Part shown: one piece after another, positions 1 through 64,000 of the stretch
Layout of the letters: every line of letters begins with the position of its first letter
How positions within the stretch are numbered: the stretch's first letter is position 1
Assembly: GCA_025358295.1 (NCBI GenBank)
Contig: JANYJY010000045.1
Coordinates: 1 to 64,000, forward strand
DNA: 64,000 nt
Origin: Gammaproteobacteria bacterium
GTDB taxonomy: Bacteria > Pseudomonadota > Gammaproteobacteria > Steroidobacterales > Steroidobacteraceae
Direction: 5' to 3'
The notes under the pieces: generated by a model
The model's input: only the letters and a program-made list of their open reading frames with translations
Told to the model about the DNA's origin: nothing
The model's database searches: none
Position numbers and translations under genes: made by a program

Positions 1-1767
1 GGCATCGGCGCCGCCTTCGCGGTAGATCACACGCACCAGCGCCGTGTCGGCGAACTCATCCTTGGTGGCGCTGCGACCGTCTTCCACCACCGTGCGCGCA
101 GCGTCCGCCATTCCCACCGAGAGAAGGAAGCCGGCCCGCGACCAATACAGATCGAATTCGTCACTGGGCTCGGCCTTCACAGCGGCCGCATTCCAGCGCA
201 AGGCTTCATCGATGAGACCGCGCGATTCAGCCACCCAGGCCAGGCGGTCAGCCGGCGACGACGCCGCGGGCTGCAAGACTCGCGCACGCTCGCAGGCAGT
301 CTTTGCCTCGTCATAGCGGGCCAGATCCATCAACACGGTACAGCGCTGCTCCTGCAACGTGAAATTCAGCGGATCGAGGGCAGCGGCGCGGTCGTAACTG
401 GCCAGCGATTCGTGTGGCCTGCCTTCGAACAGCCAAATCCTGCCCATCTCCGCAATGGCGCCCATGTCGCTGGGATTCAAGGTAACTGCGTGCTGCAAGT
501 CATCGAGCGCGGCCGTCGTGCGGGTCTGGCTGGCGCGCAACGCACCGCGAACCGCGTAGGCCGCCGACAGCCGATCGTCCAAGCGCAGCGCGGCATCGAC
601 CAGAGGCTCTACTTGCGCCGCCACTTCGGTGATGGGCGCGCCGTGAAAATAGCCCTGGTTCAGATAGCCGTAGGCAAGTTCAGTATAAGCCGGCGCGAAC
701 TTCGGATCCGCGCTCAACACCTGCCGATACAGGACAATGGCGCGCTCGGTGGACTCGGGCGTGAGCAATTGAGAGTCATGACGCGCCAGCAAGAACATCT
801 GGTAGGCCCGCGAATCTGTGGTGCGCCGGGCCGCGAACTGCCGCTCGGAATCCGACGTGAGACGCACTTGCATGGTCCCCGCCACCGAGCGCGAGATGTC
901 TTCCTGGACATTGATGGCATCTTCCATCGGCCGATCAAAGTCCTGCGACCAAAGATGAAAGCCGCTGCCGGCATCAATGAGCTGAACGGTGATTCGCAGG
1001 CGATCGCCGGAACGCCGCATCGAGCCTTCGAGTACGCGGTTGGTGCCAAGCGCCTTGCCGATCTTGCGCACATCCTCGCCCTGTCCGCGAAACGCGAACG
1101 CCGAGGTGCGCGCCACGACGCGCAAGGTGGGAATCTGCGCCAGCCAATTCGACAGCTCCTCGGTCAGTCCGTCGCAAAACGCTTGATTGGCTTTGTCCAC
1201 GGACATGTCGACGAAGGGCAGAACCACAATGGACACTGCGAAATCCTCCGGAAGATCGGCCACATGAAATCTCCGCCACAACAACAGGGCCGTTCCCAAG
1301 CAGACGATCAACACAACACCGCCAATGATCAAGGACCTTGCGCCGCGTCGCGGTACGGGCACTGGCGGTGTCGCCAATATCGCCGGCGGCGCGATCGCAG
1401 GCAGATCGGTTGCGCGCCGTGTCAGCTTCGAGCCGTCACAGCGGGTGACCGAGGCGATGAGCCGATAACCCTTGCGCGGTATGGTCGCAATATAGGTCGG
1501 GTCGGGATCCACATCGCCCAGGAGCTTGCGAAGTTGCGACACGGCTTGATATACGGACGCGGAACCGACCACGACGCCGCTCCACACTTCGGTCAACAAG
1601 CGATCGAGGCTGACCACGGTGCCGCCGGACTCTGCCAGGCACATGAGCAGCCGCATGGTCCGCGGCTCGAGCTTGTGGGTCTCGGCGCCACGGGAAATCG
1701 TATCGAGCGAGGGATCGACAAGCCACTCGCCTATCCTCACCGCGTCGCCAGAGTGTCCAGTCGTCAT
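1..1767 (-). CDS. CadC-like winged-helix transcriptional regulator with TM segment, TolB-like/adenylate-cyclase-associated domain and TPRs (partial, C-terminus off the left edge)
   Basis: Manual reverse translation from ATG at 1767: MTTGHSGDAVRIGEWLVDPSLDTISRGAETHKLEPRTMRLLMCLAESGGTVVSLDRLLTEVWSGVVVGSASVYQAVSQLRKLLGD..., then TM LIVCLGTALLLW, SIVVLPFVDMS...FCDGLTEELSNWLAQ and TPR-like helices; frame open to position 1, so absent from the ORF track. Confidence 0.9.
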   Translation of the reverse strand, partial: MTTGHSGDAVRIGEWLVDPSLDTISRGAETHKLEPRTMRLLMCLAESGGTVVSLDRLLTEVWSGVVVGSASVYQAVSQLRKLLGDVDPDPTYIATIPRKGYRLIASVTRCDGSKLTRRATDLPAIAPPAILATPPVPVPRRGARSLIIGGVVLIVCLGTALLLWRRFHVADLPEDFAVSIVVLPFVDMSVDKANQAFCDGLTEELSNWLAQIPTLRVVARTSAFAFRGQGEDVRKIGKALGTNRVLEGSMRRSGDRLRITVQLIDAGSGFHLWSQDFDRPMEDAINVQEDISRSVAGTMQVRLTSDSERQFAARRTTDSRAYQMFLLARHDSQLLTPESTERAIVLYRQVLSADPKFAPAYTELAYGYLNQGYFHGAPITEVAAQVEPLVDAALRLDDRLSAAYAVRGALRASQTRTTAALDDLQHAVTLNPSDMGAIAEMGRIWLFEGRPHESLASYDRAAALDPLNFTLQEQRCTVLMDLARYDEAKTACERARVLQPAASSPADRLAWVAESRGLIDEALRWNAAAVKAEPSDEFDLYWSRAGFLLSVGMADAARTVVEDGRSATKDEFADTALVRVIYREGGADA

Positions 1768-1911
1768 CCGACTCGCCTCCGGGGACCAGTATACGGCCAG
1801 TCCTCCGGTGAATCGCATTGGCGGGTGATTTACCCAACATTCAGATGAAAAAATCGGCGATTCGCGGCTACATCGCAAATCGCCGAGCGAGGATCATCCC
1901 CGCGAGTGGAC

Positions 1912-2292
1912 TCAATGCGTGCTGACGCCCTTGGTAGGGAGCTTGGCGCTCGCCAGCCGCGTTGATCTTTCGATCTGACCCAGGGCATTGGCGGTGGTCT
2001 CATCGACACAGGCCGTATAGTCGGGCTGATGCGACACGCTCCAGGGGTTGATCACCTTGCCGCACAGCTTGCGCGCCGTCTCATGAACCCGATTGCGGGC
2101 AACCTGCATGCCCTGGTCCGTCGCGAGGTCGAGGTCGACCAGCGACACCATGGCGGTGCGGGTGTCCGCAGCATGGGTGGGCGCCGGCTTGCCGACGGCG
2201 GCGACCAGGATCGCCCATAGGACCATCAATATCAGGCGTCCGTAGCCTGAATTCTGCCGCGATTGCGTGGGAATGTTTTCGTAGTTGTTCAT
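1912..2292 (-). CDS. UrcA family protein
   Basis: Signal/TM start, V.LVDLDLATDQGMQVARNRVHETARKLCG, conserved cysteines. Confidence 0.8.
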   Translation of the reverse strand: MNNYENIPTQSRQNSGYGRLILMVLWAILVAAVGKPAPTHAADTRTAMVSLVDLDLATDQGMQVARNRVHETARKLCGKVINPWSVSHQPDYTACVDETTANALGQIERSTRLASAKLPTKGVSTH

Positions 2293-2325
2293 TTGAGTCT
2301 CTCCATTAATTGCATCAATTGAATG

Positions 2326-2682
2326 TCACTTGCTGGCAAGGCGAACATCGCTGCCGAAGCGCAGCGCCGTGAGCGCGGGTGTGTTGACCTTTTTCACGGC
2401 GTTATCGATGGCCTTTTCAATGCAGGCATGCCCGATCTCGCGTTCCAGCCAGTCACCGTTCATGGAATATTCGCAAACGTCTCGCGCTGCACCACGAATG
2501 CGGCTGTAGAGAATCTTTGCAGCGGCCGGCTTGCTCAGATCGAGATCGTCGAAGCGGACGGTTTCGGTACGCAGGTCCTGGTCGGGAGCCGCCGATGCGG
2601 ACATCGACACGGTGCAGAGCGCGGCTGCGCCGAAGGCCATACCGATGACTGAAAGGAGAGTCGTATGTAGAGTCGATTTCAT
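2326..2682 (-). CDS. UrcA family protein
   Basis: Signal peptide, TVRFDDLDLSKPAAAKILYSRIRGAARDVC, paralogue of the adjacent gene. Confidence 0.85.
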   Translation of the reverse strand: MKSTLHTTLLSVIGMAFGAAALCTVSMSASAAPDQDLRTETVRFDDLDLSKPAAAKILYSRIRGAARDVCEYSMNGDWLEREIGHACIEKAIDNAVKKVNTPALTALRFGSDVRLASK

Positions 2683-2886
2683 GGTCGTATCCTCATTGCT
2701 GTTTCAGGGAGTCGAGAACCGCCACCGGCTTCGCACCGATGGCTTGAGCCACGGTGTACGGCGCCTTGCCGCCAAAAGTCCTCAAGGCCTGCTGAGGGAT
2801 ATTTAAAGGTTGTCTCAACGAGTCAAAATCAATAACTTAGACGTCCCCGAGACCACGGCAATGTTGAATTTGGGAGCGGGATTTCC

Positions 2887-3900
2887 ATGGCCATCGCAAA
2901 AACCAAGAGCAAAACCAGCCGCGCCCGCAAGCCGAAGTCCGTGAAACGCGCTCGCGGCAAGCTGGCGCCGGGCCGCAACGCCCGAGGATTGGATGCCGCC
3001 CAAGTGGCGATCGCCCTGGACGCCGCGGAAATCGCGGAAGTGGTCGCCCTGGTGCGCAGCGCCGGCGGCGCGCCCATTGGCGCGTATCGAGAACCCTTGG
3101 GAGGGCGGCCGCTGGTGATTGCCTCCCTGCCGCTCAACGCCGTGCAGCCGACCCCGTTTCAACGCGATCTCTCGCCCGCGCACGTGAAGCGCCTGGCATT
3201 GAAAATCGATGAGACCGGCGCTTTTTTGGATCCGTTGATTGTCGTGCGCGGCGAGGAGGGCCGCTTTTGGACGCCGAACGGCCGGCATCGGTTGGCCGCG
3301 GGCAAGGTTCTCGGACTGCAACAGATCACCGCTTTGATCTCGCCGGATGACACGCTCGCCTACCGCATTCTCGCTCTCAACACCGAGAAGGCTCACAACC
3401 TGCGCGATCGCAGCCTGGAAGTGATTCGCATGGCACGCAGCCTTGCCAAGCAACAGGCGACGACCAAGGAAGCGACGTTTGCGGCGCAGTTCGAGTCCCC
3501 TGAATTGCTGACCCTCGGCATCGTGTACGAAAAATCTTCGCGCTTTGCCGGTGGCGCCTACAGCTCTTTTCTAAAAAAGGTGGACCGCTTCAGCGATAAG
3601 GGTCTTGCCGTAGGCTTGCGCGAGCGCGAGGGTACCGCAGCTCGCCTGTTGGCTATCGATGCGCAAGCGAAGCGCGTCATCGACAGCCTACAGTCGCGCG
3701 GATTCAAGTCGCCCTACCTGCGCAATTACGTCGTGGCGCGGATCAATCCGGTGCGCTTTCACAAGCTGAAAAAGGGCGACAGCAAACCGCCCATGCCGCT
3801 GGCGCAGGCACTCACCCGCATGGCGGCCGCGATCAAGAATTTCAAAGTGGACTCGGTTTCGAATTCGGACCTTGCCTGGGTGGCGGCGGGTGCCGAATGA
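2887..3900 (+). CDS. ParB-like N-terminal domain protein (stand-alone)
   Basis: PFQRDLSPAHVKRLALKIDETGAFLDPLIVV...WTPNGRHRLAAGKVLG ParB/Srx-type motif; basic N-terminal tail. Confidence 0.75.
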   Translation: MAIAKTKSKTSRARKPKSVKRARGKLAPGRNARGLDAAQVAIALDAAEIAEVVALVRSAGGAPIGAYREPLGGRPLVIASLPLNAVQPTPFQRDLSPAHVKRLALKIDETGAFLDPLIVVRGEEGRFWTPNGRHRLAAGKVLGLQQITALISPDDTLAYRILALNTEKAHNLRDRSLEVIRMARSLAKQQATTKEATFAAQFESPELLTLGIVYEKSSRFAGGAYSSFLKKVDRFSDKGLAVGLREREGTAARLLAIDAQAKRVIDSLQSRGFKSPYLRNYVVARINPVRFHKLKKGDSKPPMPLAQALTRMAAAIKNFKVDSVSNSDLAWVAAGAE

Positions 3901-3941
3901 CTGAACGCCGACGGGAAATCGCCTGCCGCGGCACAGCACTT

Positions 3942-5708
3942 CTATTCCAGCACGGCGCCTCGGTCGCCGGGCATTAAGAGCTGGCGGTGCGCCCACCAGG
4001 GCGCGATGCCATCCATCATCACACGCTCGTGGAATTCACGCAGATTGAATGCCTTGCCGCGCATCGCCTGGTAATCGTGCCGCAGCTTGAATGCCGCCAT
4101 CTTGCCGAGGAAATAGCCGCCGTAGGTCGGGTCATAACTGCCTCGCACCGCCTCGCGATTGGCGGCCAACGACGTCATATGTGCTTCTTTCTCGAACATG
4201 CCGCTCGCCTGCTCGATAGTCCATTCGCCGCTGTGCAGCTTGATGCCCACGACGAGCCGACAAATCCGCTTCACGGACTCATTGATCTGAGCCAGACGAT
4301 ATCGAGGATCATCGGCCTTGAAGCCCTCGTCACTGATCATCTGTTCGGCGTAGTGGGCCCATCCGTCCTGTCCCGACGACGGTTGCGGAAAAGGATTGAG
4401 ACCGATCCAGATCCGCCGTACCTTACCCGGCGTCTTGCGCATGAACAAACTATGGACGTAGTGGCCGGGAGCCACTTCGTGCGCGCTGATATCGGCCAGA
4501 GTCGCGTAATTGAACGTGCGCAGCCACGCCTCTTGTTGCGCAACAGGCCAATCCGCGGCGGCGTCGGTGATGTAGTAGACACTCTGGACGGGGTGCGGCT
4601 CGAGTGGCGGCGAGGAATGCATGGAGGCGAGTCCGAGATCGTAAACCGGGGCCGGTGCGACCTGAACGTGTTCACTGGGCGGCAGAGTGATGAGTTGACG
4701 GTCGCGGATATAGGCGAACAGCTCATCGACAATGGCACGCGCCGCCGGAACTACCTGCCCTCGCAGGGGATGATCATCCTGCACACCGCTCCACACGTCC
4801 CGCGCGGATTTTTTTGCATCGATGCGCGCGGCGACCTGGATGAACTCTGTTTGCTTGGACTTCAGCTCACGCATACCGATCGCCAGCAGTCTGACAGCGG
4901 AAAGATCGATCAATTCTTCGTCACGATAACGCGCTTCGACGTTCGCGATCCCGACGACGAAGCTGCCGTTTGCCGCCGGCAACACCCGGGTCTGCAAATC
5001 TTGCTGGTACGCAGCCAATTGCGCGTTCGCGGACTCGGCCGCCGCCAGCAGCCGGCCGCGCAGCGCCGTATCGTTGGCGTTCGCAAAGGCCAGCGGCAGG
5101 TCGTGAGACAGCAGATCCGCGACGCCGCCCAACATGGCAACCGCGCGCTCGACGAAGACCTTGGGCGGCGCATGAACATTGCCGTTCGCAGCAGCGATGA
5201 GCAGCGGCACGGCCTGAAGCTTGGTCAAAATGCGCTGCATGCGGACTTCCGGCGCAGCCGATTCCATCGCGACCAAATCATGCACGCCGTCCGAGACGGC
5301 GGCGACGTATATCATCGGATTCCGCGCCCAGGTGCGCACCGTCTCCAGATCGAGTAGCCAGCCGTCGACCACTCCCTGAAGTATTCGGCGGTCTACCCGC
5401 TCATCCGGCGTCAGATTGCGGGCGTCAAATCCGTCGAGTTCATGGCGCACCGAATGCAGCCATACGGTCTCGGTCGCTATGGATGCGGCCGAGAAGTCCT
5501 CGAGTTCGCCATCGTGATCGTGTAGGCCGTTGCCGCCGGCAATCGACGGATGGAAGCGGCCAAAACGGTCGAGGTAGTCGTCGACGAATGCGGCAAAGCT
5601 GGGGGCGGAAGGCGCGGCGAGCGAGCCTGCCCGCGACGGCTGGGTAATCGCCGGCAGCAAGCCGCATATGGCCATCATCAGCAATCGTCTTAAGCTCGCA
5701 GCCCCCAT
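3942..5708 (-). CDS. DUF885 family protein
   Basis: Signal peptide at MGAASLRRLLMMAICGLLPAI; HEVAPGHYVHSLF and YYITDAAADWP typical of DUF885; upstream in-frame extension of the track ORF trimmed. Confidence 0.85.
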   Translation of the reverse strand: MGAASLRRLLMMAICGLLPAITQPSRAGSLAAPSAPSFAAFVDDYLDRFGRFHPSIAGGNGLHDHDGELEDFSAASIATETVWLHSVRHELDGFDARNLTPDERVDRRILQGVVDGWLLDLETVRTWARNPMIYVAAVSDGVHDLVAMESAAPEVRMQRILTKLQAVPLLIAAANGNVHAPPKVFVERAVAMLGGVADLLSHDLPLAFANANDTALRGRLLAAAESANAQLAAYQQDLQTRVLPAANGSFVVGIANVEARYRDEELIDLSAVRLLAIGMRELKSKQTEFIQVAARIDAKKSARDVWSGVQDDHPLRGQVVPAARAIVDELFAYIRDRQLITLPPSEHVQVAPAPVYDLGLASMHSSPPLEPHPVQSVYYITDAAADWPVAQQEAWLRTFNYATLADISAHEVAPGHYVHSLFMRKTPGKVRRIWIGLNPFPQPSSGQDGWAHYAEQMISDEGFKADDPRYRLAQINESVKRICRLVVGIKLHSGEWTIEQASGMFEKEAHMTSLAANREAVRGSYDPTYGGYFLGKMAAFKLRHDYQAMRGKAFNLREFHERVMMDGIAPWWAHRQLLMPGDRGAVLE

Positions 5709-5873
5709 CTGAAAACTCCCTCTGACGTTGAAACGCAACCCAAAGGGAGATTGTGCCCTACGGCGCGGACTGTCGCTGCACCAGCGCCTCGCTTGGGTGG
5801 TAGTGCCGCTTGCGTCGCGTGTCACTCCCCACTATCGTCGCTCAATTTACTGCCCAGAATCGAAGGGGCTCTG

Positions 5874-7301
5874 ATGATGGGTGACGCCGAGGATCCTTCG
5901 CAACGCTGGGACGACGCAATGTTGCTCCAGTCAGCGGTGTGGGCCGCCGATCTCGGCGCTTACGAGTGGGACCTCGCCACCGACCGAGTACGCTGGCTGA
6001 ACCAGTGGTGCGAGTACTACGACATCGACCCCTGCGAGGGCGAGCACCACGGTGAGCGCTGGAGAGACCTGGTGCATCCCGACGATCTTGCTCTGGCACG
6101 GCGCGAGTTCGACGCGCACATCGCCGGACTGCGCGAGCGTTACGAGTCGGAGTATCGGATGCGGACCTTGAGCGGCGGCTGGCGCTGGATACGCAACCGC
6201 GCCTACATCATCCGCTCGCCCACGAATGGGCGCGGCGATCGATTGGTCGGCGCCTGCGTCGACGTGGATGAGCGCAAGCGCGCGGAACTCGCGCTCGGCC
6301 GCACGCAACGCCAGCTCGAAGCGCTGGCGGCCACGGCGCCCATCTGGATGGTACTGACGGATGCCGACGGGACAATCGAGTTCGTCAATCGGCCCATGCG
6401 CTGCCTTGCTCCCGGCAATGTGATCGGACGCAAAGTCGTCAGCCTGTTTACCGAACCCGCCGAGGCCGCACGCATCGAAGAATTCCGCAGAAATCTGGTG
6501 AACGAACACGGCCCTAAAATGCACACCATGATGTTGGAGGATGGCCGCGCGCTCACCACCTGGGCGCAACCCATCGTCGAGGATGGCCGGGTCGTCGGCA
6601 TTGCCTCTGCGACCGCCGATGTGTCCGAACGGCAAACTCGCGAAAGAGAGGTGCTCGCGGCAGTCAACTCCGAACAACAGCGCTTCAGCAGGGACCTGCA
6701 CGACGGCCTGGGCCAGGAACTGACCGGCATCGCGCTGCTGGTCAGATCGCTCTGCAACCGTGCCGACAAGGAGGCGCCGGCGCTGGTGGCAGGCATGGAA
6801 GAAGTGCTGCGCCATGTGACCACCGCGATCGCCACCACTCGCACCGTGGCGCGCGGCGTATCACCCGTTGGGCGCGAACACGGCGGGCTCGCCCGAGCGC
6901 TGCAAGACCTGGCGCAGCACTGGCGCGAGACCCAGCGCGCCAATATCCACTGCCTCGTGCGCATGTCCGACAACCGTGAGCTCGATCCCATGTTGGCCGA
7001 CAATTTTTATCGTATCGCACAGGAAGCCCTGACCAACGCAATGCATCATAGCGGGGCGCGTGAAATCTGGATGGAATTGCTTCAATCGCCGCAGCGGCTG
7101 ACGCTCACCATCACGGATAACGGCTGCGGCATTCCGCCTGCCGTCGCTCGCCGCAGCGGGCTCGGCCTCAATATCATGCGTTCCCGCGCCGAGCTCACCG
7201 GAGCCCAGCTCACAGTTGCGGTCAACCGGGACGGCGGGACTCGGCTTGAGTGTCGCTACATATGGCGCGGCTCCGGCGACAGGGCCCAGGCGCCGGACTA
7301 G
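5874..7301 (+). CDS. PAS-domain sensor histidine kinase (HisKA_3/NarX type)
   Basis: Two PAS regions; FSRDLHDGLGQELTGIALLVRSL (HisKA_3), ATPase NAMHHSGA...ITDNGCGIP...GLGLNIMRSRAE. Confidence 0.88.
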   Translation: MMGDAEDPSQRWDDAMLLQSAVWAADLGAYEWDLATDRVRWLNQWCEYYDIDPCEGEHHGERWRDLVHPDDLALARREFDAHIAGLRERYESEYRMRTLSGGWRWIRNRAYIIRSPTNGRGDRLVGACVDVDERKRAELALGRTQRQLEALAATAPIWMVLTDADGTIEFVNRPMRCLAPGNVIGRKVVSLFTEPAEAARIEEFRRNLVNEHGPKMHTMMLEDGRALTTWAQPIVEDGRVVGIASATADVSERQTREREVLAAVNSEQQRFSRDLHDGLGQELTGIALLVRSLCNRADKEAPALVAGMEEVLRHVTTAIATTRTVARGVSPVGREHGGLARALQDLAQHWRETQRANIHCLVRMSDNRELDPMLADNFYRIAQEALTNAMHHSGAREIWMELLQSPQRLTLTITDNGCGIPPAVARRSGLGLNIMRSRAELTGAQLTVAVNRDGGTRLECRYIWRGSGDRAQAPD

Positions 7302-7450
7302 CGAATCATTCGATGCGGTCGACGCGCCGGCGGCGCAGACCGACTCGATCGCGGAGCTTGCCGCGGCCTGACCTGGTATGCGGCGTCTGGCGCGTGCGCG
7401 GAGCACCTATATCGGCGAGAATGGGGCATTACACGAGATAGGGAGTTCCC

Positions 7451-8578
7451 TTGACTCACGCTGCCATTGTCGGCTGGGGCAAATGCCTGCCGCCCTCGAT
7501 CCTGACCAATAGCGATCTCGCTACTTTCCTGCCGACGGATGATGAGTGGATCACCTCCCGAACCGGCATGAAGGAGCGGCGCATTTCGCACGTTCCGGGC
7601 ATAGAGTTGGCCATAACCGCGGCGCGCCGGGCCATTGCCTGCGCCGGCATGAGCGGCAAGGATATCGAGCTCGTCATTTACGGCAGCTGCAGCAACGATG
7701 AATTGGTGCCCAACAGTGCCTCCGGCGTGCAGCAGCGCATCGGGGCGACTCAGGCAGCAGCATTCGACGTGAACACGGCGTGCACTAGTTTCATGTATGG
7801 ACTGTCGATCGGCTCGTCGATGATCAAGACCGGCATCGTCAAGAATGCCTTGGTGATCGGCGTCGAGCTGATCTCCCAATACATGGACTGGGACAATCGC
7901 AATGTCGCCGTGCTGTTCGGCGACGGCGCGGCCGCCATGGTGCTGCAATCGTCCGATCAGGAATACGGTGTCATCGCCGAGAAGCTTCAGTGCTATGCGG
8001 ACTCGCGCCACATCCTGCGGGTTCGCGGCATGGGCACCATGTACGCCAACTTGGGCGTGCAATACGGACAGACGAGTTGGGACTTCGACGGCCAGGAGAT
8101 TTTTCGCAAGGCCGTGCAAGGCATGAGCGAGGCCAGCCTCGACGTCATGCGGCGCACCGGCGTCACCATGGATGATATTGCGCTGGTCGTGCCGCACCAA
8201 GCCAATTTGCGCATCATCGACGCGGTCGCTAAGCGCGCGGGCGCGGGTCCGGAAAAGGTGTACCTGACGGTGCAGAAGTACGGCAACATGAGTTCGGCCA
8301 CGGCGCCGGTCGCACTGGTCGAGGCTGTGGAGGATGGCCGCTTGTCGCCGGGTAACCTGGTGCTGATGCCGGCCTTCGGCGGCGGATTGACGCTGTCCGC
8401 GCATTTGATTCGCTGGGGTGAGCGCATGACGCCGCTGCAGGTCAGCGATGCCGAGCTGCCGCCGTGCACCAAGACCGCACTGGAAATGGTGAACGAGATC
8501 CGCGCGCAGAAGAAACCCGGCGAAGCCGAGGCCGCTCGGCTCGGCAACTTGAGCTTCTCGGAAAATCGCACCGGATGA
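7451..8578 (+). CDS. beta-ketoacyl-ACP synthase III
   Basis: DEWITSRTGMKERR, DVNTACTSFMYGL catalytic Cys, VPHQANLRII, YGNMSSAT; TTG start in track. Confidence 0.88.
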   Translation: MTHAAIVGWGKCLPPSILTNSDLATFLPTDDEWITSRTGMKERRISHVPGIELAITAARRAIACAGMSGKDIELVIYGSCSNDELVPNSASGVQQRIGATQAAAFDVNTACTSFMYGLSIGSSMIKTGIVKNALVIGVELISQYMDWDNRNVAVLFGDGAAAMVLQSSDQEYGVIAEKLQCYADSRHILRVRGMGTMYANLGVQYGQTSWDFDGQEIFRKAVQGMSEASLDVMRRTGVTMDDIALVVPHQANLRIIDAVAKRAGAGPEKVYLTVQKYGNMSSATAPVALVEAVEDGRLSPGNLVLMPAFGGGLTLSAHLIRWGERMTPLQVSDAELPPCTKTALEMVNEIRAQKKPGEAEAARLGNLSFSENRTG

Positions 8579-8602
8579 ATGCGCGCGGCGTGGCCTTGCG
8601 CG

Positions 8603-9124
8603 TTAACGCATGAAAGCTTGTCGCTCGACCTCGATGGCTTCTTGATTGCGTTTCTGAGCGCGCAAGGCATCGACTAACAGCTTGCCTGCCTGGGCCTGCG
8701 TGGCGCGATCACCGCTCGCCAACGCAAGCGCCTTACGGCCGCAGCCCTCCGCTTGATGTGCATCGCCTTCCGCCAACCGCAGACGCCCTCGCTCTATCCA
8801 TAGCAGAGGATTGTTGGGCTCGATGCGCAAGGCGCGGTCGAGCGTCGATGACGCTGCATCGAGATCTCCACGCGACATCAGGGTTTGTGCCTGAGTCACC
8901 AGCGAGCGCGTCGCAGGCGACAGATGATTTTCACGCGGCGGGGACGACGCAGGCGGCTGCGCGCGAGGCGGCGGCGGCGGCAACAAGGGAACGGAGCCTT
9001 GCGGCGCCGGAATTGAGGTGATCGGCGGCGACGGGCGCGGCGCCGGCGCCAGGCAGCCGCCGAGCATCAAGCTTAGGGCCAGTCCGGCGGCCGGCGCTCT
9101 CAGTGAACGATATGATTGAGCCAT
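8603..9124 (-). CDS. TPR lipoprotein
   Basis: Lipobox LMLGGC, Pro-rich linker, TPR-like repeats; overlaps the upstream gene end by about 25 nt. Confidence 0.75.
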   Translation of the reverse strand: MAQSYRSLRAPAAGLALSLMLGGCLAPAPRPSPPITSIPAPQGSVPLLPPPPPRAQPPASSPPRENHLSPATRSLVTQAQTLMSRGDLDAASSTLDRALRIEPNNPLLWIERGRLRLAEGDAHQAEGCGRKALALASGDRATQAQAGKLLVDALRAQKRNQEAIEVERQAFMR

Positions 9125-11403
9125 GTCTTGATCTTGTCACCCACCGAGGGTGTTGGCGAGTTGCTCGTTGCCGTGGACAGGCACCCGGGCTTAGCCGGCA
9201 GCACCGTGCCCGTCGGCACGGAAACCGTAACCGCATCCGCGCTGCATGCTGCCGTGGTCTCCAAGCCGTCGGCGAACCCGATCACTCGGTCCTGGACCTG
9301 GTCCGGCGGCACGGGGTCGAAGGACGAGGATTTGAGCTTTGCCATCGTGTCGCCCCACACCGGCAACGCACCGGCGGCGCCCGTAAGTCCGGTCGCACGA
9401 TTGTCGTCGTATCCCACCCAGGCGACGGCGAGATAACTGCCGGTAAATCCCGCAAACCAGCTGTCGCGGGTATCGGAGGACGTGCCGGTCTTGCCGGCGA
9501 TGACGATACCGCGCGGCAGACGGGCGGCAGCACCACGGCCCGTGCCATGCGTGGTCACCAAGGTCAGCATCCGATCAAGCTCATAGACGGCGGCCGGTGC
9601 CGCCGCCTGTTCGACCTGGACCTTGAAAGTCTTCAGCGGGCGGCCGTTCTCGTCGAGCACCGCACGCACCGCGCGCAGGCGCGCGCGAAAACCACCGTTG
9701 GCCAGAGAGGTGTAGACCTGAACCACCTCCAGCGGCGTCATCTCGACGGTCCCGAGCAGCAGCGAGGGATTGAGCGTGGGCGAACTCTCGAGCCCGAGCC
9801 GCTGCAGAGTATCCGCGACGTTGCGCAGACCCAAGTCGAGCCCCAATTTCACCGTCGCCAGGTTCATGGATTCGGCGAGAGCACGCGCCATCGGCACGCG
9901 CCCATAGACTTCATGCTCGAAGTTCTGCGGCGCCCAGATGCTGCCGTCTCCGAGCTTCAGTTCGACCGGCGCATCCTCGATCAGAGTGGCCGCGTTATAG
10001 CGCCCGGTCTCGAGCGCCGTCAGATACACGGCGGGCTTCACCAGCGAGCCGATCGGCCGGCGCGCATCGAGGGCGCGGTTGAAACCATCACTGCCGGCAT
10101 CGCGGCCGCCGACCACGGCCACCACATCGCCGCTGTTCGGCTCCGCGACGATCACCGCACCGTCGAGATGGCCGCCGCGCACCCGGCTCGACGCATCGAG
10201 TCGCTTGAGATTGACGGTCAACGCATGCTCCGCCGCCGCTTGTGCGCGCGGATCGAAGCTGGTGTAGACGGCAAGTCCGGCGGCGGCGAGAGCCGCCTCG
10301 GCATAGTCGCGCTTCAAGTGGCGCCTGACCAAATCTAGATACGCCGGTACATAGCTGCCCCCTGGAGGCCGTAGTCCAAGCGGGGTGGCTGCGGCGCGCT
10401 TCGCCGCAGCATCGTCGATGAGATGTGCGCCGCCCAGCTCCTGCAGGACCAGGTTGCGCCGCTCGCGCGCGCGGTCGGGATGCTTGCGCGGATCATAAAA
10501 GGAAGGACCTTTGACCAGCCCGATCAGCATGGCCACTTCTCCAGGCTCGAGCTCCGCGAGGGGCTTGGCGAAATAATACTCGCTGCCGAGTCCGAAGCCA
10601 TGAATTGCACGCGGCCCGTCCTGCCCGAGATAGACCTCGTTCAAATACGCCACGAGAATCTCTTCTTTGGAGAAATGCGCCTCGAGCCTGAACGCCATGA
10701 CCGCCTCGGTCGCCTTGCGACCAAAGCTTTGCTCATCCGAGAGAAAATAATTCTTCACCAGCTGCTGGGTCAGCGTGCTGCCGCCCTGGACAACTCGCCC
10801 GGCACGCAGGTTTGCCCACATCGCACGCATGATTCCGCGCATATCCACGCCGTCGTGCTCATCGAAGCGGCGATCCTCGATCAGCTTGATCCCCGAACGC
10901 AGCAATTGCGGCACATCCGCGGGGGACAGGATCAGCCGGTCTTCGCCGTGAATCGGAAATACGCTGCCGATCACCGGGGGATCGAGACGGAACACGGGCA
11001 GATCCGTCCCATCGCCGTGCCTCATGCTCGTGATTGCATTCGAATCGGCGCTGATCGAAACAACTTGCGCATCGCGCAACTCGTCGATGAAGCGCACGCG
11101 GCGCGCATGCAGATCGAAGGCATTTCCGCGCCGACGATAAAAGCCGGCGCCCGACGCGGGATCACCGAGACGGTAGTGCAGCCGGTGAAGCTCCTCTTCC
11201 AGGTCGCTCGCGGCGAGCGGGGCGCCGACGTAGAGCTCCAACGGAGCCGCGTACACGCGCGCCGGCACGGACCAATGCCGCCCGTTGAATTCCTGAATAA
11301 CCACGCGATCCAGGTGCGCGATCCAAATGGCGACCGTGGCCGCCGCGACCAGAATCACGAGGATGAGCGCGACGCCCCAGCGACGCTTTTTGGAACGTGC
11401 CAC
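9100..11403 (-). CDS. mrcB: penicillin-binding protein 1B
   Basis: TM, UB2H-like N-terminus, transglycosylase IEDRRFDEHDGVD and GGSTLTQQLVKNYFLS, transpeptidase RPIGSLVKP and GKTGTS. Confidence 0.93.
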   Translation of the reverse strand: MARSKKRRWGVALILVILVAAATVAIWIAHLDRVVIQEFNGRHWSVPARVYAAPLELYVGAPLAASDLEEELHRLHYRLGDPASGAGFYRRRGNAFDLHARRVRFIDELRDAQVVSISADSNAITSMRHGDGTDLPVFRLDPPVIGSVFPIHGEDRLILSPADVPQLLRSGIKLIEDRRFDEHDGVDMRGIMRAMWANLRAGRVVQGGSTLTQQLVKNYFLSDEQSFGRKATEAVMAFRLEAHFSKEEILVAYLNEVYLGQDGPRAIHGFGLGSEYYFAKPLAELEPGEVAMLIGLVKGPSFYDPRKHPDRARERRNLVLQELGGAHLIDDAAAKRAAATPLGLRPPGGSYVPAYLDLVRRHLKRDYAEAALAAAGLAVYTSFDPRAQAAAEHALTVNLKRLDASSRVRGGHLDGAVIVAEPNSGDVVAVVGGRDAGSDGFNRALDARRPIGSLVKPAVYLTALETGRYNAATLIEDAPVELKLGDGSIWAPQNFEHEVYGRVPMARALAESMNLATVKLGLDLGLRNVADTLQRLGLESSPTLNPSLLLGTVEMTPLEVVQVYTSLANGGFRARLRAVRAVLDENGRPLKTFKVQVEQAAAPAAVYELDRMLTLVTTHGTGRGAAARLPRGIVIAGKTGTSSDTRDSWFAGFTGSYLAVAWVGYDDNRATGLTGAAGALPVWGDTMAKLKSSSFDPVPPDQVQDRVIGFADGLETTAACSADAVTVSVPTGTVLPAKPGCLSTATSNSPTPSVGDKIKTWLNHIVH

Positions 11404-11560
11404 GCTAAATCAAGACAATGACGCCGGACGGCGCCTTGAGCTCGTATGCGACACGAAGCGGCAAGCGCTGCGGGATGGTGGGCATGGGTTTCACGGTAGC
11501 GGGATAGTTTGACGATGTGGGCACCCATGTCAACACGGGCGTACCGACATACAATGGAGC

Positions 11561-13099
11561 ATGGAAACGCCAAATCCAGGTTCCGACACCGTGCTTTCCG
11601 AAGACGAAGTGCTCGCCTGCGTGCGAGTGCTGCGCGCCATCGAGGCCGATCGCTCGCACCTGACGCACCTGACCCCGGCACGGCGCCGCGAATTACTGAC
11701 GCTTGCAGGCCTGGTGGCAAAGCCCGAGCGCCACGACCTGGTTAAAATGGCGAAGGCATTTCGCCGCACCGAGCGCGAGGCCGTGAAACAGCACGACCGC
11801 CAGGTCATCGAAACGGCGGGCCTGCGCCGGCAGCGCCGCGCACCGGTCTATGCGCCTCTGTGGCTCGAACCGCCCAAGCCTGAAGACCTCGGCGCACGCG
11901 GAGTGCTCCATGCCGAGCTCAACTGCTATGTCTGTAAACAGCCGTTTACCACCATGCATCGCTACTACGATTCTTTGTGCGAGGCCTGCGGTGATTTCAA
12001 TTATGCCAAGCGCGAACAAACGGCGGACCTCAGCGGTCACTATGCGCTCATCACCGGCGCACGGGTCAAAATCGGCTTTCAATCGTCCTTGAAACTGCTG
12101 CGCGCCGGCGCGCACGTCATCGTCACCACGCGCTTTCCTGTCGATGCCATTGAGCGATACTCAGAGGAGCCGGAATTCTCCGCGTGGCGCGGGCGCCTGC
12201 AAATTCATGGGCTTGATCTGCGGCATACGCCGAGCGTGGAATTGTTCGCGCGTTTCCTGACCGAGCGGCTGCCGCGGCTCGACTATATCCTGAACAATGC
12301 CTGCCAGACGGTGCGCCGGCCCGCAGGTTTTTTTCAGCATCTGCTGGCGCGGGAATCCACACCGCCCGGCTCTCTACCCGAGACCCTGCGGGGTCCCTTG
12401 GCGAGTCACCATGAATTGCTGCACATTCTGGAGAGCCGACAGGAATCCGGCACAGGCGCGCTGGTGTCTTCGCATTCGCGGCGGCACGGGGAGGGACTCT
12501 TGCACAGCGCGGAACTCTCGCAGAGGCGCTACCTTGACGAAGACTATCACGACGGAGAAGCGCTGTTCCCCACCCATCACTATGACGAGGACCGGCAGCA
12601 GGTGGATCTGCGCGCGGTCAACAGCTGGCGGCTGCGCATGCATGAAGTCGAGACACCCGAACTCCTGGAAGTGCAGCTGGTGAACGCGGTCGCGCCGTAC
12701 ATTCTCAATGCTCGCTTGAAACCGCTGATGCTGCGCATCCCCGGGCGCCACAAGCACATCGTCAATGTCAGCGCCATGGAGGGTCAGTTTTATCGGTCCA
12801 CCAAGACCGACAGGCACCCCCATACCAACATGGCAAAGGCGGCGCTCAACATGATGACGCGAACCTCCGCGCCGGACTACGTTAAGGATGGGATTCACAT
12901 GAATGCCGTCGACACAGGATGGGTCACCGATGAAGATCCGGCCGTTCATGCAGCCCGCAAGGCTGAACTCGGCTTCGCACCGCCGCTCGACATCATCGAC
13001 GGTGCCGCGCGCATCGTCGACCCCATATTCGCCGGGCAGATCACCGGCAACCATGTGTGGGGACAGTTCCTGAAGGACTACAAGCCAGCCCCCTGGTAG
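11561..13099 (+). CDS. SDR-superfamily oxidoreductase with N-terminal helical region and zinc-ribbon-like motif
   Basis: CYVCKQPF...CEACG; ADLSGHYALITGARVKIG; LDYILNNACQTVRRP; NVSAMEGQ...KAALNMMTRT. Confidence 0.75.
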   Translation: METPNPGSDTVLSEDEVLACVRVLRAIEADRSHLTHLTPARRRELLTLAGLVAKPERHDLVKMAKAFRRTEREAVKQHDRQVIETAGLRRQRRAPVYAPLWLEPPKPEDLGARGVLHAELNCYVCKQPFTTMHRYYDSLCEACGDFNYAKREQTADLSGHYALITGARVKIGFQSSLKLLRAGAHVIVTTRFPVDAIERYSEEPEFSAWRGRLQIHGLDLRHTPSVELFARFLTERLPRLDYILNNACQTVRRPAGFFQHLLARESTPPGSLPETLRGPLASHHELLHILESRQESGTGALVSSHSRRHGEGLLHSAELSQRRYLDEDYHDGEALFPTHHYDEDRQQVDLRAVNSWRLRMHEVETPELLEVQLVNAVAPYILNARLKPLMLRIPGRHKHIVNVSAMEGQFYRSTKTDRHPHTNMAKAALNMMTRTSAPDYVKDGIHMNAVDTGWVTDEDPAVHAARKAELGFAPPLDIIDGAARIVDPIFAGQITGNHVWGQFLKDYKPAPW

Positions 13100-13186
13100 T
13101 CGGCAAATGGAGACGCTGCGCGATTATTCGCGCCCTCTGGGCTAGTATGGGACACCCAACAGCCTAAACTGGGGGCGTAACCGACG

Positions 13187-14539
13187 ATGTCCGAAGACTG
13201 GACCCAATGGGAGAACCGGCTCATCGGCGGGGTGTACCCCCTGCGCCGCTTCCTGGGACAATCGGATCACAGCGTCGTTTTTCTGACCGAGCACCGGGCC
13301 AAGGGCCTGGCCCAAGCGGCGATCAAGCTCATTCCGGCCGACCCTGCGCTGACCGCGGTGCAGCTGTCTTATTGGAGGTCGGCCGCCACCCTGAGCCACC
13401 CTCACTTGTTGCCCATTCTCGATGCCGGCAGTTGCGCTCTCGGCGGGCATCCCTTTCTGTTCGTTGTCCTTGAATATGCGGAAGAGACTCTCGCGCAAAT
13501 CCTTCCGCAGCGCGCGCTGACTACCGATGAAGTGCGCGGCATGCTGCGCCCCATGCTCGAAACCCTGGCCTACCTTCACGGCAAGGGCTGGGCGCACGGG
13601 CAACTCAAATCGCCGAATGTCCTGGTCGTCGGCGATCAAGTAAAACTTGCCGGCGACAACCTACTGCCCATCGGCAAGTCGAGGCCGGTATTCACCAAGC
13701 CTTCGCCTTATGATCCGCCGGAATCCAAGGGCGGCGCCGTATCCGCCGCAGGGGATGTCTGGGGTCTCGGCGTCATCCTGGTCGAGGCACTGACTCAACG
13801 CCTGCCCGCGCTCAAGGATGACTCTGCAGTCGAGCCGGCGGCTGTGGTTGCACTGCCGGACTCCGTCCCACCGCCGTTCGTTGACACGCTACGCCGGTGT
13901 CTGAGCCGCGATCCCACCCGCCGCCCCCCGATCGCGGAACTCAACGATCGATTCTATGCAGCGCCGCCGCCCGCGTCGGAAGCGCCACCCGCAGTGGATC
14001 ATGTACCGGTGATTAGCGTTCCGCTGTGGAATGCGTTCAATCATGGCTGGATACTGAGCGCGGCCGCGGCTGCCCTCCTGCTGATCATCACCGCCTCGGT
14101 TGGCCTGTCCCTGCGGCACGCCCCGCCGCCGTCGCCGGCCGGCGTCTCTCCCGATTCGTCGGCGGTCTCCGCGCCGTCCGCAGCGGCGCCGCCGAATCAG
14201 AATGCACCGTTGGTGCGGCCGGCGCCCTCCTCGCAACCTGCAGCCGATGCCGCGCAGACGGTCCTGCACGAAGAGATTCCCAACGTGTCGCGCAGCGCGC
14301 GCGAATCGATTCACGGCGACATCAAAGTAGCGATTTATGTCACCGTCGACCGCTCCGGCAAGGTGGTCGGCCAGAAAATAGAGCTGCATGGCGGCAGCAA
14401 GTATTTCGCGCGCTTGGCCAGCGAAGCGGCCAAAAAATGGAGCTTTGTTCCGGCGGACCATCCCAACTCCCGCGGGTGGCTGTTGCGGTTCGAGTTCACC
14501 CGCGCCGGCGCAACGGCGCACGCCACTGCCCGCCCATAA
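13187..14539 (+). CDS. protein kinase-fold protein (predicted pseudokinase) - TM - TonB C-terminal-like domain
   Basis: AAIKLI lysine retained; HGQLKSPNVLV replaces HRDLKxxN; no DFG; APE-like DPPES; TM WILSAAAAALLLIITA; C-terminal VAIYVTVDRSGKVVGQKIELHGGSKYFARLASEAAKKWSFVPA. Confidence 0.75.
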   Translation: MSEDWTQWENRLIGGVYPLRRFLGQSDHSVVFLTEHRAKGLAQAAIKLIPADPALTAVQLSYWRSAATLSHPHLLPILDAGSCALGGHPFLFVVLEYAEETLAQILPQRALTTDEVRGMLRPMLETLAYLHGKGWAHGQLKSPNVLVVGDQVKLAGDNLLPIGKSRPVFTKPSPYDPPESKGGAVSAAGDVWGLGVILVEALTQRLPALKDDSAVEPAAVVALPDSVPPPFVDTLRRCLSRDPTRRPPIAELNDRFYAAPPPASEAPPAVDHVPVISVPLWNAFNHGWILSAAAAALLLIITASVGLSLRHAPPPSPAGVSPDSSAVSAPSAAAPPNQNAPLVRPAPSSQPAADAAQTVLHEEIPNVSRSARESIHGDIKVAIYVTVDRSGKVVGQKIELHGGSKYFARLASEAAKKWSFVPADHPNSRGWLLRFEFTRAGATAHATARP

Positions 14540-14612
14540 CGCAGCCGAGAACCATGCGTTATTGCCCGGCTTGCGTCAAAATGACGCATTGCTGGACCAC
14601 GAGGAGAGATTG

Positions 14613-16145
14613 ATGACTGATTCAATTGAACCGGGCTTAAGCCGGCGCGATTTCGTGCAGGGCGCCGTCTCGGGTGCCGTATTGGCTGCCGCACCGGCGG
14701 CGGTGATGGCCGCGAGCGGCGAAAAGAACGCCGATAAGGCAGCGGTGTTGGCCCAGGTGCCGAAAATGCACGCGGAAAACGTGCAGCGGCTGCAGGACTG
14801 GGTCGCTCTGCCTTCCATTGCGGCGGAGAACCGCAATTATCCGCAAGGTGCCGAGTACATGGCCAAGCTTGCGGAAGCGGCAGGCTTCAGCGGCGTAAAA
14901 ATCATTCCGACCTCGGGGAAGCCAGGAGTGTTCGGCCGCCTGGATTCAGGCGCCAAGACCACGATGGCGATCTATTTCATGTACGACGTGAAGCAATTCG
15001 TTCCCTCGGAATGGAGCTCGCCTCCGCTAGAAGCCCGGTTGGTGGAAAAGCCCGGCCTGGGCACGGTGTGCATGGGACGCGGCGCCGTGAATCAAAAAGG
15101 ACCGCAAAACTCCTTCCTGGGGGCACTCATGGCATTCAAGGCCACGGGCAAAAAATTACCTGTCAATCTGGTCTTGGTGTGCGAAGGCGAAGAGGAAATT
15201 GCCTCGCCACACTTCGGTGAAATCGTCAACAGTCCCGATGTATTTCCGCATATGAAATCCTGCGTCGGCGTGATGCTGCCGGAGGCCAGCCAGGGACTGG
15301 ACGGCAGCGTACAGTGCGATGCCGGCGCGAAGGGCGTGGTGGAATTGGAACTGGTGTCGAGCGGAGAAAGCTGGGGACGCGGGCCAAAGCGGGATATTCA
15401 CTCGAGCCTGGAAGCGCAGGTGGATTCGCCGTCCTGGCACTTGATTCAAGCGCTCAACACTCTGGTCGAAAAAGATGGCCACACGCCGGCCGTCGAGGGG
15501 TTTTTCGACAAGGCCAAGCCGCTGACCGATGCGCAGAAGAAAATGGTGTTGGCGTATGCCGCGGCGGTGCCCGAAGCCACCTCGAAGGCTGAATTCGGCG
15601 TCGATCACTGGGTGCACGATCTGAACTGGCAGGACTCCTTGCTGCGTCTGTACTCACAGCCCACCATCAATATCGAGGGACTCGTGGGCGGCTACACCGG
15701 ACCCGGAGGCAAGACGGTGCTACCGCATCGGGCAGTCGCCAAAATCGACATGCGTCTGGTGCCCGACATGACCGCCGCCGACACCTTGGCCAAGCTCAAA
15801 GCGCATCTGGCCAAGCATGGTTTCGGCGACATCGAAGTCAATATGAGCGGCGGCTATGACCCCACGCAGACGGATCCCAACAGCAAGTTCTTCAAGGCGG
15901 TGCTGGCAACATTCAACAAGCTCGGTTCACCGCCCCTCGTCGTGCCGCGCAGTCCGGGTTCTTGGCCCGGCTATCGATTCACGAGCCCACCGTTAAGTCT
16001 CCCGGCCGGTCAATTTGGACTGGGGCATGGCACCGGCGCGCACGCTCCGGATGAGTACTACTTGATCGACTCGAAGAATCCAGCGATCAAGGGATTGGAC
16101 GGTGCGGTCGCATCGTTCGTCGAGTTCCTGTACGCCATGGCTTAA
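14613..16145 (+). CDS. M20 family peptidase, Tat-exported
   Basis: Tat signal SRRDFVQGAVSGAVLAAAPAAVMA; YFMYDVKQ, CEGEEEIASPH; start trimmed to ATG 14613. Confidence 0.85.
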   Translation: MTDSIEPGLSRRDFVQGAVSGAVLAAAPAAVMAASGEKNADKAAVLAQVPKMHAENVQRLQDWVALPSIAAENRNYPQGAEYMAKLAEAAGFSGVKIIPTSGKPGVFGRLDSGAKTTMAIYFMYDVKQFVPSEWSSPPLEARLVEKPGLGTVCMGRGAVNQKGPQNSFLGALMAFKATGKKLPVNLVLVCEGEEEIASPHFGEIVNSPDVFPHMKSCVGVMLPEASQGLDGSVQCDAGAKGVVELELVSSGESWGRGPKRDIHSSLEAQVDSPSWHLIQALNTLVEKDGHTPAVEGFFDKAKPLTDAQKKMVLAYAAAVPEATSKAEFGVDHWVHDLNWQDSLLRLYSQPTINIEGLVGGYTGPGGKTVLPHRAVAKIDMRLVPDMTAADTLAKLKAHLAKHGFGDIEVNMSGGYDPTQTDPNSKFFKAVLATFNKLGSPPLVVPRSPGSWPGYRFTSPPLSLPAGQFGLGHGTGAHAPDEYYLIDSKNPAIKGLDGAVASFVEFLYAMA

Positions 16146-16531
16146 TGCGACTGCCCTTCCGGGGCCGCATTCGAAAAATGTTTGGCGGGGGCCGCGTGCG
16201 GCGCGCGGCTCCTGGCCAACTTTGCCGCCGCCGCGCGGATTTTAGCGCCGATGCCGCGCATGTCCGGCGCCAGTTCGGCAGCGCGCTGATAGGCGCGAAG
16301 CGCGTCTGCCGGGCGATTCGCGCCTTGCAGCGCATCGCCGAGAGCCGCGAGGACCACAGGATCGTTCGGATTCCAGCGAATCGCGTCGTAGCAAGACTCA
16401 AGGACGGCGTGCACACGACAGTTGCCGATATCGCGTTTCAGCGCACCAGGCGGGGGCTGCGCCGCCGTCGCTGGTTCCCATGCACATACGGTCGTGAGTA
16501 CCAACAGCGCTAAAAGAATATGCCGTCTCAT
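16142..16531 (-). CDS. small secreted TPR-like protein
   Basis: MRRHILLALLVLTTVCAWEPATA signal; NPNDPVVLAALGDALQGANRPADALRAYQRAAELAP; start overlaps the stop of the upstream FGE gene. Confidence 0.7.
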   Translation of the reverse strand: MRRHILLALLVLTTVCAWEPATAAQPPPGALKRDIGNCRVHAVLESCYDAIRWNPNDPVVLAALGDALQGANRPADALRAYQRAAELAPDMRGIGAKIRAAAAKLARSRAPHAAPAKHFSNAAPEGQSH

Positions 16532-18375
16532 GGCGTAATTTCCCTGACCAGCCGAATACCCACGCTGCTGGTCCGGTAGTTCGCGGCGAAGTGGTTGCGG
16601 TAGCTGGCCCGCACATAGGCAGGATCGCTGAACCAGGATCCGCCGCGTAGCTCGTGGTCGGAGCAATTGCCTTCCGTGCGCGCAGAGCCATCGACCGGCG
16701 CGCCCGTGTAATCCGGATACCAGCAATCTTCGGTCCACTGAAAGACATTGCCCAGCATGTCGTTGAGACCAAATAGGTTGGCCAGGAAGGAGCCGACCGG
16801 CGCCGTGAAGGCATAGCCGTCATCGCAGGCGAATACCGTCCATCCCGGATACCGATGCGCCGCACTTTGATCGGCCACGTTGGCATTGGCGCAGACACCG
16901 GATCCGTCAGCACTCCACGGCTGAACCAACTCGCCGCCGGCACGCGCCGCGTATTCCCATTCCGCTGCGCTCGGTAATCGGTAGCGTTGCCCGGTGCTCT
17001 TCGACAACCATTCGGCGTAGGCCTTGGCATCGTTCCAAGATACGCATGTGACCGGGTGCAACTCGGTCTGCTCGAAGCCCGGACTCTCCCAATTGCTTGC
17101 CGGCCGCTGCCGCCATTCACCATCGTAGGTATCGCAGTCCTTCATATCCCGACCGGTGGCGGTGACGAAGGCACGGAACTCATCCACGGTCACGGCGTTC
17201 GTCGACATCGCAAACGAATCATCAATCGCCACACGATGCTGTGGCTTTTCAGCAGCGGGCGCACCCGCCAGATCGGCGGCGGACCCTTGCTTGAAACTGC
17301 CGGTGGGCAGCACCGTCACGGCGGGACAGGTCGGGCAGTCTCGTATGATGCTGCCGGGCTTCGGCAGAACCGGCGTCACGACCACGGGCGCCTTCGGCGG
17401 CGGGGGTGGACGGTGCAGCAAAGACCAGGCCGCCACGGCGAGTACCACGACCGCCGCCAGCATACCAAGCACTCGATTGATTGAACCTCGTTTGCGAGGC
17501 GCGGGAAGTTCCGGCGGCAATGGGTCCGCGATCCGTTCGGAGCGCTCGATGGGCTTGGGCACGATAACTTCGTGCTCAATCGGCTCCTGCGCACTCGGCT
17601 CACGCACAATCGTCTCGCGCTCGGTCGGCTCGTGCTGAGACGGCTCGTCCGCCGGCACCTCGGCCGTTTCGAGATTCATCTGCAGTGCGGCCACCTGCGC
17701 TCGCAACTGATCCCGCTCGGCGCGAAGCGTCACTAATTCGCGCTGCGCTTTGAGCGTGGCGGCGGCCGCGCGTAATTCCGTCTCCACGGTGGTCGGGCGC
17801 GACTCGAGCGCGCCGGGGTCCATGTCGTACTCCTGTTGTTGCGCGGCCAGCGTGGCCTCACGCTCCGTGAGCGAGTGCCGTATCTGCGCAATGGCCTGAT
17901 CGCGCGCCGCGAGCGAGTCCCGCACGGTGCGCAGTTCGGCAAGGTACCGCTCCGCTTTTCGCTGCGAGTCTTCGTAACGCGATTGCGCGTCTTCTTCGGC
18001 GGCTGCTTTATCGGCAAGCGCCTGTTCGAGTTCGCTGATCCTGGCTTGTTCGGATTCCATCGCAGCTCCGTCCGCCCCGGTCAGCGCGACGGACGCCAAC
18101 TCTTGGAGTTGAAGCCTTTCGGGCTCGGCGGGCTGCACCGCAGCGCGCTCCATCGCCTCATTGAGAATACGGATGACTTCGACATGCGCCTGCTCAGGAA
18201 GCGGCTCGATGGACTCGTGACGCTGAACGACGTTGAGCAACTCCCGCGGAGAAGTGCCGCTCGTCAACAGCCGGCTGAGCTGGGATTGCACATCCGGAAA
18301 GAGGAGGTCGCCGAATTCAAAAGCCTGCAAGACCTTCTCGAAGCTCGAGGCCGGTAGTGATTTCGTGCTGCCCAT
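16528..18375 (-). CDS. coiled-coil - TM - formylglycine-generating enzyme (SUMF1)-like domain protein
   Basis: Glu/Arg-rich coiled coil, TM VLGMLAAVVVLAVAAWSLL, C-terminal EFRAFVTATGRD...YRLPSAAEWEYAARAGG...MLGNVFQWTEDCW...LRGGSWFSDPAYVRASYRNHF. Confidence 0.85.
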   Translation of the reverse strand: MGSTKSLPASSFEKVLQAFEFGDLLFPDVQSQLSRLLTSGTSPRELLNVVQRHESIEPLPEQAHVEVIRILNEAMERAAVQPAEPERLQLQELASVALTGADGAAMESEQARISELEQALADKAAAEEDAQSRYEDSQRKAERYLAELRTVRDSLAARDQAIAQIRHSLTEREATLAAQQQEYDMDPGALESRPTTVETELRAAAATLKAQRELVTLRAERDQLRAQVAALQMNLETAEVPADEPSQHEPTERETIVREPSAQEPIEHEVIVPKPIERSERIADPLPPELPAPRKRGSINRVLGMLAAVVVLAVAAWSLLHRPPPPPKAPVVVTPVLPKPGSIIRDCPTCPAVTVLPTGSFKQGSAADLAGAPAAEKPQHRVAIDDSFAMSTNAVTVDEFRAFVTATGRDMKDCDTYDGEWRQRPASNWESPGFEQTELHPVTCVSWNDAKAYAEWLSKSTGQRYRLPSAAEWEYAARAGGELVQPWSADGSGVCANANVADQSAAHRYPGWTVFACDDGYAFTAPVGSFLANLFGLNDMLGNVFQWTEDCWYPDYTGAPVDGSARTEGNCSDHELRGGSWFSDPAYVRASYRNHFAANYRTSSVGIRLVREITP

Positions 18376-18941
18376 CCGATCGGTGCGTCTCTTGTGTGCC
18401 GATGCTTGCGTGCCCAGGATCTTCGCCTCGCCCCGCACGATAAATTACTCCACCAATGGGTATTTAACAGTAGATTGATCCCAATTGTGCGGCCGCCGGA
18501 GGGAAAATGCCTGAACTCGTGACGCGCGTCTCGCGGCGTCTTGCCGAATGGACCGAGTGTCGATGCCGAGAGTTACGTTTCGAATAAGCAGCGCGATCCC
18601 GGTCACGTAGGCACCACGCTGCCGGCCGCATTAACGCCGGTACGCAACAGGGCAGCGGTCAGTAACTCTTCGCATTGGCCACTCGAGCGCGCAATTAGAG
18701 GCTGAATCTAATATTGGCTCGGCTCCACGGGTCCTCGCCACCCAACATCACAGAAGTTCATGCCTATAATTTTGCTGTCGCACCAAGTTTCGTAAGGTCA
18801 TCGGATAAGGACGGTAGTCGAACCGCAACCACGTCAGCGAGCCCGGAGGTCTTCCGGAGAATCGCGGCTAGCTCAACGTATCTCAAATCCTCCTCTTGAT
18901 CCCCTATTCAATTGATTTTTATATAATTATTCCATAACGCC

Positions 18942-19267
18942 AATGTTCGACTGCGACAATGGCTCATGCCCGAAAAGCTCGTCCGCGATCACTATCGCAA
19001 CACACGTGGGTCCCGTCTATTCCTGGATGTTGGGCGGCGTGGAATCAGCCCTGCTTCCTGGAATATGAAGCGGGCTCGGTCGTGGTCCACGATCTCCTGC
19101 ACGAGCGCGACAATGAGGCCTGGCGGTTGCGCGTCAGCAGCTATAGAAAATTGCGCCTCGCGCCTCATTGGTTGACGGTCGAACTCGCGCAATGCGGATT
19201 GACGGTCGCTGCGGACTCAGGATCCGCCGGCCTGGTGCGACTGACGGCGCGTCAAAATTTTTCCTGA
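18942..19267 (+). pseudogene. class I SAM-dependent methyltransferase remnant
   Basis: One frame has HVGPVYSWMLGGVESALLPG then stop; another has FLEYEAGSVVVHDLLHERDNEAWRLRVSSYRKLRLAPHWLTVELAQCGLTVAADSGSAGLVRLTARQ, resembling a methyltransferase C-terminus; SAM-binding core not found. Confidence 0.45.
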
Positions 19268-19602
19268 CCGTACACGCGCGTCTCATCCGGAAAGTCACGG
19301 TACAGCGCAAAGAAAATGTTGTCGACTTTCGAATTGACCGCATGGTGCAATGATTCAATGGGGTCGGCCCGAGACGCCGCCTTGTCGAAGGCGGTTTGCA
19401 GCTGCGCCAGATCCTGGAAATCCATGGTGATGTGAAAGTCGCGCAGTTGCGGCGGCTTGAGGCCGAGCTTTGCACGCGTAATGCGATAACCAACCAATTG
19501 CTGAGTGGACTTCAGCGTGTCGAGGTACTGCCGGACGTCTTGCACGAAATCAGCGTCCCTGACTCCGGGCTTCAGGTCGCACCAAACATGATAAATGTCC
19601 AT
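19252..19602 (-). CDS. DUF6614-like protein
   Basis: MDIYHVWCDLKPGVRDADFVQDVRQYLDTLK... start; family call from memory. Confidence 0.6.
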   Translation of the reverse strand: MDIYHVWCDLKPGVRDADFVQDVRQYLDTLKSTQQLVGYRITRAKLGLKPPQLRDFHITMDFQDLAQLQTAFDKAASRADPIESLHHAVNSKVDNIFFALYRDFPDETRVYGQEKF

Positions 19603-19747
19603 CAGCCTCTCCACGGTCCATCGGCCTCAAGCGCCCCGCCATCTTATGCCGCGCGTCCTTCCGCGACCAATTTGACGTCCCGGGTGGTGCGTGGTTTGAT
19701 CCGGTTTCCAATAACGACCCCCAAGATGTGGGCACGAGGGATTTTCG

Positions 19748-20938
19748 ATGCTCCGCGCTGCACTGAACAATGCACTAGTACTCACCTCCCTGGCATCCAC
19801 GTCACTCTTAGGCCTGCCCTGCTTGGCCGCCGGCGTGACTGCGGAAGTCAGCGACGTCGCCACTCTGACACCGAACACGCCGCACCGCTTTTTCACCGGG
19901 GGCTTCCGCGAGCCGGGGTTCATCATTTTCGACGGCGACAGCGGCAAGATGGAAGGCAGTATCCCGGCGGGCTATATCGCGAACCTCGCCATCGCTCCCG
20001 ACAACAGCCAATTCTATGTCGCCGAGACTTACTGGGCCCATGGGGCGCGCGGCAAGCGCGACGACATGGTCACCATCTACGACGCGAAGACGCTCAATCT
20101 GGTCAAGGAAATCATGCTCCCGGGCCGGGCCCTGGTCAGCAGGAAGCAAAATTTCGATATCAATGCAGCCGGCTCACGCGCCTACGTGTACATCATGCTG
20201 CCCGTAGCCTCGGTGGTCTGGGTCGACTTAAAGAAACAGTCGGTGGGCGGCACGGTGGAAATCCCCGGCTGCGCCCAGGTCTTTCCCTGGGGCGAACAAG
20301 GTTTCTCCTCACTGTGCGGCGATGGTTCTCTCGCCAGCGTCACCGTCCCCGCATCCGGCCCGGCCAAAGTCACCCACACCAAGCCCTTCTTCGACGCCAA
20401 CAGCGATCCGATTTTCGACGACGGCTTCGTCGACCGCGCCACCGGCAAGGCGATTTTTTTCTCCTACACCGGCCTGGTGTACGAGGCCAAGCTCGGGCCT
20501 GAATCAACGATCAGTGCACCCTGGTCCATTCAGAAAGCTGCCGGCTATGCAGCGGCCGGTACCGGCGTACAGGAGCTGGCATGGCGCCCCGGGGGCGCGC
20601 AATTGGCCGCCTTCCATAAGGCGAGCGGCAAGTTATTCGTCTTGATGCATCCCGGGAATTTCTGGACTCACAAGCATGGCGGCACCGAAGTGTGGGTGCT
20701 CGACACCAAGACTCATGCGCTGGTGTCGCGCTTCCCGCTGCGCGCCGTTCCGTCCAGCGGGCTCGGCGATGACGCGATTCCCTATTATATGAATATCGGC
20801 GTCTCTCAAGACGCCAAGCCCCTGCTCTATCTCTTAAACGATCAAGGCAATGACGTGGTGATGGACGCAACAACAGGTGAGCAATTGCGCAAGATTGAAT
20901 TTGCCGCCGGCAATAACATTTCGGTTCCGGGCTATTGA
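19748..20938 (+). CDS. mauB: amine dehydrogenase (TTQ) heavy chain, beta-propeller
   Basis: Signal peptide; HRFFTGGFREPGFIIFDGDSGKMEGSIPAGYIANLAIAPDNSQFYVAETYWAHGARGKRDDMVTIYDAKTL; first gene of B-E-D-A order. Could equally be named aauB. Confidence 0.88.
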   Translation: MLRAALNNALVLTSLASTSLLGLPCLAAGVTAEVSDVATLTPNTPHRFFTGGFREPGFIIFDGDSGKMEGSIPAGYIANLAIAPDNSQFYVAETYWAHGARGKRDDMVTIYDAKTLNLVKEIMLPGRALVSRKQNFDINAAGSRAYVYIMLPVASVVWVDLKKQSVGGTVEIPGCAQVFPWGEQGFSSLCGDGSLASVTVPASGPAKVTHTKPFFDANSDPIFDDGFVDRATGKAIFFSYTGLVYEAKLGPESTISAPWSIQKAAGYAAAGTGVQELAWRPGGAQLAAFHKASGKLFVLMHPGNFWTHKHGGTEVWVLDTKTHALVSRFPLRAVPSSGLGDDAIPYYMNIGVSQDAKPLLYLLNDQGNDVVMDATTGEQLRKIEFAAGNNISVPGY

Positions 20939-21498
20939 TGGGGGCGACGGCTGCGATGGCGGAGGTCGCGTTGTCCATCCGAACCTTGCTGGGCCTCGTC
21001 TTTCTGACGGCGGCGTACGGCAAGCTGCGTCATTGGGCGGTGTTTCAAGGAGTGGTGGCCAATTACCGCCTGCTGCCGGAAGTGCTGGTGCTACCGGTCG
21101 CCTATGCGTTGCCGCCCGTCGAAGCCGCGTTGGGCGCGGCGCTGCTGCTCGGTCTGGGATTTCCACTGCCTGAGATCGGTGCGATCGCTCTATTGCTGCT
21201 GTTTGCATTCGCCATGGGCCTGAACATTGTGCGTGGTCGTCGTCACATCGATTGCGGCTGTTTTCAAAGCGCACTGCAGCAAACACTCAGCTGGACTTTG
21301 GTGTTGCGCAATCTTGTGCTGGTATCGCTGCTCGCCGTGCTGCCGCTGTCCGGCGGCACGCCATCCGATCTGTTCGCGATCGTGAACGGCCTGTTGGTGG
21401 GCGGCGTCCTGTTCATCATTCTTCAGGCGCTCAACATCCTGCAGAGCATCGTCCCCGCCTGGCGCCATGCCAAGCATTCCGGTGGAGTAATGTCATGA
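20938..21498 (+). CDS. mauE: methylamine utilisation protein MauE
   Basis: MauE/DoxX-like membrane protein, LLGLVFLTAAYGKLRHWAVFQGVVANYRLLP; overlaps mauB stop. Confidence 0.85.
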   Translation: MGATAAMAEVALSIRTLLGLVFLTAAYGKLRHWAVFQGVVANYRLLPEVLVLPVAYALPPVEAALGAALLLGLGFPLPEIGAIALLLLFAFAMGLNIVRGRRHIDCGCFQSALQQTLSWTLVLRNLVLVSLLAVLPLSGGTPSDLFAIVNGLLVGGVLFIILQALNILQSIVPAWRHAKHSGGVMS

Positions 21499-22094
21499 CG
21501 CCCGTGATCATTACTCTGACCTTGTTGTGGGTGGTGGTGATTTGCCTGAGCGTTGCGGTGCTTGCGCTGGCGCGTCAGGTGGGCGTGCTGCACGAGCGCG
21601 TCTCGCCCGCCGGCGCCCTGATCAGTGCCGCGGGCCCGGGAGTCGGTGAGCAATCGCCCCTTCTCGAAGTGCACGCCTTGGCCGGCAATGCCATCACCGT
21701 GGGTGCCAAGCTCGCCACCGGCAAGGCACTGCTGCTGTTGTTCGTCTCGCAGAGCTGCCCCATCTGCAAAAAATTGATTCCTATTGCCATGGATTTCGCC
21801 AAAAGCGAGCGCTTGGATGTGCTGTTCGTTGGCGATGACGAGATGAGCGCGCAGCAGAAGCTAATCGCCCAATTCGGTCTTGCGGAGAATCGCTTCGTCA
21901 ACGGCCCCACCGTCGGCATGGCCTATCGCGTCGACAAGTTACCCTATGCGGTATTGCTCGATGACTTGGGGGTGATTGCCGCCAAGGGATTGGTCAATAG
22001 TCGGGAGCACTTCGAAAGCCTGATCATCGCCAAGGAAACGGGATTCGCCTCGATTCAATCCTATTTGAAGGCCCAGCCCGAGATCGTCAAATGA
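21495..22094 (+). CDS. mauD: methylamine dehydrogenase accessory protein MauD (thioredoxin-like)
   Basis: N-terminal TM, FVSQSCPICKKLIPIAMDFAKSE; ATG at 21495 overlaps mauE stop; track ORF start is an over-extension. Confidence 0.87.
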   Translation: MTPVIITLTLLWVVVICLSVAVLALARQVGVLHERVSPAGALISAAGPGVGEQSPLLEVHALAGNAITVGAKLATGKALLLLFVSQSCPICKKLIPIAMDFAKSERLDVLFVGDDEMSAQQKLIAQFGLAENRFVNGPTVGMAYRVDKLPYAVLLDDLGVIAAKGLVNSREHFESLIIAKETGFASIQSYLKAQPEIVK

Positions 22095-22145
22095 TTCATG
22101 CCATGCGGTGTTATCGTTGCATCTTCTTGAAAAAGGGAAGCGTCC

Positions 22146-22685
22146 GTGTCGAAATCCCCCATTGATATGCTCAGCGAGCGGCTCACCCGCAAACTCGCCG
22201 GATTCTCATCGCGCCGCAGCTTCATCGCCCGACTTGGCATGGCGTTGGCGGCAGCACCCGTACTGCCCCTGCTTCCCGTCGCACGCGCCTCGGCGGCCGA
22301 TGCCCCCAAGACCGATTTTGAGCGCAACGCCCAGGCCACCGACGCCACCAAGTGCAATTACTGGAAGTACTGCGGCGCGGACGGCGTGCTGTGCAGCTGC
22401 TGCGGCGGTGGTTCGCATACCTGCCCACCCGGCGCTGAACCCTCGCCCATTTCCTGGATCGGTACCTGCCTCAATCCCCAGGACCATCGCGCTTACGTCA
22501 TCGCCTACCGCGACTGCTGCGGCAAACCTGCCTGCAGCGCCGGCAAGTCCTGTTGGTGCGATGGTGCCGACCGGGAATTGCCCACCTATCGCAGCCCGCT
22601 CAACAACGACATCATCTGGTGTTTTGGGAATGCGTCGGCGACCTATCACTGTTCCACCGCCGCAATGGTGGGGCTGGCGAACTAG
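22146..22685 (+). CDS. mauA: amine dehydrogenase (TTQ) light chain
   Basis: RRSFIARLG signal; Cys-rich; SWIGTCLNPQD and DIIWCFGN carry the two TTQ tryptophans; YRDCCGK. Confidence 0.92.
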   Translation: MSKSPIDMLSERLTRKLAGFSSRRSFIARLGMALAAAPVLPLLPVARASAADAPKTDFERNAQATDATKCNYWKYCGADGVLCSCCGGGSHTCPPGAEPSPISWIGTCLNPQDHRAYVIAYRDCCGKPACSAGKSCWCDGADRELPTYRSPLNNDIIWCFGNASATYHCSTAAMVGLAN

Positions 22686-22718
22686 GCTCACCGATGAGGT
22701 GAGTGATGCGCTGCACTC

Positions 22719-23207
22719 ATGACCACCTCGGCTCGCTGCATCGCGATTCTCTTAGGCCTATTGAGCGCGACTGGTTCCGGCGCTGCAGAGCCTGCCGCGC
22801 AATTCGCGCCGGCGCAGGGCAATTTCATCTTGGGATGCGCCGGCTGTCACGGTCTGACCGGCGTCTCCAATTCCACGCTGGTGCCCAGCTTGAAAGGACT
22901 GGTCGGCTACTACCTCAACGTCCCCGACGGCCGCGCCTACTTGTCACGCCTTCCCAATGTCGCCTTTTCTACGTTCAATGACCGCGAACTCGCTGCTGTA
23001 CTCAACTACATGGTGTTCAACATCGGCGCAGGCAGCGCACCCGCCGGCGCGCGCCCGTATAGCGCGGCCGAAGTGGGCAAGTGGCGCAAGCAGCCGCTCA
23101 CTGAAGTCACTCTTTCGGCCTATCGCAAAAAGCTCGTCGAAACTCTGATTAGCTCGTACCAAGCTCCTGCCGAAATGCGGGGTTATAGCGCTGCGGCCAC
23201 GCAGTGA
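22719..23207 (+). CDS. periplasmic monoheme cytochrome c
   Basis: Signal peptide; FILGCAGCHGLTG heme site; last gene of the amine dehydrogenase operon. Confidence 0.8.
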   Translation: MTTSARCIAILLGLLSATGSGAAEPAAQFAPAQGNFILGCAGCHGLTGVSNSTLVPSLKGLVGYYLNVPDGRAYLSRLPNVAFSTFNDRELAAVLNYMVFNIGAGSAPAGARPYSAAEVGKWRKQPLTEVTLSAYRKKLVETLISSYQAPAEMRGYSAAATQ

Positions 23208-23268
23208 GCCGGGCTGGAGACATCGGACGATGCCTTTGAGGAATCAAATGCCTACGTGCATAGCACGC

Positions 23269-23661
23269 CTACTTGCGTGCTGCGCTCAGAGTCTCAATCT
23301 TCGCCGCCACTGCCCGACACGCATAGATCAGATCAGCCACCAACCGCTCGTCGATATTGAGATCGCCTTCGTACTCTCCGAGATTGCGAACGGAATGACA
23401 TTTAGCGAGGATTCGCCATACGTCCGGTCCTAATCCAAGTGTCTCGGGGAGTAGTTGAAAGACGACGTATCGGTTCGCGGGCCGGTACCCGTGCCAACGA
23501 AGGGCCGCCAAACTGAACGCATGAGCGGCGTTGTACGCGAGATCGAACCGGCTCTCCAAGGAGTTGGCGGTACGCGCCGCATCCTCCAATCTCGCTAAGG
23601 CAGAACGCTTAAGTCCGGAGAACTCCTTGGCTCCCTTTGGAGTGGCTTCCCCGGCCCGCAC
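23269..23661 (-). CDS. HEPN-domain protein (putative toxin of MNT/HEPN pair)
   Basis: All-helical; LAYNAAHAFSLAALRWHGYRP...KCHSVRNLGEYEGDL; 6 nt downstream of the nucleotidyltransferase gene. Confidence 0.65.
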   Translation of the reverse strand: MRAGEATPKGAKEFSGLKRSALARLEDAARTANSLESRFDLAYNAAHAFSLAALRWHGYRPANRYVVFQLLPETLGLGPDVWRILAKCHSVRNLGEYEGDLNIDERLVADLIYACRAVAAKIETLSAARK

Positions 23662-23667
23662 AGGTTT

Positions 23668-24297
23668 TCAAACGGCGAGGGAATTGGCGTCTCCAATGAC
23701 CCACAGCTTAGACTGACTTAGGACGCGACTCAGGAACGCATTTCCGTCGCGAACCCTCTTCTTGATTTCCTTTCTCGAATAGACCGTTGGATTGACGGTT
23801 CGGCCCAGCAGGGTTGTTGCGGACTCCAAGACTGAGAAAATATCTGCATAGGCAAGATCATCGCTCACGACCATCAGATCTATGTCGCTTGCCGCAGTGT
23901 CGCTTCTTTTGGCAACGGACCCGAAAATAAAGGCCGCATCGATCTGCGCCGCCAGCGGCGCCAATGCCGCACGAATCACATCTACAAGACCAGAAGTCTT
24001 GAGTACCAACCCACGTAGTTCCTCAAAAACTGGAGCCGCAGAATTGGCCTGGTAATGCTTCTGATTGCCTACGCGTTTGGCGGTCACCAACTGAGCTGCC
24101 TCGAGCCGGGACAGCAGCCTCTGGACCGCTCCAGATCCTGAACCCGCCAAGGCAATCAACTCGTTGGCGTAGAAACTGCGTGATGAATTGCCGAAGATCA
24201 CCGCTAGAACGCGCTGCTGCACCTTCGTGAATAGAACATCGGCAATGCCCGATTCGACCGGCAAGTTCTCTCGCTTCATACTTCGCTTTATGCCCAT
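23668..24297 (-). CDS. wHTH - nucleotidyltransferase (MNT) protein, partner of HEPN
   Basis: AAFIFGSVAKRSDTAASDIDLMVVSDD MNT motif after an N-terminal winged helix; start 24297 or 24279. Confidence 0.8.
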   Translation of the reverse strand: MGIKRSMKRENLPVESGIADVLFTKVQQRVLAVIFGNSSRSFYANELIALAGSGSGAVQRLLSRLEAAQLVTAKRVGNQKHYQANSAAPVFEELRGLVLKTSGLVDVIRAALAPLAAQIDAAFIFGSVAKRSDTAASDIDLMVVSDDLAYADIFSVLESATTLLGRTVNPTVYSRKEIKKRVRDGNAFLSRVLSQSKLWVIGDANSLAV

Positions 24298-24327
24298 TTT
24301 GGGTATGATAATACCCTTTTTGGGTAT
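24297..24327. promoter_or_regulatory. operator-like repeats upstream of the MNT/HEPN pair
   Basis: TTTTGGGTAT at 24297-24306 and again at 24318-24327 (21 bp period), with inverted half ATACCC at 24311-24316 giving GGGTAT-GATA-ATACCC. Confidence 0.55.
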
Positions 24328-24363
24328 AAAAGAGTATTTCGAGTGACAGCCCCCCCTAATCTT

Positions 24364-24382
24364 TATGTAATTCAATTACATA
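24364..24382. repeat. 19-bp perfect palindrome TATGTAATT-C-AATTACATA
   Basis: Read directly; intergenic between the two TA-like modules. Confidence 0.8.
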
Positions 24383-24435
24383 GAAATATTGTTGCCGTCG
24401 AAAGCCATGCCCCAATCGTCGCACCCCGAACCGAG

Positions 24436-24681
24436 TTATAGCGGGCGACCACGCGGCGAGCAGGCGACGAGCAGGCGGCGAGCAGGCGGCGAGCAGGCGA
24501 TCGAAAATCGTATTTTTTCGTTCGGATCCTTGGCAACGACCTTGCCATTTTCCCAAACATAAATCGGGGTGCCATACATGCGCGCAATTTTACGTGCGGT
24601 ACGCGCTGCGCGCCTCAGGCCACAACCGACCCCGGCGGCGAAACTTTCAGGTTTCTTCGTAGCCTTACGCCGCGTAGTCAA
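24436..24681 (-). CDS. small basic protein, companion of zeta-like gene
   Basis: RTARKIARMYGTPIYVWENGKVVAKDP core; overlaps upstream stop (ATGA); C-terminus runs into the 11-bp repeat. Confidence 0.6.
   Translation of the reverse strand: MTTRRKATKKPESFAAGVGCGLRRAARTARKIARMYGTPIYVWENGKVVAKDPNEKIRFSIACSPPARRLLVACSPRGRPL
24453..24496. repeat. 11-bp tandem repeat (GCGGCGAGCAG) x4, one unit with a single substitution
   Basis: GCGGCGAGCAG GCGACGAGCAG GCGGCGAGCAG GCGGCGAGCAG. Confidence 0.9.
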
Positions 24682-25040
24682 GGCCCACGCTCCAATAATT
24701 TCGGTGTCGACTCTGAATTCTCATATACCGCCCAAGTATCTGCCAAGGATCGATAAACATCGCGGAAATTGATCCATCCACGCTTAAATCGGCGTTCAAC
24801 ATCCGCCTTAGGTACGTTATGACCGCCCCGGCGAACGCGCCTCAGAGCGACTAGCTTGCCGGCCGCCATCACGGCCATTTCAGGACGTAGTGGGGATAGG
24901 CCGCCGGCTACGAGGTCTGCGTTAACGAAATAGATAACCCCCGCAATGCCAGGTAAGTAATCGCGTGCGAACGTGGTCTTTCCTGATCCATTTGGACCCG
25001 AGATGATGATGCAGCGAGGTTTCACGCGCTTCCTGGCCAT
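24678..25040 (-). CDS. zeta-toxin-like P-loop kinase, probably internally deleted
   Basis: CIIISGPNGSGKTTFARDYLPG...VYFVNADL-type start, then AAGKLVA joined to LRRVRRGGHNVPKADVERRFKRG. Confidence 0.65.
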   Translation of the reverse strand: MARKRVKPRCIIISGPNGSGKTTFARDYLPGIAGVIYFVNADLVAGGLSPLRPEMAVMAAGKLVALRRVRRGGHNVPKADVERRFKRGWINFRDVYRSLADTWAVYENSESTPKLLERGP

Positions 25041-25157
25041 CCGTGAAATGTACAATCTAACGACATAACAGGGGCTGGTTGTCCAAGAACGCAAAGATTC
25101 AAATCCGATGCGTTCACCAGGAAAGATTGAGGGCTACGCTCAACCCCGGCAGCGCGT

Positions 25158-26726
25158 TTAGATCTTCTGCAGCCCGAAACGCCGCACCTTGGCGAGCAAT
25201 TCTCGATTGCTGGATAGCGATCCGCTCAAAGTCTTGGCGTAACGGCCCGTCTCTCTTATTTTCTCCCGCGCTGTCGCTCTGTCGCGATCATTGAGCAGGG
25301 ATAGCGGTGTCTTGGTCTCGAAGCCCATGCCGTAGAGAATGTATTGATAACTAGCCGCCGAAAAGACCTCCTCGCGATGCGGGAAATCTTCATGCCAGGG
25401 ACTGTGGTGTTCCCAATACTCGAGTTTCTCCTGCAAGCTCTCCGGAATCGACTCTCGGCGTCGGTTATCGGACCAAAAGGTCGAATCCGTTCGCCGGCTC
25501 AGCAGGTAATGCAGTTTCAGGAAGTCGACGATACGTTCCCAACGGTAGCGGAATGTCTCGTTGAAAATCTTTGCCGCGTGCGGCATGTCGTCCCGGCAGC
25601 CCGGCAGTAGATTGGCAATGGACTTCGCCGAGAGCTCGATCATGACGATGGCGGACGCTTCAAGGGGTTCCAAGAACCCAGCGGACAGGCCCACGGCGAC
25701 ACAATTGCGGCGCCAATATTCTTGGCGGTAGCCGGCGTTGATTTCGATCTTGCGAAAATTTAACGCAGCCGCTGGGTCGCCATTGTCTGCCAGATAACGA
25801 CGCAGTTCCTCCAGAGCTGCATCGTCCGACACGTAATCGCTCGCGAACACGTAGCCCACACCCCGGCGAGTGGTGAGTCCAATGTCCCACACCCAGCCGG
25901 ACGACACGGCCGTGGATCGGGTCACGGATGCGATGGGCGCCTCCTCCGATACATAGGGAACCTGCACCGCCCATGCTCGATCGACGAACAAAACATCCCG
26001 CTTCGGGAGAAACGGCACGCCGAAGTGCTTGCCGATCAACACCGAGGCGAAGCCGGTGCAATCAATGAACAGGTCGGCGCTCAATTCATTTCCCGATTTC
26101 ATCGCCAGATGCGAGATGTCGCCGTGCTCATCGGAGTGCACGCTCACGATTTCATCGTACACATGGCTCACCCCGAGTTTCTCGATGCAATGCCTCTGCA
26201 GGAAGGGCACGAATTTTCCGGCGTCCAGATGATAGGCATAGTTCGCGAGCCCCGCGAACTCCGGGGTCGTGATCAGCTTCGGCGCCAGCGAGTTCTCGCA
26301 CAGCGGCGCTTGAAAACTCAAGGACGCCGCGAAGCTCGAGTCCTGCGCGCCCTCCAGCCAATACGGTGCCAAGTTGCGCTCTTCATAGCCCGCCGGCAAG
26401 GTAAAGGGATGGTAGTAGGTATCCCCGCCGCTGCCATCCGTCCACTTTGCAAATTGGGTGCCTTGCTTGAAGGAGGCATCGCATTCGCGCAGAAAATCCG
26501 TTTCACTCACGCCGATCTGTTGCAGGGTTGCGCGAATGGTCGGCCAGGTGCCTTCACCGATGCCGATCGGTGGGACGCCTCTGGATTCGACCAACGTGAT
26601 CGAGACACCCTCCTCGCCGCGCTCCGGAAATCGCGATGCCAGCACGCCGGCGGTAATCCAGCCCGCCGAGCCGCCGCCGACGATCAGTATGTGTCGAATC
26701 GGCCGTGAATCATTGCGGGAGGGCAT
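25158..26726 (-). CDS. flavin-dependent tryptophan halogenase family protein
   Basis: IVGGGSAGWITAG, PPIGIGEGTWPTIR, CDASFKQGTQFAKW, SGWVWDIGLTTRRGVGYVF, GFLEPLEASAI. Confidence 0.92.
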   Translation of the reverse strand: MPSRNDSRPIRHILIVGGGSAGWITAGVLASRFPERGEEGVSITLVESRGVPPIGIGEGTWPTIRATLQQIGVSETDFLRECDASFKQGTQFAKWTDGSGGDTYYHPFTLPAGYEERNLAPYWLEGAQDSSFAASLSFQAPLCENSLAPKLITTPEFAGLANYAYHLDAGKFVPFLQRHCIEKLGVSHVYDEIVSVHSDEHGDISHLAMKSGNELSADLFIDCTGFASVLIGKHFGVPFLPKRDVLFVDRAWAVQVPYVSEEAPIASVTRSTAVSSGWVWDIGLTTRRGVGYVFASDYVSDDAALEELRRYLADNGDPAAALNFRKIEINAGYRQEYWRRNCVAVGLSAGFLEPLEASAIVMIELSAKSIANLLPGCRDDMPHAAKIFNETFRYRWERIVDFLKLHYLLSRRTDSTFWSDNRRRESIPESLQEKLEYWEHHSPWHEDFPHREEVFSAASYQYILYGMGFETKTPLSLLNDRDRATAREKIRETGRYAKTLSGSLSSNRELLAKVRRFGLQKI

Positions 26727-27525
26727 CGCCCACCCCGTCGCGCGGCGCCGCAGTCACGCCCGCGAGCCGCTTGTTCTTGCGTGCGACCAGAGCCGAGACA
26801 TGCGCCAGGGACGCCATCTGAAAATACAGCCACTCGAGATACTCGCGGTCGCGCAGTTCCGCCAATTGCGCCGCCGGCAAGGACTTCAGCGCCGCGGCGG
26901 CAATCCAGTACAGTCCCTGCATTTGCGTGGTACTGCGGTTGACGAACTCGATGTCGATGGCCACCGGCTCGATGAGATTGAGTTCGGCGAGTCGCCGCGT
27001 GAAGGCATACGCCTCGTTTGAGCCGCTCACCAGCGCCGACATCATCGAGCTGATGTTTTGCAAGAATTTCGTGGGTCGACCATCGTCTTGGAACAGGCGC
27101 TCGCCGTCGTTTGCCTGGACGTGTGGGCTGCTCAAGTCCAGTGCCAGATCGAGCGCAGGCTGCGCATTCGCCTCGGCGGGCGCCGGGCGAGGAATTAGCG
27201 CGAAGGGCTGACGCTGGATCTGCAACGGTATGTAAACCGCATCCCAAGAGCTTTCCGACAAGAACAGGTTCTCGCCGCGATCGAACCCCAGCAGCGCCGC
27301 CGGCTCGAACTGCCCATTGTCCGGGCTCTTGGTAAAAAAGATCGGGTAATTGGCCAACAGCCTGGGGAATTCGCGCGGAATCACGCTGACGACATTCACA
27401 CGGGCGTGATCGAGCAAGGCGCGCGCCGGCTCGAGCCGCAGGATGCGATGCGTTTGGCTGTTGAGGGCCACCAAGTTGGTCACTATTCTCTCCTGAAGCA
27501 TAAGATCTATACGATGCGCGCCCAA
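26710..27525 (-). CDS. SapC family protein
   Basis: VVSVIPREFPRLLANYPIFFTK...AALLGFDRGENLFL...YIPLQIQRQPFAL. Confidence 0.88.
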   Translation of the reverse strand: MGAHRIDLMLQERIVTNLVALNSQTHRILRLEPARALLDHARVNVVSVIPREFPRLLANYPIFFTKSPDNGQFEPAALLGFDRGENLFLSESSWDAVYIPLQIQRQPFALIPRPAPAEANAQPALDLALDLSSPHVQANDGERLFQDDGRPTKFLQNISSMMSALVSGSNEAYAFTRRLAELNLIEPVAIDIEFVNRSTTQMQGLYWIAAAALKSLPAAQLAELRDREYLEWLYFQMASLAHVSALVARKNKRLAGVTAAPRDGVGDALPQ

Positions 27526-27552
27526 CGTTAAGCGGTAGCGCGCCGCGTTACA

Positions 27553-28590
27553 ATGACTGTCATGACGTCACAGCCTACACCCGCCGCCGAATGGTCCGCA
27601 GTCGATGCCGGCCTTTTTGAGCGGACCATCAGACCCCGCGGCCGGCCGGCGATTCTGCGCGGCGTGGTGCAGGAATGGCCCGCCATTGCGGCGGGTCAAA
27701 CATCGCCCCAGGCGATGAGCGCGTATCTTAAAACCTTCTACAGTGGCCACCCCGCTCCGTTGTTCGAGGCGCCGGCCGCCATCAACGGCCGCTTCTTTTA
27801 TAACGAACGATTGGATGGCTTCAATTTCGAGTCCAAGCGCGCCTTGCTCACCGATGTGTTGGATCGTCTCTGCCATGGCATCGGCAAACCATCGGCGCCC
27901 TGCCTGTATTCGGGCTCGGTTTCACTGCCCATCTATCTGCCGGGTTTCTCCGCCGCCAACAATGCGCGCCGGCTGGTATTCGCCGAATCGGTGCTGGAAT
28001 CCATCTGGATCGGGAACCGCACTTGCATCCCGGCGCATTTCGACAACACGGGAAATCTGGCCTGCGTGGTGGCCGGTCGGCGCCGCTTTACCATGTTCCC
28101 TCCCGATCAGATCCGTAATCTCTACGTCGGACCGTTGGACCTCACCCCTGCCGGCCAGCCGGTTAGCCTGGTCGACATTCGTCATCCGGACCTGGCGCGT
28201 TTTCCCCGCTACGCCGAGGCGTTGACAGACGCAGAAGTTGCGGAGCTCGGGCCCGGCGATGCGGTGTATATCCCCGCCCTATGGTGGCACCACGTCGAAG
28301 CGCTCGACGAATTCAATGTGCTCGTGAATTATTGGTGGCGCGACGTCGCCGACTATTTCGACTCCCCCTCGAGCAGCCTGTTGCACTGTCTGCTCACCAT
28401 CAAGAGCCTGCCGGCCGATCAGCGGCGACGCTGGCAGGCACTGTTCGAGTACCTGATTTTCCAACCGGACGAAGCGGCGCTTCTGCATCTACCGCCGGAA
28501 ACGCGCGGCCTTTTCGGTGAGCTGACCGCCGACAAGGCGGAGCGCATCCGCGCCATCCTACTGAAGAACCTGTCGCGCAAGCCGAGCTGA
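27553..28590 (+). CDS. cupin-like (JmjC-type) domain protein
   Basis: RPAILRGVVQEWPAI...PAHFDNTGNLACVVAGRRRFTMFPPDQ...GDAVYIPALWWHHVEAL. Confidence 0.87.
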   Translation: MTVMTSQPTPAAEWSAVDAGLFERTIRPRGRPAILRGVVQEWPAIAAGQTSPQAMSAYLKTFYSGHPAPLFEAPAAINGRFFYNERLDGFNFESKRALLTDVLDRLCHGIGKPSAPCLYSGSVSLPIYLPGFSAANNARRLVFAESVLESIWIGNRTCIPAHFDNTGNLACVVAGRRRFTMFPPDQIRNLYVGPLDLTPAGQPVSLVDIRHPDLARFPRYAEALTDAEVAELGPGDAVYIPALWWHHVEALDEFNVLVNYWWRDVADYFDSPSSSLLHCLLTIKSLPADQRRRWQALFEYLIFQPDEAALLHLPPETRGLFGELTADKAERIRAILLKNLSRKPS

Positions 28591-28616
28591 CTCGGCGAGA
28601 GATTCGCGCCGCGGCC

Positions 28617-28647
28617 CCAAGTCCGCCCATGACTCGGGCGGACTTGG
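28617..28647. terminator. bidirectional terminator-like hairpin
   Basis: CCAAGTCCGCCC-ATGACTC-GGGCGGACTTGG, 12-bp perfect stem between convergent genes. Confidence 0.7.
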
Positions 28648-28658
28648 AACTCTAGCAA

Positions 28659-31607
28659 TTACAGGGCGACGCGGAAGCCCAGCTGATAGCGCGCGAACCC
28701 TTCCGATGCTGAATAGAACTGTTCCTCGTATCGACCGTGTTGCCGCTGCGACGCGGAGGTCAAATTGATGCCGTCGAAGAATATGCCGAAGTGGCGGTTG
28801 AAGTCGTAGCTCGCGCTCATATCGAGCTGTCCGTACGCCGCCGTGTACACCGGCTCATTCGCCTGCTGGATCTGCCCCAGGCCGGCCAGGAACTCGCCGC
28901 GATGGCTGTATGCCACGCGGGTCTGGAAGCCCCACTTCTCGAAGAAGCCGACGACGTTGTAGGAGCGACTCAAACCCGGCAGCGCGAACTGCGAACCGTT
29001 GATCAGGGCATTCCACTGCGCACCGCCGGTCGGAATGGACCAGTTCGCCTGCACGCCAAAGCCGCTGTCGCCGAACACATGCTGAACCGCGAATTCGAAG
29101 CCGTGGATCTGAGTCGTGTTGGCATTCGACGGCGCCGTGATGTCCCAAATGACCAGAGGATCGCCGGGTTGGCCGGTGAACGTCAGCTTGCCGGGATTGT
29201 CCGCCAGAATCTGCCCGAAAATGCTTTGCGCAGTGATCGCTTTGCCCGCTGCAGCCAACTCGGCCTGGGCCTTGGTGGACGCTGCGCCGGTGTACGGATC
29301 GGTGATTCCGAACAGGGGTCCCTGCTTCGTCGTCTGCGTCAGGAAGTTGGTCACATGCTTGGTGAACCAGTTGGCCGACACATAGCTGTCCTTGGCGTAG
29401 TACCACTCGGCGGCGAGATCGAAGTTATTCGACTCGTAGGGCAACAGACCGGGATTGCCGGCGGTGGCCGTGCGTGATCCCGGCTTCGGGAAACCCGTCA
29501 CAGAGGTGGTGCCGATCATGGAATTCAGGTCCGAGCGGCTCATGGTCTTGCTGTACGACGCGCGCAGCAGCACATCCGGCAATACCTGCAGACTCGTATC
29601 TAAGCTGGGCAGGAATTCATCATAGCCCGCGCGCACGCTACTGTAGCTTGCGTTGGCGGCGTAATTCGTAAAAAACTCCGTCGGATTGCTCCACTGAATC
29701 GACGTCGGCACCTTCTGCAGACTGGCAGCAGTGATGGTGCTGTGCTCATAGCGCAAGCCCGCAAGTGCCTTGAGCTGCATGCCGTCGAACTCCGTGTCGA
29801 AGTCCATCTGGACGAAGGGAGCCGGCGTGTCCTCCTTGATGTGATCATCATTGTTCGGCGAACGCGACTGCGCGAAGGTGTACGGCGGAAAGTTTCCATC
29901 TCCCGGCTTGCCGCCTGGCTGCGTGGCCGCGATGGCGGCGCCCAGCGGGAAGCTATAAAAATACGGCACGGCAATGCCGCAACCACCGCCGGAGAAGGAC
30001 TTCAGAATGCTGCAGCTCGACACCTTGGTGAAGGCGCTGCCCGGAATCATGCCGAGGTAGGCGGGATTGTAGTATCCCCACGCGAAATTGCCGCTGTTGA
30101 ACGCTTCCGCCTTGCTGGTCATGCGCTTCAAGTCGATGCCGGCCGTGATGGATTTAAGCCCACTCTGCGAGCCGTTCTTCCAGGTCGCGTCCAGCTTCAA
30201 CTCATCGATCACGGTCTTGAAAATATTGTTGTTGGCCTGGCCGAACAGCGGATCAATCGTTGCCGTGCCCAAGTTGCTGGTGTTGTACGGCGCTTTGTAG
30301 GTCCAGGAGGTGATCGGAATCGTCGTGCTGCCGAGCGAGAAATACTTATTGAGAGACAACTGTGGGTTCTGGCCGATGATGCCGAAATTATTGTTGCCCG
30401 ACGCGCCGCCGCCCGAATCCGCGGTGGAATGATGGCCGTCAAATTCCACGCTGATGTTGTCGGAGGCCTGCCATTTGACATTCAGGCCGGCCGATCCGTT
30501 CTGATTCATGAACTCATCGGCTGCCGAGAAGTACGACAGATCGCTGCCGGTATCGACCAGGTTCGTGACCGTGCCATGGGAATTGATCGTGGCGCTGGTC
30601 GGATTCGGGCCGTAATCGAACCAAGCACCGAAGGTGTGGCGGTTGACGTTGTCCTTGTAGAACGAATAGGTGTAGTCCGCCGTGGCCACCAGCGAGTCGA
30701 GGGGCCGAAATTGCAGCACAGCCTGGCCGTTGACGCGGCTGCGCTCATGATCGACCACGCCCCAACCCTCGTTCCGCGGGGCCCAATTGTGGCCGTCCGG
30801 ATTGCTATTGCTGCTGGTGACGCGCGGGTCGCCGGACGCAAATTGATCCTGCAGCCAGCCATCGATGTTGGCGTCCTGCTCCTGGCTATTGCGCTTTGAG
30901 TAGGACCCGTTGATCAGGAATCCCACGCGATCATCGAAAAAAGTATCGCTGAACAAGCCGGAGAACTCCGGCGTGATCTTGGCCCCGACCTTGCTCGACG
31001 TGTCGTCGGTGGCCTTGGCCTGAAACGTCGCGCGAATGCCGTGGAAATCGAAGGGGCGCGAGGTGGTGATATTGATGGTAGAACCGATGCCGCCGCTGGG
31101 CACGTCGGCGCGGCCGGTCTTGTAGACCGTTATGCCGGCGATGCCGTCGGAGGAGATATTGGCGAAATCGAAGGAACGTGTCGCACCCGGCTGGCCCGGC
31201 GTCAAACTGCCCGGCATGGAGCGGCCGTTCAAGGTGATCAGATTGAAATCGGGGCCGAAGCCGCGCACCGTTACCCGCGAGCCTTCGTTGTTGATGCGAT
31301 CGATGGTCACGCCGGGAATGCGCTGGATGGATTCGGCCAGGTTCGTGTCCGGAAACTTGCCGATATCCTCGGCGGTAATCGCGTCGACCACACCGGCGGA
31401 GTGCCGCTTGATGCTCTCGGATGTGACCAATGATTGGCGCAACCCCGTGACCACGACCTCTTGCAGCTGATCCGAGGCAGCTTCGGTCGTTGCCGCCGCG
31501 GCACCGGAACAGTACATCGCGACCAACACTGCCAGTGGCGTCATCGTCAATTGCGGTAAAGGTTGATGCGCCTTCTTGCAGGCGCGCGCAAGGCTCGACT
31601 TCTTCAA
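28659..31607 (-). CDS. TonB-dependent receptor
   Basis: LQEVVVTGLRQSL TonB box region, plug and barrel, C-terminal RYQLGFRVAL; probable TTG start at 31607 with GGGGAGAG upstream, then KKSSLARACKK... signal; track ORF start (31742) lies upstream of operator-like sites. Confidence 0.9.
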   Translation of the reverse strand: MKKSSLARACKKAHQPLPQLTMTPLAVLVAMYCSGAAAATTEAASDQLQEVVVTGLRQSLVTSESIKRHSAGVVDAITAEDIGKFPDTNLAESIQRIPGVTIDRINNEGSRVTVRGFGPDFNLITLNGRSMPGSLTPGQPGATRSFDFANISSDGIAGITVYKTGRADVPSGGIGSTINITTSRPFDFHGIRATFQAKATDDTSSKVGAKITPEFSGLFSDTFFDDRVGFLINGSYSKRNSQEQDANIDGWLQDQFASGDPRVTSSNSNPDGHNWAPRNEGWGVVDHERSRVNGQAVLQFRPLDSLVATADYTYSFYKDNVNRHTFGAWFDYGPNPTSATINSHGTVTNLVDTGSDLSYFSAADEFMNQNGSAGLNVKWQASDNISVEFDGHHSTADSGGGASGNNNFGIIGQNPQLSLNKYFSLGSTTIPITSWTYKAPYNTSNLGTATIDPLFGQANNNIFKTVIDELKLDATWKNGSQSGLKSITAGIDLKRMTSKAEAFNSGNFAWGYYNPAYLGMIPGSAFTKVSSCSILKSFSGGGCGIAVPYFYSFPLGAAIAATQPGGKPGDGNFPPYTFAQSRSPNNDDHIKEDTPAPFVQMDFDTEFDGMQLKALAGLRYEHSTITAASLQKVPTSIQWSNPTEFFTNYAANASYSSVRAGYDEFLPSLDTSLQVLPDVLLRASYSKTMSRSDLNSMIGTTSVTGFPKPGSRTATAGNPGLLPYESNNFDLAAEWYYAKDSYVSANWFTKHVTNFLTQTTKQGPLFGITDPYTGAASTKAQAELAAAGKAITAQSIFGQILADNPGKLTFTGQPGDPLVIWDITAPSNANTTQIHGFEFAVQHVFGDSGFGVQANWSIPTGGAQWNALINGSQFALPGLSRSYNVVGFFEKWGFQTRVAYSHRGEFLAGLGQIQQANEPVYTAAYGQLDMSASYDFNRHFGIFFDGINLTSASQRQHGRYEEQFYSASEGFARYQLGFRVAL

Positions 31608-31681
31608 GTTACTCTCCCCATTCCCGGCGTTGCGGGAAAACACCGTTTTCTGTTCTGCCAGCGTCGTGCGCCAGTTCTTTA

Positions 31682-31708
31682 TGCGACCGGTTTCTGAAAC
31701 CGGTTGCA
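31682..31708. promoter_or_regulatory. tandem LacI-type operator-like sites
   Basis: TGCGACCGGTTTCT (31682-31695) and TGAAACCGGTTGCA (31695-31708); contains perfect 19-bp palindrome ACCGGTTTC-T-GAAACCGGT (31686-31704). Confidence 0.65.
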
Positions 31709-31827
31709 GATTTATACTGCCAACGGTTTTTGAAAATTGCAAGTGCTATCGCCCTATATTTTCAGCCGATTGGGCCAATCATGACAAACCGGCCTTGACA
31801 GCAGGCGCCCAAACCAAGCAGCATTCT

Positions 31828-31841
31828 TGAAACCGGTTGCA
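31828..31841. promoter_or_regulatory. LacI-type operator-like site
   Basis: TGAAACCGGTTGCA, identical to 31695-31708, upstream of the MFS gene. Confidence 0.65.
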
Positions 31842-31998
31842 AGAGCGAGCTTGAGACTCGCGCTCGGGGGGGGGAAGATATATGAGTGGCGGATTGGCAC
31901 GTCGGGAACGATCGTCCGAGGCGTCGGAGCACACCGCAACGCTCGATAGCGGTGCTAAATTTGCACCCGAACCTGAGAAACCCGATGGCGCGGCGATA

Positions 31999-33384
31999 AT
32001 GATCAACCCTTTGAAATTGTTCGGCATCGCGCTCACGGTGGCCATGGGCGGCTTTTTGGTGGGGTTCGATGCCACGGTCATCTCCGGGGCGGTGCCCTTC
32101 ATTCGCAACTACTTTGGTCTGGGCAGCGCCGCCGGCACATTGAATTTGGGATGGGCGGTTAGCAGCCTGGGCTGGGGCGCCATGGCGGGAAACTTGAGCG
32201 CCGGGTTTTTGAGCGACCGCTTCGGACGCCGAGCCGTATTGTTGCTGACGGCCGTATTGTTTCTGGCTTCCTCGCTGGTCGCGGCGCTGGCCACGAGCTT
32301 TCCCTTGTTCATCGCGGCACGAATTGCCGGAGGCTTGAGCGTCGGCGCAGCCATTCTCATTGCGCCCGTCTATATCGCCGAAATCGCGCCCGCCCGCAGC
32401 CGCGGCAGTCTGGTCTCCGTGAATCAATTGATGATCGTCATTGGCATCTCGGTTTCGTTCTTCTCGAATTATTTTCTTCTGTCCCTGGGCAGCAATAACT
32501 GGCGCTGGATGCTGGGAGTGCAGAGCATCCCGGCCGCGCTGTACTTCGTGCTGCTCTACCTGGTGCCCGAGAGTCCGCGATGGTTGATGAGCAAAGGGCG
32601 CGAATTGGATGCGCGCGCGGTGCTCGACGCCGTTCACGGCAAGAGCGCTGCCCAGGAATTCGACGTGATCAAGGGCAGCCTCGCTGGAAAATCACGACGA
32701 GTGGGCATCCGCGATCTCTTTTCCTTACAACTGCGACGCTTGATGCTGTTTGGGTTCGGCATTGCCTTCTTCCAGCAAGCCAGCGGCATCAACGCCATTT
32801 TCTACTATTTGCCGACGATTTTCGCGCAGGCGGGCGGCGGGCTCTCGACGGCTTTCGCTCAGTCCGTCCTGGTGGGTCTCGTCAACGTCGTGATGACCGT
32901 CGTCGCAATCCGGCTGATTGATCGCGTGGGACGGCGTCCGCTGCTGCTCTTCGGCGTCGCCGGTATGGCGATTTCTCTGCTTGCCATCAGCTGGGCCTTT
33001 CATGCGGCGCCCGGCTCTTCGGGCGGAACCAGCCCCATTGGCGACGAGCGTATCGTGCTCATCGCCATCATCGCGTACGTGGCCTGCTTCGCGATCTCCT
33101 TGGGACCTGTCATGTGGGTGTTGTTATCCGAGATCTTTCCGAATGAACAGCGTGCCGCGGCAATTTCCATCGTGGGATTTTGGAATTCCTTGGTGAGCGC
33201 CAGCATCACCTTGGTCTTTCCCACGGAGATCGCCCACTGGGGTCCGAGCGGCACTTTTCTCGTCTATGGCACGGTGGCGGCAGCGGGATTTGTGTTCTTG
33301 TCGGCGCTTGCTCCCGAGACGCGCGGCAAGTCGCTCGAGGAATTGGAAGGCATGCTGGTGCGCCCGGCCCACAGGGCTGCGTGA
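31999..33384 (+). CDS. MFS sugar porter
   Basis: GGFLVGFDATVISGAVPFI, DRFGRR, PESPRWL, PETRGKSLEELE sugar-porter motifs; start trimmed to 31999. Confidence 0.9.
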   Translation: MINPLKLFGIALTVAMGGFLVGFDATVISGAVPFIRNYFGLGSAAGTLNLGWAVSSLGWGAMAGNLSAGFLSDRFGRRAVLLLTAVLFLASSLVAALATSFPLFIAARIAGGLSVGAAILIAPVYIAEIAPARSRGSLVSVNQLMIVIGISVSFFSNYFLLSLGSNNWRWMLGVQSIPAALYFVLLYLVPESPRWLMSKGRELDARAVLDAVHGKSAAQEFDVIKGSLAGKSRRVGIRDLFSLQLRRLMLFGFGIAFFQQASGINAIFYYLPTIFAQAGGGLSTAFAQSVLVGLVNVVMTVVAIRLIDRVGRRPLLLFGVAGMAISLLAISWAFHAAPGSSGGTSPIGDERIVLIAIIAYVACFAISLGPVMWVLLSEIFPNEQRAAAISIVGFWNSLVSASITLVFPTEIAHWGPSGTFLVYGTVAAAGFVFLSALAPETRGKSLEELEGMLVRPAHRAA

Positions 33385-33448
33385 TGACCTTGTTGAACGT
33401 GCTTTGGATATTTGAGGCTTGTGCCTGTGACGTATACGCGGTGTTAAG

Positions 33449-34537
33449 ATGAAATCGAAACTCCCGACCCGAATTCCCGGGAAAAGTGGCCCGCGACCTG
33501 GGCAATCCGCGACCTTGCGCATCGTGGCTCGTGAAGCGGGCGTCTCGGCCAGCACCGTGTCGCGCATCATCAACGGCACGGTCAATGTCAGCGAGGGGCT
33601 GAAACGTGCGGTCGATGCGGCCATCGTCAAGTTCGATTTTCGGCCGAACGCCGCCGCACGCGGTCTGGCGCTTGGTAGAACGTCGACCATCGGCGTCGTC
33701 GCGCAGGCAATCGACAGCCCATTTTACGGTGAGGGGCTGCGAGGAATCGAGGCGGGCCTGAGGCAACGCGGCTATGCGCCGCTCATCATGAGCGGCAACT
33801 GGCGCGTCGAGGACGAGGAGCGCTGCGTACAGGAGCTCATTGCCCGCGGCGTCGACGGGGTCATCGTCTTTGCCGGGCGCTTGAGCGATGCCAAATTGAA
33901 AATGTACGCGAAGAGCGTACCGGTCGTCATCACCGGTCGCCGCTTGCGGGCGCCGCACTTGTTTAGCCTGCAAATCCAAGATGCTGAAGGCGCGACCCTC
34001 GCAGTGCGGCACCTCGCGGGTCTGGGTCACCGACAAATCGCATTCATTACAGGCTCCGAGAATCACCCGGACGCCATTGAGCGCCTGCGCGGCTACCGGC
34101 AGGCCCTGAGCGACGCGGGAATCGAGTTCAATCCCAAACTCGTCGCCGTCGGCGATTGGCATGAGGAGGGAGGCGTCAGGGCGACCATGGAACTGCTCGA
34201 CACGAAATTAGAATTTACCGCGCTCTTTTGCGTGAATGATCAGACGGCTTACGGCGCGTGCCTTGCCCTGTATCGGCAGGGGTTATCCGTGCCGCAGGAT
34301 GTGTCGGTGATTGGATTCGACGATCTGCCGTCATCGACCTACCGACTCCCGCCGCTCACCAGCGTGCGCCAATCGATTGGCGAACTCGGTGAGCGCTCTG
34401 CGCACGCCATTCTCGATCTGGTCGCCGGACGCCGGCCGCGCATGGTTGCGCCCAGCGTCGAATTGGTGGTCCGAGAATCGACGGGGCCCAGGCCCGAGAC
34501 CCGCAAAACGCCTCGACGCAGCGGTCGAAACGCATGA
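33449..34537 (+). CDS. LacI family transcriptional regulator
   Basis: TLRIVAREAGVSASTVSRIINGTVNVSEGLKRAVDAAI HTH; periplasmic-binding-like C-terminus VIGFDDLPSS. Confidence 0.93.
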   Translation: MKSKLPTRIPGKSGPRPGQSATLRIVAREAGVSASTVSRIINGTVNVSEGLKRAVDAAIVKFDFRPNAAARGLALGRTSTIGVVAQAIDSPFYGEGLRGIEAGLRQRGYAPLIMSGNWRVEDEERCVQELIARGVDGVIVFAGRLSDAKLKMYAKSVPVVITGRRLRAPHLFSLQIQDAEGATLAVRHLAGLGHRQIAFITGSENHPDAIERLRGYRQALSDAGIEFNPKLVAVGDWHEEGGVRATMELLDTKLEFTALFCVNDQTAYGACLALYRQGLSVPQDVSVIGFDDLPSSTYRLPPLTSVRQSIGELGERSAHAILDLVAGRRPRMVAPSVELVVRESTGPRPETRKTPRRSGRNA

Positions 34538-34561
34538 ATCCTCAGAAGATCAACGCCATCC

Positions 34562-35944
34562 ATGACTGACTCGGAATCTCTCGCCGCCCTGTCCCACCGC
34601 TTCCCGAAGAATTTTCTGTGGGGGGTTGCCAGCAGCGCTTTTCAGATCGAGGGCGCTGCCGCGACCGGCGGCAAAGGCGCATCGATCTGGGATGATTTTT
34701 GCCGCATCCCTGGTGCCATCGCCGACGGATCGGATGGCCAAATCGCCTGTGACCACTACCATCGACTCGATGCCGACCTAGACTTGATTGCGGGCCTGGG
34801 GGTCAAAGCCTACCGGTTCTCCATCTCCTGGCCTCGAGTTCAGGCCATGGGATCGGGCCCTTCGCTGAAATCCGGCATTGATTTCTATAATCGTCTCGTC
34901 GATGGCTTGCTCCTGCGCGGTATCGAGCCCTATGCGACCCTGTATCACTGGGACCTGCCGGCGGAACTGCAGCGCAAACATCAGGGCTGGGCGGATCGCA
35001 GCACCGCCTATCGCTTCGCGGAGTATGCCGCCCTCATCGCCCACGCCTTGGGAGATCGAGTGCGCTCGTTTGCGACGCATAACGAACCCTGGGTCACCGC
35101 GACTTTGGGCCATGAACTCGGTATTTTTGCGCCGGGTGTGAAGAATCGTGGTATCGCGATGCAGGTTGCGCACCACTGTCTCTTGAGTCATGGTCTGGCC
35201 GCGCAGGCCATGCGCAGCGCGCGTCGGTCTGTGGATGTCGGGATCGTTCTCAACCTGTCGCCGGTGTATGCGGCCAGCGCTTCGCTGGCCGATCATCGCG
35301 TGGCTGCGCGCGAGGATGGCTTGCTGGTGCGCTGGTACATGGATGCACTCTTGCGCGGAGCCTATCCCCGCGATGTCCTAGAGTACCTCGGGGCCGATGC
35401 CCCGCAGATCTCAGCCGGCGATGAACAATTGATCGCGCAGTCCTTGGACTTCCTCGGGGTCAACTACTACCACCCCATCATCTGCAGCGTGGCGCGGCCG
35501 TTTTCCCACGCTCGTGAGGGGGTGCCCGTGACCGACATGGGCTGGGAAGTGGCGCCCGCGAGTTTCACGGAGTTGCTGGTGCGTCTGGATCGCGACTACG
35601 ATTTGCCACCGCTGTACATAACCGAGAACGGCGCGGCCTACCGCGATGTTCTGGTCGAGGGGGGCGTCGAAGACCCCGAACGGCGTGCTTACATCGAATC
35701 CCATGTCAGCGCGGTCGCGGACGCGATCGGACAAGGCGTCGATGTACGCGGTTATTTTCTCTGGTCGCTGCTCGATAATTTCGAATGGGCGTCGGGCTAT
35801 ACCAAACGCTTCGGCATCTACTATGTCGACTACGCCACTCAGGCGCGAACCCTGAAACGCAGCGGCGTGTGGTTTAAAAATCTGGCGGCCGCCTTCCATC
35901 GTGAGCGCACCGGCGCGGCGCTCGCCGCAGAGCTGCGTCCATAG
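34562..35944 (+). CDS. GH1 beta-glucosidase
   Basis: FLWGVASSAFQIEGA; ATHNEPWV acid/base; YITENGAAY nucleophile; FLWSLLDNFEWASGY. Confidence 0.94.
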   Translation: MTDSESLAALSHRFPKNFLWGVASSAFQIEGAAATGGKGASIWDDFCRIPGAIADGSDGQIACDHYHRLDADLDLIAGLGVKAYRFSISWPRVQAMGSGPSLKSGIDFYNRLVDGLLLRGIEPYATLYHWDLPAELQRKHQGWADRSTAYRFAEYAALIAHALGDRVRSFATHNEPWVTATLGHELGIFAPGVKNRGIAMQVAHHCLLSHGLAAQAMRSARRSVDVGIVLNLSPVYAASASLADHRVAAREDGLLVRWYMDALLRGAYPRDVLEYLGADAPQISAGDEQLIAQSLDFLGVNYYHPIICSVARPFSHAREGVPVTDMGWEVAPASFTELLVRLDRDYDLPPLYITENGAAYRDVLVEGGVEDPERRAYIESHVSAVADAIGQGVDVRGYFLWSLLDNFEWASGYTKRFGIYYVDYATQARTLKRSGVWFKNLAAAFHRERTGAALAAELRP

Positions 35945-35966
35945 CAATCCATCGGTGACACCCCTC

Positions 35967-38171
35967 ATGCAATGTCGTTATCTCATCGGGCTCGCACTTC
36001 TGTTCACCGCATGTGAGGCGGGCGCCTTAGCTGCCGCACCCGAACCACCGCGGCCGTGGATGAACGCCTCGCTCACGCCGGATCAGCGGGCCGATCTCGT
36101 CATCGCGGAACTGACCTTGGATGAAAAAATCCAGCTGGGGCATGGGATCGGCTGGGGTCCTCTGCGTGAGGGCGCGCCGGTGCCCGCCGACAATAACGGC
36201 GGCGCCGGACAGATATTGGGAATTGCCCGCCTCGGCATCCCTTCCGTGCAGCAGGCGGATTCCGCGGTCGGCGTGCGGATGGCGGCGCCGCAGAGCCGCT
36301 ATGCGACGCTGCTGCCGTCGGTGCTGGGTGTCGCATCGTCCTGGAATTTGCAGACAGCGCATTTATACGGCGATGTTATTGGCCGCGAACTGCGGGCTCA
36401 AGGCTACAATCAGTCGATCGGCGGGGGCGTCAATCTCGCGCGCGACCCGCGCAATGGGCGGTTATTCGAATACGCCGGCGAAGATCCCTTGCTGGCCGGC
36501 ATGATGGTGGGGAATCTGATTCGTGGCGTGCAAGACAATCAGGTCATGGGCGATATCAAGCACTACGCCCTGAACGATCAGGAGACCGGCCGATTCGTCG
36601 TGGATGCCCAAATTTCACACAAGGCCGCGCGCGAAAGCGATCTGCTTGCCTTCGAGATCGGCATTCGCATCGGACAGCCTGCCTCAGTCATGTGCAGCTA
36701 CAACAAGGTGCGCGCAGATTGGGCCTGCGAGAACGCTTGGCTGCTGAACCAGGTGCTGAAAGGCGCCTGGAAATTCCCCGGATTCGTAGTGTCGGATTGG
36801 GACGGCACGCACTCCACTGAGAAGGCCGTGACGGCGGGGCTGGACGTGCAGATGCCGGGCGAAGAGTTCTTGGGTCAGCCGCTGAAACAGGCGATCACCG
36901 AGGGCAGGGTTCCGATGCGGCGCCTGGACGACATGGTGCACCGGGTTCTGCGCTCCATGTTCAATGCCGGTGTCATCGATCATCCGCCGATGCCACGCCG
37001 TGTCGTCGATCCTTTCAAGGGCTTGGCGGATGCGCAGCATATCGCTGAAGAAAGCATCGTCTTGCTGAAAAATAACGGCGTATTGCCACTCGATGCCGCT
37101 GCATTGCGCTCCATCGCAGTAGTCGGCGCCCACGCCGATGTCGGAGTCCTGTCGGGCGGAGGCTCAGCGCAGGTTGATGCCCCGGGCGGCAACGCCATTG
37201 ATCCGGACGCCCCGACCGCATGGGGCAAACCCGTGTACTTTCCGTCGCCGCCGCTGCGCTACATTCGCGAACAAGCGAGGGCTGCCCAAGTTCAATTTGC
37301 GTCGGGGAGGGATGTCGCGGCGGCTGTCTCGCTGGCAAGAACCTCAGACATTGCCATCGTGTTTGCGGACCAGTACATGAGCGAGGAGGGAGATGCGTCC
37401 ACGCTATCCCTGCCGGGCAAACAGAATGAGCTCATTGCGGCCGTCGCAGCCGCCAATCCGCGGACTGTAGTCGTGTTGGTGAATGGCAATCCCGTCACCA
37501 TGCCCTGGATCGGCAAGGTCGCCGGTGTGATGGAGGCCTGGTATCCCGGCATCGGCGGCGGACAAGCTATCGCCAATCTCCTGTTCGGCAACGTCGCGCC
37601 CACCGCCAAATTGCCGATCACCTTTGCCAAGAGTGCAGCTGACCTGCCCCACCTTGAAATTTTCGGCGCAGCGCCGCATGCCGCGGGTGAGTCTAACGGC
37701 TCCTGGACCCAAGACAGCGAAAGACTGTCCAGCTTTCCTGCGAACTACAGCGAAGGCGCGCGCTTCGGTTACAAATGGTTTGACTCCGAAGGCAAAGAAC
37801 CGTTGTTTCCCTTTGGCTATGGACTGTCCTACACCACCTATGAATACCGGAGTCTGAGCGTCGACCCAAAGGCCCGAACGGCGACTTTCACGGTGGCGAA
37901 TTCCGGAAAGCGCAGTGGGACGGAGATCGCGCAGGTGTACGTGGAATTGCCGGCCCGCAGCGGTGAGCATTTCCATCGGCTCGCCGGCTGGCAGCGAGTT
38001 GCCCTGGCTGCCGGGCAGCAAAAAGTGGTGACGGTAGCGATGGAACCGTTGACTCTCGCCGCCTTCGACGAGAAAAAAGATGCCTGGAGCTGGCCCAAGG
38101 GTCGCTACCAGGTGCTCGTCGGCGGCTCCTCGCGTAGCTTGCCGCTCCACCTGGACGTGTCGCTGAATTAG
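35967..38171 (+). CDS. GH3 beta-glucosidase
   Basis: Signal peptide; GFVVSDWDGTHS nucleophile motif; C-terminal fibronectin III-like domain; start trimmed to 35967. Confidence 0.92.
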   Translation: MQCRYLIGLALLFTACEAGALAAAPEPPRPWMNASLTPDQRADLVIAELTLDEKIQLGHGIGWGPLREGAPVPADNNGGAGQILGIARLGIPSVQQADSAVGVRMAAPQSRYATLLPSVLGVASSWNLQTAHLYGDVIGRELRAQGYNQSIGGGVNLARDPRNGRLFEYAGEDPLLAGMMVGNLIRGVQDNQVMGDIKHYALNDQETGRFVVDAQISHKAARESDLLAFEIGIRIGQPASVMCSYNKVRADWACENAWLLNQVLKGAWKFPGFVVSDWDGTHSTEKAVTAGLDVQMPGEEFLGQPLKQAITEGRVPMRRLDDMVHRVLRSMFNAGVIDHPPMPRRVVDPFKGLADAQHIAEESIVLLKNNGVLPLDAAALRSIAVVGAHADVGVLSGGGSAQVDAPGGNAIDPDAPTAWGKPVYFPSPPLRYIREQARAAQVQFASGRDVAAAVSLARTSDIAIVFADQYMSEEGDASTLSLPGKQNELIAAVAAANPRTVVVLVNGNPVTMPWIGKVAGVMEAWYPGIGGGQAIANLLFGNVAPTAKLPITFAKSAADLPHLEIFGAAPHAAGESNGSWTQDSERLSSFPANYSEGARFGYKWFDSEGKEPLFPFGYGLSYTTYEYRSLSVDPKARTATFTVANSGKRSGTEIAQVYVELPARSGEHFHRLAGWQRVALAAGQQKVVTVAMEPLTLAAFDEKKDAWSWPKGRYQVLVGGSSRSLPLHLDVSLN

Positions 38172-38361
38172 GATTGCACACATTTCGGGACTCAGGCGAT
38201 CCATGGCGTCCTCGTGCGATGCGCCTGACCGCACTTCGAACAGACATCGAGCGACTGCACCGTCGTTGAGTGAGACCGCTTGTATAGACGACACTGCGGC
38301 GCGGCCGAGTCACACGCTTCGGCTGCGCCAGCAGCCGCCGGCCTTTCATATAAGCAGTAGC

Positions 38362-39987
38362 TCAGTGCCGGCCTGTCAGCTCGCTCATTACGGCATGAAG
38401 CTGCGCACCGGCATCGGGGCGGGAGCCCACGACTCGCCAAGCGATAACGCCGTCGGGCCGCAACAGGAGTGCGCCATCAGCATGGATTCCGGCGATCGCT
38501 TCGAAGTGGCCGTCGGGGTCCGCAAGATCGCCGTCGCGCGCGATTCGATACGCTTTCAGCGGCGCTCCTTCCCCGGCCAGGGCTTTGGCGGCATCCGTCC
38601 AAGCGCGGCCGCCGGCGCCCGCAATCAAGACGAAGCCGTACTCCGGCAGATCGTGCGTCGAGACAGACGTACTCCCCCGTCGCAACATGATGTGGGGTAC
38701 GCGTGTTCCCGGCCGGCCGCTCGGATGGTGCGGGTCTTCAAGCAGCGCGTCATCGCGGCGTCCGTCGCTCGCGTCCAGAATGGCACCGGACGCATAAACC
38801 GATCCAAGCTCAATGGCCGCGTCGTCGAGCAGGGGAGCAAGATTCGTCGTGAGAAGGCTGGAGTCGACGCGTTTGATGTAACGGCTATAGGCCTGCTCGA
38901 CGATCAGCTCGCACAGCGGTTTGCGCTCGGACTCATAAGTATCCAGTAACGAGGCACCCGCCTGGCCCTTGATCACCAGGGCCAGCTTCCAGGCGAGATT
39001 GTGCGCATCGGCGACGCCAGTGTTGCCGCCGAAACCGCCGGTCGGCGGCATGACATGCGCGGCATCCCCGGCAAGGAAAACGTTTGCCTTGCGAAAGGCG
39101 GCGGCCGTGGCGGCAGTGGCACTCCAAGGTTGGACGTCGTCGATTGCGACGGGGAAGTCGGCGCCGACCCCGAGCGCTGCCCGCACAAGCGCGGCACAGT
39201 AGGCGGCAGAAGCGTCCTGTCCCACACGGCTGTTGCGGGCGCCGTCCTGATCGAAAGTCGCGAACACGGCCAGGAAGCCGGCGTCCCCGGTGATGGAGAA
39301 TCTGAAGAAGGCCAGCAACCGGGGCTGGTTCACGTACACGACGCTGAGGTTGCGGCTGCCAATCAGGGCGCGCATATCGGCCTTGAAGTAGATGGTCATG
39401 CAGTCCGCAAAGCTGCCGCGACCTTGCATTTCGATACCGAGTTGCTTGCGCAAAACGCTGTGCGCTCCATCGGCGGCAACCACGTATCGGGCCCTGACCG
39501 CGCGCGGCGGACCGCCATCGCGCGGCCGCAGCACCGCATTAACGCCCTGATAGTCCTGCTCGAGTGACTCCACCTCCGTGCCGTAGTGGAGCTCTGCGCC
39601 GAGTTCGCGGGCTCGCTGACGCAGCACCGGCTCCAGACCGATCTGCGTGACAAACAATCGCGAGGTCGGACTCAGCCCTTCGACCCCCTGATTGAACGAG
39701 CGGTAGAAACATGCCAGCTCCTTGCCGCTCAACGTATCGACAGCAATGATGGCGCCATTCTGCGCGAACTCGCGCTGGGCGGCAGCCTCCACCGCCTCCT
39801 GCAAGCCGACGCTGCGGAAGATCTCCATCGTGCGTTGATGGAAAGAGGCGGCGCGCGGATGGATCGCCGTGCCGCGGTGCCGTTCCACAAGCAGGTGGCG
39901 AATGCCATGCGACGCCAGCAGGACCGAAGTCGACAGCCCAACCAGGCTTCCGCCAATTACCAACACCGGAACGGGTTCTGCGGTCAT
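38362..39987 (-). CDS. FAD-dependent aromatic-ring monooxygenase family
   Basis: VLVIGGSLVGLSTSVLLASHG, VVAADGAHSVLRKQLG, VFLAGDAAHVMPPTGGFGGNTGVADAHNLAWKL; start trimmed to MTAEPVPV. Confidence 0.88.
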   Translation of the reverse strand: MTAEPVPVLVIGGSLVGLSTSVLLASHGIRHLLVERHRGTAIHPRAASFHQRTMEIFRSVGLQEAVEAAAQREFAQNGAIIAVDTLSGKELACFYRSFNQGVEGLSPTSRLFVTQIGLEPVLRQRARELGAELHYGTEVESLEQDYQGVNAVLRPRDGGPPRAVRARYVVAADGAHSVLRKQLGIEMQGRGSFADCMTIYFKADMRALIGSRNLSVVYVNQPRLLAFFRFSITGDAGFLAVFATFDQDGARNSRVGQDASAAYCAALVRAALGVGADFPVAIDDVQPWSATAATAAAFRKANVFLAGDAAHVMPPTGGFGGNTGVADAHNLAWKLALVIKGQAGASLLDTYESERKPLCELIVEQAYSRYIKRVDSSLLTTNLAPLLDDAAIELGSVYASGAILDASDGRRDDALLEDPHHPSGRPGTRVPHIMLRRGSTSVSTHDLPEYGFVLIAGAGGRAWTDAAKALAGEGAPLKAYRIARDGDLADPDGHFEAIAGIHADGALLLRPDGVIAWRVVGSRPDAGAQLHAVMSELTGRH

Positions 39988-40142
39988 CGGCTCCCCCCCC
40001 CTGATTGCCTTTGCAATCGCCTGCCATGGGCGCAATGTCCTCATGTCGCGCAATCCACCGTGCTGTTGTCGATCCACTCCTCGCCTCGAGTGGCATCGGG
40101 AACCGGCCATTGAGAACGCCTGTTTCGGGTCTTGGTGCAACC

Positions 40143-40673
40143 TCAGTCTAGAGCTTTTTGAAGAAGAGCGGATGCTCCGGCAAGCTGGAGCAGCATCCAA
40201 CAATCATTATGACCATGACCCGTTCGGCCAATTGGCGCTGGTAACCGACGAAATCCGTGACTTTTATAGAATAAGATGGCGGCGGTCATCTCAGATATAG
40301 TTTCTGCGTAGCATTTATCAAACTGGAGTTGTAGTGCCAGCTGAATACATGCGCTGAGTAGCGCATGGCCTGTGCCGTGCCCCCTGCTCTGAGGTCGTAA
40401 ATACATCCGCTGCAGCTCACACGTTCGAGGATCTTCTCCCTCCAGAGGTGCGATACCGGCGCCACCGGCGATGTCTCCGTCCTCCATCGCCACAAAATAG
40501 CCGGACCTGTGCCGAGCGTTAGTTTCGAGAAGGGCGTAGTCGGTGGGCCCAAGAAGGGATTCCACTCGACCTTCCAGCCCATATTCTCGGCGGCATCGCT
40601 CAATGATTTGCAAAACCGCTGCAACGTCAGCAACGGCCAAGCGGAGTATAACAACGCGATTTCTGTAGTTCAT
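40143..40673 (-). CDS. GNAT family N-acetyltransferase
   Basis: LQRMYLRPQSRGHGTGHALLSACIQLA...AILFYKSHGFR. Confidence 0.85.
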   Translation of the reverse strand: MNYRNRVVILRLAVADVAAVLQIIERCRREYGLEGRVESLLGPTDYALLETNARHRSGYFVAMEDGDIAGGAGIAPLEGEDPRTCELQRMYLRPQSRGHGTGHALLSACIQLALQLQFDKCYAETISEMTAAILFYKSHGFRRLPAPIGRTGHGHNDCWMLLQLAGASALLQKALD

Positions 40674-40707
40674 TATTTAGCATCCCAAGACTCCCTAGTC
40701 GGATGAT

Positions 40708-41853
40708 ATGTCGGGTACGCTCAAGATGAAGACGCTCGGCGCCGTGTTGCGGTCAGCGGGAAAGCCACGCCCGTATTCGGTCAGTCGGCCGCTCGAACTG
40801 GTCGAATTGGAGTTGGATCCACCGGGACCCCATGAGGTCTTGGTCGAGCTTCGCGCCGCCGGCATTTGTCATTCCGATCTGTCCGTTATAGATGGCAGCC
40901 GCCAACGACCGACACCCATGTTGCTGGGACACGAAGCCGCGGGGATCGTGCTGCAAACAGGTCGCAATGTCATCCACCTTAAGACAGGGGATCATGTGGT
41001 CGCCGTGTTCGTTCCGGCCTGCCGGCATTGTGGGTCGTGCGACGCCGGACGCCCGGCGCTCTGCGCCGCGGGAAATGGCGCCAACGGTGCGGGTACCTTG
41101 TTATCCGGTCAGCGCCGTCTGCACGCGGGCGCGGAAGCCATCCATCATCATTGCGGCATATCCGGGTTTTCGAAATTCGCGGTGATGGCCGAGAATTCCC
41201 TGGTGCGCATCGACAAATCCGTGCCCTTCGACATCGCCGCCCTGTTCGGATGCGCGGTGCTGACCGGGGTCGGCGCAGTGATGAACTCGGCAAAAGTGAC
41301 TGAAGGGCAGCATGTGGCCATCCTCGGCTTGGGGGGTGTGGGTATGGCGGCGGTCCTCGGTGCGCGGGCCGCCGGTGCCGCATCGATCACAGCCATAGAC
41401 ACCGTGCCGCACAAGCTCGCGCAGGCACTAAAGCTTGGCGCGACCGCCACGTACTGCGCCGATGCGGCCGATGTCATCGACAGGGTGCGCGAAGCCACCC
41501 AGGGTGGGGTCGACGTGGCGTTTGACATGTCAGGATCCGTAAAAGCTCTGGAATCGGCTTGGCATATAACCCGGCGCGGCGGCAGAACGGTGAGCTGCGG
41601 CCTGCCTGACCCCAAGCATCTGCTGTCGCTCTCGCCCGCGCAGTTGGTTGCCGAAGAACGGATACTGCAGGGCAGTTACTTGGGCGGCGGCGATCCCGCG
41701 CTCGATATCCCGCGCTACGTCAATTGGTACCAGAACGGCAAGCTCCCGGTCGATGCCTTGATTTCCGCCAGTCTGCCGCTGCTGGAAATCAACGAGGGGA
41801 TGGACGCACTCGCGTCGGGAACCGCTCTTCGTCAAATCATCGTTTTTCACTAG
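40708..41853 (+). CDS. zinc-dependent (MDR) alcohol dehydrogenase
   Basis: GICHSDLSVIDG, LGHEAAGIV, HCGSCDAGRPALC, GLGGVGMAAVLGA. Confidence 0.9.
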   Translation: MSGTLKMKTLGAVLRSAGKPRPYSVSRPLELVELELDPPGPHEVLVELRAAGICHSDLSVIDGSRQRPTPMLLGHEAAGIVLQTGRNVIHLKTGDHVVAVFVPACRHCGSCDAGRPALCAAGNGANGAGTLLSGQRRLHAGAEAIHHHCGISGFSKFAVMAENSLVRIDKSVPFDIAALFGCAVLTGVGAVMNSAKVTEGQHVAILGLGGVGMAAVLGARAAGAASITAIDTVPHKLAQALKLGATATYCADAADVIDRVREATQGGVDVAFDMSGSVKALESAWHITRRGGRTVSCGLPDPKHLLSLSPAQLVAEERILQGSYLGGGDPALDIPRYVNWYQNGKLPVDALISASLPLLEINEGMDALASGTALRQIIVFH

Positions 41854-41861
41854 AGAAGCAT

Positions 41862-43535
41862 ATGGCCAGCGAAAAGGACTTCGATTACATCATCGTCGGC
41901 GCGGGCTCTGCCGGCTGCGTGCTCGCGAACCGTTTGAGCGAGGACGAGACTCAGCGCGTACTGTTGCTCGAGCACGGCGGTTCGGATCGCTCGATGTACA
42001 TCCAGATGCCGAGCGCGCTCGGCATTCCGATGAATTCGGAAAAGTATGATTGGGGTTACTACACCGAGCCGGAGCCGCATCTTGGCGGCCGCCGCCTGCA
42101 CGCGCCACGCGGCAAAGTCCTCGGAGGCTCTTCCTCGACCAACGGCCTCGTTTACGTGCGCGGCAATCCGCTCGACTTCGAACGCTGGCAGTCCGAAGGT
42201 GCTACCGGCTGGGGATATCGCGATGTATTGCCCTATTTCCGCAAAGCAGAAACACGCGCCAGCGGCGGCGATGCCTATCGCGGCGACTCGGGGCCGCTTG
42301 CCACCCGCTACGGCAGTCTTGCAAATCCGCTGCACGAAGTGTGGTTGACGACCGGCACGCAAGCAGGCTATTCGCGCAGCCCAGACCTCAATGGCTTCCG
42401 ACAAGAAGCCTTTGGCCGCTTCGACATGACGGTCGGCGGTGGCCGTCGCAGCAGCACCTCCAATGCCTACTTGCGCCCTGCGCTCGGGCGAAAGAACCTG
42501 GCAGTGCAAACGCACTCGCACGCGACCAAAATCCTGTTCGAGGGACGGCGTGCCATCGGCGTCGAGTATCAGCGTGACGGATATGACGGTGCGCAAGTCG
42601 CGCGAGCAAGTCGCGAGATCATCGTCGCGGCGGGCGCCATAAACTCGCCGCAGCTGCTGAAGCTGTCGGGAGTCGGCCCCGCGGCGGAACTCGCCGAGCA
42701 TGGCATCGCCGTGGTGTGCGACCGGCCAGGAGTCGGCGAGAATCTACAGGACCACGCTGAATTCTATTTTCAAGTAGCCTGCAGCGAACCCATCACGCTG
42801 TACTCGGTCATGAATCCCTTCTCGAAGGCACTGATCGGGCTGCGCTGGTTGCTGTTCAAGAACGGGCTCGGCGCCACCAATCATTGCGAGTCCGGCGGAT
42901 TCATCCGGAGCCGCGCCGGCGTGCGCTACCCCAACATCCAATACCACTTCCTGCCGATGGCCATCGTCACCTATAACAAGAGCGCGCAGGCCAGAGAACA
43001 CGGCTTTCAAGCCCATGTCGGCCCTATGCAGTCGAAGAGCCGCGGCTCGATACGATTGGCTTCCGCCAATCCTCTGGCGGCACCGCGAATTCAGTTCAAT
43101 TACATGAGTCACGAGGAGGATTGGGCCGACATGCGCGCTTGCGTACGTTTGACACGGGAGATTTTCGGTCAACCCGCCTTCGAGAGATTCTATTCCCGCG
43201 AAATCATGCCCGGCGCCCACATCACCAGCGATGCCGACATCGATGCATTCATCAAAGAAAAGATGCAGAGCGGTTATCACCCCTCCTGCAGCTGTCGCAT
43301 GGGCGCCGCGAGCGACCCCCTGGCCGTCGTCGATCCCGAGACTCGTGTCATCGGGGTCGAGGCCCTGCGAGTGGTTGACGCGTCCATCATGCCGTCCATC
43401 ACCAACGGCAACTTGAATGCGCCCACCATCATGATCGCAGAGAAGGCTGCGGACTTGGTTCAAGGCCGAGCCCCTCTGCTGCAAGCGAATGTCGATTGGT
43501 ACGAGGACGAGAACTGGCGAACCAGTCAGCGGTGA
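41862..43535 (+). CDS. GMC family FAD oxidoreductase
   Basis: [66 protein letters not shown]; start trimmed. Confidence 0.92.
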
Positions 43536-43753
43536 CTTTACTGGCATGGGGGCGCCGCTAGCGGTGAACCCACTCGTGACCATCGAGAGCCTGTTGTTCG
43601 CGAATTGCGGGTCGACTGTGCCGATAGTGCACGAACTTACGACCATGAGTGTCATCGTAGGTCCGTCTCCTGCCACGTGACCGTACTCCGACAGTTCCTC
43701 TAGACGCGGTCGTGTTAAAAGATCATTGCATTGCCAATATACAAGAGGATTTC

Positions 43754-45604
43754 ATGCCGAATTCTAGTTCCGCCGCTCCGAGATTTGCGTGGACGCTCAC
43801 TGCGGTGTTCATGGTCTCGCTGTTGCCGGCTGAGGCATGGTCGGCGGCGGCGCCCCCTTTCGACGGGCATACGCTGTACGACCAGTACTGTTCCACTTGC
43901 CACGACCATCCCCAGGGCCGAATCCCCGCCCGCGCGACCATCGCCGCGCACTCGGCGGACGAAGCGCTGCAGACCCTCACCACAGGACTCATGCGCGCCC
44001 AGGCCGCGGGACTCAACTTGAATGAGCGTACGGCGTTAGCCACTTTCGTCACGGGCAAGACATTGAGCGGTAATCTCGCCGCGCCGCCCGAGACGAATGT
44101 GTGCGCAAAGCCAGATACGCCGCTCGACATGAAGGCAGCCCAGTGGAACGGTTGGGGTCGTGACCTTGATAATTCCCGATTTCAGCCGCATCCGGGATTG
44201 ACTGAATCAGAAGTTCCGCGGCTAAAGCTGTTGTGGGCATTCGGCTACCGCGGCACACCGGTCTACGGACAGCCCACCATCGTGGGGGGACGTCTGTTCG
44301 TGACCAGCGTGACCGGGCGAGTATATTCATTAAATGCGCGCACGGGATGCACCTACTGGACATTCGATGCACCGGCGCCGGTACGCGCACCGATATCCAT
44401 TGCGGTCGTGCCCGGCATGGCTGCGGCCACGCCCGTGGCGTTCTTTGGCGATGACTCTGCAACCGTGTACGCGCTCGAGGCGACGAGCGGTCGTCTCCTG
44501 TGGAAAACGCGGCTCGATGAGCATCCCGCCGCGCGCATCACCGGCGGCCCAGCATTCTTCGGCACGCGCTTGTACGTGCCCGTTTCTTCACTCGAAGAGG
44601 TATCGGCAAGCGCTCCCGGATATGAGTGCTGCAAATTTCGCGGCAGCGTAGCGGCGCTCGATGTAAAGAACGGGAGCTTGACCTGGCAGACGTACACGAT
44701 CGATACGGTGGCAATGCCTTACCGCAAGGCCAAGGACGGGACACAGCTGTATGGGCCTGCTGGTGGCGCCGTGTGGACCGCGCCGACCGTGGATCCGCAG
44801 CGAAGACTCCTCTTCGTCGGTGTCGGCAATTCGTACACCGATGTTCCAGCGTCGCGTACGGACTCGATCCTCGCACTTCGCCTCGACGATGGGCATATCG
44901 CATGGGGTTACCAGTTCACAGCAAACGATAACTATGTAGTCGGGTGCGAACGCGGCTCGACCGGCAATTGTCCGCTCAACGTGGGGCCGGACATCGACCC
45001 CGCTGGTTCTCCGATTCTGCGGACGCTGCCCGGCGGTCGGCAGCTCTTGATGGCGGGTTCAAAGTCCGGCCTAGTACACGCACTGGACCCTGACAGTGGC
45101 ATACAGCAATGGTTAGCGCGGGTAGGTGTGGGCTCGGCGCTGGGCGGTATTGAATGGGGGTCGGCGGCCGATGCTGGGCATCTCTACGCCGCGGTGTCCG
45201 ACATCACGGTCGCCGACGGCAAGGGGCCCGGCGGTCTGACGGCCATTCGCGTGGCTAACGGTGAGAAAGCCTGGTTCACGCCTGCGCCCAAGCCCATCTG
45301 TGCGTGGGGCACCCGGAACTGCACGGCGGCACAGTCTCAGGCCGTAACTGCAATACCGGGAGTCGTCTTCTCCGGCTCTCAAGACGGCCACCTGCGCGCT
45401 TTTTCGGCTGCCGACGGGCGCGTCATCTGGGATGTGGACACCGCCCAGCCGGTGATAACGGTCAACGGCGTTCCAGCGATCGGCGGCTCACTCGATGTCG
45501 GAGGCGCCACCGTTGCGGGCGGCATGGTCTACGTTAATTCGGGATATGGTCGCATCACCGGACAGCCTGGCAATGTCCTCCTGGCCTACGGGCTCGAGCG
45601 ATGA
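43754..45604 (+). CDS. cytochrome c - PQQ-type beta-propeller dehydrogenase (polyvinyl-alcohol-dehydrogenase-like)
   Basis: Signal peptide; YDQYCSTCHDHPQGR heme site; PQQ-like repeats (GRVYSLNARTGCTYWTF, STVYALEATSGRLLWKT, LRAFSAADGRVIWDV). Confidence 0.85.
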   Translation: MPNSSSAAPRFAWTLTAVFMVSLLPAEAWSAAAPPFDGHTLYDQYCSTCHDHPQGRIPARATIAAHSADEALQTLTTGLMRAQAAGLNLNERTALATFVTGKTLSGNLAAPPETNVCAKPDTPLDMKAAQWNGWGRDLDNSRFQPHPGLTESEVPRLKLLWAFGYRGTPVYGQPTIVGGRLFVTSVTGRVYSLNARTGCTYWTFDAPAPVRAPISIAVVPGMAAATPVAFFGDDSATVYALEATSGRLLWKTRLDEHPAARITGGPAFFGTRLYVPVSSLEEVSASAPGYECCKFRGSVAALDVKNGSLTWQTYTIDTVAMPYRKAKDGTQLYGPAGGAVWTAPTVDPQRRLLFVGVGNSYTDVPASRTDSILALRLDDGHIAWGYQFTANDNYVVGCERGSTGNCPLNVGPDIDPAGSPILRTLPGGRQLLMAGSKSGLVHALDPDSGIQQWLARVGVGSALGGIEWGSAADAGHLYAAVSDITVADGKGPGGLTAIRVANGEKAWFTPAPKPICAWGTRNCTAAQSQAVTAIPGVVFSGSQDGHLRAFSAADGRVIWDVDTAQPVITVNGVPAIGGSLDVGGATVAGGMVYVNSGYGRITGQPGNVLLAYGLER

Positions 45605-45770
45605 CACTGGCGCGCAGCATTGACATTACTCCGATCAGTCGTCGATCATAAGTTCGTTGCCCTGCTCTAAGATGTATTTCCTCGGCGTAGCCTTACAATA
45701 GACTTGGCTCATTTTAGGCTGGGCCCCCGCTATGACAGGGCGGACCCAATTGCGCTAGGCTGCGCATAGC

Positions 45771-47741
45771 ATGCGCGTCTTACTCGTCACCCCGCCGATG
45801 ATCCAACTCAATACGCCCTATCCCGCGACGGCGTATTTGACCGGATTTCTGCGCCTGCATGAAACCCGCCTCGGCCTCAAAGTCACGCAAGCAGACGCGT
45901 CGCTCAGTTTGTTCCTTCGGCTCTTCTCGGCTCCGCTGCTGGCGCGCATGTCCAAGGAATTGGATCTGCGCGCCCGCAAGCTCGGCAAGCGCGCTGCTGT
46001 GCCGCCGTCGATCAAGCAATTTCTGGCCCATGCCGAGCGTTACATCGACACGGTGGAGCCCGCCATACGATTCCTGCAAGGCCGCGATCCGAGCTTGGCA
46101 TTTCGCATCATCGGGCGCTCCTTTCTTCCCGAGGGCCCGCGCTTCGAACATTTGAGCCCGCCACCGACAGCGGAGCAAGCGGCGCTGGACGAGCAGCTGT
46201 TGTCCGCCTTCGGTACCATGGGCTCCACGGAGCAGGCTCGTTACCTGGCGAGCTTGTACATCGACGACCTCGCCGATGTGTGGCGCCAGGGCATCGACCC
46301 GCGGTTCGAATTCGCACGCTACGGTGAGCGCCTGGCTGCAAGCGCCGGCTCGTTCGAGCCCCTGCATGAGGCTCTGGCAGGCGAGCCGACTCTCATCGAT
46401 ACCACGCTGGATGAGCTAACGCTGGAACTCGTCAACTCATCGCAACCAGACGTCGTTGCGTTAACCACGCCATTTCCCGGCAACGTTTACGGCGCATTTC
46501 GAATGGCGCGAGCGATTCGGGCGGCCAGGCCCAAAACGACGCTGATCCTCGGCGGTGGCTGGGTCAACACCGAACTGCGCGGCTTGCGCGAACCGCGTGT
46601 GTTTGACTACTTCGACTACGTAACGCTGGACGATGGCGAACGTCCCTTGCTGAATCTGCTGACTCGCTTGAGCGGTCGCCGGTCATCGCTGGTGCGCACC
46701 TATGTGCGCCGCGACAATGTCGTCGTACTCGAGAACGATATGACACAGCATGACATCGCGCAGCGCGATACCGGCATACCGACCTACGAGGGCTTACCGC
46801 TCGAACAATATGTGTCGCTGTTGGAAATGCTGAATCCCATGCATCGTCTCTGGTCGGACGGTCGCTGGAATAAGATTACGCTGGCGCATGGCTGTTACTG
46901 GAAGAAGTGCTCGTTCTGCGACGTCTCGCTCGACTACATCGGCCGTTACGATCGGCCGGGCACCGACCTCGTCATGGAGCGCATTCGCGCTCTGATCAAG
47001 GAGACCGGCCAGACGGGCTTCCACCTCGTCGATGAGGCGGCACCGCCGGCAGCAATGGGTGCACTGGCGAAGCGGCTGATTGCGGAGAACCTTCAAGTCA
47101 CGTGGTGGGGCAACATACGCTTCGAAAAGGCTTTTACTCCCGTGCACTGTCGCCTGCTGGCCGATGGCGGTTGCGTGGCAGTGAGCGGTGGGCTCGAAGT
47201 TGCGTCGGATCGATTACTCGAACTGATGAAGAAGGGCGTCACAGTCGAGCAGGTTGCGCGCGTCACGCGGGCGTTCACCGATGCCGGGATCATGGTGCAT
47301 GCGTATTTAATGTATGGATTTCCTACCGAGACGACCCAAGACACCATCGATGCACTCGACCGCGTGCGCCAGCTGTTCGCCGCCGGCTGCATTCAGTCGG
47401 CCTACTGGCATCGCTTCGCGGCAACGGCACATTCGCCCATCGGCCTGCATCCCGCAAAATACGGTATTACTCTGCGCCCTCCCCCAAACATCACCTTTGC
47501 CCACAACGACTTACAGTTTGACGATCCGGTCGGCACGGATCATGACTTTTTAGGTATCGGTCTACGAAAAGCGCTCTACAGTTACATGCTTGGCGCCGGC
47601 CTCGATCAAGACGTGCGCCTGTGGTTCGAGCCGCCCGAGGATCGTCCGCGCAGCGCAGGTCGCCAACGCCGCGGTGCTGTTTCCTACGCTGTCCCCGCCA
47701 CCACGGTGCCGCCCGACTTGATTGAGCAATGCTTGGCCTAA
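45771..47741 (+). CDS. radical SAM protein with B12-binding-like N-terminus
   Basis: MRVLLVTPPMIQLNTPYPATAYLTGFL; HGCYWKKCSFCDVSLDYI; YGFPTETTQDTIDAL. Confidence 0.87.
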   Translation: MRVLLVTPPMIQLNTPYPATAYLTGFLRLHETRLGLKVTQADASLSLFLRLFSAPLLARMSKELDLRARKLGKRAAVPPSIKQFLAHAERYIDTVEPAIRFLQGRDPSLAFRIIGRSFLPEGPRFEHLSPPPTAEQAALDEQLLSAFGTMGSTEQARYLASLYIDDLADVWRQGIDPRFEFARYGERLAASAGSFEPLHEALAGEPTLIDTTLDELTLELVNSSQPDVVALTTPFPGNVYGAFRMARAIRAARPKTTLILGGGWVNTELRGLREPRVFDYFDYVTLDDGERPLLNLLTRLSGRRSSLVRTYVRRDNVVVLENDMTQHDIAQRDTGIPTYEGLPLEQYVSLLEMLNPMHRLWSDGRWNKITLAHGCYWKKCSFCDVSLDYIGRYDRPGTDLVMERIRALIKETGQTGFHLVDEAAPPAAMGALAKRLIAENLQVTWWGNIRFEKAFTPVHCRLLADGGCVAVSGGLEVASDRLLELMKKGVTVEQVARVTRAFTDAGIMVHAYLMYGFPTETTQDTIDALDRVRQLFAAGCIQSAYWHRFAATAHSPIGLHPAKYGITLRPPPNITFAHNDLQFDDPVGTDHDFLGIGLRKALYSYMLGAGLDQDVRLWFEPPEDRPRSAGRQRRGAVSYAVPATTVPPDLIEQCLA

Positions 47742-48309
47742 GACGACGCCCGTGTTGATCGCCTTTAATAAGCCCTTCGGTGTCCTCTGCAAGTTTCGCC
47801 CGGAACCGGACCGTCGCACGCTGGCCGACTTCATTTCCGTCAAAAACGTGCACCCGGCCGGTCGACTGGATGCGGACAGCGAAGGATTGTTGCTGCTCAC
47901 GGACAACGGCGTCTTGCAAGCACGCATCGCAAGCCCGCGGGACAAACTCCCAAAAGTCTATTGGGCCCAAGTAGAAGGCGAACCGACCCCTGCGGCGCTG
48001 CTCGCACTCCGCAGTGGCATGACGTTGAGCGATTTCACCACACAACCTGCCGGCGCACGCCTCATTGAGCCACCTAAAAATCTTTGGCCGCGAGATCCCC
48101 CGATTCGTTATCGAGCAAAGATTCCGACGGCCTGGCTCGAGTTGACGCTGCGCGAAGGCAAGAACCGCCAGGTCAGACGCATGACAGCCCATGCGGGCTT
48201 CCCGACGCTGCGCTTGGTACGCGCCAGTATCGGACAAGTCACGGTGGAGGGTTTAGCGCCCGGTGAGTGGCGCGAAATTGACGCCGGCTCACTGTGGGCT
48301 GCGCGATGA
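47722..48309 (+). CDS. rluE: 23S rRNA pseudouridine synthase RluE-like
   Basis: LIAFNKPFGVLCKF, HPAGRLDADSEGLLLLTDNG, LREGKNRQVRRMTAHAGFPTLRLVR. Confidence 0.88.
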   Translation: MSNAWPKTTPVLIAFNKPFGVLCKFRPEPDRRTLADFISVKNVHPAGRLDADSEGLLLLTDNGVLQARIASPRDKLPKVYWAQVEGEPTPAALLALRSGMTLSDFTTQPAGARLIEPPKNLWPRDPPIRYRAKIPTAWLELTLREGKNRQVRRMTAHAGFPTLRLVRASIGQVTVEGLAPGEWREIDAGSLWAAR

Positions 48310-48453
48310 AGCGCGTTCCGGCCGAAACCCGGTCTCCGACCCTATGCGCTTAGATCCTCACGCAGGTGGATCAAGTAACCCTTTCCATTTTGGTCAAAGA
48401 AGTCGGGTTCAAGTGATGCTCCGGTGCGGGACTTGATGGGTACAATGCGCCGC

Positions 48454-50292
48454 ATGGTTGATTTAGCGCATTCTCTTCATCGCATCTTCGGATTTACCGC
48501 CTTCCGTCCCGGCCAGGAAGCCGTCGTTAGGGATGCCCTCGCCGGGCGGGACGTCATTGCCCTGATGCCCACCGGCGGCGGAAAATCTCTTTGTTTTCAG
48601 CTGCCGGCGGTGTTGCAACCGGGCGTCAGCATCGTGGTGTCGCCGTTGATCGCCCTCATGCAGGACCAGGTGCGACTACTCGAAGATAACGGCATCGCTG
48701 CAACCTTTATCAACTCATCGTTGCCCAGGGACGAGGTTCAGCAGCGGATCGCGGCGATGCTCCGTGGAGACTTTAAGCTGGTGTATCTGGCGCCTGAACG
48801 GCTGCTCATGACCGATTTTCTCACGGGTCCGTTGGAGCAGCTGGCGGCGAACCCGGGAATCAATGCCTTCGTCATCGATGAGGCGCATTGCGTGTCCGAA
48901 TGGGGACATGACTTCAGACCCGAGTATCGTCAGCTGTCGACGCTTCGTCGACGCCATCCGCGCGTTCCCATACTCGCCTTTACCGCCACGGCCACCTCTC
49001 GAGTACGTTCGGACATCATCGTGCAGCTGGCGTTACGTGAAGCCGCCGTGCATCTCTCGAGCTTCAACCGGCCCAATCTTTTCTACGATGTGCATCAGAA
49101 ACACGCGGGTACCTATGCAGAGCTGTTGCGACTCGTGAGAGCCGGCGGCTCCGGTATCGTTTATTGTCTGTCGCGCAAGCGTGTCGAGGAAATCTGCGCA
49201 CAGCTGACGTCCGACAGTGTCGCAGCGCGACCGTACCACGCCGGTTTGGATGCGGTGGCGCGCCGTACGAATCAGGATGCCTTCATCCGCGACGATGTGC
49301 AGGTCGTCGTCGCTACCGTCGCCTTCGGCATGGGCATCAACAAACCCGACGTACGCTGGGTCGTGCACTACGATCTACCGCGTACCCTTGAGGGTTACTA
49401 CCAGGAATCGGGGCGGGCAGGACGCGATGGAGATCCTGCACGCTGCACGCTGTTCTTCGGGCTGGGTGACATTCGAACCGCGGATTTTCTTATCCAGCAA
49501 AAGGTCGATCCCGACAGCGGCGAGCCACTGGAAGACGAGCAGCGCATCGCCCGGCAACAGCTGCGCCAGGTATTGAACTACGCCGAGTCGACCGAATGCC
49601 GTCGCGCCATCCAGCTACGCTACCTGGGCGAGGACTACACGCCGCCCTGCGGAGCATGCGACAACTGCTGCGAGCCTCGGACACTCGAAGACTGGAGTCT
49701 CGAAGCCAAGCAGATGCTCTCTTGCGTGGCACGGCTGGCGCAGCGTCATGAGCGTTTCGGAGCCGCACACGTCATTGAGATACTGCGCGGCAGTCGCTCC
49801 GCGCGTGTGGTTTCGCGTAATCACGACGAATTGAGCGTCCACGGCATCGGCAAGAACCATTCCACACAAGAGTGGCGCAATCTCACCCGTGCGCTACTGC
49901 ATCAGGGCCTCCTTGCGGAAACGCAGGACGGATACCCCGTGCTTGTTCTCAACGCAGCAAGCTGGCGGGTGCTCAAGGAAGAACAAGCCGTGCAGATGGC
50001 TGTTGCGCCACGATCCACTGCCCCGGCACGACGAGAAAGCGCCTCGTCGACGGCTGCTGCCCTCGGCAACGGCGACAGAACTCTATTCGAAGCATTGCGT
50101 GCGCTGCGCAAACAGCTGGCCGACGAGCATGGGCTTCCGCCGTACGTGATCTTCCACGATGCGACGCTGCGCGAGATGGCCCAACAGCGTCCCGGGACGC
50201 TGCATGATTTTTCCCGCATCCGCGGCGTCGGTGAGGCGAAGCTTTCCCGTTATGGAGAGCGCTTCATCGAGGCGATTCGACAAGCTAGCTAA
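48454..50292 (+). CDS. recQ: ATP-dependent DNA helicase RecQ
   Basis: MPTGGGKSLCFQLPA, VIDEAHCVSEWGHDFRPEY, QESGRAGRDG, zinc region CRRAIQLRYLGE...CGACDNC, C-terminal HRDC; exact start uncertain (48424-48454). Confidence 0.92.
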   Translation: MVDLAHSLHRIFGFTAFRPGQEAVVRDALAGRDVIALMPTGGGKSLCFQLPAVLQPGVSIVVSPLIALMQDQVRLLEDNGIAATFINSSLPRDEVQQRIAAMLRGDFKLVYLAPERLLMTDFLTGPLEQLAANPGINAFVIDEAHCVSEWGHDFRPEYRQLSTLRRRHPRVPILAFTATATSRVRSDIIVQLALREAAVHLSSFNRPNLFYDVHQKHAGTYAELLRLVRAGGSGIVYCLSRKRVEEICAQLTSDSVAARPYHAGLDAVARRTNQDAFIRDDVQVVVATVAFGMGINKPDVRWVVHYDLPRTLEGYYQESGRAGRDGDPARCTLFFGLGDIRTADFLIQQKVDPDSGEPLEDEQRIARQQLRQVLNYAESTECRRAIQLRYLGEDYTPPCGACDNCCEPRTLEDWSLEAKQMLSCVARLAQRHERFGAAHVIEILRGSRSARVVSRNHDELSVHGIGKNHSTQEWRNLTRALLHQGLLAETQDGYPVLVLNAASWRVLKEEQAVQMAVAPRSTAPARRESASSTAAALGNGDRTLFEALRALRKQLADEHGLPPYVIFHDATLREMAQQRPGTLHDFSRIRGVGEAKLSRYGERFIEAIRQAS

Positions 50293-50576
50293 CGTCACCC
50301 TGACTTTAGGCCATTAGCCGTGTGGGTGAGTGTCGATGCACGCTGCGCTCGTATCGTCCGGATGCCAAATTAGTGGTAGCTCGAATATCTCGTGTTTATG
50401 CAGATACGCGATTGAGCGATGAATTGACGAAAGGTGCGAGAAATCAAGCTGAGAATGAGTACCAGTTCTCCTTTGAGCCCTCCAGAATCCGCGCGCGATG
50501 ACGATCCATTGTGAGTGATTGCCTAGAGCGGGATCGCTTAGGCGCGACATTACGATTCTAGATGGGAGATGGCTGC

Positions 50577-50738
50577 ATGAAATTCTTGATCTGCCTGCTT
50601 GTGACGGTAACAGCGACCGGCTGGTTGTCCGGATGCTCGAGCGGCGCGACCGCGCCAGCCGCGGCGACCCCTCCCCCAACCGCCACGGTCAATGGACTCG
50701 ACACCCCCAAGTCCGTGTCGGTCGTCACAGCCAATTAA
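50577..50738 (+). CDS. small lipoprotein (53 aa), not in the ORF track
   Basis: Manual translation MKFLICLLVTVTATGWLSGCSSGATAPAAATPPPTATVNGLDTPKSVSVVTAN*; lipobox LSGC; 27 nt before the next gene. Confidence 0.75.
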   Translation: MKFLICLLVTVTATGWLSGCSSGATAPAAATPPPTATVNGLDTPKSVSVVTAN

Positions 50739-50765
50739 TCGTCTCAGCGAATCAAGAGCGTCATC

Positions 50766-52991
50766 ATGAATTCCAAAACAATTCGAATCGCTATCGTAGT
50801 CGCCACAGTGCTGCAATGGAGCGTTGCGGCCACACCGGCTCAAGCGGCAATGCCCGCCACCGCCCCATACCTCACGGACCTGCAGAGTGAACACGTACAG
50901 GACATGACGGCGGAAGGGATCTCAAGCCTCAACATGGTGCTTTGCGTGATTGGCTCGATGGATGCCGGCGCCATGGTGAACGTTGGCCCGTACATTGCAT
51001 TGGTCGACATGAACAAATGCGATAGCAAGCAAGGCAGCAGCAGCGCGGCGGGAGCTACCAATTTCGCCACCGCGACCGTCGACGTGACGCGCAAATCCAA
51101 CGCTGATCCGATGATCGGGAAAATATGGCTATCGATGGCCGAGGGCGGCGGCGGCACGACCACCGTGTATGCGTACCTCAGCGCCACCCAGTCGCCCACC
51201 GCAACTCAACCCTATGGTCTTTTTCGGATGGACTACTTGGGTAAAAAAAGCGGCGTGACAGCATTTAACGGCTACATCGACTCTCAGGCCGCCTCGATCA
51301 GTCAATACGAAACTGGCCAGAACTCGAGCAATACCGCGATGGCGCTGTCGGCCGGCACCACAAATTCAGGCTCAGGCACGATTGCCAGCATGGGCGGCAC
51401 TTCCTATAACTTTGCCTATAACGCCAACTATTTTCGGCGTAGCGACGGAACCAACGACGAATGTTTCGATCGCTCCAAGGCCAATGCCGATATATCGGTA
51501 TGGCAATATGGCACCTACAATGCCAACGACGGCTCACGCGTCGACATGGCGCATCCCGGATTCCCGATTCAGGCCACTTATTCGGGCAGTTCCTACTATG
51601 GCTTCGCCAATTATTGGGGCATCAATTTCGATGGCTTGGACCTGAACAGCATTGCCGACGCGCAGCCGATTGCGGGATTGGCGGTTGTCGACCAACGTCC
51701 GAATAACAGCACGAAATACAATCTTGCCAAAGTCGGCGGAAAGCTGACCAAGTGGACTCAGCAGGCCACCACACTCGATTCGCTGGATAATATCCCGATA
51801 TCCTTTGGAGCCGATTTGACCGGCGTCACCAGCGGGAATTCAGCCGTTACTGGATATCAGAATTGGATCATCCAGTGGAATTCAGCCAACCTGAACTTCA
51901 GCGTGACCGGGATGCAACAATGCAGCAATAACGGTTGCGTGCAGTCGAATATTTCTCCCGTCGCGATCATCGCCTCAAGTGCATTCGCGAATACGCCGGT
52001 CTCGGGCTACGCTAATTCCTACGGCGGCAATATCAACATTGCACCCACGGGCGCGGCGCACACGCCATCGGATGTCGTGAACTACTATGCACAGTCCGCC
52101 GTAATACCCGGCAGCGCATCTATCCAACTCTATTGCTTAAGCCAGTGTCCGACCGGCGTGTCATTGGCTGCTTTCCAATCAGGGAACAGTCAAACGACCC
52201 CTTACGGCAACGGCACTGAAATGCAGTGGTTCAGCGCCCCCAGTTCGAACACGGTCAGCTATATGTTCGATGCGGGTGGCCTGGAGGACATTTCCGGCTC
52301 CGTGCCGGTGCCCATGGTGCTGGAACACTCGAGTGCCTACCCCTCAGGCTCGCAGTACGCTCAAAACGGAATCAATACGGGTCGGTTATTTGACGCCCCG
52401 CTTACAGCGGCGAATTGCCCGGTCGGCACGCCCGCTCAAACCGTGTGCGAGCCGGCGAATCCCACTAGTTACTACAACTGGGTCACGGGGCCTCAACAGT
52501 GGCAGCAATCCTTGTGGCTGACCAACCAGAACACCATCGTCACGTTCGATGCACCGCAGAATATTGCATACACGGTGCCGACGGGCGCCGCTTACGGCAG
52601 TTACGCCGGTGTGCCGATATTGCTGCAGTTTAACGGGTTCGGAAACTTATCCGGGATCCCCGGCAGTTGCGTCGACCCAGTCAACAACGCGTCGGTCGAT
52701 TGCAGCACACCGAACGCACGCTACGTACCGCAATTCTCGATTCCCGACGGCGCCACGATGACTCTGGCGACGCCCTCGACGCCATTGATCGTCAAAGCCT
52801 TAAACGGCGAGATTCGACTCAAGAACTTAGGGGCGAGCGCGACGTCCGCGTGCGCATCAATGCCCTTGACGCCCGTGACCCTACCCACCGGTGGAACCCA
52901 TGATCCGTCGAATTCTTCTGACGTGGAGTACCTCGGCAGCAAACCCACGGTCACCGCTGCGCCGGCCGTGATCGATGGGGTTGTGCAGTAA
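50766..52991 (+). CDS. large secreted protein of unknown function
   Basis: Signal peptide ending AATPAQA-A; 741 aa, Asn/Ser/Gly/Thr-rich; no recognised domain. Confidence 0.75.
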   Translation: MNSKTIRIAIVVATVLQWSVAATPAQAAMPATAPYLTDLQSEHVQDMTAEGISSLNMVLCVIGSMDAGAMVNVGPYIALVDMNKCDSKQGSSSAAGATNFATATVDVTRKSNADPMIGKIWLSMAEGGGGTTTVYAYLSATQSPTATQPYGLFRMDYLGKKSGVTAFNGYIDSQAASISQYETGQNSSNTAMALSAGTTNSGSGTIASMGGTSYNFAYNANYFRRSDGTNDECFDRSKANADISVWQYGTYNANDGSRVDMAHPGFPIQATYSGSSYYGFANYWGINFDGLDLNSIADAQPIAGLAVVDQRPNNSTKYNLAKVGGKLTKWTQQATTLDSLDNIPISFGADLTGVTSGNSAVTGYQNWIIQWNSANLNFSVTGMQQCSNNGCVQSNISPVAIIASSAFANTPVSGYANSYGGNINIAPTGAAHTPSDVVNYYAQSAVIPGSASIQLYCLSQCPTGVSLAAFQSGNSQTTPYGNGTEMQWFSAPSSNTVSYMFDAGGLEDISGSVPVPMVLEHSSAYPSGSQYAQNGINTGRLFDAPLTAANCPVGTPAQTVCEPANPTSYYNWVTGPQQWQQSLWLTNQNTIVTFDAPQNIAYTVPTGAAYGSYAGVPILLQFNGFGNLSGIPGSCVDPVNNASVDCSTPNARYVPQFSIPDGATMTLATPSTPLIVKALNGEIRLKNLGASATSACASMPLTPVTLPTGGTHDPSNSSDVEYLGSKPTVTAAPAVIDGVVQ

Positions 52992-53027
52992 CGAAGTAAA
53001 GGCTCGGGTATTCCTGATTAGGATCTT

Positions 53028-53063
53028 CAGGGGCGGCGGAAATCCAGCATCCGTCGGCCCCTG
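53028..53063. terminator. imperfect hairpin after the 741-aa gene
   Basis: CAGGGGCGGCGGA ... TCCGTCGGCCCCTG, one mismatch and one bulge. Confidence 0.4.
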
Positions 53064-53098
53064 CTTTCCCGCCCTCCGTACTGCCCTTTTTTGACCAT

Positions 53099-54226
53099 TC
53101 AAATCAGCTGCTTCATGGTGTCGACGAGGATAGTGTGTCGCACGACATTCAGCACTCGAGTCTCTGCCGCCTGGGTCAATCTCAACACATCGAGGGCATT
53201 GTTAGCGTCTGTCGCGGGCTCAGCACCGGTTTGCCGCTCGCGTTCACGGCCGATTTCGAGAATGATCTCATCGGCATGGCTTAGAATGTCCCTTAGCATC
53301 GTCTCGAGAACGCGCTGCGCGGTGGCGGACGTGATCCCAAGGACCTTTGCCGCCTCGATGAGATGCGATCGGCGCACTTCCGAAAACGCGGTCGCAGAAC
53401 CAATCGGAATGACGAGCGGAGATTGCGGCCAGTGGGCACTGTCAGTCGCGAACGCACAAGTTTCGTAAGCGGCCGTGCTCAGTAGGTCGTACGCGGGTGC
53501 GATACGAATACCGCCCGCATCAACCTTGAAGGAAATATTCTTCAAGTGGTTATCGCCGTTGCCAATCAGGAAATTGAACACCAGCCAGGCATAGAGCTGC
53601 AAGCGTGCAGAGGCACGCTCGCGGCAGGCGGTCGCGGCCTGCGTGAGCGTATTCACTTGCGCGCTCGTGTACTTGAAGGCGCGTGCTTTATTGAGCAACT
53701 GGCAGGTGTCTATGACGTGCAGGCGCTTGGCGTCGGTCGATCCCGCCACTTCGATCCGATCGAATCGCTCGACGATGTACACGGGCTCTGGAACATAGAG
53801 CCGGGTGACGGCGGGCACGGACAATCCCAAGGCACGCGCCAGGCGCATACAGAAAAACTCATTGATGACGCTCGCCGGGTACCCGGGATCGAGATGATTA
53901 GGCTTGAGAATGTGCGTAGACGGGGTTCCTGAGAGCGGCTCAAATAATTGCCCCGCGCTGAGCACCACGAGAAGCTTGTGTTGCGCGCCCGCCAGGGACA
54001 TTTTCTTGGGCGCCTCCTTGGTCAAGGACGCTCGCGGGAGATTGCGGATGCGGCGGCTTAACTCGGGAAATGGCAAAGCCTTAAGTCCCCACTCCACTGC
54101 GCGTGGATGGACGCTGGGACCATCATCTCGGGGATCTGTGGCGTTGGGTGTCACGATTGAGCGCCGCGAAAGGCGAGCCCTAACCGACGCCCCATTGCCC
54201 TCACCAACTTGAAGCATCCAACGCAT
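53099..54226 (-). CDS. HipA-like kinase, N-terminal region short or absent
   Basis: MSLAGAQHKLLV, THILKPN, NGDNHLKNISF, IAPAYDLLST. Confidence 0.82.
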   Translation of the reverse strand: MRWMLQVGEGNGASVRARLSRRSIVTPNATDPRDDGPSVHPRAVEWGLKALPFPELSRRIRNLPRASLTKEAPKKMSLAGAQHKLLVVLSAGQLFEPLSGTPSTHILKPNHLDPGYPASVINEFFCMRLARALGLSVPAVTRLYVPEPVYIVERFDRIEVAGSTDAKRLHVIDTCQLLNKARAFKYTSAQVNTLTQAATACRERASARLQLYAWLVFNFLIGNGDNHLKNISFKVDAGGIRIAPAYDLLSTAAYETCAFATDSAHWPQSPLVIPIGSATAFSEVRRSHLIEAAKVLGITSATAQRVLETMLRDILSHADEIILEIGRERERQTGAEPATDANNALDVLRLTQAAETRVLNVVRHTILVDTMKQLI

Positions 54227-54394
54227 ACCATCGGCACCGGGGCGGACGATGCCTGGACCAGGCTGGGTTAGTACCAGGGATCGCGCATGATGGCCTGTGG
54301 ATTCGCAGGCACAGCCAGCAGTCGACTCTGGATATCAGCCAATTGTCCCAACCCGACGGCCTGCACGCTGGGCGTGAACCTGAGCTGTTCCCAG

Positions 54395-55384
54395 TTATTC
54401 GATTTTGATTACCGGCTTTCCGACCGTGTGTCGGTTTTCGAGTTCTTGGTGTGCCCGTTCCACATCGTCGAGCGTGTAGCGTCCTGCAATCTCGATCGAC
54501 AGCGAGCCGTCGATCAAAGCCGTGAAGATGTCCGCCGCCCGGCGACGGATGGTCGCAGCATCGGTCAGATGGTCAGCGAGGCGAGGCCGCGTCAAAAAGA
54601 GCGAGCCGGCCTCGCCTAGTTCGATCGGATCGAGGTCCTTAACGTTTCCCCCAACGCTGCCAAAACTGACGACGAGGCCTTTGGTCCGGGTTGCGCGCAT
54701 GCTGTCGCGCAAGGTCGGCTGGCCGATCGCATCGAACACGACATCGACCCCATGGCCTCCGGTCAAATTGCGCACCGTGTCGGCAAAACCTCCCTCGTCG
54801 TAGAGAAAGGCCGCGGTGGCGCCACGCTTTCGGGCGACCTCAGCTTTCCGCTCGGTACTCGTGGTCGCGTAGATAGTCGCGCCCAATCGGGCGCCTAATT
54901 GGACCAGTATTTGGCCGATTCCGCCCGATGCCGCATGCACTAGGCATGTGACACCCGGGCCAAATTTGCCGAGATCGTAGGCCAGATAGTGAGCGGTCAA
55001 GCCATGGAACATCGAAGCGGCAGCCACCTCGAGCGGCAATTCCTCGGGCACGTGGACGACACGCCACGCGGCAACGACCGCGAAGTCGGCGTAGCTACCC
55101 CAGGACAGGCAATAGGCCACCTTGTCGCTCACATGAAAATCCACGACGCCGCTACCGACCGCCTCGATTGTGCCGGCGCCTTCGATGCCGAGCGTCGTTG
55201 GCATCGTCTGGGGGTAGGTGCGCGACGAAGCGTATTTACCCTGACGCGTGTGGATGTCCATGAAGTTGATGCCGGAATAAGCGAGCCGGATAAGCACCTC
55301 CCCGGGCCCTGCCGACGGCGTTGGTAGGTTCCTCCGGACGATAACCTCTGGGCCGCCATAACCGTCGATTTGAATGGCTCTCAC
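54395..55384 (-). CDS. quinone oxidoreductase (zeta-crystallin type MDR)
   Basis: MDIHTRQGKY, LGIEGAGTIEAVG, VHAASGGIGQILVQLGARLGA; GTG start at 55384 with GGAGG upstream; track start over-extended. Confidence 0.87.
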   Translation of the reverse strand: MRAIQIDGYGGPEVIVRRNLPTPSAGPGEVLIRLAYSGINFMDIHTRQGKYASSRTYPQTMPTTLGIEGAGTIEAVGSGVVDFHVSDKVAYCLSWGSYADFAVVAAWRVVHVPEELPLEVAAASMFHGLTAHYLAYDLGKFGPGVTCLVHAASGGIGQILVQLGARLGATIYATTSTERKAEVARKRGATAAFLYDEGGFADTVRNLTGGHGVDVVFDAIGQPTLRDSMRATRTKGLVVSFGSVGGNVKDLDPIELGEAGSLFLTRPRLADHLTDAATIRRRAADIFTALIDGSLSIEIAGRYTLDDVERAHQELENRHTVGKPVIKIE

Positions 55385-56154
55385 GATAGCTTTCCTCCTC
55401 CTGCAAGCATTCAATCGGGTGTTCTTAGTTAGTGCGTACACTATGCCTGGAAGTAGGCAGTAACCGGATGGCGACAGCGCCTTGACACTGAATGCTATTC
55501 TGTGGGGTGGCCGTATTTGGCTTTGGTGAGTGGAGCGAATATGCAGTTTAGCTTGCGGGGACCGCCTCCGTGCAATCCGCTTTGAGGGTAGCTGAGCTCC
55601 TACAGTCTTGAGTCGCGCGGATCGCGACACAGCACCTGCCATCCAGATGTGTCGATGGTGATTTTGGTCAGCTGCTCGCTAATAATCTGCTGTATGCGCT
55701 TGTGACAGACTAGTTCCCAGTCGTCTGACATGAGCGGTTTTATTCGGTAAATCTACCCGACGAGAACGCCCGCAAATGTATCTAAAGTATCGGTGTCTGT
55801 GGACCACGCGGTTGAGGGACGCTCGGTCTGCAGAAAGTTCGCCGTTGCCAATCCATTTCCATTGGCTCTTGGGCTCTCCACCGGATCCGCGTTGGCCAAA
55901 TAGGAAAGGACCGACCAGCGAGAGGATGCCGACTGCGCCAATTCCCCACTTCGCCTGGGCCATTGGAACGGCTGCGAAGCCAAGCGCAGCGTCGTCATCG
56001 AATCCAACGTCTTTGACCCTCTGTGGTGGCTCAAAACATACTGGAGACTTCTGCCTGGGCCGGGCCCTTTTGACCCACGAGCGAGGAATGTAAATGCGGC
56101 GTTGGAATTGCGCGCAACTTCGAAGAGTATTTCACCGCATCTGCGGTCGGCAGT

Positions 56155-57438
56155 TCAATGTGAGAATACGCAGCGGCTGCCGCTGGCGAGCTTGATCTCC
56201 TTAAGCGAAAACCGCTTACACGCGCGAAGGTGACCATCGATTAGATAGTGAATATCGGCAATCACCGAGCGATTGTCACCATAATACGAATGCCCGAGAA
56301 AGCCGGTGTCGACGCTCGACGCGTCAATGTATTCCAGTCCCGCCAGCATGAGCTGCAGGTCCCCCGCATCGCCCGCGCGCGCATAGCCGTGGAATTTTTT
56401 GGATGCCAGCAGCGCTTCATCCTTAGAGGATGCGTACAAGGTCAGATGCGTCGTCGGCAACTCGGCGGCAATAATGCGCGGGGCGATTTCATCCTTGAAG
56501 GTGTCGGCATCGATATCGGGTGCGGCCAGGATGATTTCGCGAATCTTGGCTCGAAGTTCCGGATGGGTGGTTTCAATATCGACGACGCTATTGGCGAGGG
56601 CACGGTTGCCCATACTGTGTGCGATGAGATAGACATCAGTAGCGTCGGTCTTGCTTAAGACGTCGATAAGGAACTGCGTCAGGTGTGGCCTCGCCCATTC
56701 GACATTGGTTTCATCGACCGCATAATCTTGCGTCTTACCGACGGAGGGCCAGCTAAAAAAGATGGGCGCGCCTGGAAATTGCAAGTCGAAGGTCATCTGC
56801 GCGGTGCGACGAGCCGCGTCGGCAAACGAGACGTTGTAGCCGTGGACGAAGACCAAAGCGCTCTTGCTTGTTGCGCTCTGAACGGTCTCGGTCAGCAAGT
56901 GAAAATACTCATCCGCCGATAACACGGAAATCTTTCGGAGCACGACGTGCTTCTTGGGGTCTGGCGAGAACTCCAAGCGCAACAAGGACGGCGTTTCGAG
57001 ATTTCCCAAACGATGATCGGGCGGGATACTCACTTCCGCTGTTCCATAGCTGATTGTCCCGCGGCCGCCCCCGAATCGCGAGGCCAGGGGATTTTTGGCC
57101 TGATAGCTCCGATCGGTGCCAAAGAACACCTGCACGAGGTTGGAACCGCCTGATCCGGGCGTCGAGTTGGATCCAGTTGGGTCGGAAGACGGCGCTGTCG
57201 GAGGCGGCGGTTTCGCGTGCTGTCCGGGCTGCGGGGCCGCGGCGGCATCAGCGGGAATGGCCGGCGTCGGAGCTTCTGCAGAACCATCAGCCGCCGCGTC
57301 CGCCGCTGCGGGTGGTGGTGGTGGCGCAGTATCAGCGGCTGGGGCGGGAGCTTGCGGCGGTGCGCTGCACCCGTCCAGTATTCCGAGAAGGATCGCAATT
57401 GCAATGAAAGCGACCGACATCGATTTAGAGATGTTCAT
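56155..57438 (-). CDS. DUF900-type alpha/beta hydrolase lipoprotein
   Basis: Lipobox LLGILDGC, Ala/Pro linker, VFFGTDRSYQ, VFVHGYNVSFADAARRTAQMTFDL, YLIAHSMGNRAL. Confidence 0.85.
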   Translation of the reverse strand: MNISKSMSVAFIAIAILLGILDGCSAPPQAPAPAADTAPPPPPAAADAAADGSAEAPTPAIPADAAAAPQPGQHAKPPPPTAPSSDPTGSNSTPGSGGSNLVQVFFGTDRSYQAKNPLASRFGGGRGTISYGTAEVSIPPDHRLGNLETPSLLRLEFSPDPKKHVVLRKISVLSADEYFHLLTETVQSATSKSALVFVHGYNVSFADAARRTAQMTFDLQFPGAPIFFSWPSVGKTQDYAVDETNVEWARPHLTQFLIDVLSKTDATDVYLIAHSMGNRALANSVVDIETTHPELRAKIREIILAAPDIDADTFKDEIAPRIIAAELPTTHLTLYASSKDEALLASKKFHGYARAGDAGDLQLMLAGLEYIDASSVDTGFLGHSYYGDNRSVIADIHYLIDGHLRACKRFSLKEIKLASGSRCVFSH

Positions 57439-57631
57439 TGGGCCTCCGTGCCGTGGCGCTTCGCGCCGCTTGAGTGTATCAAAAGCCCGGCTCTCAAATG
57501 ATGAGATGAGACTGACGTTTAAGTAGTGCAGTGCGACAGAGAGACAGTGCGTGACGCGATGTGCGCCTCCACTCGGTGTACTATCGCTGAGGCGAGTTAA
57601 GGGATTTAACGCACGACTACAGGAGTAGACC

Positions 57632-59197
57632 ATGGCCATCATAAACGGTCAGTTGCCAACCCCCACTTCCACTTCCGAACCGCTGCAGCCGCGCGTGGTG
57701 GTCAAGTTTAAGTCACACGTGAAATTGCCGTACTCCTCGGAAGCCGTATCTCAATTGGATGCGCCGTCGAGCGCCGCGTGGCGTGATCTCGCAACGGCTC
57801 AACCCGGCATTGAACTCGTGCCCTACTTCGCCACCTTGGGTGAAATGGCATTGCGAAATTTAGCGCAAAGAACGCCGCGAGAGGCGGCTGCTCCGATTCT
57901 CGCGCAATTTACGCAGTATTTCGCAGTGCGATCAGCGGCTGGCGTCGATGTTGAAGCGATCGTCCGGACAATCGCGCAGTGGCCCGCGGTGGAGCTTGCC
58001 TACGTCGAGCGAGGCCCCGTGCCTCCACCGGTCAATCCCGCAGATGACCCGTTGAGCGCCGCCGAAGGTTATTTAAATGCAGCGCCAGTAGGCCTGGACG
58101 CCCGGTTTGCATGGAACTCGGCGGATGGCAGTGGCATCGGGTTCGTCGATCTGGAGCGAGGCTGGACCCTTGATCATGAGGATTTGGCTGCCGCCGGTAT
58201 CACGATCATCTCCGGATTGAACCACGACTACCCTGGGCACGGCACGGCGGTATTGGGAGAGGTGCTTGGCGTCGACAATACCATCGGGGGCATCGGCATC
58301 GCGCCCCATGTGCATGCCCGCGTCGTGTCGCAGTGGCGCACCCTGTCCGACTACAACACCGCGGAAGCGATCTTGAGCGCCGTCGCAGTTATGCGAGCCG
58401 GTGACGTGCTGCAGCTCGAAGCGCAGAGCATCTATTTGGGCTCGTATGCACCGGTAGAAGTGGAAGCCACTACATTCGATGCCATTCAATACGCAGTGTC
58501 GCAGGGCATCATCGTGATCGAGGCCGGCGGAAATGGGTCGATCGATCTCGACACGGTCATGGACGCTAACGGCAAGACCTTCCTCAATCGCGGCAGCACA
58601 GATTTTCGCGATTCTGGCGCCATTCTGGTGGGTGCCGCATCCTCCACCGCACCGCATTCGCGACTGTCCTTTTCGAACTATGGCAGCCGGATCGATTGTT
58701 ATGCCTGGGGCGAGAACATCACGACCTGCGGCGATGGCTGGACCGGAAACTTAACCAATAGCTATACCAACGGTTTCGGCGGCACCTCGGGTGCGACACC
58801 GATGGTCACGGGCTCGGCGCTCTTGGTGCAATCCTGGCGCGTCAAGCAAGGATTCGCGCGTCACTTGCCGGACGCAATGCGCGGTACTTTGAGCGCCGCA
58901 GACAATACACCGAGCGCCAACCCCTCATCCGACCGCATTGGCGTCATGCCTGACCTGAAGTCAATCCTCAGCCGGGAGGCACGTGTCCGCTGGATTCTCT
59001 TTCTCGCGTGGGCGTGGATGATCCTGGTCGGCGGGTTGCTCATCACGCCAGGGGGCGTGCTCTGTATCCGCTGCGGACCGCAGGGCCCGAACTTTATCGG
59101 CGATATCGCCGCCATCGTCTTAGGTGTGGTGTCGGTAGTGTTCGGCATTGTCGGTCTGGCGAACGTGGCAGGTCAACGGGTCAGGGCTAACGGATAG
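57632..59197 (+). CDS. S8 (subtilisin) family peptidase with C-terminal TM hairpin, no obvious signal peptide
   Basis: GIGFVDLERGW (Asp), HGTAVLGEVLG (His), GGTSGATPMVTG (Ser); two C-terminal hydrophobic segments. Confidence 0.85.
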   Translation: MAIINGQLPTPTSTSEPLQPRVVVKFKSHVKLPYSSEAVSQLDAPSSAAWRDLATAQPGIELVPYFATLGEMALRNLAQRTPREAAAPILAQFTQYFAVRSAAGVDVEAIVRTIAQWPAVELAYVERGPVPPPVNPADDPLSAAEGYLNAAPVGLDARFAWNSADGSGIGFVDLERGWTLDHEDLAAAGITIISGLNHDYPGHGTAVLGEVLGVDNTIGGIGIAPHVHARVVSQWRTLSDYNTAEAILSAVAVMRAGDVLQLEAQSIYLGSYAPVEVEATTFDAIQYAVSQGIIVIEAGGNGSIDLDTVMDANGKTFLNRGSTDFRDSGAILVGAASSTAPHSRLSFSNYGSRIDCYAWGENITTCGDGWTGNLTNSYTNGFGGTSGATPMVTGSALLVQSWRVKQGFARHLPDAMRGTLSAADNTPSANPSSDRIGVMPDLKSILSREARVRWILFLAWAWMILVGGLLITPGGVLCIRCGPQGPNFIGDIAAIVLGVVSVVFGIVGLANVAGQRVRANG

Positions 59198-59627
59198 CGC
59201 AGTGATGCGCAAGGGACGAGACCGCCCGCAGCGGTAGGATCGCTGAGAAGAAGGGAATTAATCCCGACCACGCCATTGCCCGTGCCAGATTCGGATATTT
59301 TTACACGATCGAGCAGTCACGATCGACGAAATCCTTACGCTCCAGGGGCCGGCGCGCCGCAAAGCTGCGATCGCCAGACTCGAGGCCGTCCTCGGCGACA
59401 GTGCGTCTAATTGCCCGACGGCGACACCGATGCTCCGTCAATGCAACCGTGGGTTCGGATAGGCCGCCGGCGATCCCTTGCAATGTAAAGAATTGGAATC
59501 GAAATTTCTTCGGCGCGGAATGAGCTTGGAGGTATTGATTGTCAATTGAGCAGCATTCCATTGTCCGATCGGGGCATTATGACTGCTCCGTTTGGGTGCA
59601 CTCGCATGCCGTTGAGGCTTTCTTTAC

Positions 59628-60182
59628 CTAGTTGAGAAGTTCCTCGAGACGATCGGCCGCGTCACGGCCAAATCGCCGCGTCACCGCCCGCAACAGATCG
59701 AGATCCACGGGGCCCTGCGCGCCCTGGAAGGCAGCTCGGGCATCTGCGAGGTCCTGCGGACCGCCCGCAAAGCATTTCATGGCAATGAAGTCTTCTCGAC
59801 CGACGATGCGCAAATTGACGCCGTGAAAGGGCACTTCGATGGCTCGCGAAAAGAGCGTTGGATCCAGGCCGCGTAGCCCCCCGAGAAGCTCCACTCGATT
59901 GCCGTGGGAGTCGCTCAAGATGAGCATGCTCAAAATCGGATCGTTGTAATCCCCGCGCCGAAGCGTCACCTCGAAGTGAGCGGCTGCAAGTGTCGTGGAG
60001 ATCGTCGCGAGGCGCGAGTAGGAGACGCTGAGTAAAGCGTCCACGTCACTCGACGCTCGCACCACGGCATGCGCGGCGAGCGCGAAGGCACCGATCACCA
60101 CATAGTCGATGTTCTCGCGAGTCAGGATTTCAGCGACATCAATGAAGAGGAGCGCCGATTGACCCGGTCGCTCTGTTCTCAC
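59628..60182 (-). CDS. nucleotidyltransferase-fold protein (AbiEii/DUF6036-like)
   Basis: IDYVVIGAFALAAHAVVRASSDVDALLSV...VELLGGLRGLD...REDFIAMKCFAGGPQDLADARA. Confidence 0.75.
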   Translation of the reverse strand: MRTERPGQSALLFIDVAEILTRENIDYVVIGAFALAAHAVVRASSDVDALLSVSYSRLATISTTLAAAHFEVTLRRGDYNDPILSMLILSDSHGNRVELLGGLRGLDPTLFSRAIEVPFHGVNLRIVGREDFIAMKCFAGGPQDLADARAAFQGAQGPVDLDLLRAVTRRFGRDAADRLEELLN

Positions 60183-60643
60183 GCGGTGCCCACCGTTGCG
60201 TATAGCCGCCGCTGCTCAGCGGCGCGACCCGCCTGATGCAGCGCACCCAGGAGTTGGTTGTGTTCCAGAAACGCTTCGAGCCGCGCGCCTGGAGTCAGAC
60301 GACGTTCGGACTCTCCTGACGATTCTCGGGCTTCCTGCGCGAGTTTGGATCCGGGCGCATTCGTGCCTCGTCTAGGGAGACCCGAGACGAACGCGCCCGC
60401 CTCCTTGGCGTCGCGACCAGTTTGCAACGTGATCGGCAGTCCCACGCGAACGGCAATCCGGAGCAGAAATTCGATCGACAGATCGGACACGCGACCATTG
60501 ATGATCTTGCTCAATGTTGGCTGGGGTACGCCCAACCGCCGGGCAGCCGCCACTTGCGTGTCACCTAAACGTCGCGCAGCTCTCGATACTTGCAGCGCAA
60601 TATCGCGGCGCAACGATTGGATGGTGGCTTCATCGGGTAGCAT
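60179..60643 (-). CDS. XRE-type HTH protein (putative antitoxin/regulator)
   Basis: DTQVAAARRLGVPQPTLSKIINGRVSDLSIEFLLRIAVRVGLPI; 4-nt overlap with the nucleotidyltransferase gene. Confidence 0.8.
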   Translation of the reverse strand: MLPDEATIQSLRRDIALQVSRAARRLGDTQVAAARRLGVPQPTLSKIINGRVSDLSIEFLLRIAVRVGLPITLQTGRDAKEAGAFVSGLPRRGTNAPGSKLAQEARESSGESERRLTPGARLEAFLEHNQLLGALHQAGRAAEQRRLYATVGTA

Positions 60644-60659
60644 CAGAAAGCGCTCAGCG

Positions 60660-60681
60660 ATTATAGTAAATTCATTATAAT
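60660..60681. promoter_or_regulatory. inverted repeat ATTATA-N10-TATAAT upstream of the XRE gene
   Basis: Direct reading; 17 bp upstream of the predicted start in an AT-rich patch. Confidence 0.35.
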
Positions 60682-60836
60682 CCCTAATATACTCTAAATA
60701 CTACTATATTATTCAACTAGTTATGATACCAGCAGATGAGATGCTCTCGGTTGGCGGGCTGATGAGAAAAGCAAGCAGCCGGTTTCTGCGCATTCGCAGA
60801 TAGCCCTCAGCCGTCAAACCGGAGTCAGACTCGGAA

Positions 60837-61208
60837 TTAGGGCTTACGCTCCTTCAACTCGATGATCAGGCCTCGCATTTCCGTGGCGCCGGTGTTCTCA
60901 CCGATATGAGAGGTTGCCGAAATCCACCGTACGTCTCCCAACTTGCTGTGGCGCTCCGTCGGCGGTTGGCCGGGAATGATGTTGCGCACACTATAGTCAC
61001 TCAGGGAGACGGCAACACTGTCGGGATGCGAATGCACTGGCCACTTCTGCCCTGGCTCGGTTACGAACCCAAGTACTCGAACGCGCTCATTCTCAAACAC
61101 GACTTTGTAAACGTTCGGCGCGACTTGCAGTGCGTCCATCTTGTTATCGGCTGTCGCGGCGCACAGAACGCCGCACATAGCTAACAGTCCTACACTCACA
61201 TAGCGCAT
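60837..61208 (-). CDS. secreted cupin-like small protein
   Basis: Signal peptide; VRVLGFVTEPGQKWPVHSHPDSVAVSLSDY. Confidence 0.7.
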   Translation of the reverse strand: MRYVSVGLLAMCGVLCAATADNKMDALQVAPNVYKVVFENERVRVLGFVTEPGQKWPVHSHPDSVAVSLSDYSVRNIIPGQPPTERHSKLGDVRWISATSHIGENTGATEMRGLIIELKERKP

Positions 61209-61363
61209 ACGATATTGCCTCCGCGAGGATTGCTCAGATCTGGTTTCAACTCATGGGTTCTTTTACGGCACGCCGGCTTGGGTGGCGGCGTCGAGCTCTT
61301 CCCCGCGTTGGGCGCCGCCGGTTTTAGCTTGCTGTCTTTAAAGCGAGGCTGCGTTTCATTGTG

Positions 61364-62572
61364 CTACGCCAACGCATACGTTCGACAATGCTCAAGATAC
61401 GCCGCCTCGTGGGCAGCCGCGAGTTCCACGACGCTCGACCAAAGCCACGGCGGAGCATCGAGGCGCTTGGCACGGCGAGCGCGCAAACTCGATCGAAATT
61501 CGCGACGCGTGGAGGAATCCATTTGCCGCGCATGCGCCCGGCCGACCACGCTGGCGAGATATCGGGCAGCGCTCACGGCCTCCTCCCGAGTCAATTGGTC
61601 TATCTCCAGCTTCAAATCCTGCGGCATGAGTTCACGTAAAAACACGGAACGACCGAGCAGACGCGCCGGCATCATGCGCTCGCCGAGCGCTGGCGAGAGA
61701 CTTCGCGCCCCCTCCACCACGCGCTGTGCGTTATCGGTGGGCATCTTGGCACGCGCTGCGTGGGGAGCCGCGGCCGGGGTCGCTTCCTTGATGTCGATCA
61801 GGCAATAATCATCTTCTTTATTTTTGCCATTGCTGACACCCAAAAGTACCGCATATCGAAGTCGCCCGAGGGAGCTGCACCCCTTCATCCAATAGGCGGC
61901 GTCCAATACTTCGATCTTAGAATCATCATTACGAAACTTAAGCGAGGCGACAAGTCGCCGCACGGGTTCCTCTGTAAACAATTTACCGATCGCGCGCTTT
62001 TCCTCTTTTGACAGAGGCCAGAAGCGCGTACCAAGGGGAATATTCGGTTTCAAATCCCGTAGTCGCTCACGTGCCAAATGCTTCCAGGTGCGGCTCATGG
62101 CCTGTCGCATCACCACACGAACACACTCGGGCTTTTCCTCAAATGCACCTCCGCGAGGCGGCGCAATCAGTGCGCGCTCGTAACCTTGCATCATCTGTTC
62201 GAGCATGTGGGCCGTTGTGACGCCGGGCAAATCGGAGCCGCGTGCCGCAGAACTTAAAGACAACGCGAGGCGGATGAGATCGTGGTTGGGATTACCAATC
62301 ACCGTCTGATCGAGATCGCGTATTTGAATGTGAATCTTGCCTTTGGAGTCCGCCAAAGGACCTAAATTGCCGACATGGCAGTCCCCGCAGATCCAAACCG
62401 GCGGGCCCTTCGGTACGACTCGCTGGCCGCCCTCGGCGAGCCACTTATAAAATTGCACGGTGCTGCCACGCACGTAGGCGTGCGCCGAGGCCGCCATCTT
62501 GGCATTTCGCCGCTCGGTAAGCGCTCGAGCACGGGCGCTTATCGTTGGAATATGCTCTTTTTTAGCTTTCAT
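61364..62572 (-). CDS. DUF2252 family protein
   Basis: SAHAYVRGSTVQFYKWLAEG, WICGDCHVGNLGPLAD, IQIRDLDQTVIGNPNHDLIRLALSLS, C-terminal GRAHARQMD. Confidence 0.9.
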   Translation of the reverse strand: MKAKKEHIPTISARARALTERRNAKMAASAHAYVRGSTVQFYKWLAEGGQRVVPKGPPVWICGDCHVGNLGPLADSKGKIHIQIRDLDQTVIGNPNHDLIRLALSLSSAARGSDLPGVTTAHMLEQMMQGYERALIAPPRGGAFEEKPECVRVVMRQAMSRTWKHLARERLRDLKPNIPLGTRFWPLSKEEKRAIGKLFTEEPVRRLVASLKFRNDDSKIEVLDAAYWMKGCSSLGRLRYAVLLGVSNGKNKEDDYCLIDIKEATPAAAPHAARAKMPTDNAQRVVEGARSLSPALGERMMPARLLGRSVFLRELMPQDLKLEIDQLTREEAVSAARYLASVVGRAHARQMDSSTRREFRSSLRARRAKRLDAPPWLWSSVVELAAAHEAAYLEHCRTYALA

Positions 62573-62781
62573 AGCGTGGGCAGGGACCTGATCCGAAGAA
62601 TATCAGCATTTTGAGATACATGAACCTGTCTAGTGATGTGGGACCAACGCTGCCGGCGCCAGAGAATAAAAGACGACCGGCATGTCAGCGATCGGCACCG
62701 AATTACGTATTCCTATTATAGGAACGAGTCCCTCTTGCCGATCCACCGACCGGGCATTGGTCGAAAACATAACAGGGGTAC

Positions 62782-63468
62782 ATGATGAAAATTAACACTG
62801 ATGGAGTCAGGCGCGCAGCGGTAGTCGCTTCCGTCGCCTTGATAATAGCGGGTTTCGGCGTCAGCGCGACCCGAGCCGACGACGATGACTTTGGCGTCGA
62901 ACGGTCACGCGTCCGTATCGGCTTTGCAGTTGCGCCTGTCCCGCTGAACGTGAGGGGCAAGGATCGAGAACTCGTGGGCCTTGGAAGCTACCTCGTCAAC
63001 GTGGTTGCGGATTGCAATGGCTGCCATAGCCCTCCACGATTCGCTTACGCAGGCGGAGGAAATCCTTATTTCAAGGGCAATCAGCCGAAGGTCGTCAACC
63101 AGGCCGTGTACTTGGGTGGCGGGCAGGACTTCGGCCAGCTAATCCCGGGAACGCCGAACATCGTCTCTCGCAACTTGACCCCCGATAAGTCAGGACGTCC
63201 TGCGGGCGGCCGGTCGTGGTCAGAGTTTCGCCAAATCATCCGGACGGGAATCGATCTGGATCATTTACACCCCAATTGCTCGGATTCCGCCAGCACGAAT
63301 TGCTTTCCCGCCATGCAACCGTTTAACGGAGATTTACTGCAAATCATGCCTTGGCCTGCATTTGAGAGTCTGACGGATCATGAACTGCGCGCGATCTATG
63401 CCTATTTGAGCGCCATTCCCTGCATTTCTGGACCGCCCACCGGCATATTGCATAACGATTGTATCTAG
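62782..63468 (+). CDS. periplasmic cytochrome c
   Basis: Signal peptide; VNVVADCNGCHSPPRFA heme site; MPWPAFESLTDHELRAIYAYLSAIP. Confidence 0.82.
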   Translation: MMKINTDGVRRAAVVASVALIIAGFGVSATRADDDDFGVERSRVRIGFAVAPVPLNVRGKDRELVGLGSYLVNVVADCNGCHSPPRFAYAGGGNPYFKGNQPKVVNQAVYLGGGQDFGQLIPGTPNIVSRNLTPDKSGRPAGGRSWSEFRQIIRTGIDLDHLHPNCSDSASTNCFPAMQPFNGDLLQIMPWPAFESLTDHELRAIYAYLSAIPCISGPPTGILHNDCI

Positions 63469-63493
63469 CCGCAGTCGATTCGCATTGAGAGGC

Positions 63494-63520
63494 AAGAAGT
63501 CCGCCGAGCGCGGACTTCTT
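63494..63520. terminator. terminator-like hairpin
   Basis: AAGAAGTCCGC-CGAGC-GCGGACTTCTT, 11-bp perfect stem 25 nt after the cytochrome stop. Confidence 0.6.
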
Positions 63521-63915
63521 GCTCGCTTGCCCGCAAACCTCCAGCGCGAGAGGTCTAAACCGGCGCTGCCTCAGGCCCGAGATACCGCTGACAGTGAAGT
63601 CAGGCGGGCGCTGCACACCGGCGCCAGTCATGTCTCACGACGGAGCCATGGAACTGGCGGTGATGTGGATGAGCTAAGTGACCACCGGTTGTGTTGCCGA
63701 TCTGCGACCCCAGACCGGAATCTGATCCACGCGCAGCTATGCGTCCACCACAGACCAGAACACCGTCCTACAGTTCACACCCTTAAAGAAGGCCGGCTGC
63801 AAGCTGGTATTCCAGTATCGGCTGCAACCGTTTCTATGGCAGCATGATGTGGAAGTCCGCACCGCCGGAACCCGCGCGATAAAGGACATCGATCTGGAGG
63901 CTTTCGGGGCAATCA

Positions 63916-64000
63916 ATGACGGGAAAGTTCAGGCATACCGCGATCACGGTACTTCTTCTGGGGGCTGCCATTTGCTCAGAGCCGTCGAGCGCGCTGCCTG
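63916..64000 (+). CDS. secreted protein, partial (runs off the right edge)
   Basis: Manual translation MTGKFRHTAITVLLLGAAICSEPSSALP..., signal-peptide-like; not in ORF track because it is open at the edge. Confidence 0.5.
   Translation, partial: MTGKFRHTAITVLLLGAAICSEPSSALP

Follow-up and report, generated by a model that had tools for sequence, protein, structure and literature searches.

A conserved family of transmembrane pseudokinases with a TonB-type C-terminal domain in Steroidobacteraceae and Acidobacteriota

Bacterial pseudokinases, defined by loss of the beta-3 Lys, the HRD-Asp or the DFG-Asp (PMC12599244), are nearly unstudied. In Mycobacterium, the multi-pass peptidoglycan-synthesis protein MviN (ActPs3) contains a dead cytoplasmic kinase fold in which the beta-3 Lys is lost (VALT) and the activation loop is deleted; upon phosphorylation by PknB, this domain recruits FhaA and peptidoglycan synthesis is restrained (PMC12599244). 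Proteobacterial GLW pseudokinases carry a transmembrane (TM) segment C-terminal to the pseudokinase, with HRD replaced by GLW and the beta-3 Lys by Leu or Trp, and CP1 members feature a COG3899 ATPase fusion and no TM segment (PMC12599244). PknB-type PASTA kinases are active and connect the kinase through a single TM helix to a wall-binding periplasmic or extracellular module of PASTA repeats. GltG/PglI from the Myxococcus gliding machinery, part of the AglRQS motor complex, joins a cytoplasmic FHA signaling domain, a single TM segment and a Pro-rich periplasmic part to a TonB_C domain (PMC3169522). Escherichia coli TonB has a single TM helix, a Pro-rich linker and the C-terminal domain (CTD), with no cytoplasmic domain.

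Comparison of the window protein with described systems

We analyzed a 64,000-nucleotide stretch of Steroidobacteraceae DNA, here termed the window. An earlier note, made from its letters alone, had proposed a pseudokinase fused through a TM segment to a TonB_C-like periplasmic domain, an architecture supported here by homologues, profiles and structure prediction. The gene is an intact open frame with these features:

13187..14539, + strand: whole gene, pseudokinase-TM-TonB_C-like protein of 450 aa (ATG start; full-length homologues 53% identical elsewhere)
13229..13951, + strand: protein-kinase-fold domain, residues ~15-255 (Pfam Pkinase, AlphaFold, Foldseek)
13256..13273, + strand: degraded glycine-rich loop, G24-S29, GQSDHS (family GxSDHS; alignment, n = 37)
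13325..13327, + strand: retained beta-3 (VAIK) Lys K47 (37/37 in family alignment)
13595..13603, + strand: HRD changed to HGQ (H137 G138 Q139), catalytic Asp lost (homologue alignment)
13607..13618, + strand: retained catalytic-loop K141 and N144 (KSPN; family KPxN; alignment, n = 37)
13652..13660, + strand: DFG changed to GDN, residues 156-158 (family S-D-T/G), DFG Asp lost (alignment, n = 37)
14045..14110, + strand: single TM helix, residues ~287-308 (AlphaFold helix; hydropathy peak in 38/38 relatives)
14111..14248, + strand: disordered Pro/Ala/Ser/Thr-rich periplasmic linker (pLDDT ~40)
14249..14533, + strand: TonB C-terminal-type domain, residues ~355-449 (TIGR01352, AlphaFold, Foldseek)

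A full-length AlphaFold model computed from a 33-sequence alignment (mean pLDDT 84) gave confident predictions for the kinase fold, the single TM helix and the C-domain and left the linker before the C-domain disordered. Domain order and motif losses were conserved in 37/37 aligned full-length sequences, showing that the architecture is not due to chance.

As described in the text of the 2025 review, which mentions neither TonB nor Acidobacteria (PMC12599244), none of the comparable pseudokinase families (ActPs1-3, GLW, CP1, DYD and DLHK; ActPs1 compared less closely) fits the window protein. Like MviN, it is a membrane protein with a cytoplasmic kinase fold that is catalytically dead, but its family keeps the beta-3 Lys in nearly all members and the activation loop in most, features that are degraded and deleted in ActPs3; MviN is also actinobacterial and has no TonB-type domain. 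With GLW pseudokinases it shares proteobacterial origin, TM position and a replaced HRD; however, the family reads H/Q-G/R/C-Q/R/G at HRD and keeps the Lys, and no TonB domain is mentioned for GLW members in the review text. CP1 differs in that the window protein has a TM segment and no COG3899 ATPase. GltG/PglI matches the domain order but has FHA instead of a pseudokinase, and the window protein lacks the motor motif and motor-gene neighbors. The kinase-single TM-wall module layout of PASTA kinases recurs with a TonB fold in place of PASTA repeats. E. coli TonB is alike in CTD fold, sequence profile, single TM and Pro-rich linker but unlike in its SHLS motif and longer linker, both missing here. 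In a search covering mainly the open literature, we found no published account of this family or of kinase-TonB fusions; we place the gene product among the bacterial transmembrane pseudokinases.

Kinase-like domain and its relatives

Membership in the kinase fold was evident from the Pfam Pkinase match (1.1e-17, 64.8 bits versus a cut-off of 31.7), from a pLDDT mostly >90 and from Foldseek, which matched PknB, Aurora and PLK1 at E ~1e-14; by profile, PknB was the closest kinase among solved structures. The earlier note had read HGQ for HRD, no DFG and a kept VAIK-type Lys, and all three readings hold, HGQ at the very positions given. Among 37 full-length sequences, the HRD-Asp position is Q in 27 and G, R, A, K, E or other in the rest, and the DFG-Asp position is S in 32 and otherwise T, G or V, with D in none at either position. 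Two features had gone unmentioned: the degraded glycine-rich loop, where Ser occupies the second-Gly position in 37/37 sequences, and the alpha-C Glu, of which none is identifiable in the family alignment; the family's alpha-C has an invariant Trp. An APE-like PPE motif ends the activation loop in most members. By the published definition, these are pseudokinases, as HRD-Asp and DFG-Asp are missing throughout and the Lys is kept in nearly all. Alignment and structure prediction together identify a predicted kinase fold devoid of catalytic Asp, DFG Asp and alpha-C Glu that keeps its VAIK Lys.

Other residues are strongly conserved: K141 in 36/37 sequences, N144 in 37/37 and, one residue C-terminal of the DFG-Asp position, D157 in 37/37. 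The near invariance of K47, N144 and D157 suggests a retained ligand pocket. This K/N/D set could also mean that residual activity, or activity of a non-canonical kind, persists; in SidJ and SelO, pseudokinase folds catalyze other reactions (PMC12599244, PMC6858067). The domain would then be another enzyme, performing AMPylation, polyglutamylation or atypical phosphotransfer through K47, N144 and the shifted D157. We regard this as unlikely: a variable HRD-Asp position (Q/G/R/K/E/A), the glycine-rich loop and the missing Glu are unlike a conserved alternative active site, and even the Lys varies, being Arg in the Acidobacteriota relatives L119, L145, L147 and L148.

Homology searches recovered ~50 relatives with the same dead-kinase design in two phyla, ~45 from Steroidobacteraceae and 11 from Acidobacteriota, in none of which the HRD-Asp position (Q, G, R, K, E, A, H or other) is Asp. 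Within the window's family, 47/217 genomes gave matches at E 1e-14, a count that takes in C-domain-only matches and a few ordinary kinases. Named records were Gammaproteobacteria and Steroidobacteraceae metagenome-assembled genomes (MAGs), and cultured carriers are Steroidobacter gossypii, Steroidobacter agaridevorans and Peristeroidobacter soli. Acidobacteriota MAGs with the same architecture are L113, L115, L116, L118, L144, L145 and L146. At this stringency the family was not found in the rest of Pseudomonadota, where the 4/399 matching genomes were the window's own and three with HRD-bearing kinases; such absence is soft because the collection was scanned with two peptide patterns only and, in the genome searches, just the best candidates received a score. 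A PLSDB plasmid search at E 1e-15 gave no match.

The survey of homologues for HGQ versus HRD suggested earlier yielded no close homologue with intact HRD or DFG. Every sequence scoring >150 bits against the family profile, a wider set, lacks the HRD-Asp. The first HRD/DFG-bearing sequences by score are L131 and L132 (137-144 bits); apart from three more divergent pseudokinases, L146-L148 at 124-129 bits, everything under them is an ordinary kinase. L131 (1477-3384) and L132, the nearest HRD-bearing relatives, come from another Pseudomonadota class and are FGE-sulfatase-linked kinases; they share the N-terminal leader W..EG..I.G...LRRLLG with the window protein but have intact HRD and DFG and a C-terminal sulfatase-modifying-factor-like domain instead of TonB_C.

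In a phylogeny of 67 kinase domains, a supported branch (95% SH-aLRT) separated the pseudokinases as one group from the HRD-bearing kinases, with a single change of HRD state. Steroidobacteraceae sequences formed one clade (99%) beside those from Acidobacteriota, a pattern compatible with a putative transfer between soil lineages. Kinase-domain dN/dS values of 0.15-0.42 across nine pairs show that the domain is maintained, under clear and long-term purifying selection. A decaying or mis-assembled kinase gene, to which the loss of several catalytic motifs might otherwise point, is highly improbable given full-length open frames in ~37 homologues, dN/dS <1 and conserved family-specific motifs, and gene decay is refuted by the conserved family. 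Because the dead-kinase design is kept in ~50 relatives from two phyla, it looks like a real family, probably one for cell-envelope signaling or scaffolding.

TonB-type domain and its exchange

In the whole window protein, TonB_C is weak: TIGR01352 scored 24.9 bits versus a cut-off of 27.1, and PF03544 15.9 bits versus 24.6; a second PF03544 score for the protein, 19.5 bits, was also under the cut-off. The isolated C-domain passed the TIGR01352 cut-off with 28.7 bits, and 39/39 family members matched this profile (E <= 0.01), so that the match posited earlier is present; since the window protein's Pfam score lies below the curated cut-off, it is the family, and not this single sequence, that carries the TonB assignment. 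Structures of E. coli TonB matched the family profile at E 3e-6. For residues 351-450 modeled alone (mean pLDDT 87), the nearest PDB folds in Foldseek were TonB-family CTDs (FusB 9hi3, E. coli 1xx3, Salmonella 8rd6 and the BtuB:TonB complex 2gsk). Profile and fold place the domain in the TonB CTD superfamily, with a predicted TonB-CTD fold.

Homology of the C-domain to the TonB CTD and the Pro-rich linker raise the question of whether the protein is a TonB-type energy transducer with an N-terminal regulatory pseudokinase, coupled to ExbBD and acting on TonB-dependent receptors. Such a role would agree with the several ExbB-like proteins that the genome encodes and with what looks by eye like a large TonB-dependent receptor at 28659-31742 of the window. 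TonB and TolA, however, contact their motor through an SHLS motif in the TM segment (PMC12204202), which is absent from 38/38 family TMs examined, only 8/38 of which contain any His. Moreover, the window protein's linker measures only ~45-49 aa, with an estimated reach of at most roughly 15 nm (family range 39-100 aa, median 53), no exbB, exbD or receptor gene is a conserved neighbor among 48 homologous loci, and a canonical 220-aa TonB adjoins ExbB elsewhere in the genome (G000:C42). The missing motif and the separate TonB-ExbB pair argue against a role as the cell's Ton energy transducer. TM motif, linker length and gene context together led us to reject that role as the best reading, and we consider it quite improbable. 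The interaction with TonB-dependent receptors that the earlier note suggested testing is likewise unsupported by motif, neighbors and linker length.

In the Acidobacteriota relatives L119 and L147, a SPOR domain (over the Pfam cut-off) takes the place of the TonB-like periplasmic module, and L148, with a weak SPOR match, is probably a third pseudokinase-TM-SPOR protein. SPOR domains bind denuded peptidoglycan glycan strands (PMC6895207). Some large Steroidobacteraceae genomes additionally encode the TM segment and C-domain as a protein of their own that lacks the kinase (L066-L072). The SPOR swap and these kinase-free proteins indicate that the C-terminal module behaves as an interchangeable envelope-binding unit. 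L066-L072 also share a short conserved cytoplasmic RLVIRI stretch, and nothing informative or conserved was found among the neighbors of their genes.

Genomic context and proposed function

A search for operons or partners at the 48 homologous loci revealed no shared neighbor beyond the closest relatives; with neighbor genes not conserved, no partner is indicated. At the gene itself, RNA features and promoters amounted to nothing above chance except four weak terminator-like stems. A mechanical ORF (14388-16145, +) overlaps the pseudokinase 3' end, and the M20 peptidase gene more likely begins at ATG 14613, its product carrying a Tat-like signal (SRRDFVQGA). The adjoining gene at 16528-18438 (-), not a conserved neighbor, encodes a coiled-coil and TM protein with an FGE-sulfatase-type domain (Pfam FGE-sulfatase 3e-58), its PvdO profile score lying under the cut-off. 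Farther along, by eye, nucleotidyltransferase-like genes at 23269-24375 (-) and 59628-60643 (-) adjoin a HEPN-like and an XRE-like gene in toxin-antitoxin-type pairs, and 25158-38171 resembles a carbohydrate-use locus with tryptophan-halogenase-like, cupin, TonB-dependent receptor, sugar transporter, LacI-type regulator, GH1 and GH3 genes.

Elsewhere in the genome, two more proteins (G000; C45, 696 aa; C50, 622 aa) combine a receiver-like cytoplasmic N-terminus (by eye) with a TM segment and TonB_C, so that signaling-type TonB_C proteins are recurrent there. The design had been called unusual; the fused architecture is real but less singular than thought, given these two proteins and GltG/PglI (PMC3169522). 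At G000:C45 (L162:1217-4686 and onward), a possible signaling operon begins with the receiver-like-TM-repeat-TonB_C protein, directly followed by a receiver-like protein that also carries a Ser/Thr kinase with HRD and DFG intact; next comes a signaling protein that resembles a membrane sensor and has an Hpt-like region.

With roughly even confidence, we propose that the window protein is an inner-membrane pseudokinase scaffold or sensor whose TonB-fold module would tether it to the wall or an envelope protein. The cytoplasmic pseudokinase would not phosphorylate; it probably binds nucleotide or another protein as a switchable docking platform and may itself be a substrate of an active Ser/Thr kinase in the cell. 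For this, the best functional analogy is MviN. The periplasmic module would anchor the protein to peptidoglycan or an envelope protein, as SPOR may in the Acidobacteriota relatives, and the protein would relay envelope state to, or position, a cytoplasmic partner. Peptidoglycan binding by TonB CTDs has only been proposed (PMC9022066), and SPOR in relatives supports a wall tether indirectly.

The protein might instead be a purely structural adaptor with a fixed cytoplasmic partner, no ligand or switch and no peptidoglycan role, its TonB-fold domain binding a periplasmic protein. A precedent is EssB/YukC, a pseudokinase that spans the membrane and plays a structural part in T7SS assembly (PMC12599244); the degraded glycine-rich loop points the same way, and protein binding by TonB CTDs proceeds through beta-strand addition (PMC12204202). 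Yet a pure adaptor would not need K47, N144 and D157, which are kept, and the genes nearby encode no secretion system or other machine, leaving this alternative rather doubtful.

A scaffold or sensor tethered by its TonB fold could be taken further, to a tentative and decidedly speculative transenvelope relay. Here a TonB fold originating in energy transduction would serve as an exchangeable wall- or envelope-sensing module (TonB fold or SPOR) on a nucleotide-binding, non-phosphorylating kinase domain; common to two phyla, the relay would partner active Ser/Thr kinases in a cell-wall checkpoint.

Since cultured members exist, the family is open to experimental test. The pairing of a dead kinase with a TonB-fold domain interchangeable with SPOR offers a testable case of cell-wall-linked pseudokinase scaffolding in Gram-negative bacteria and, equally, of a role for the TonB fold beyond nutrient import.
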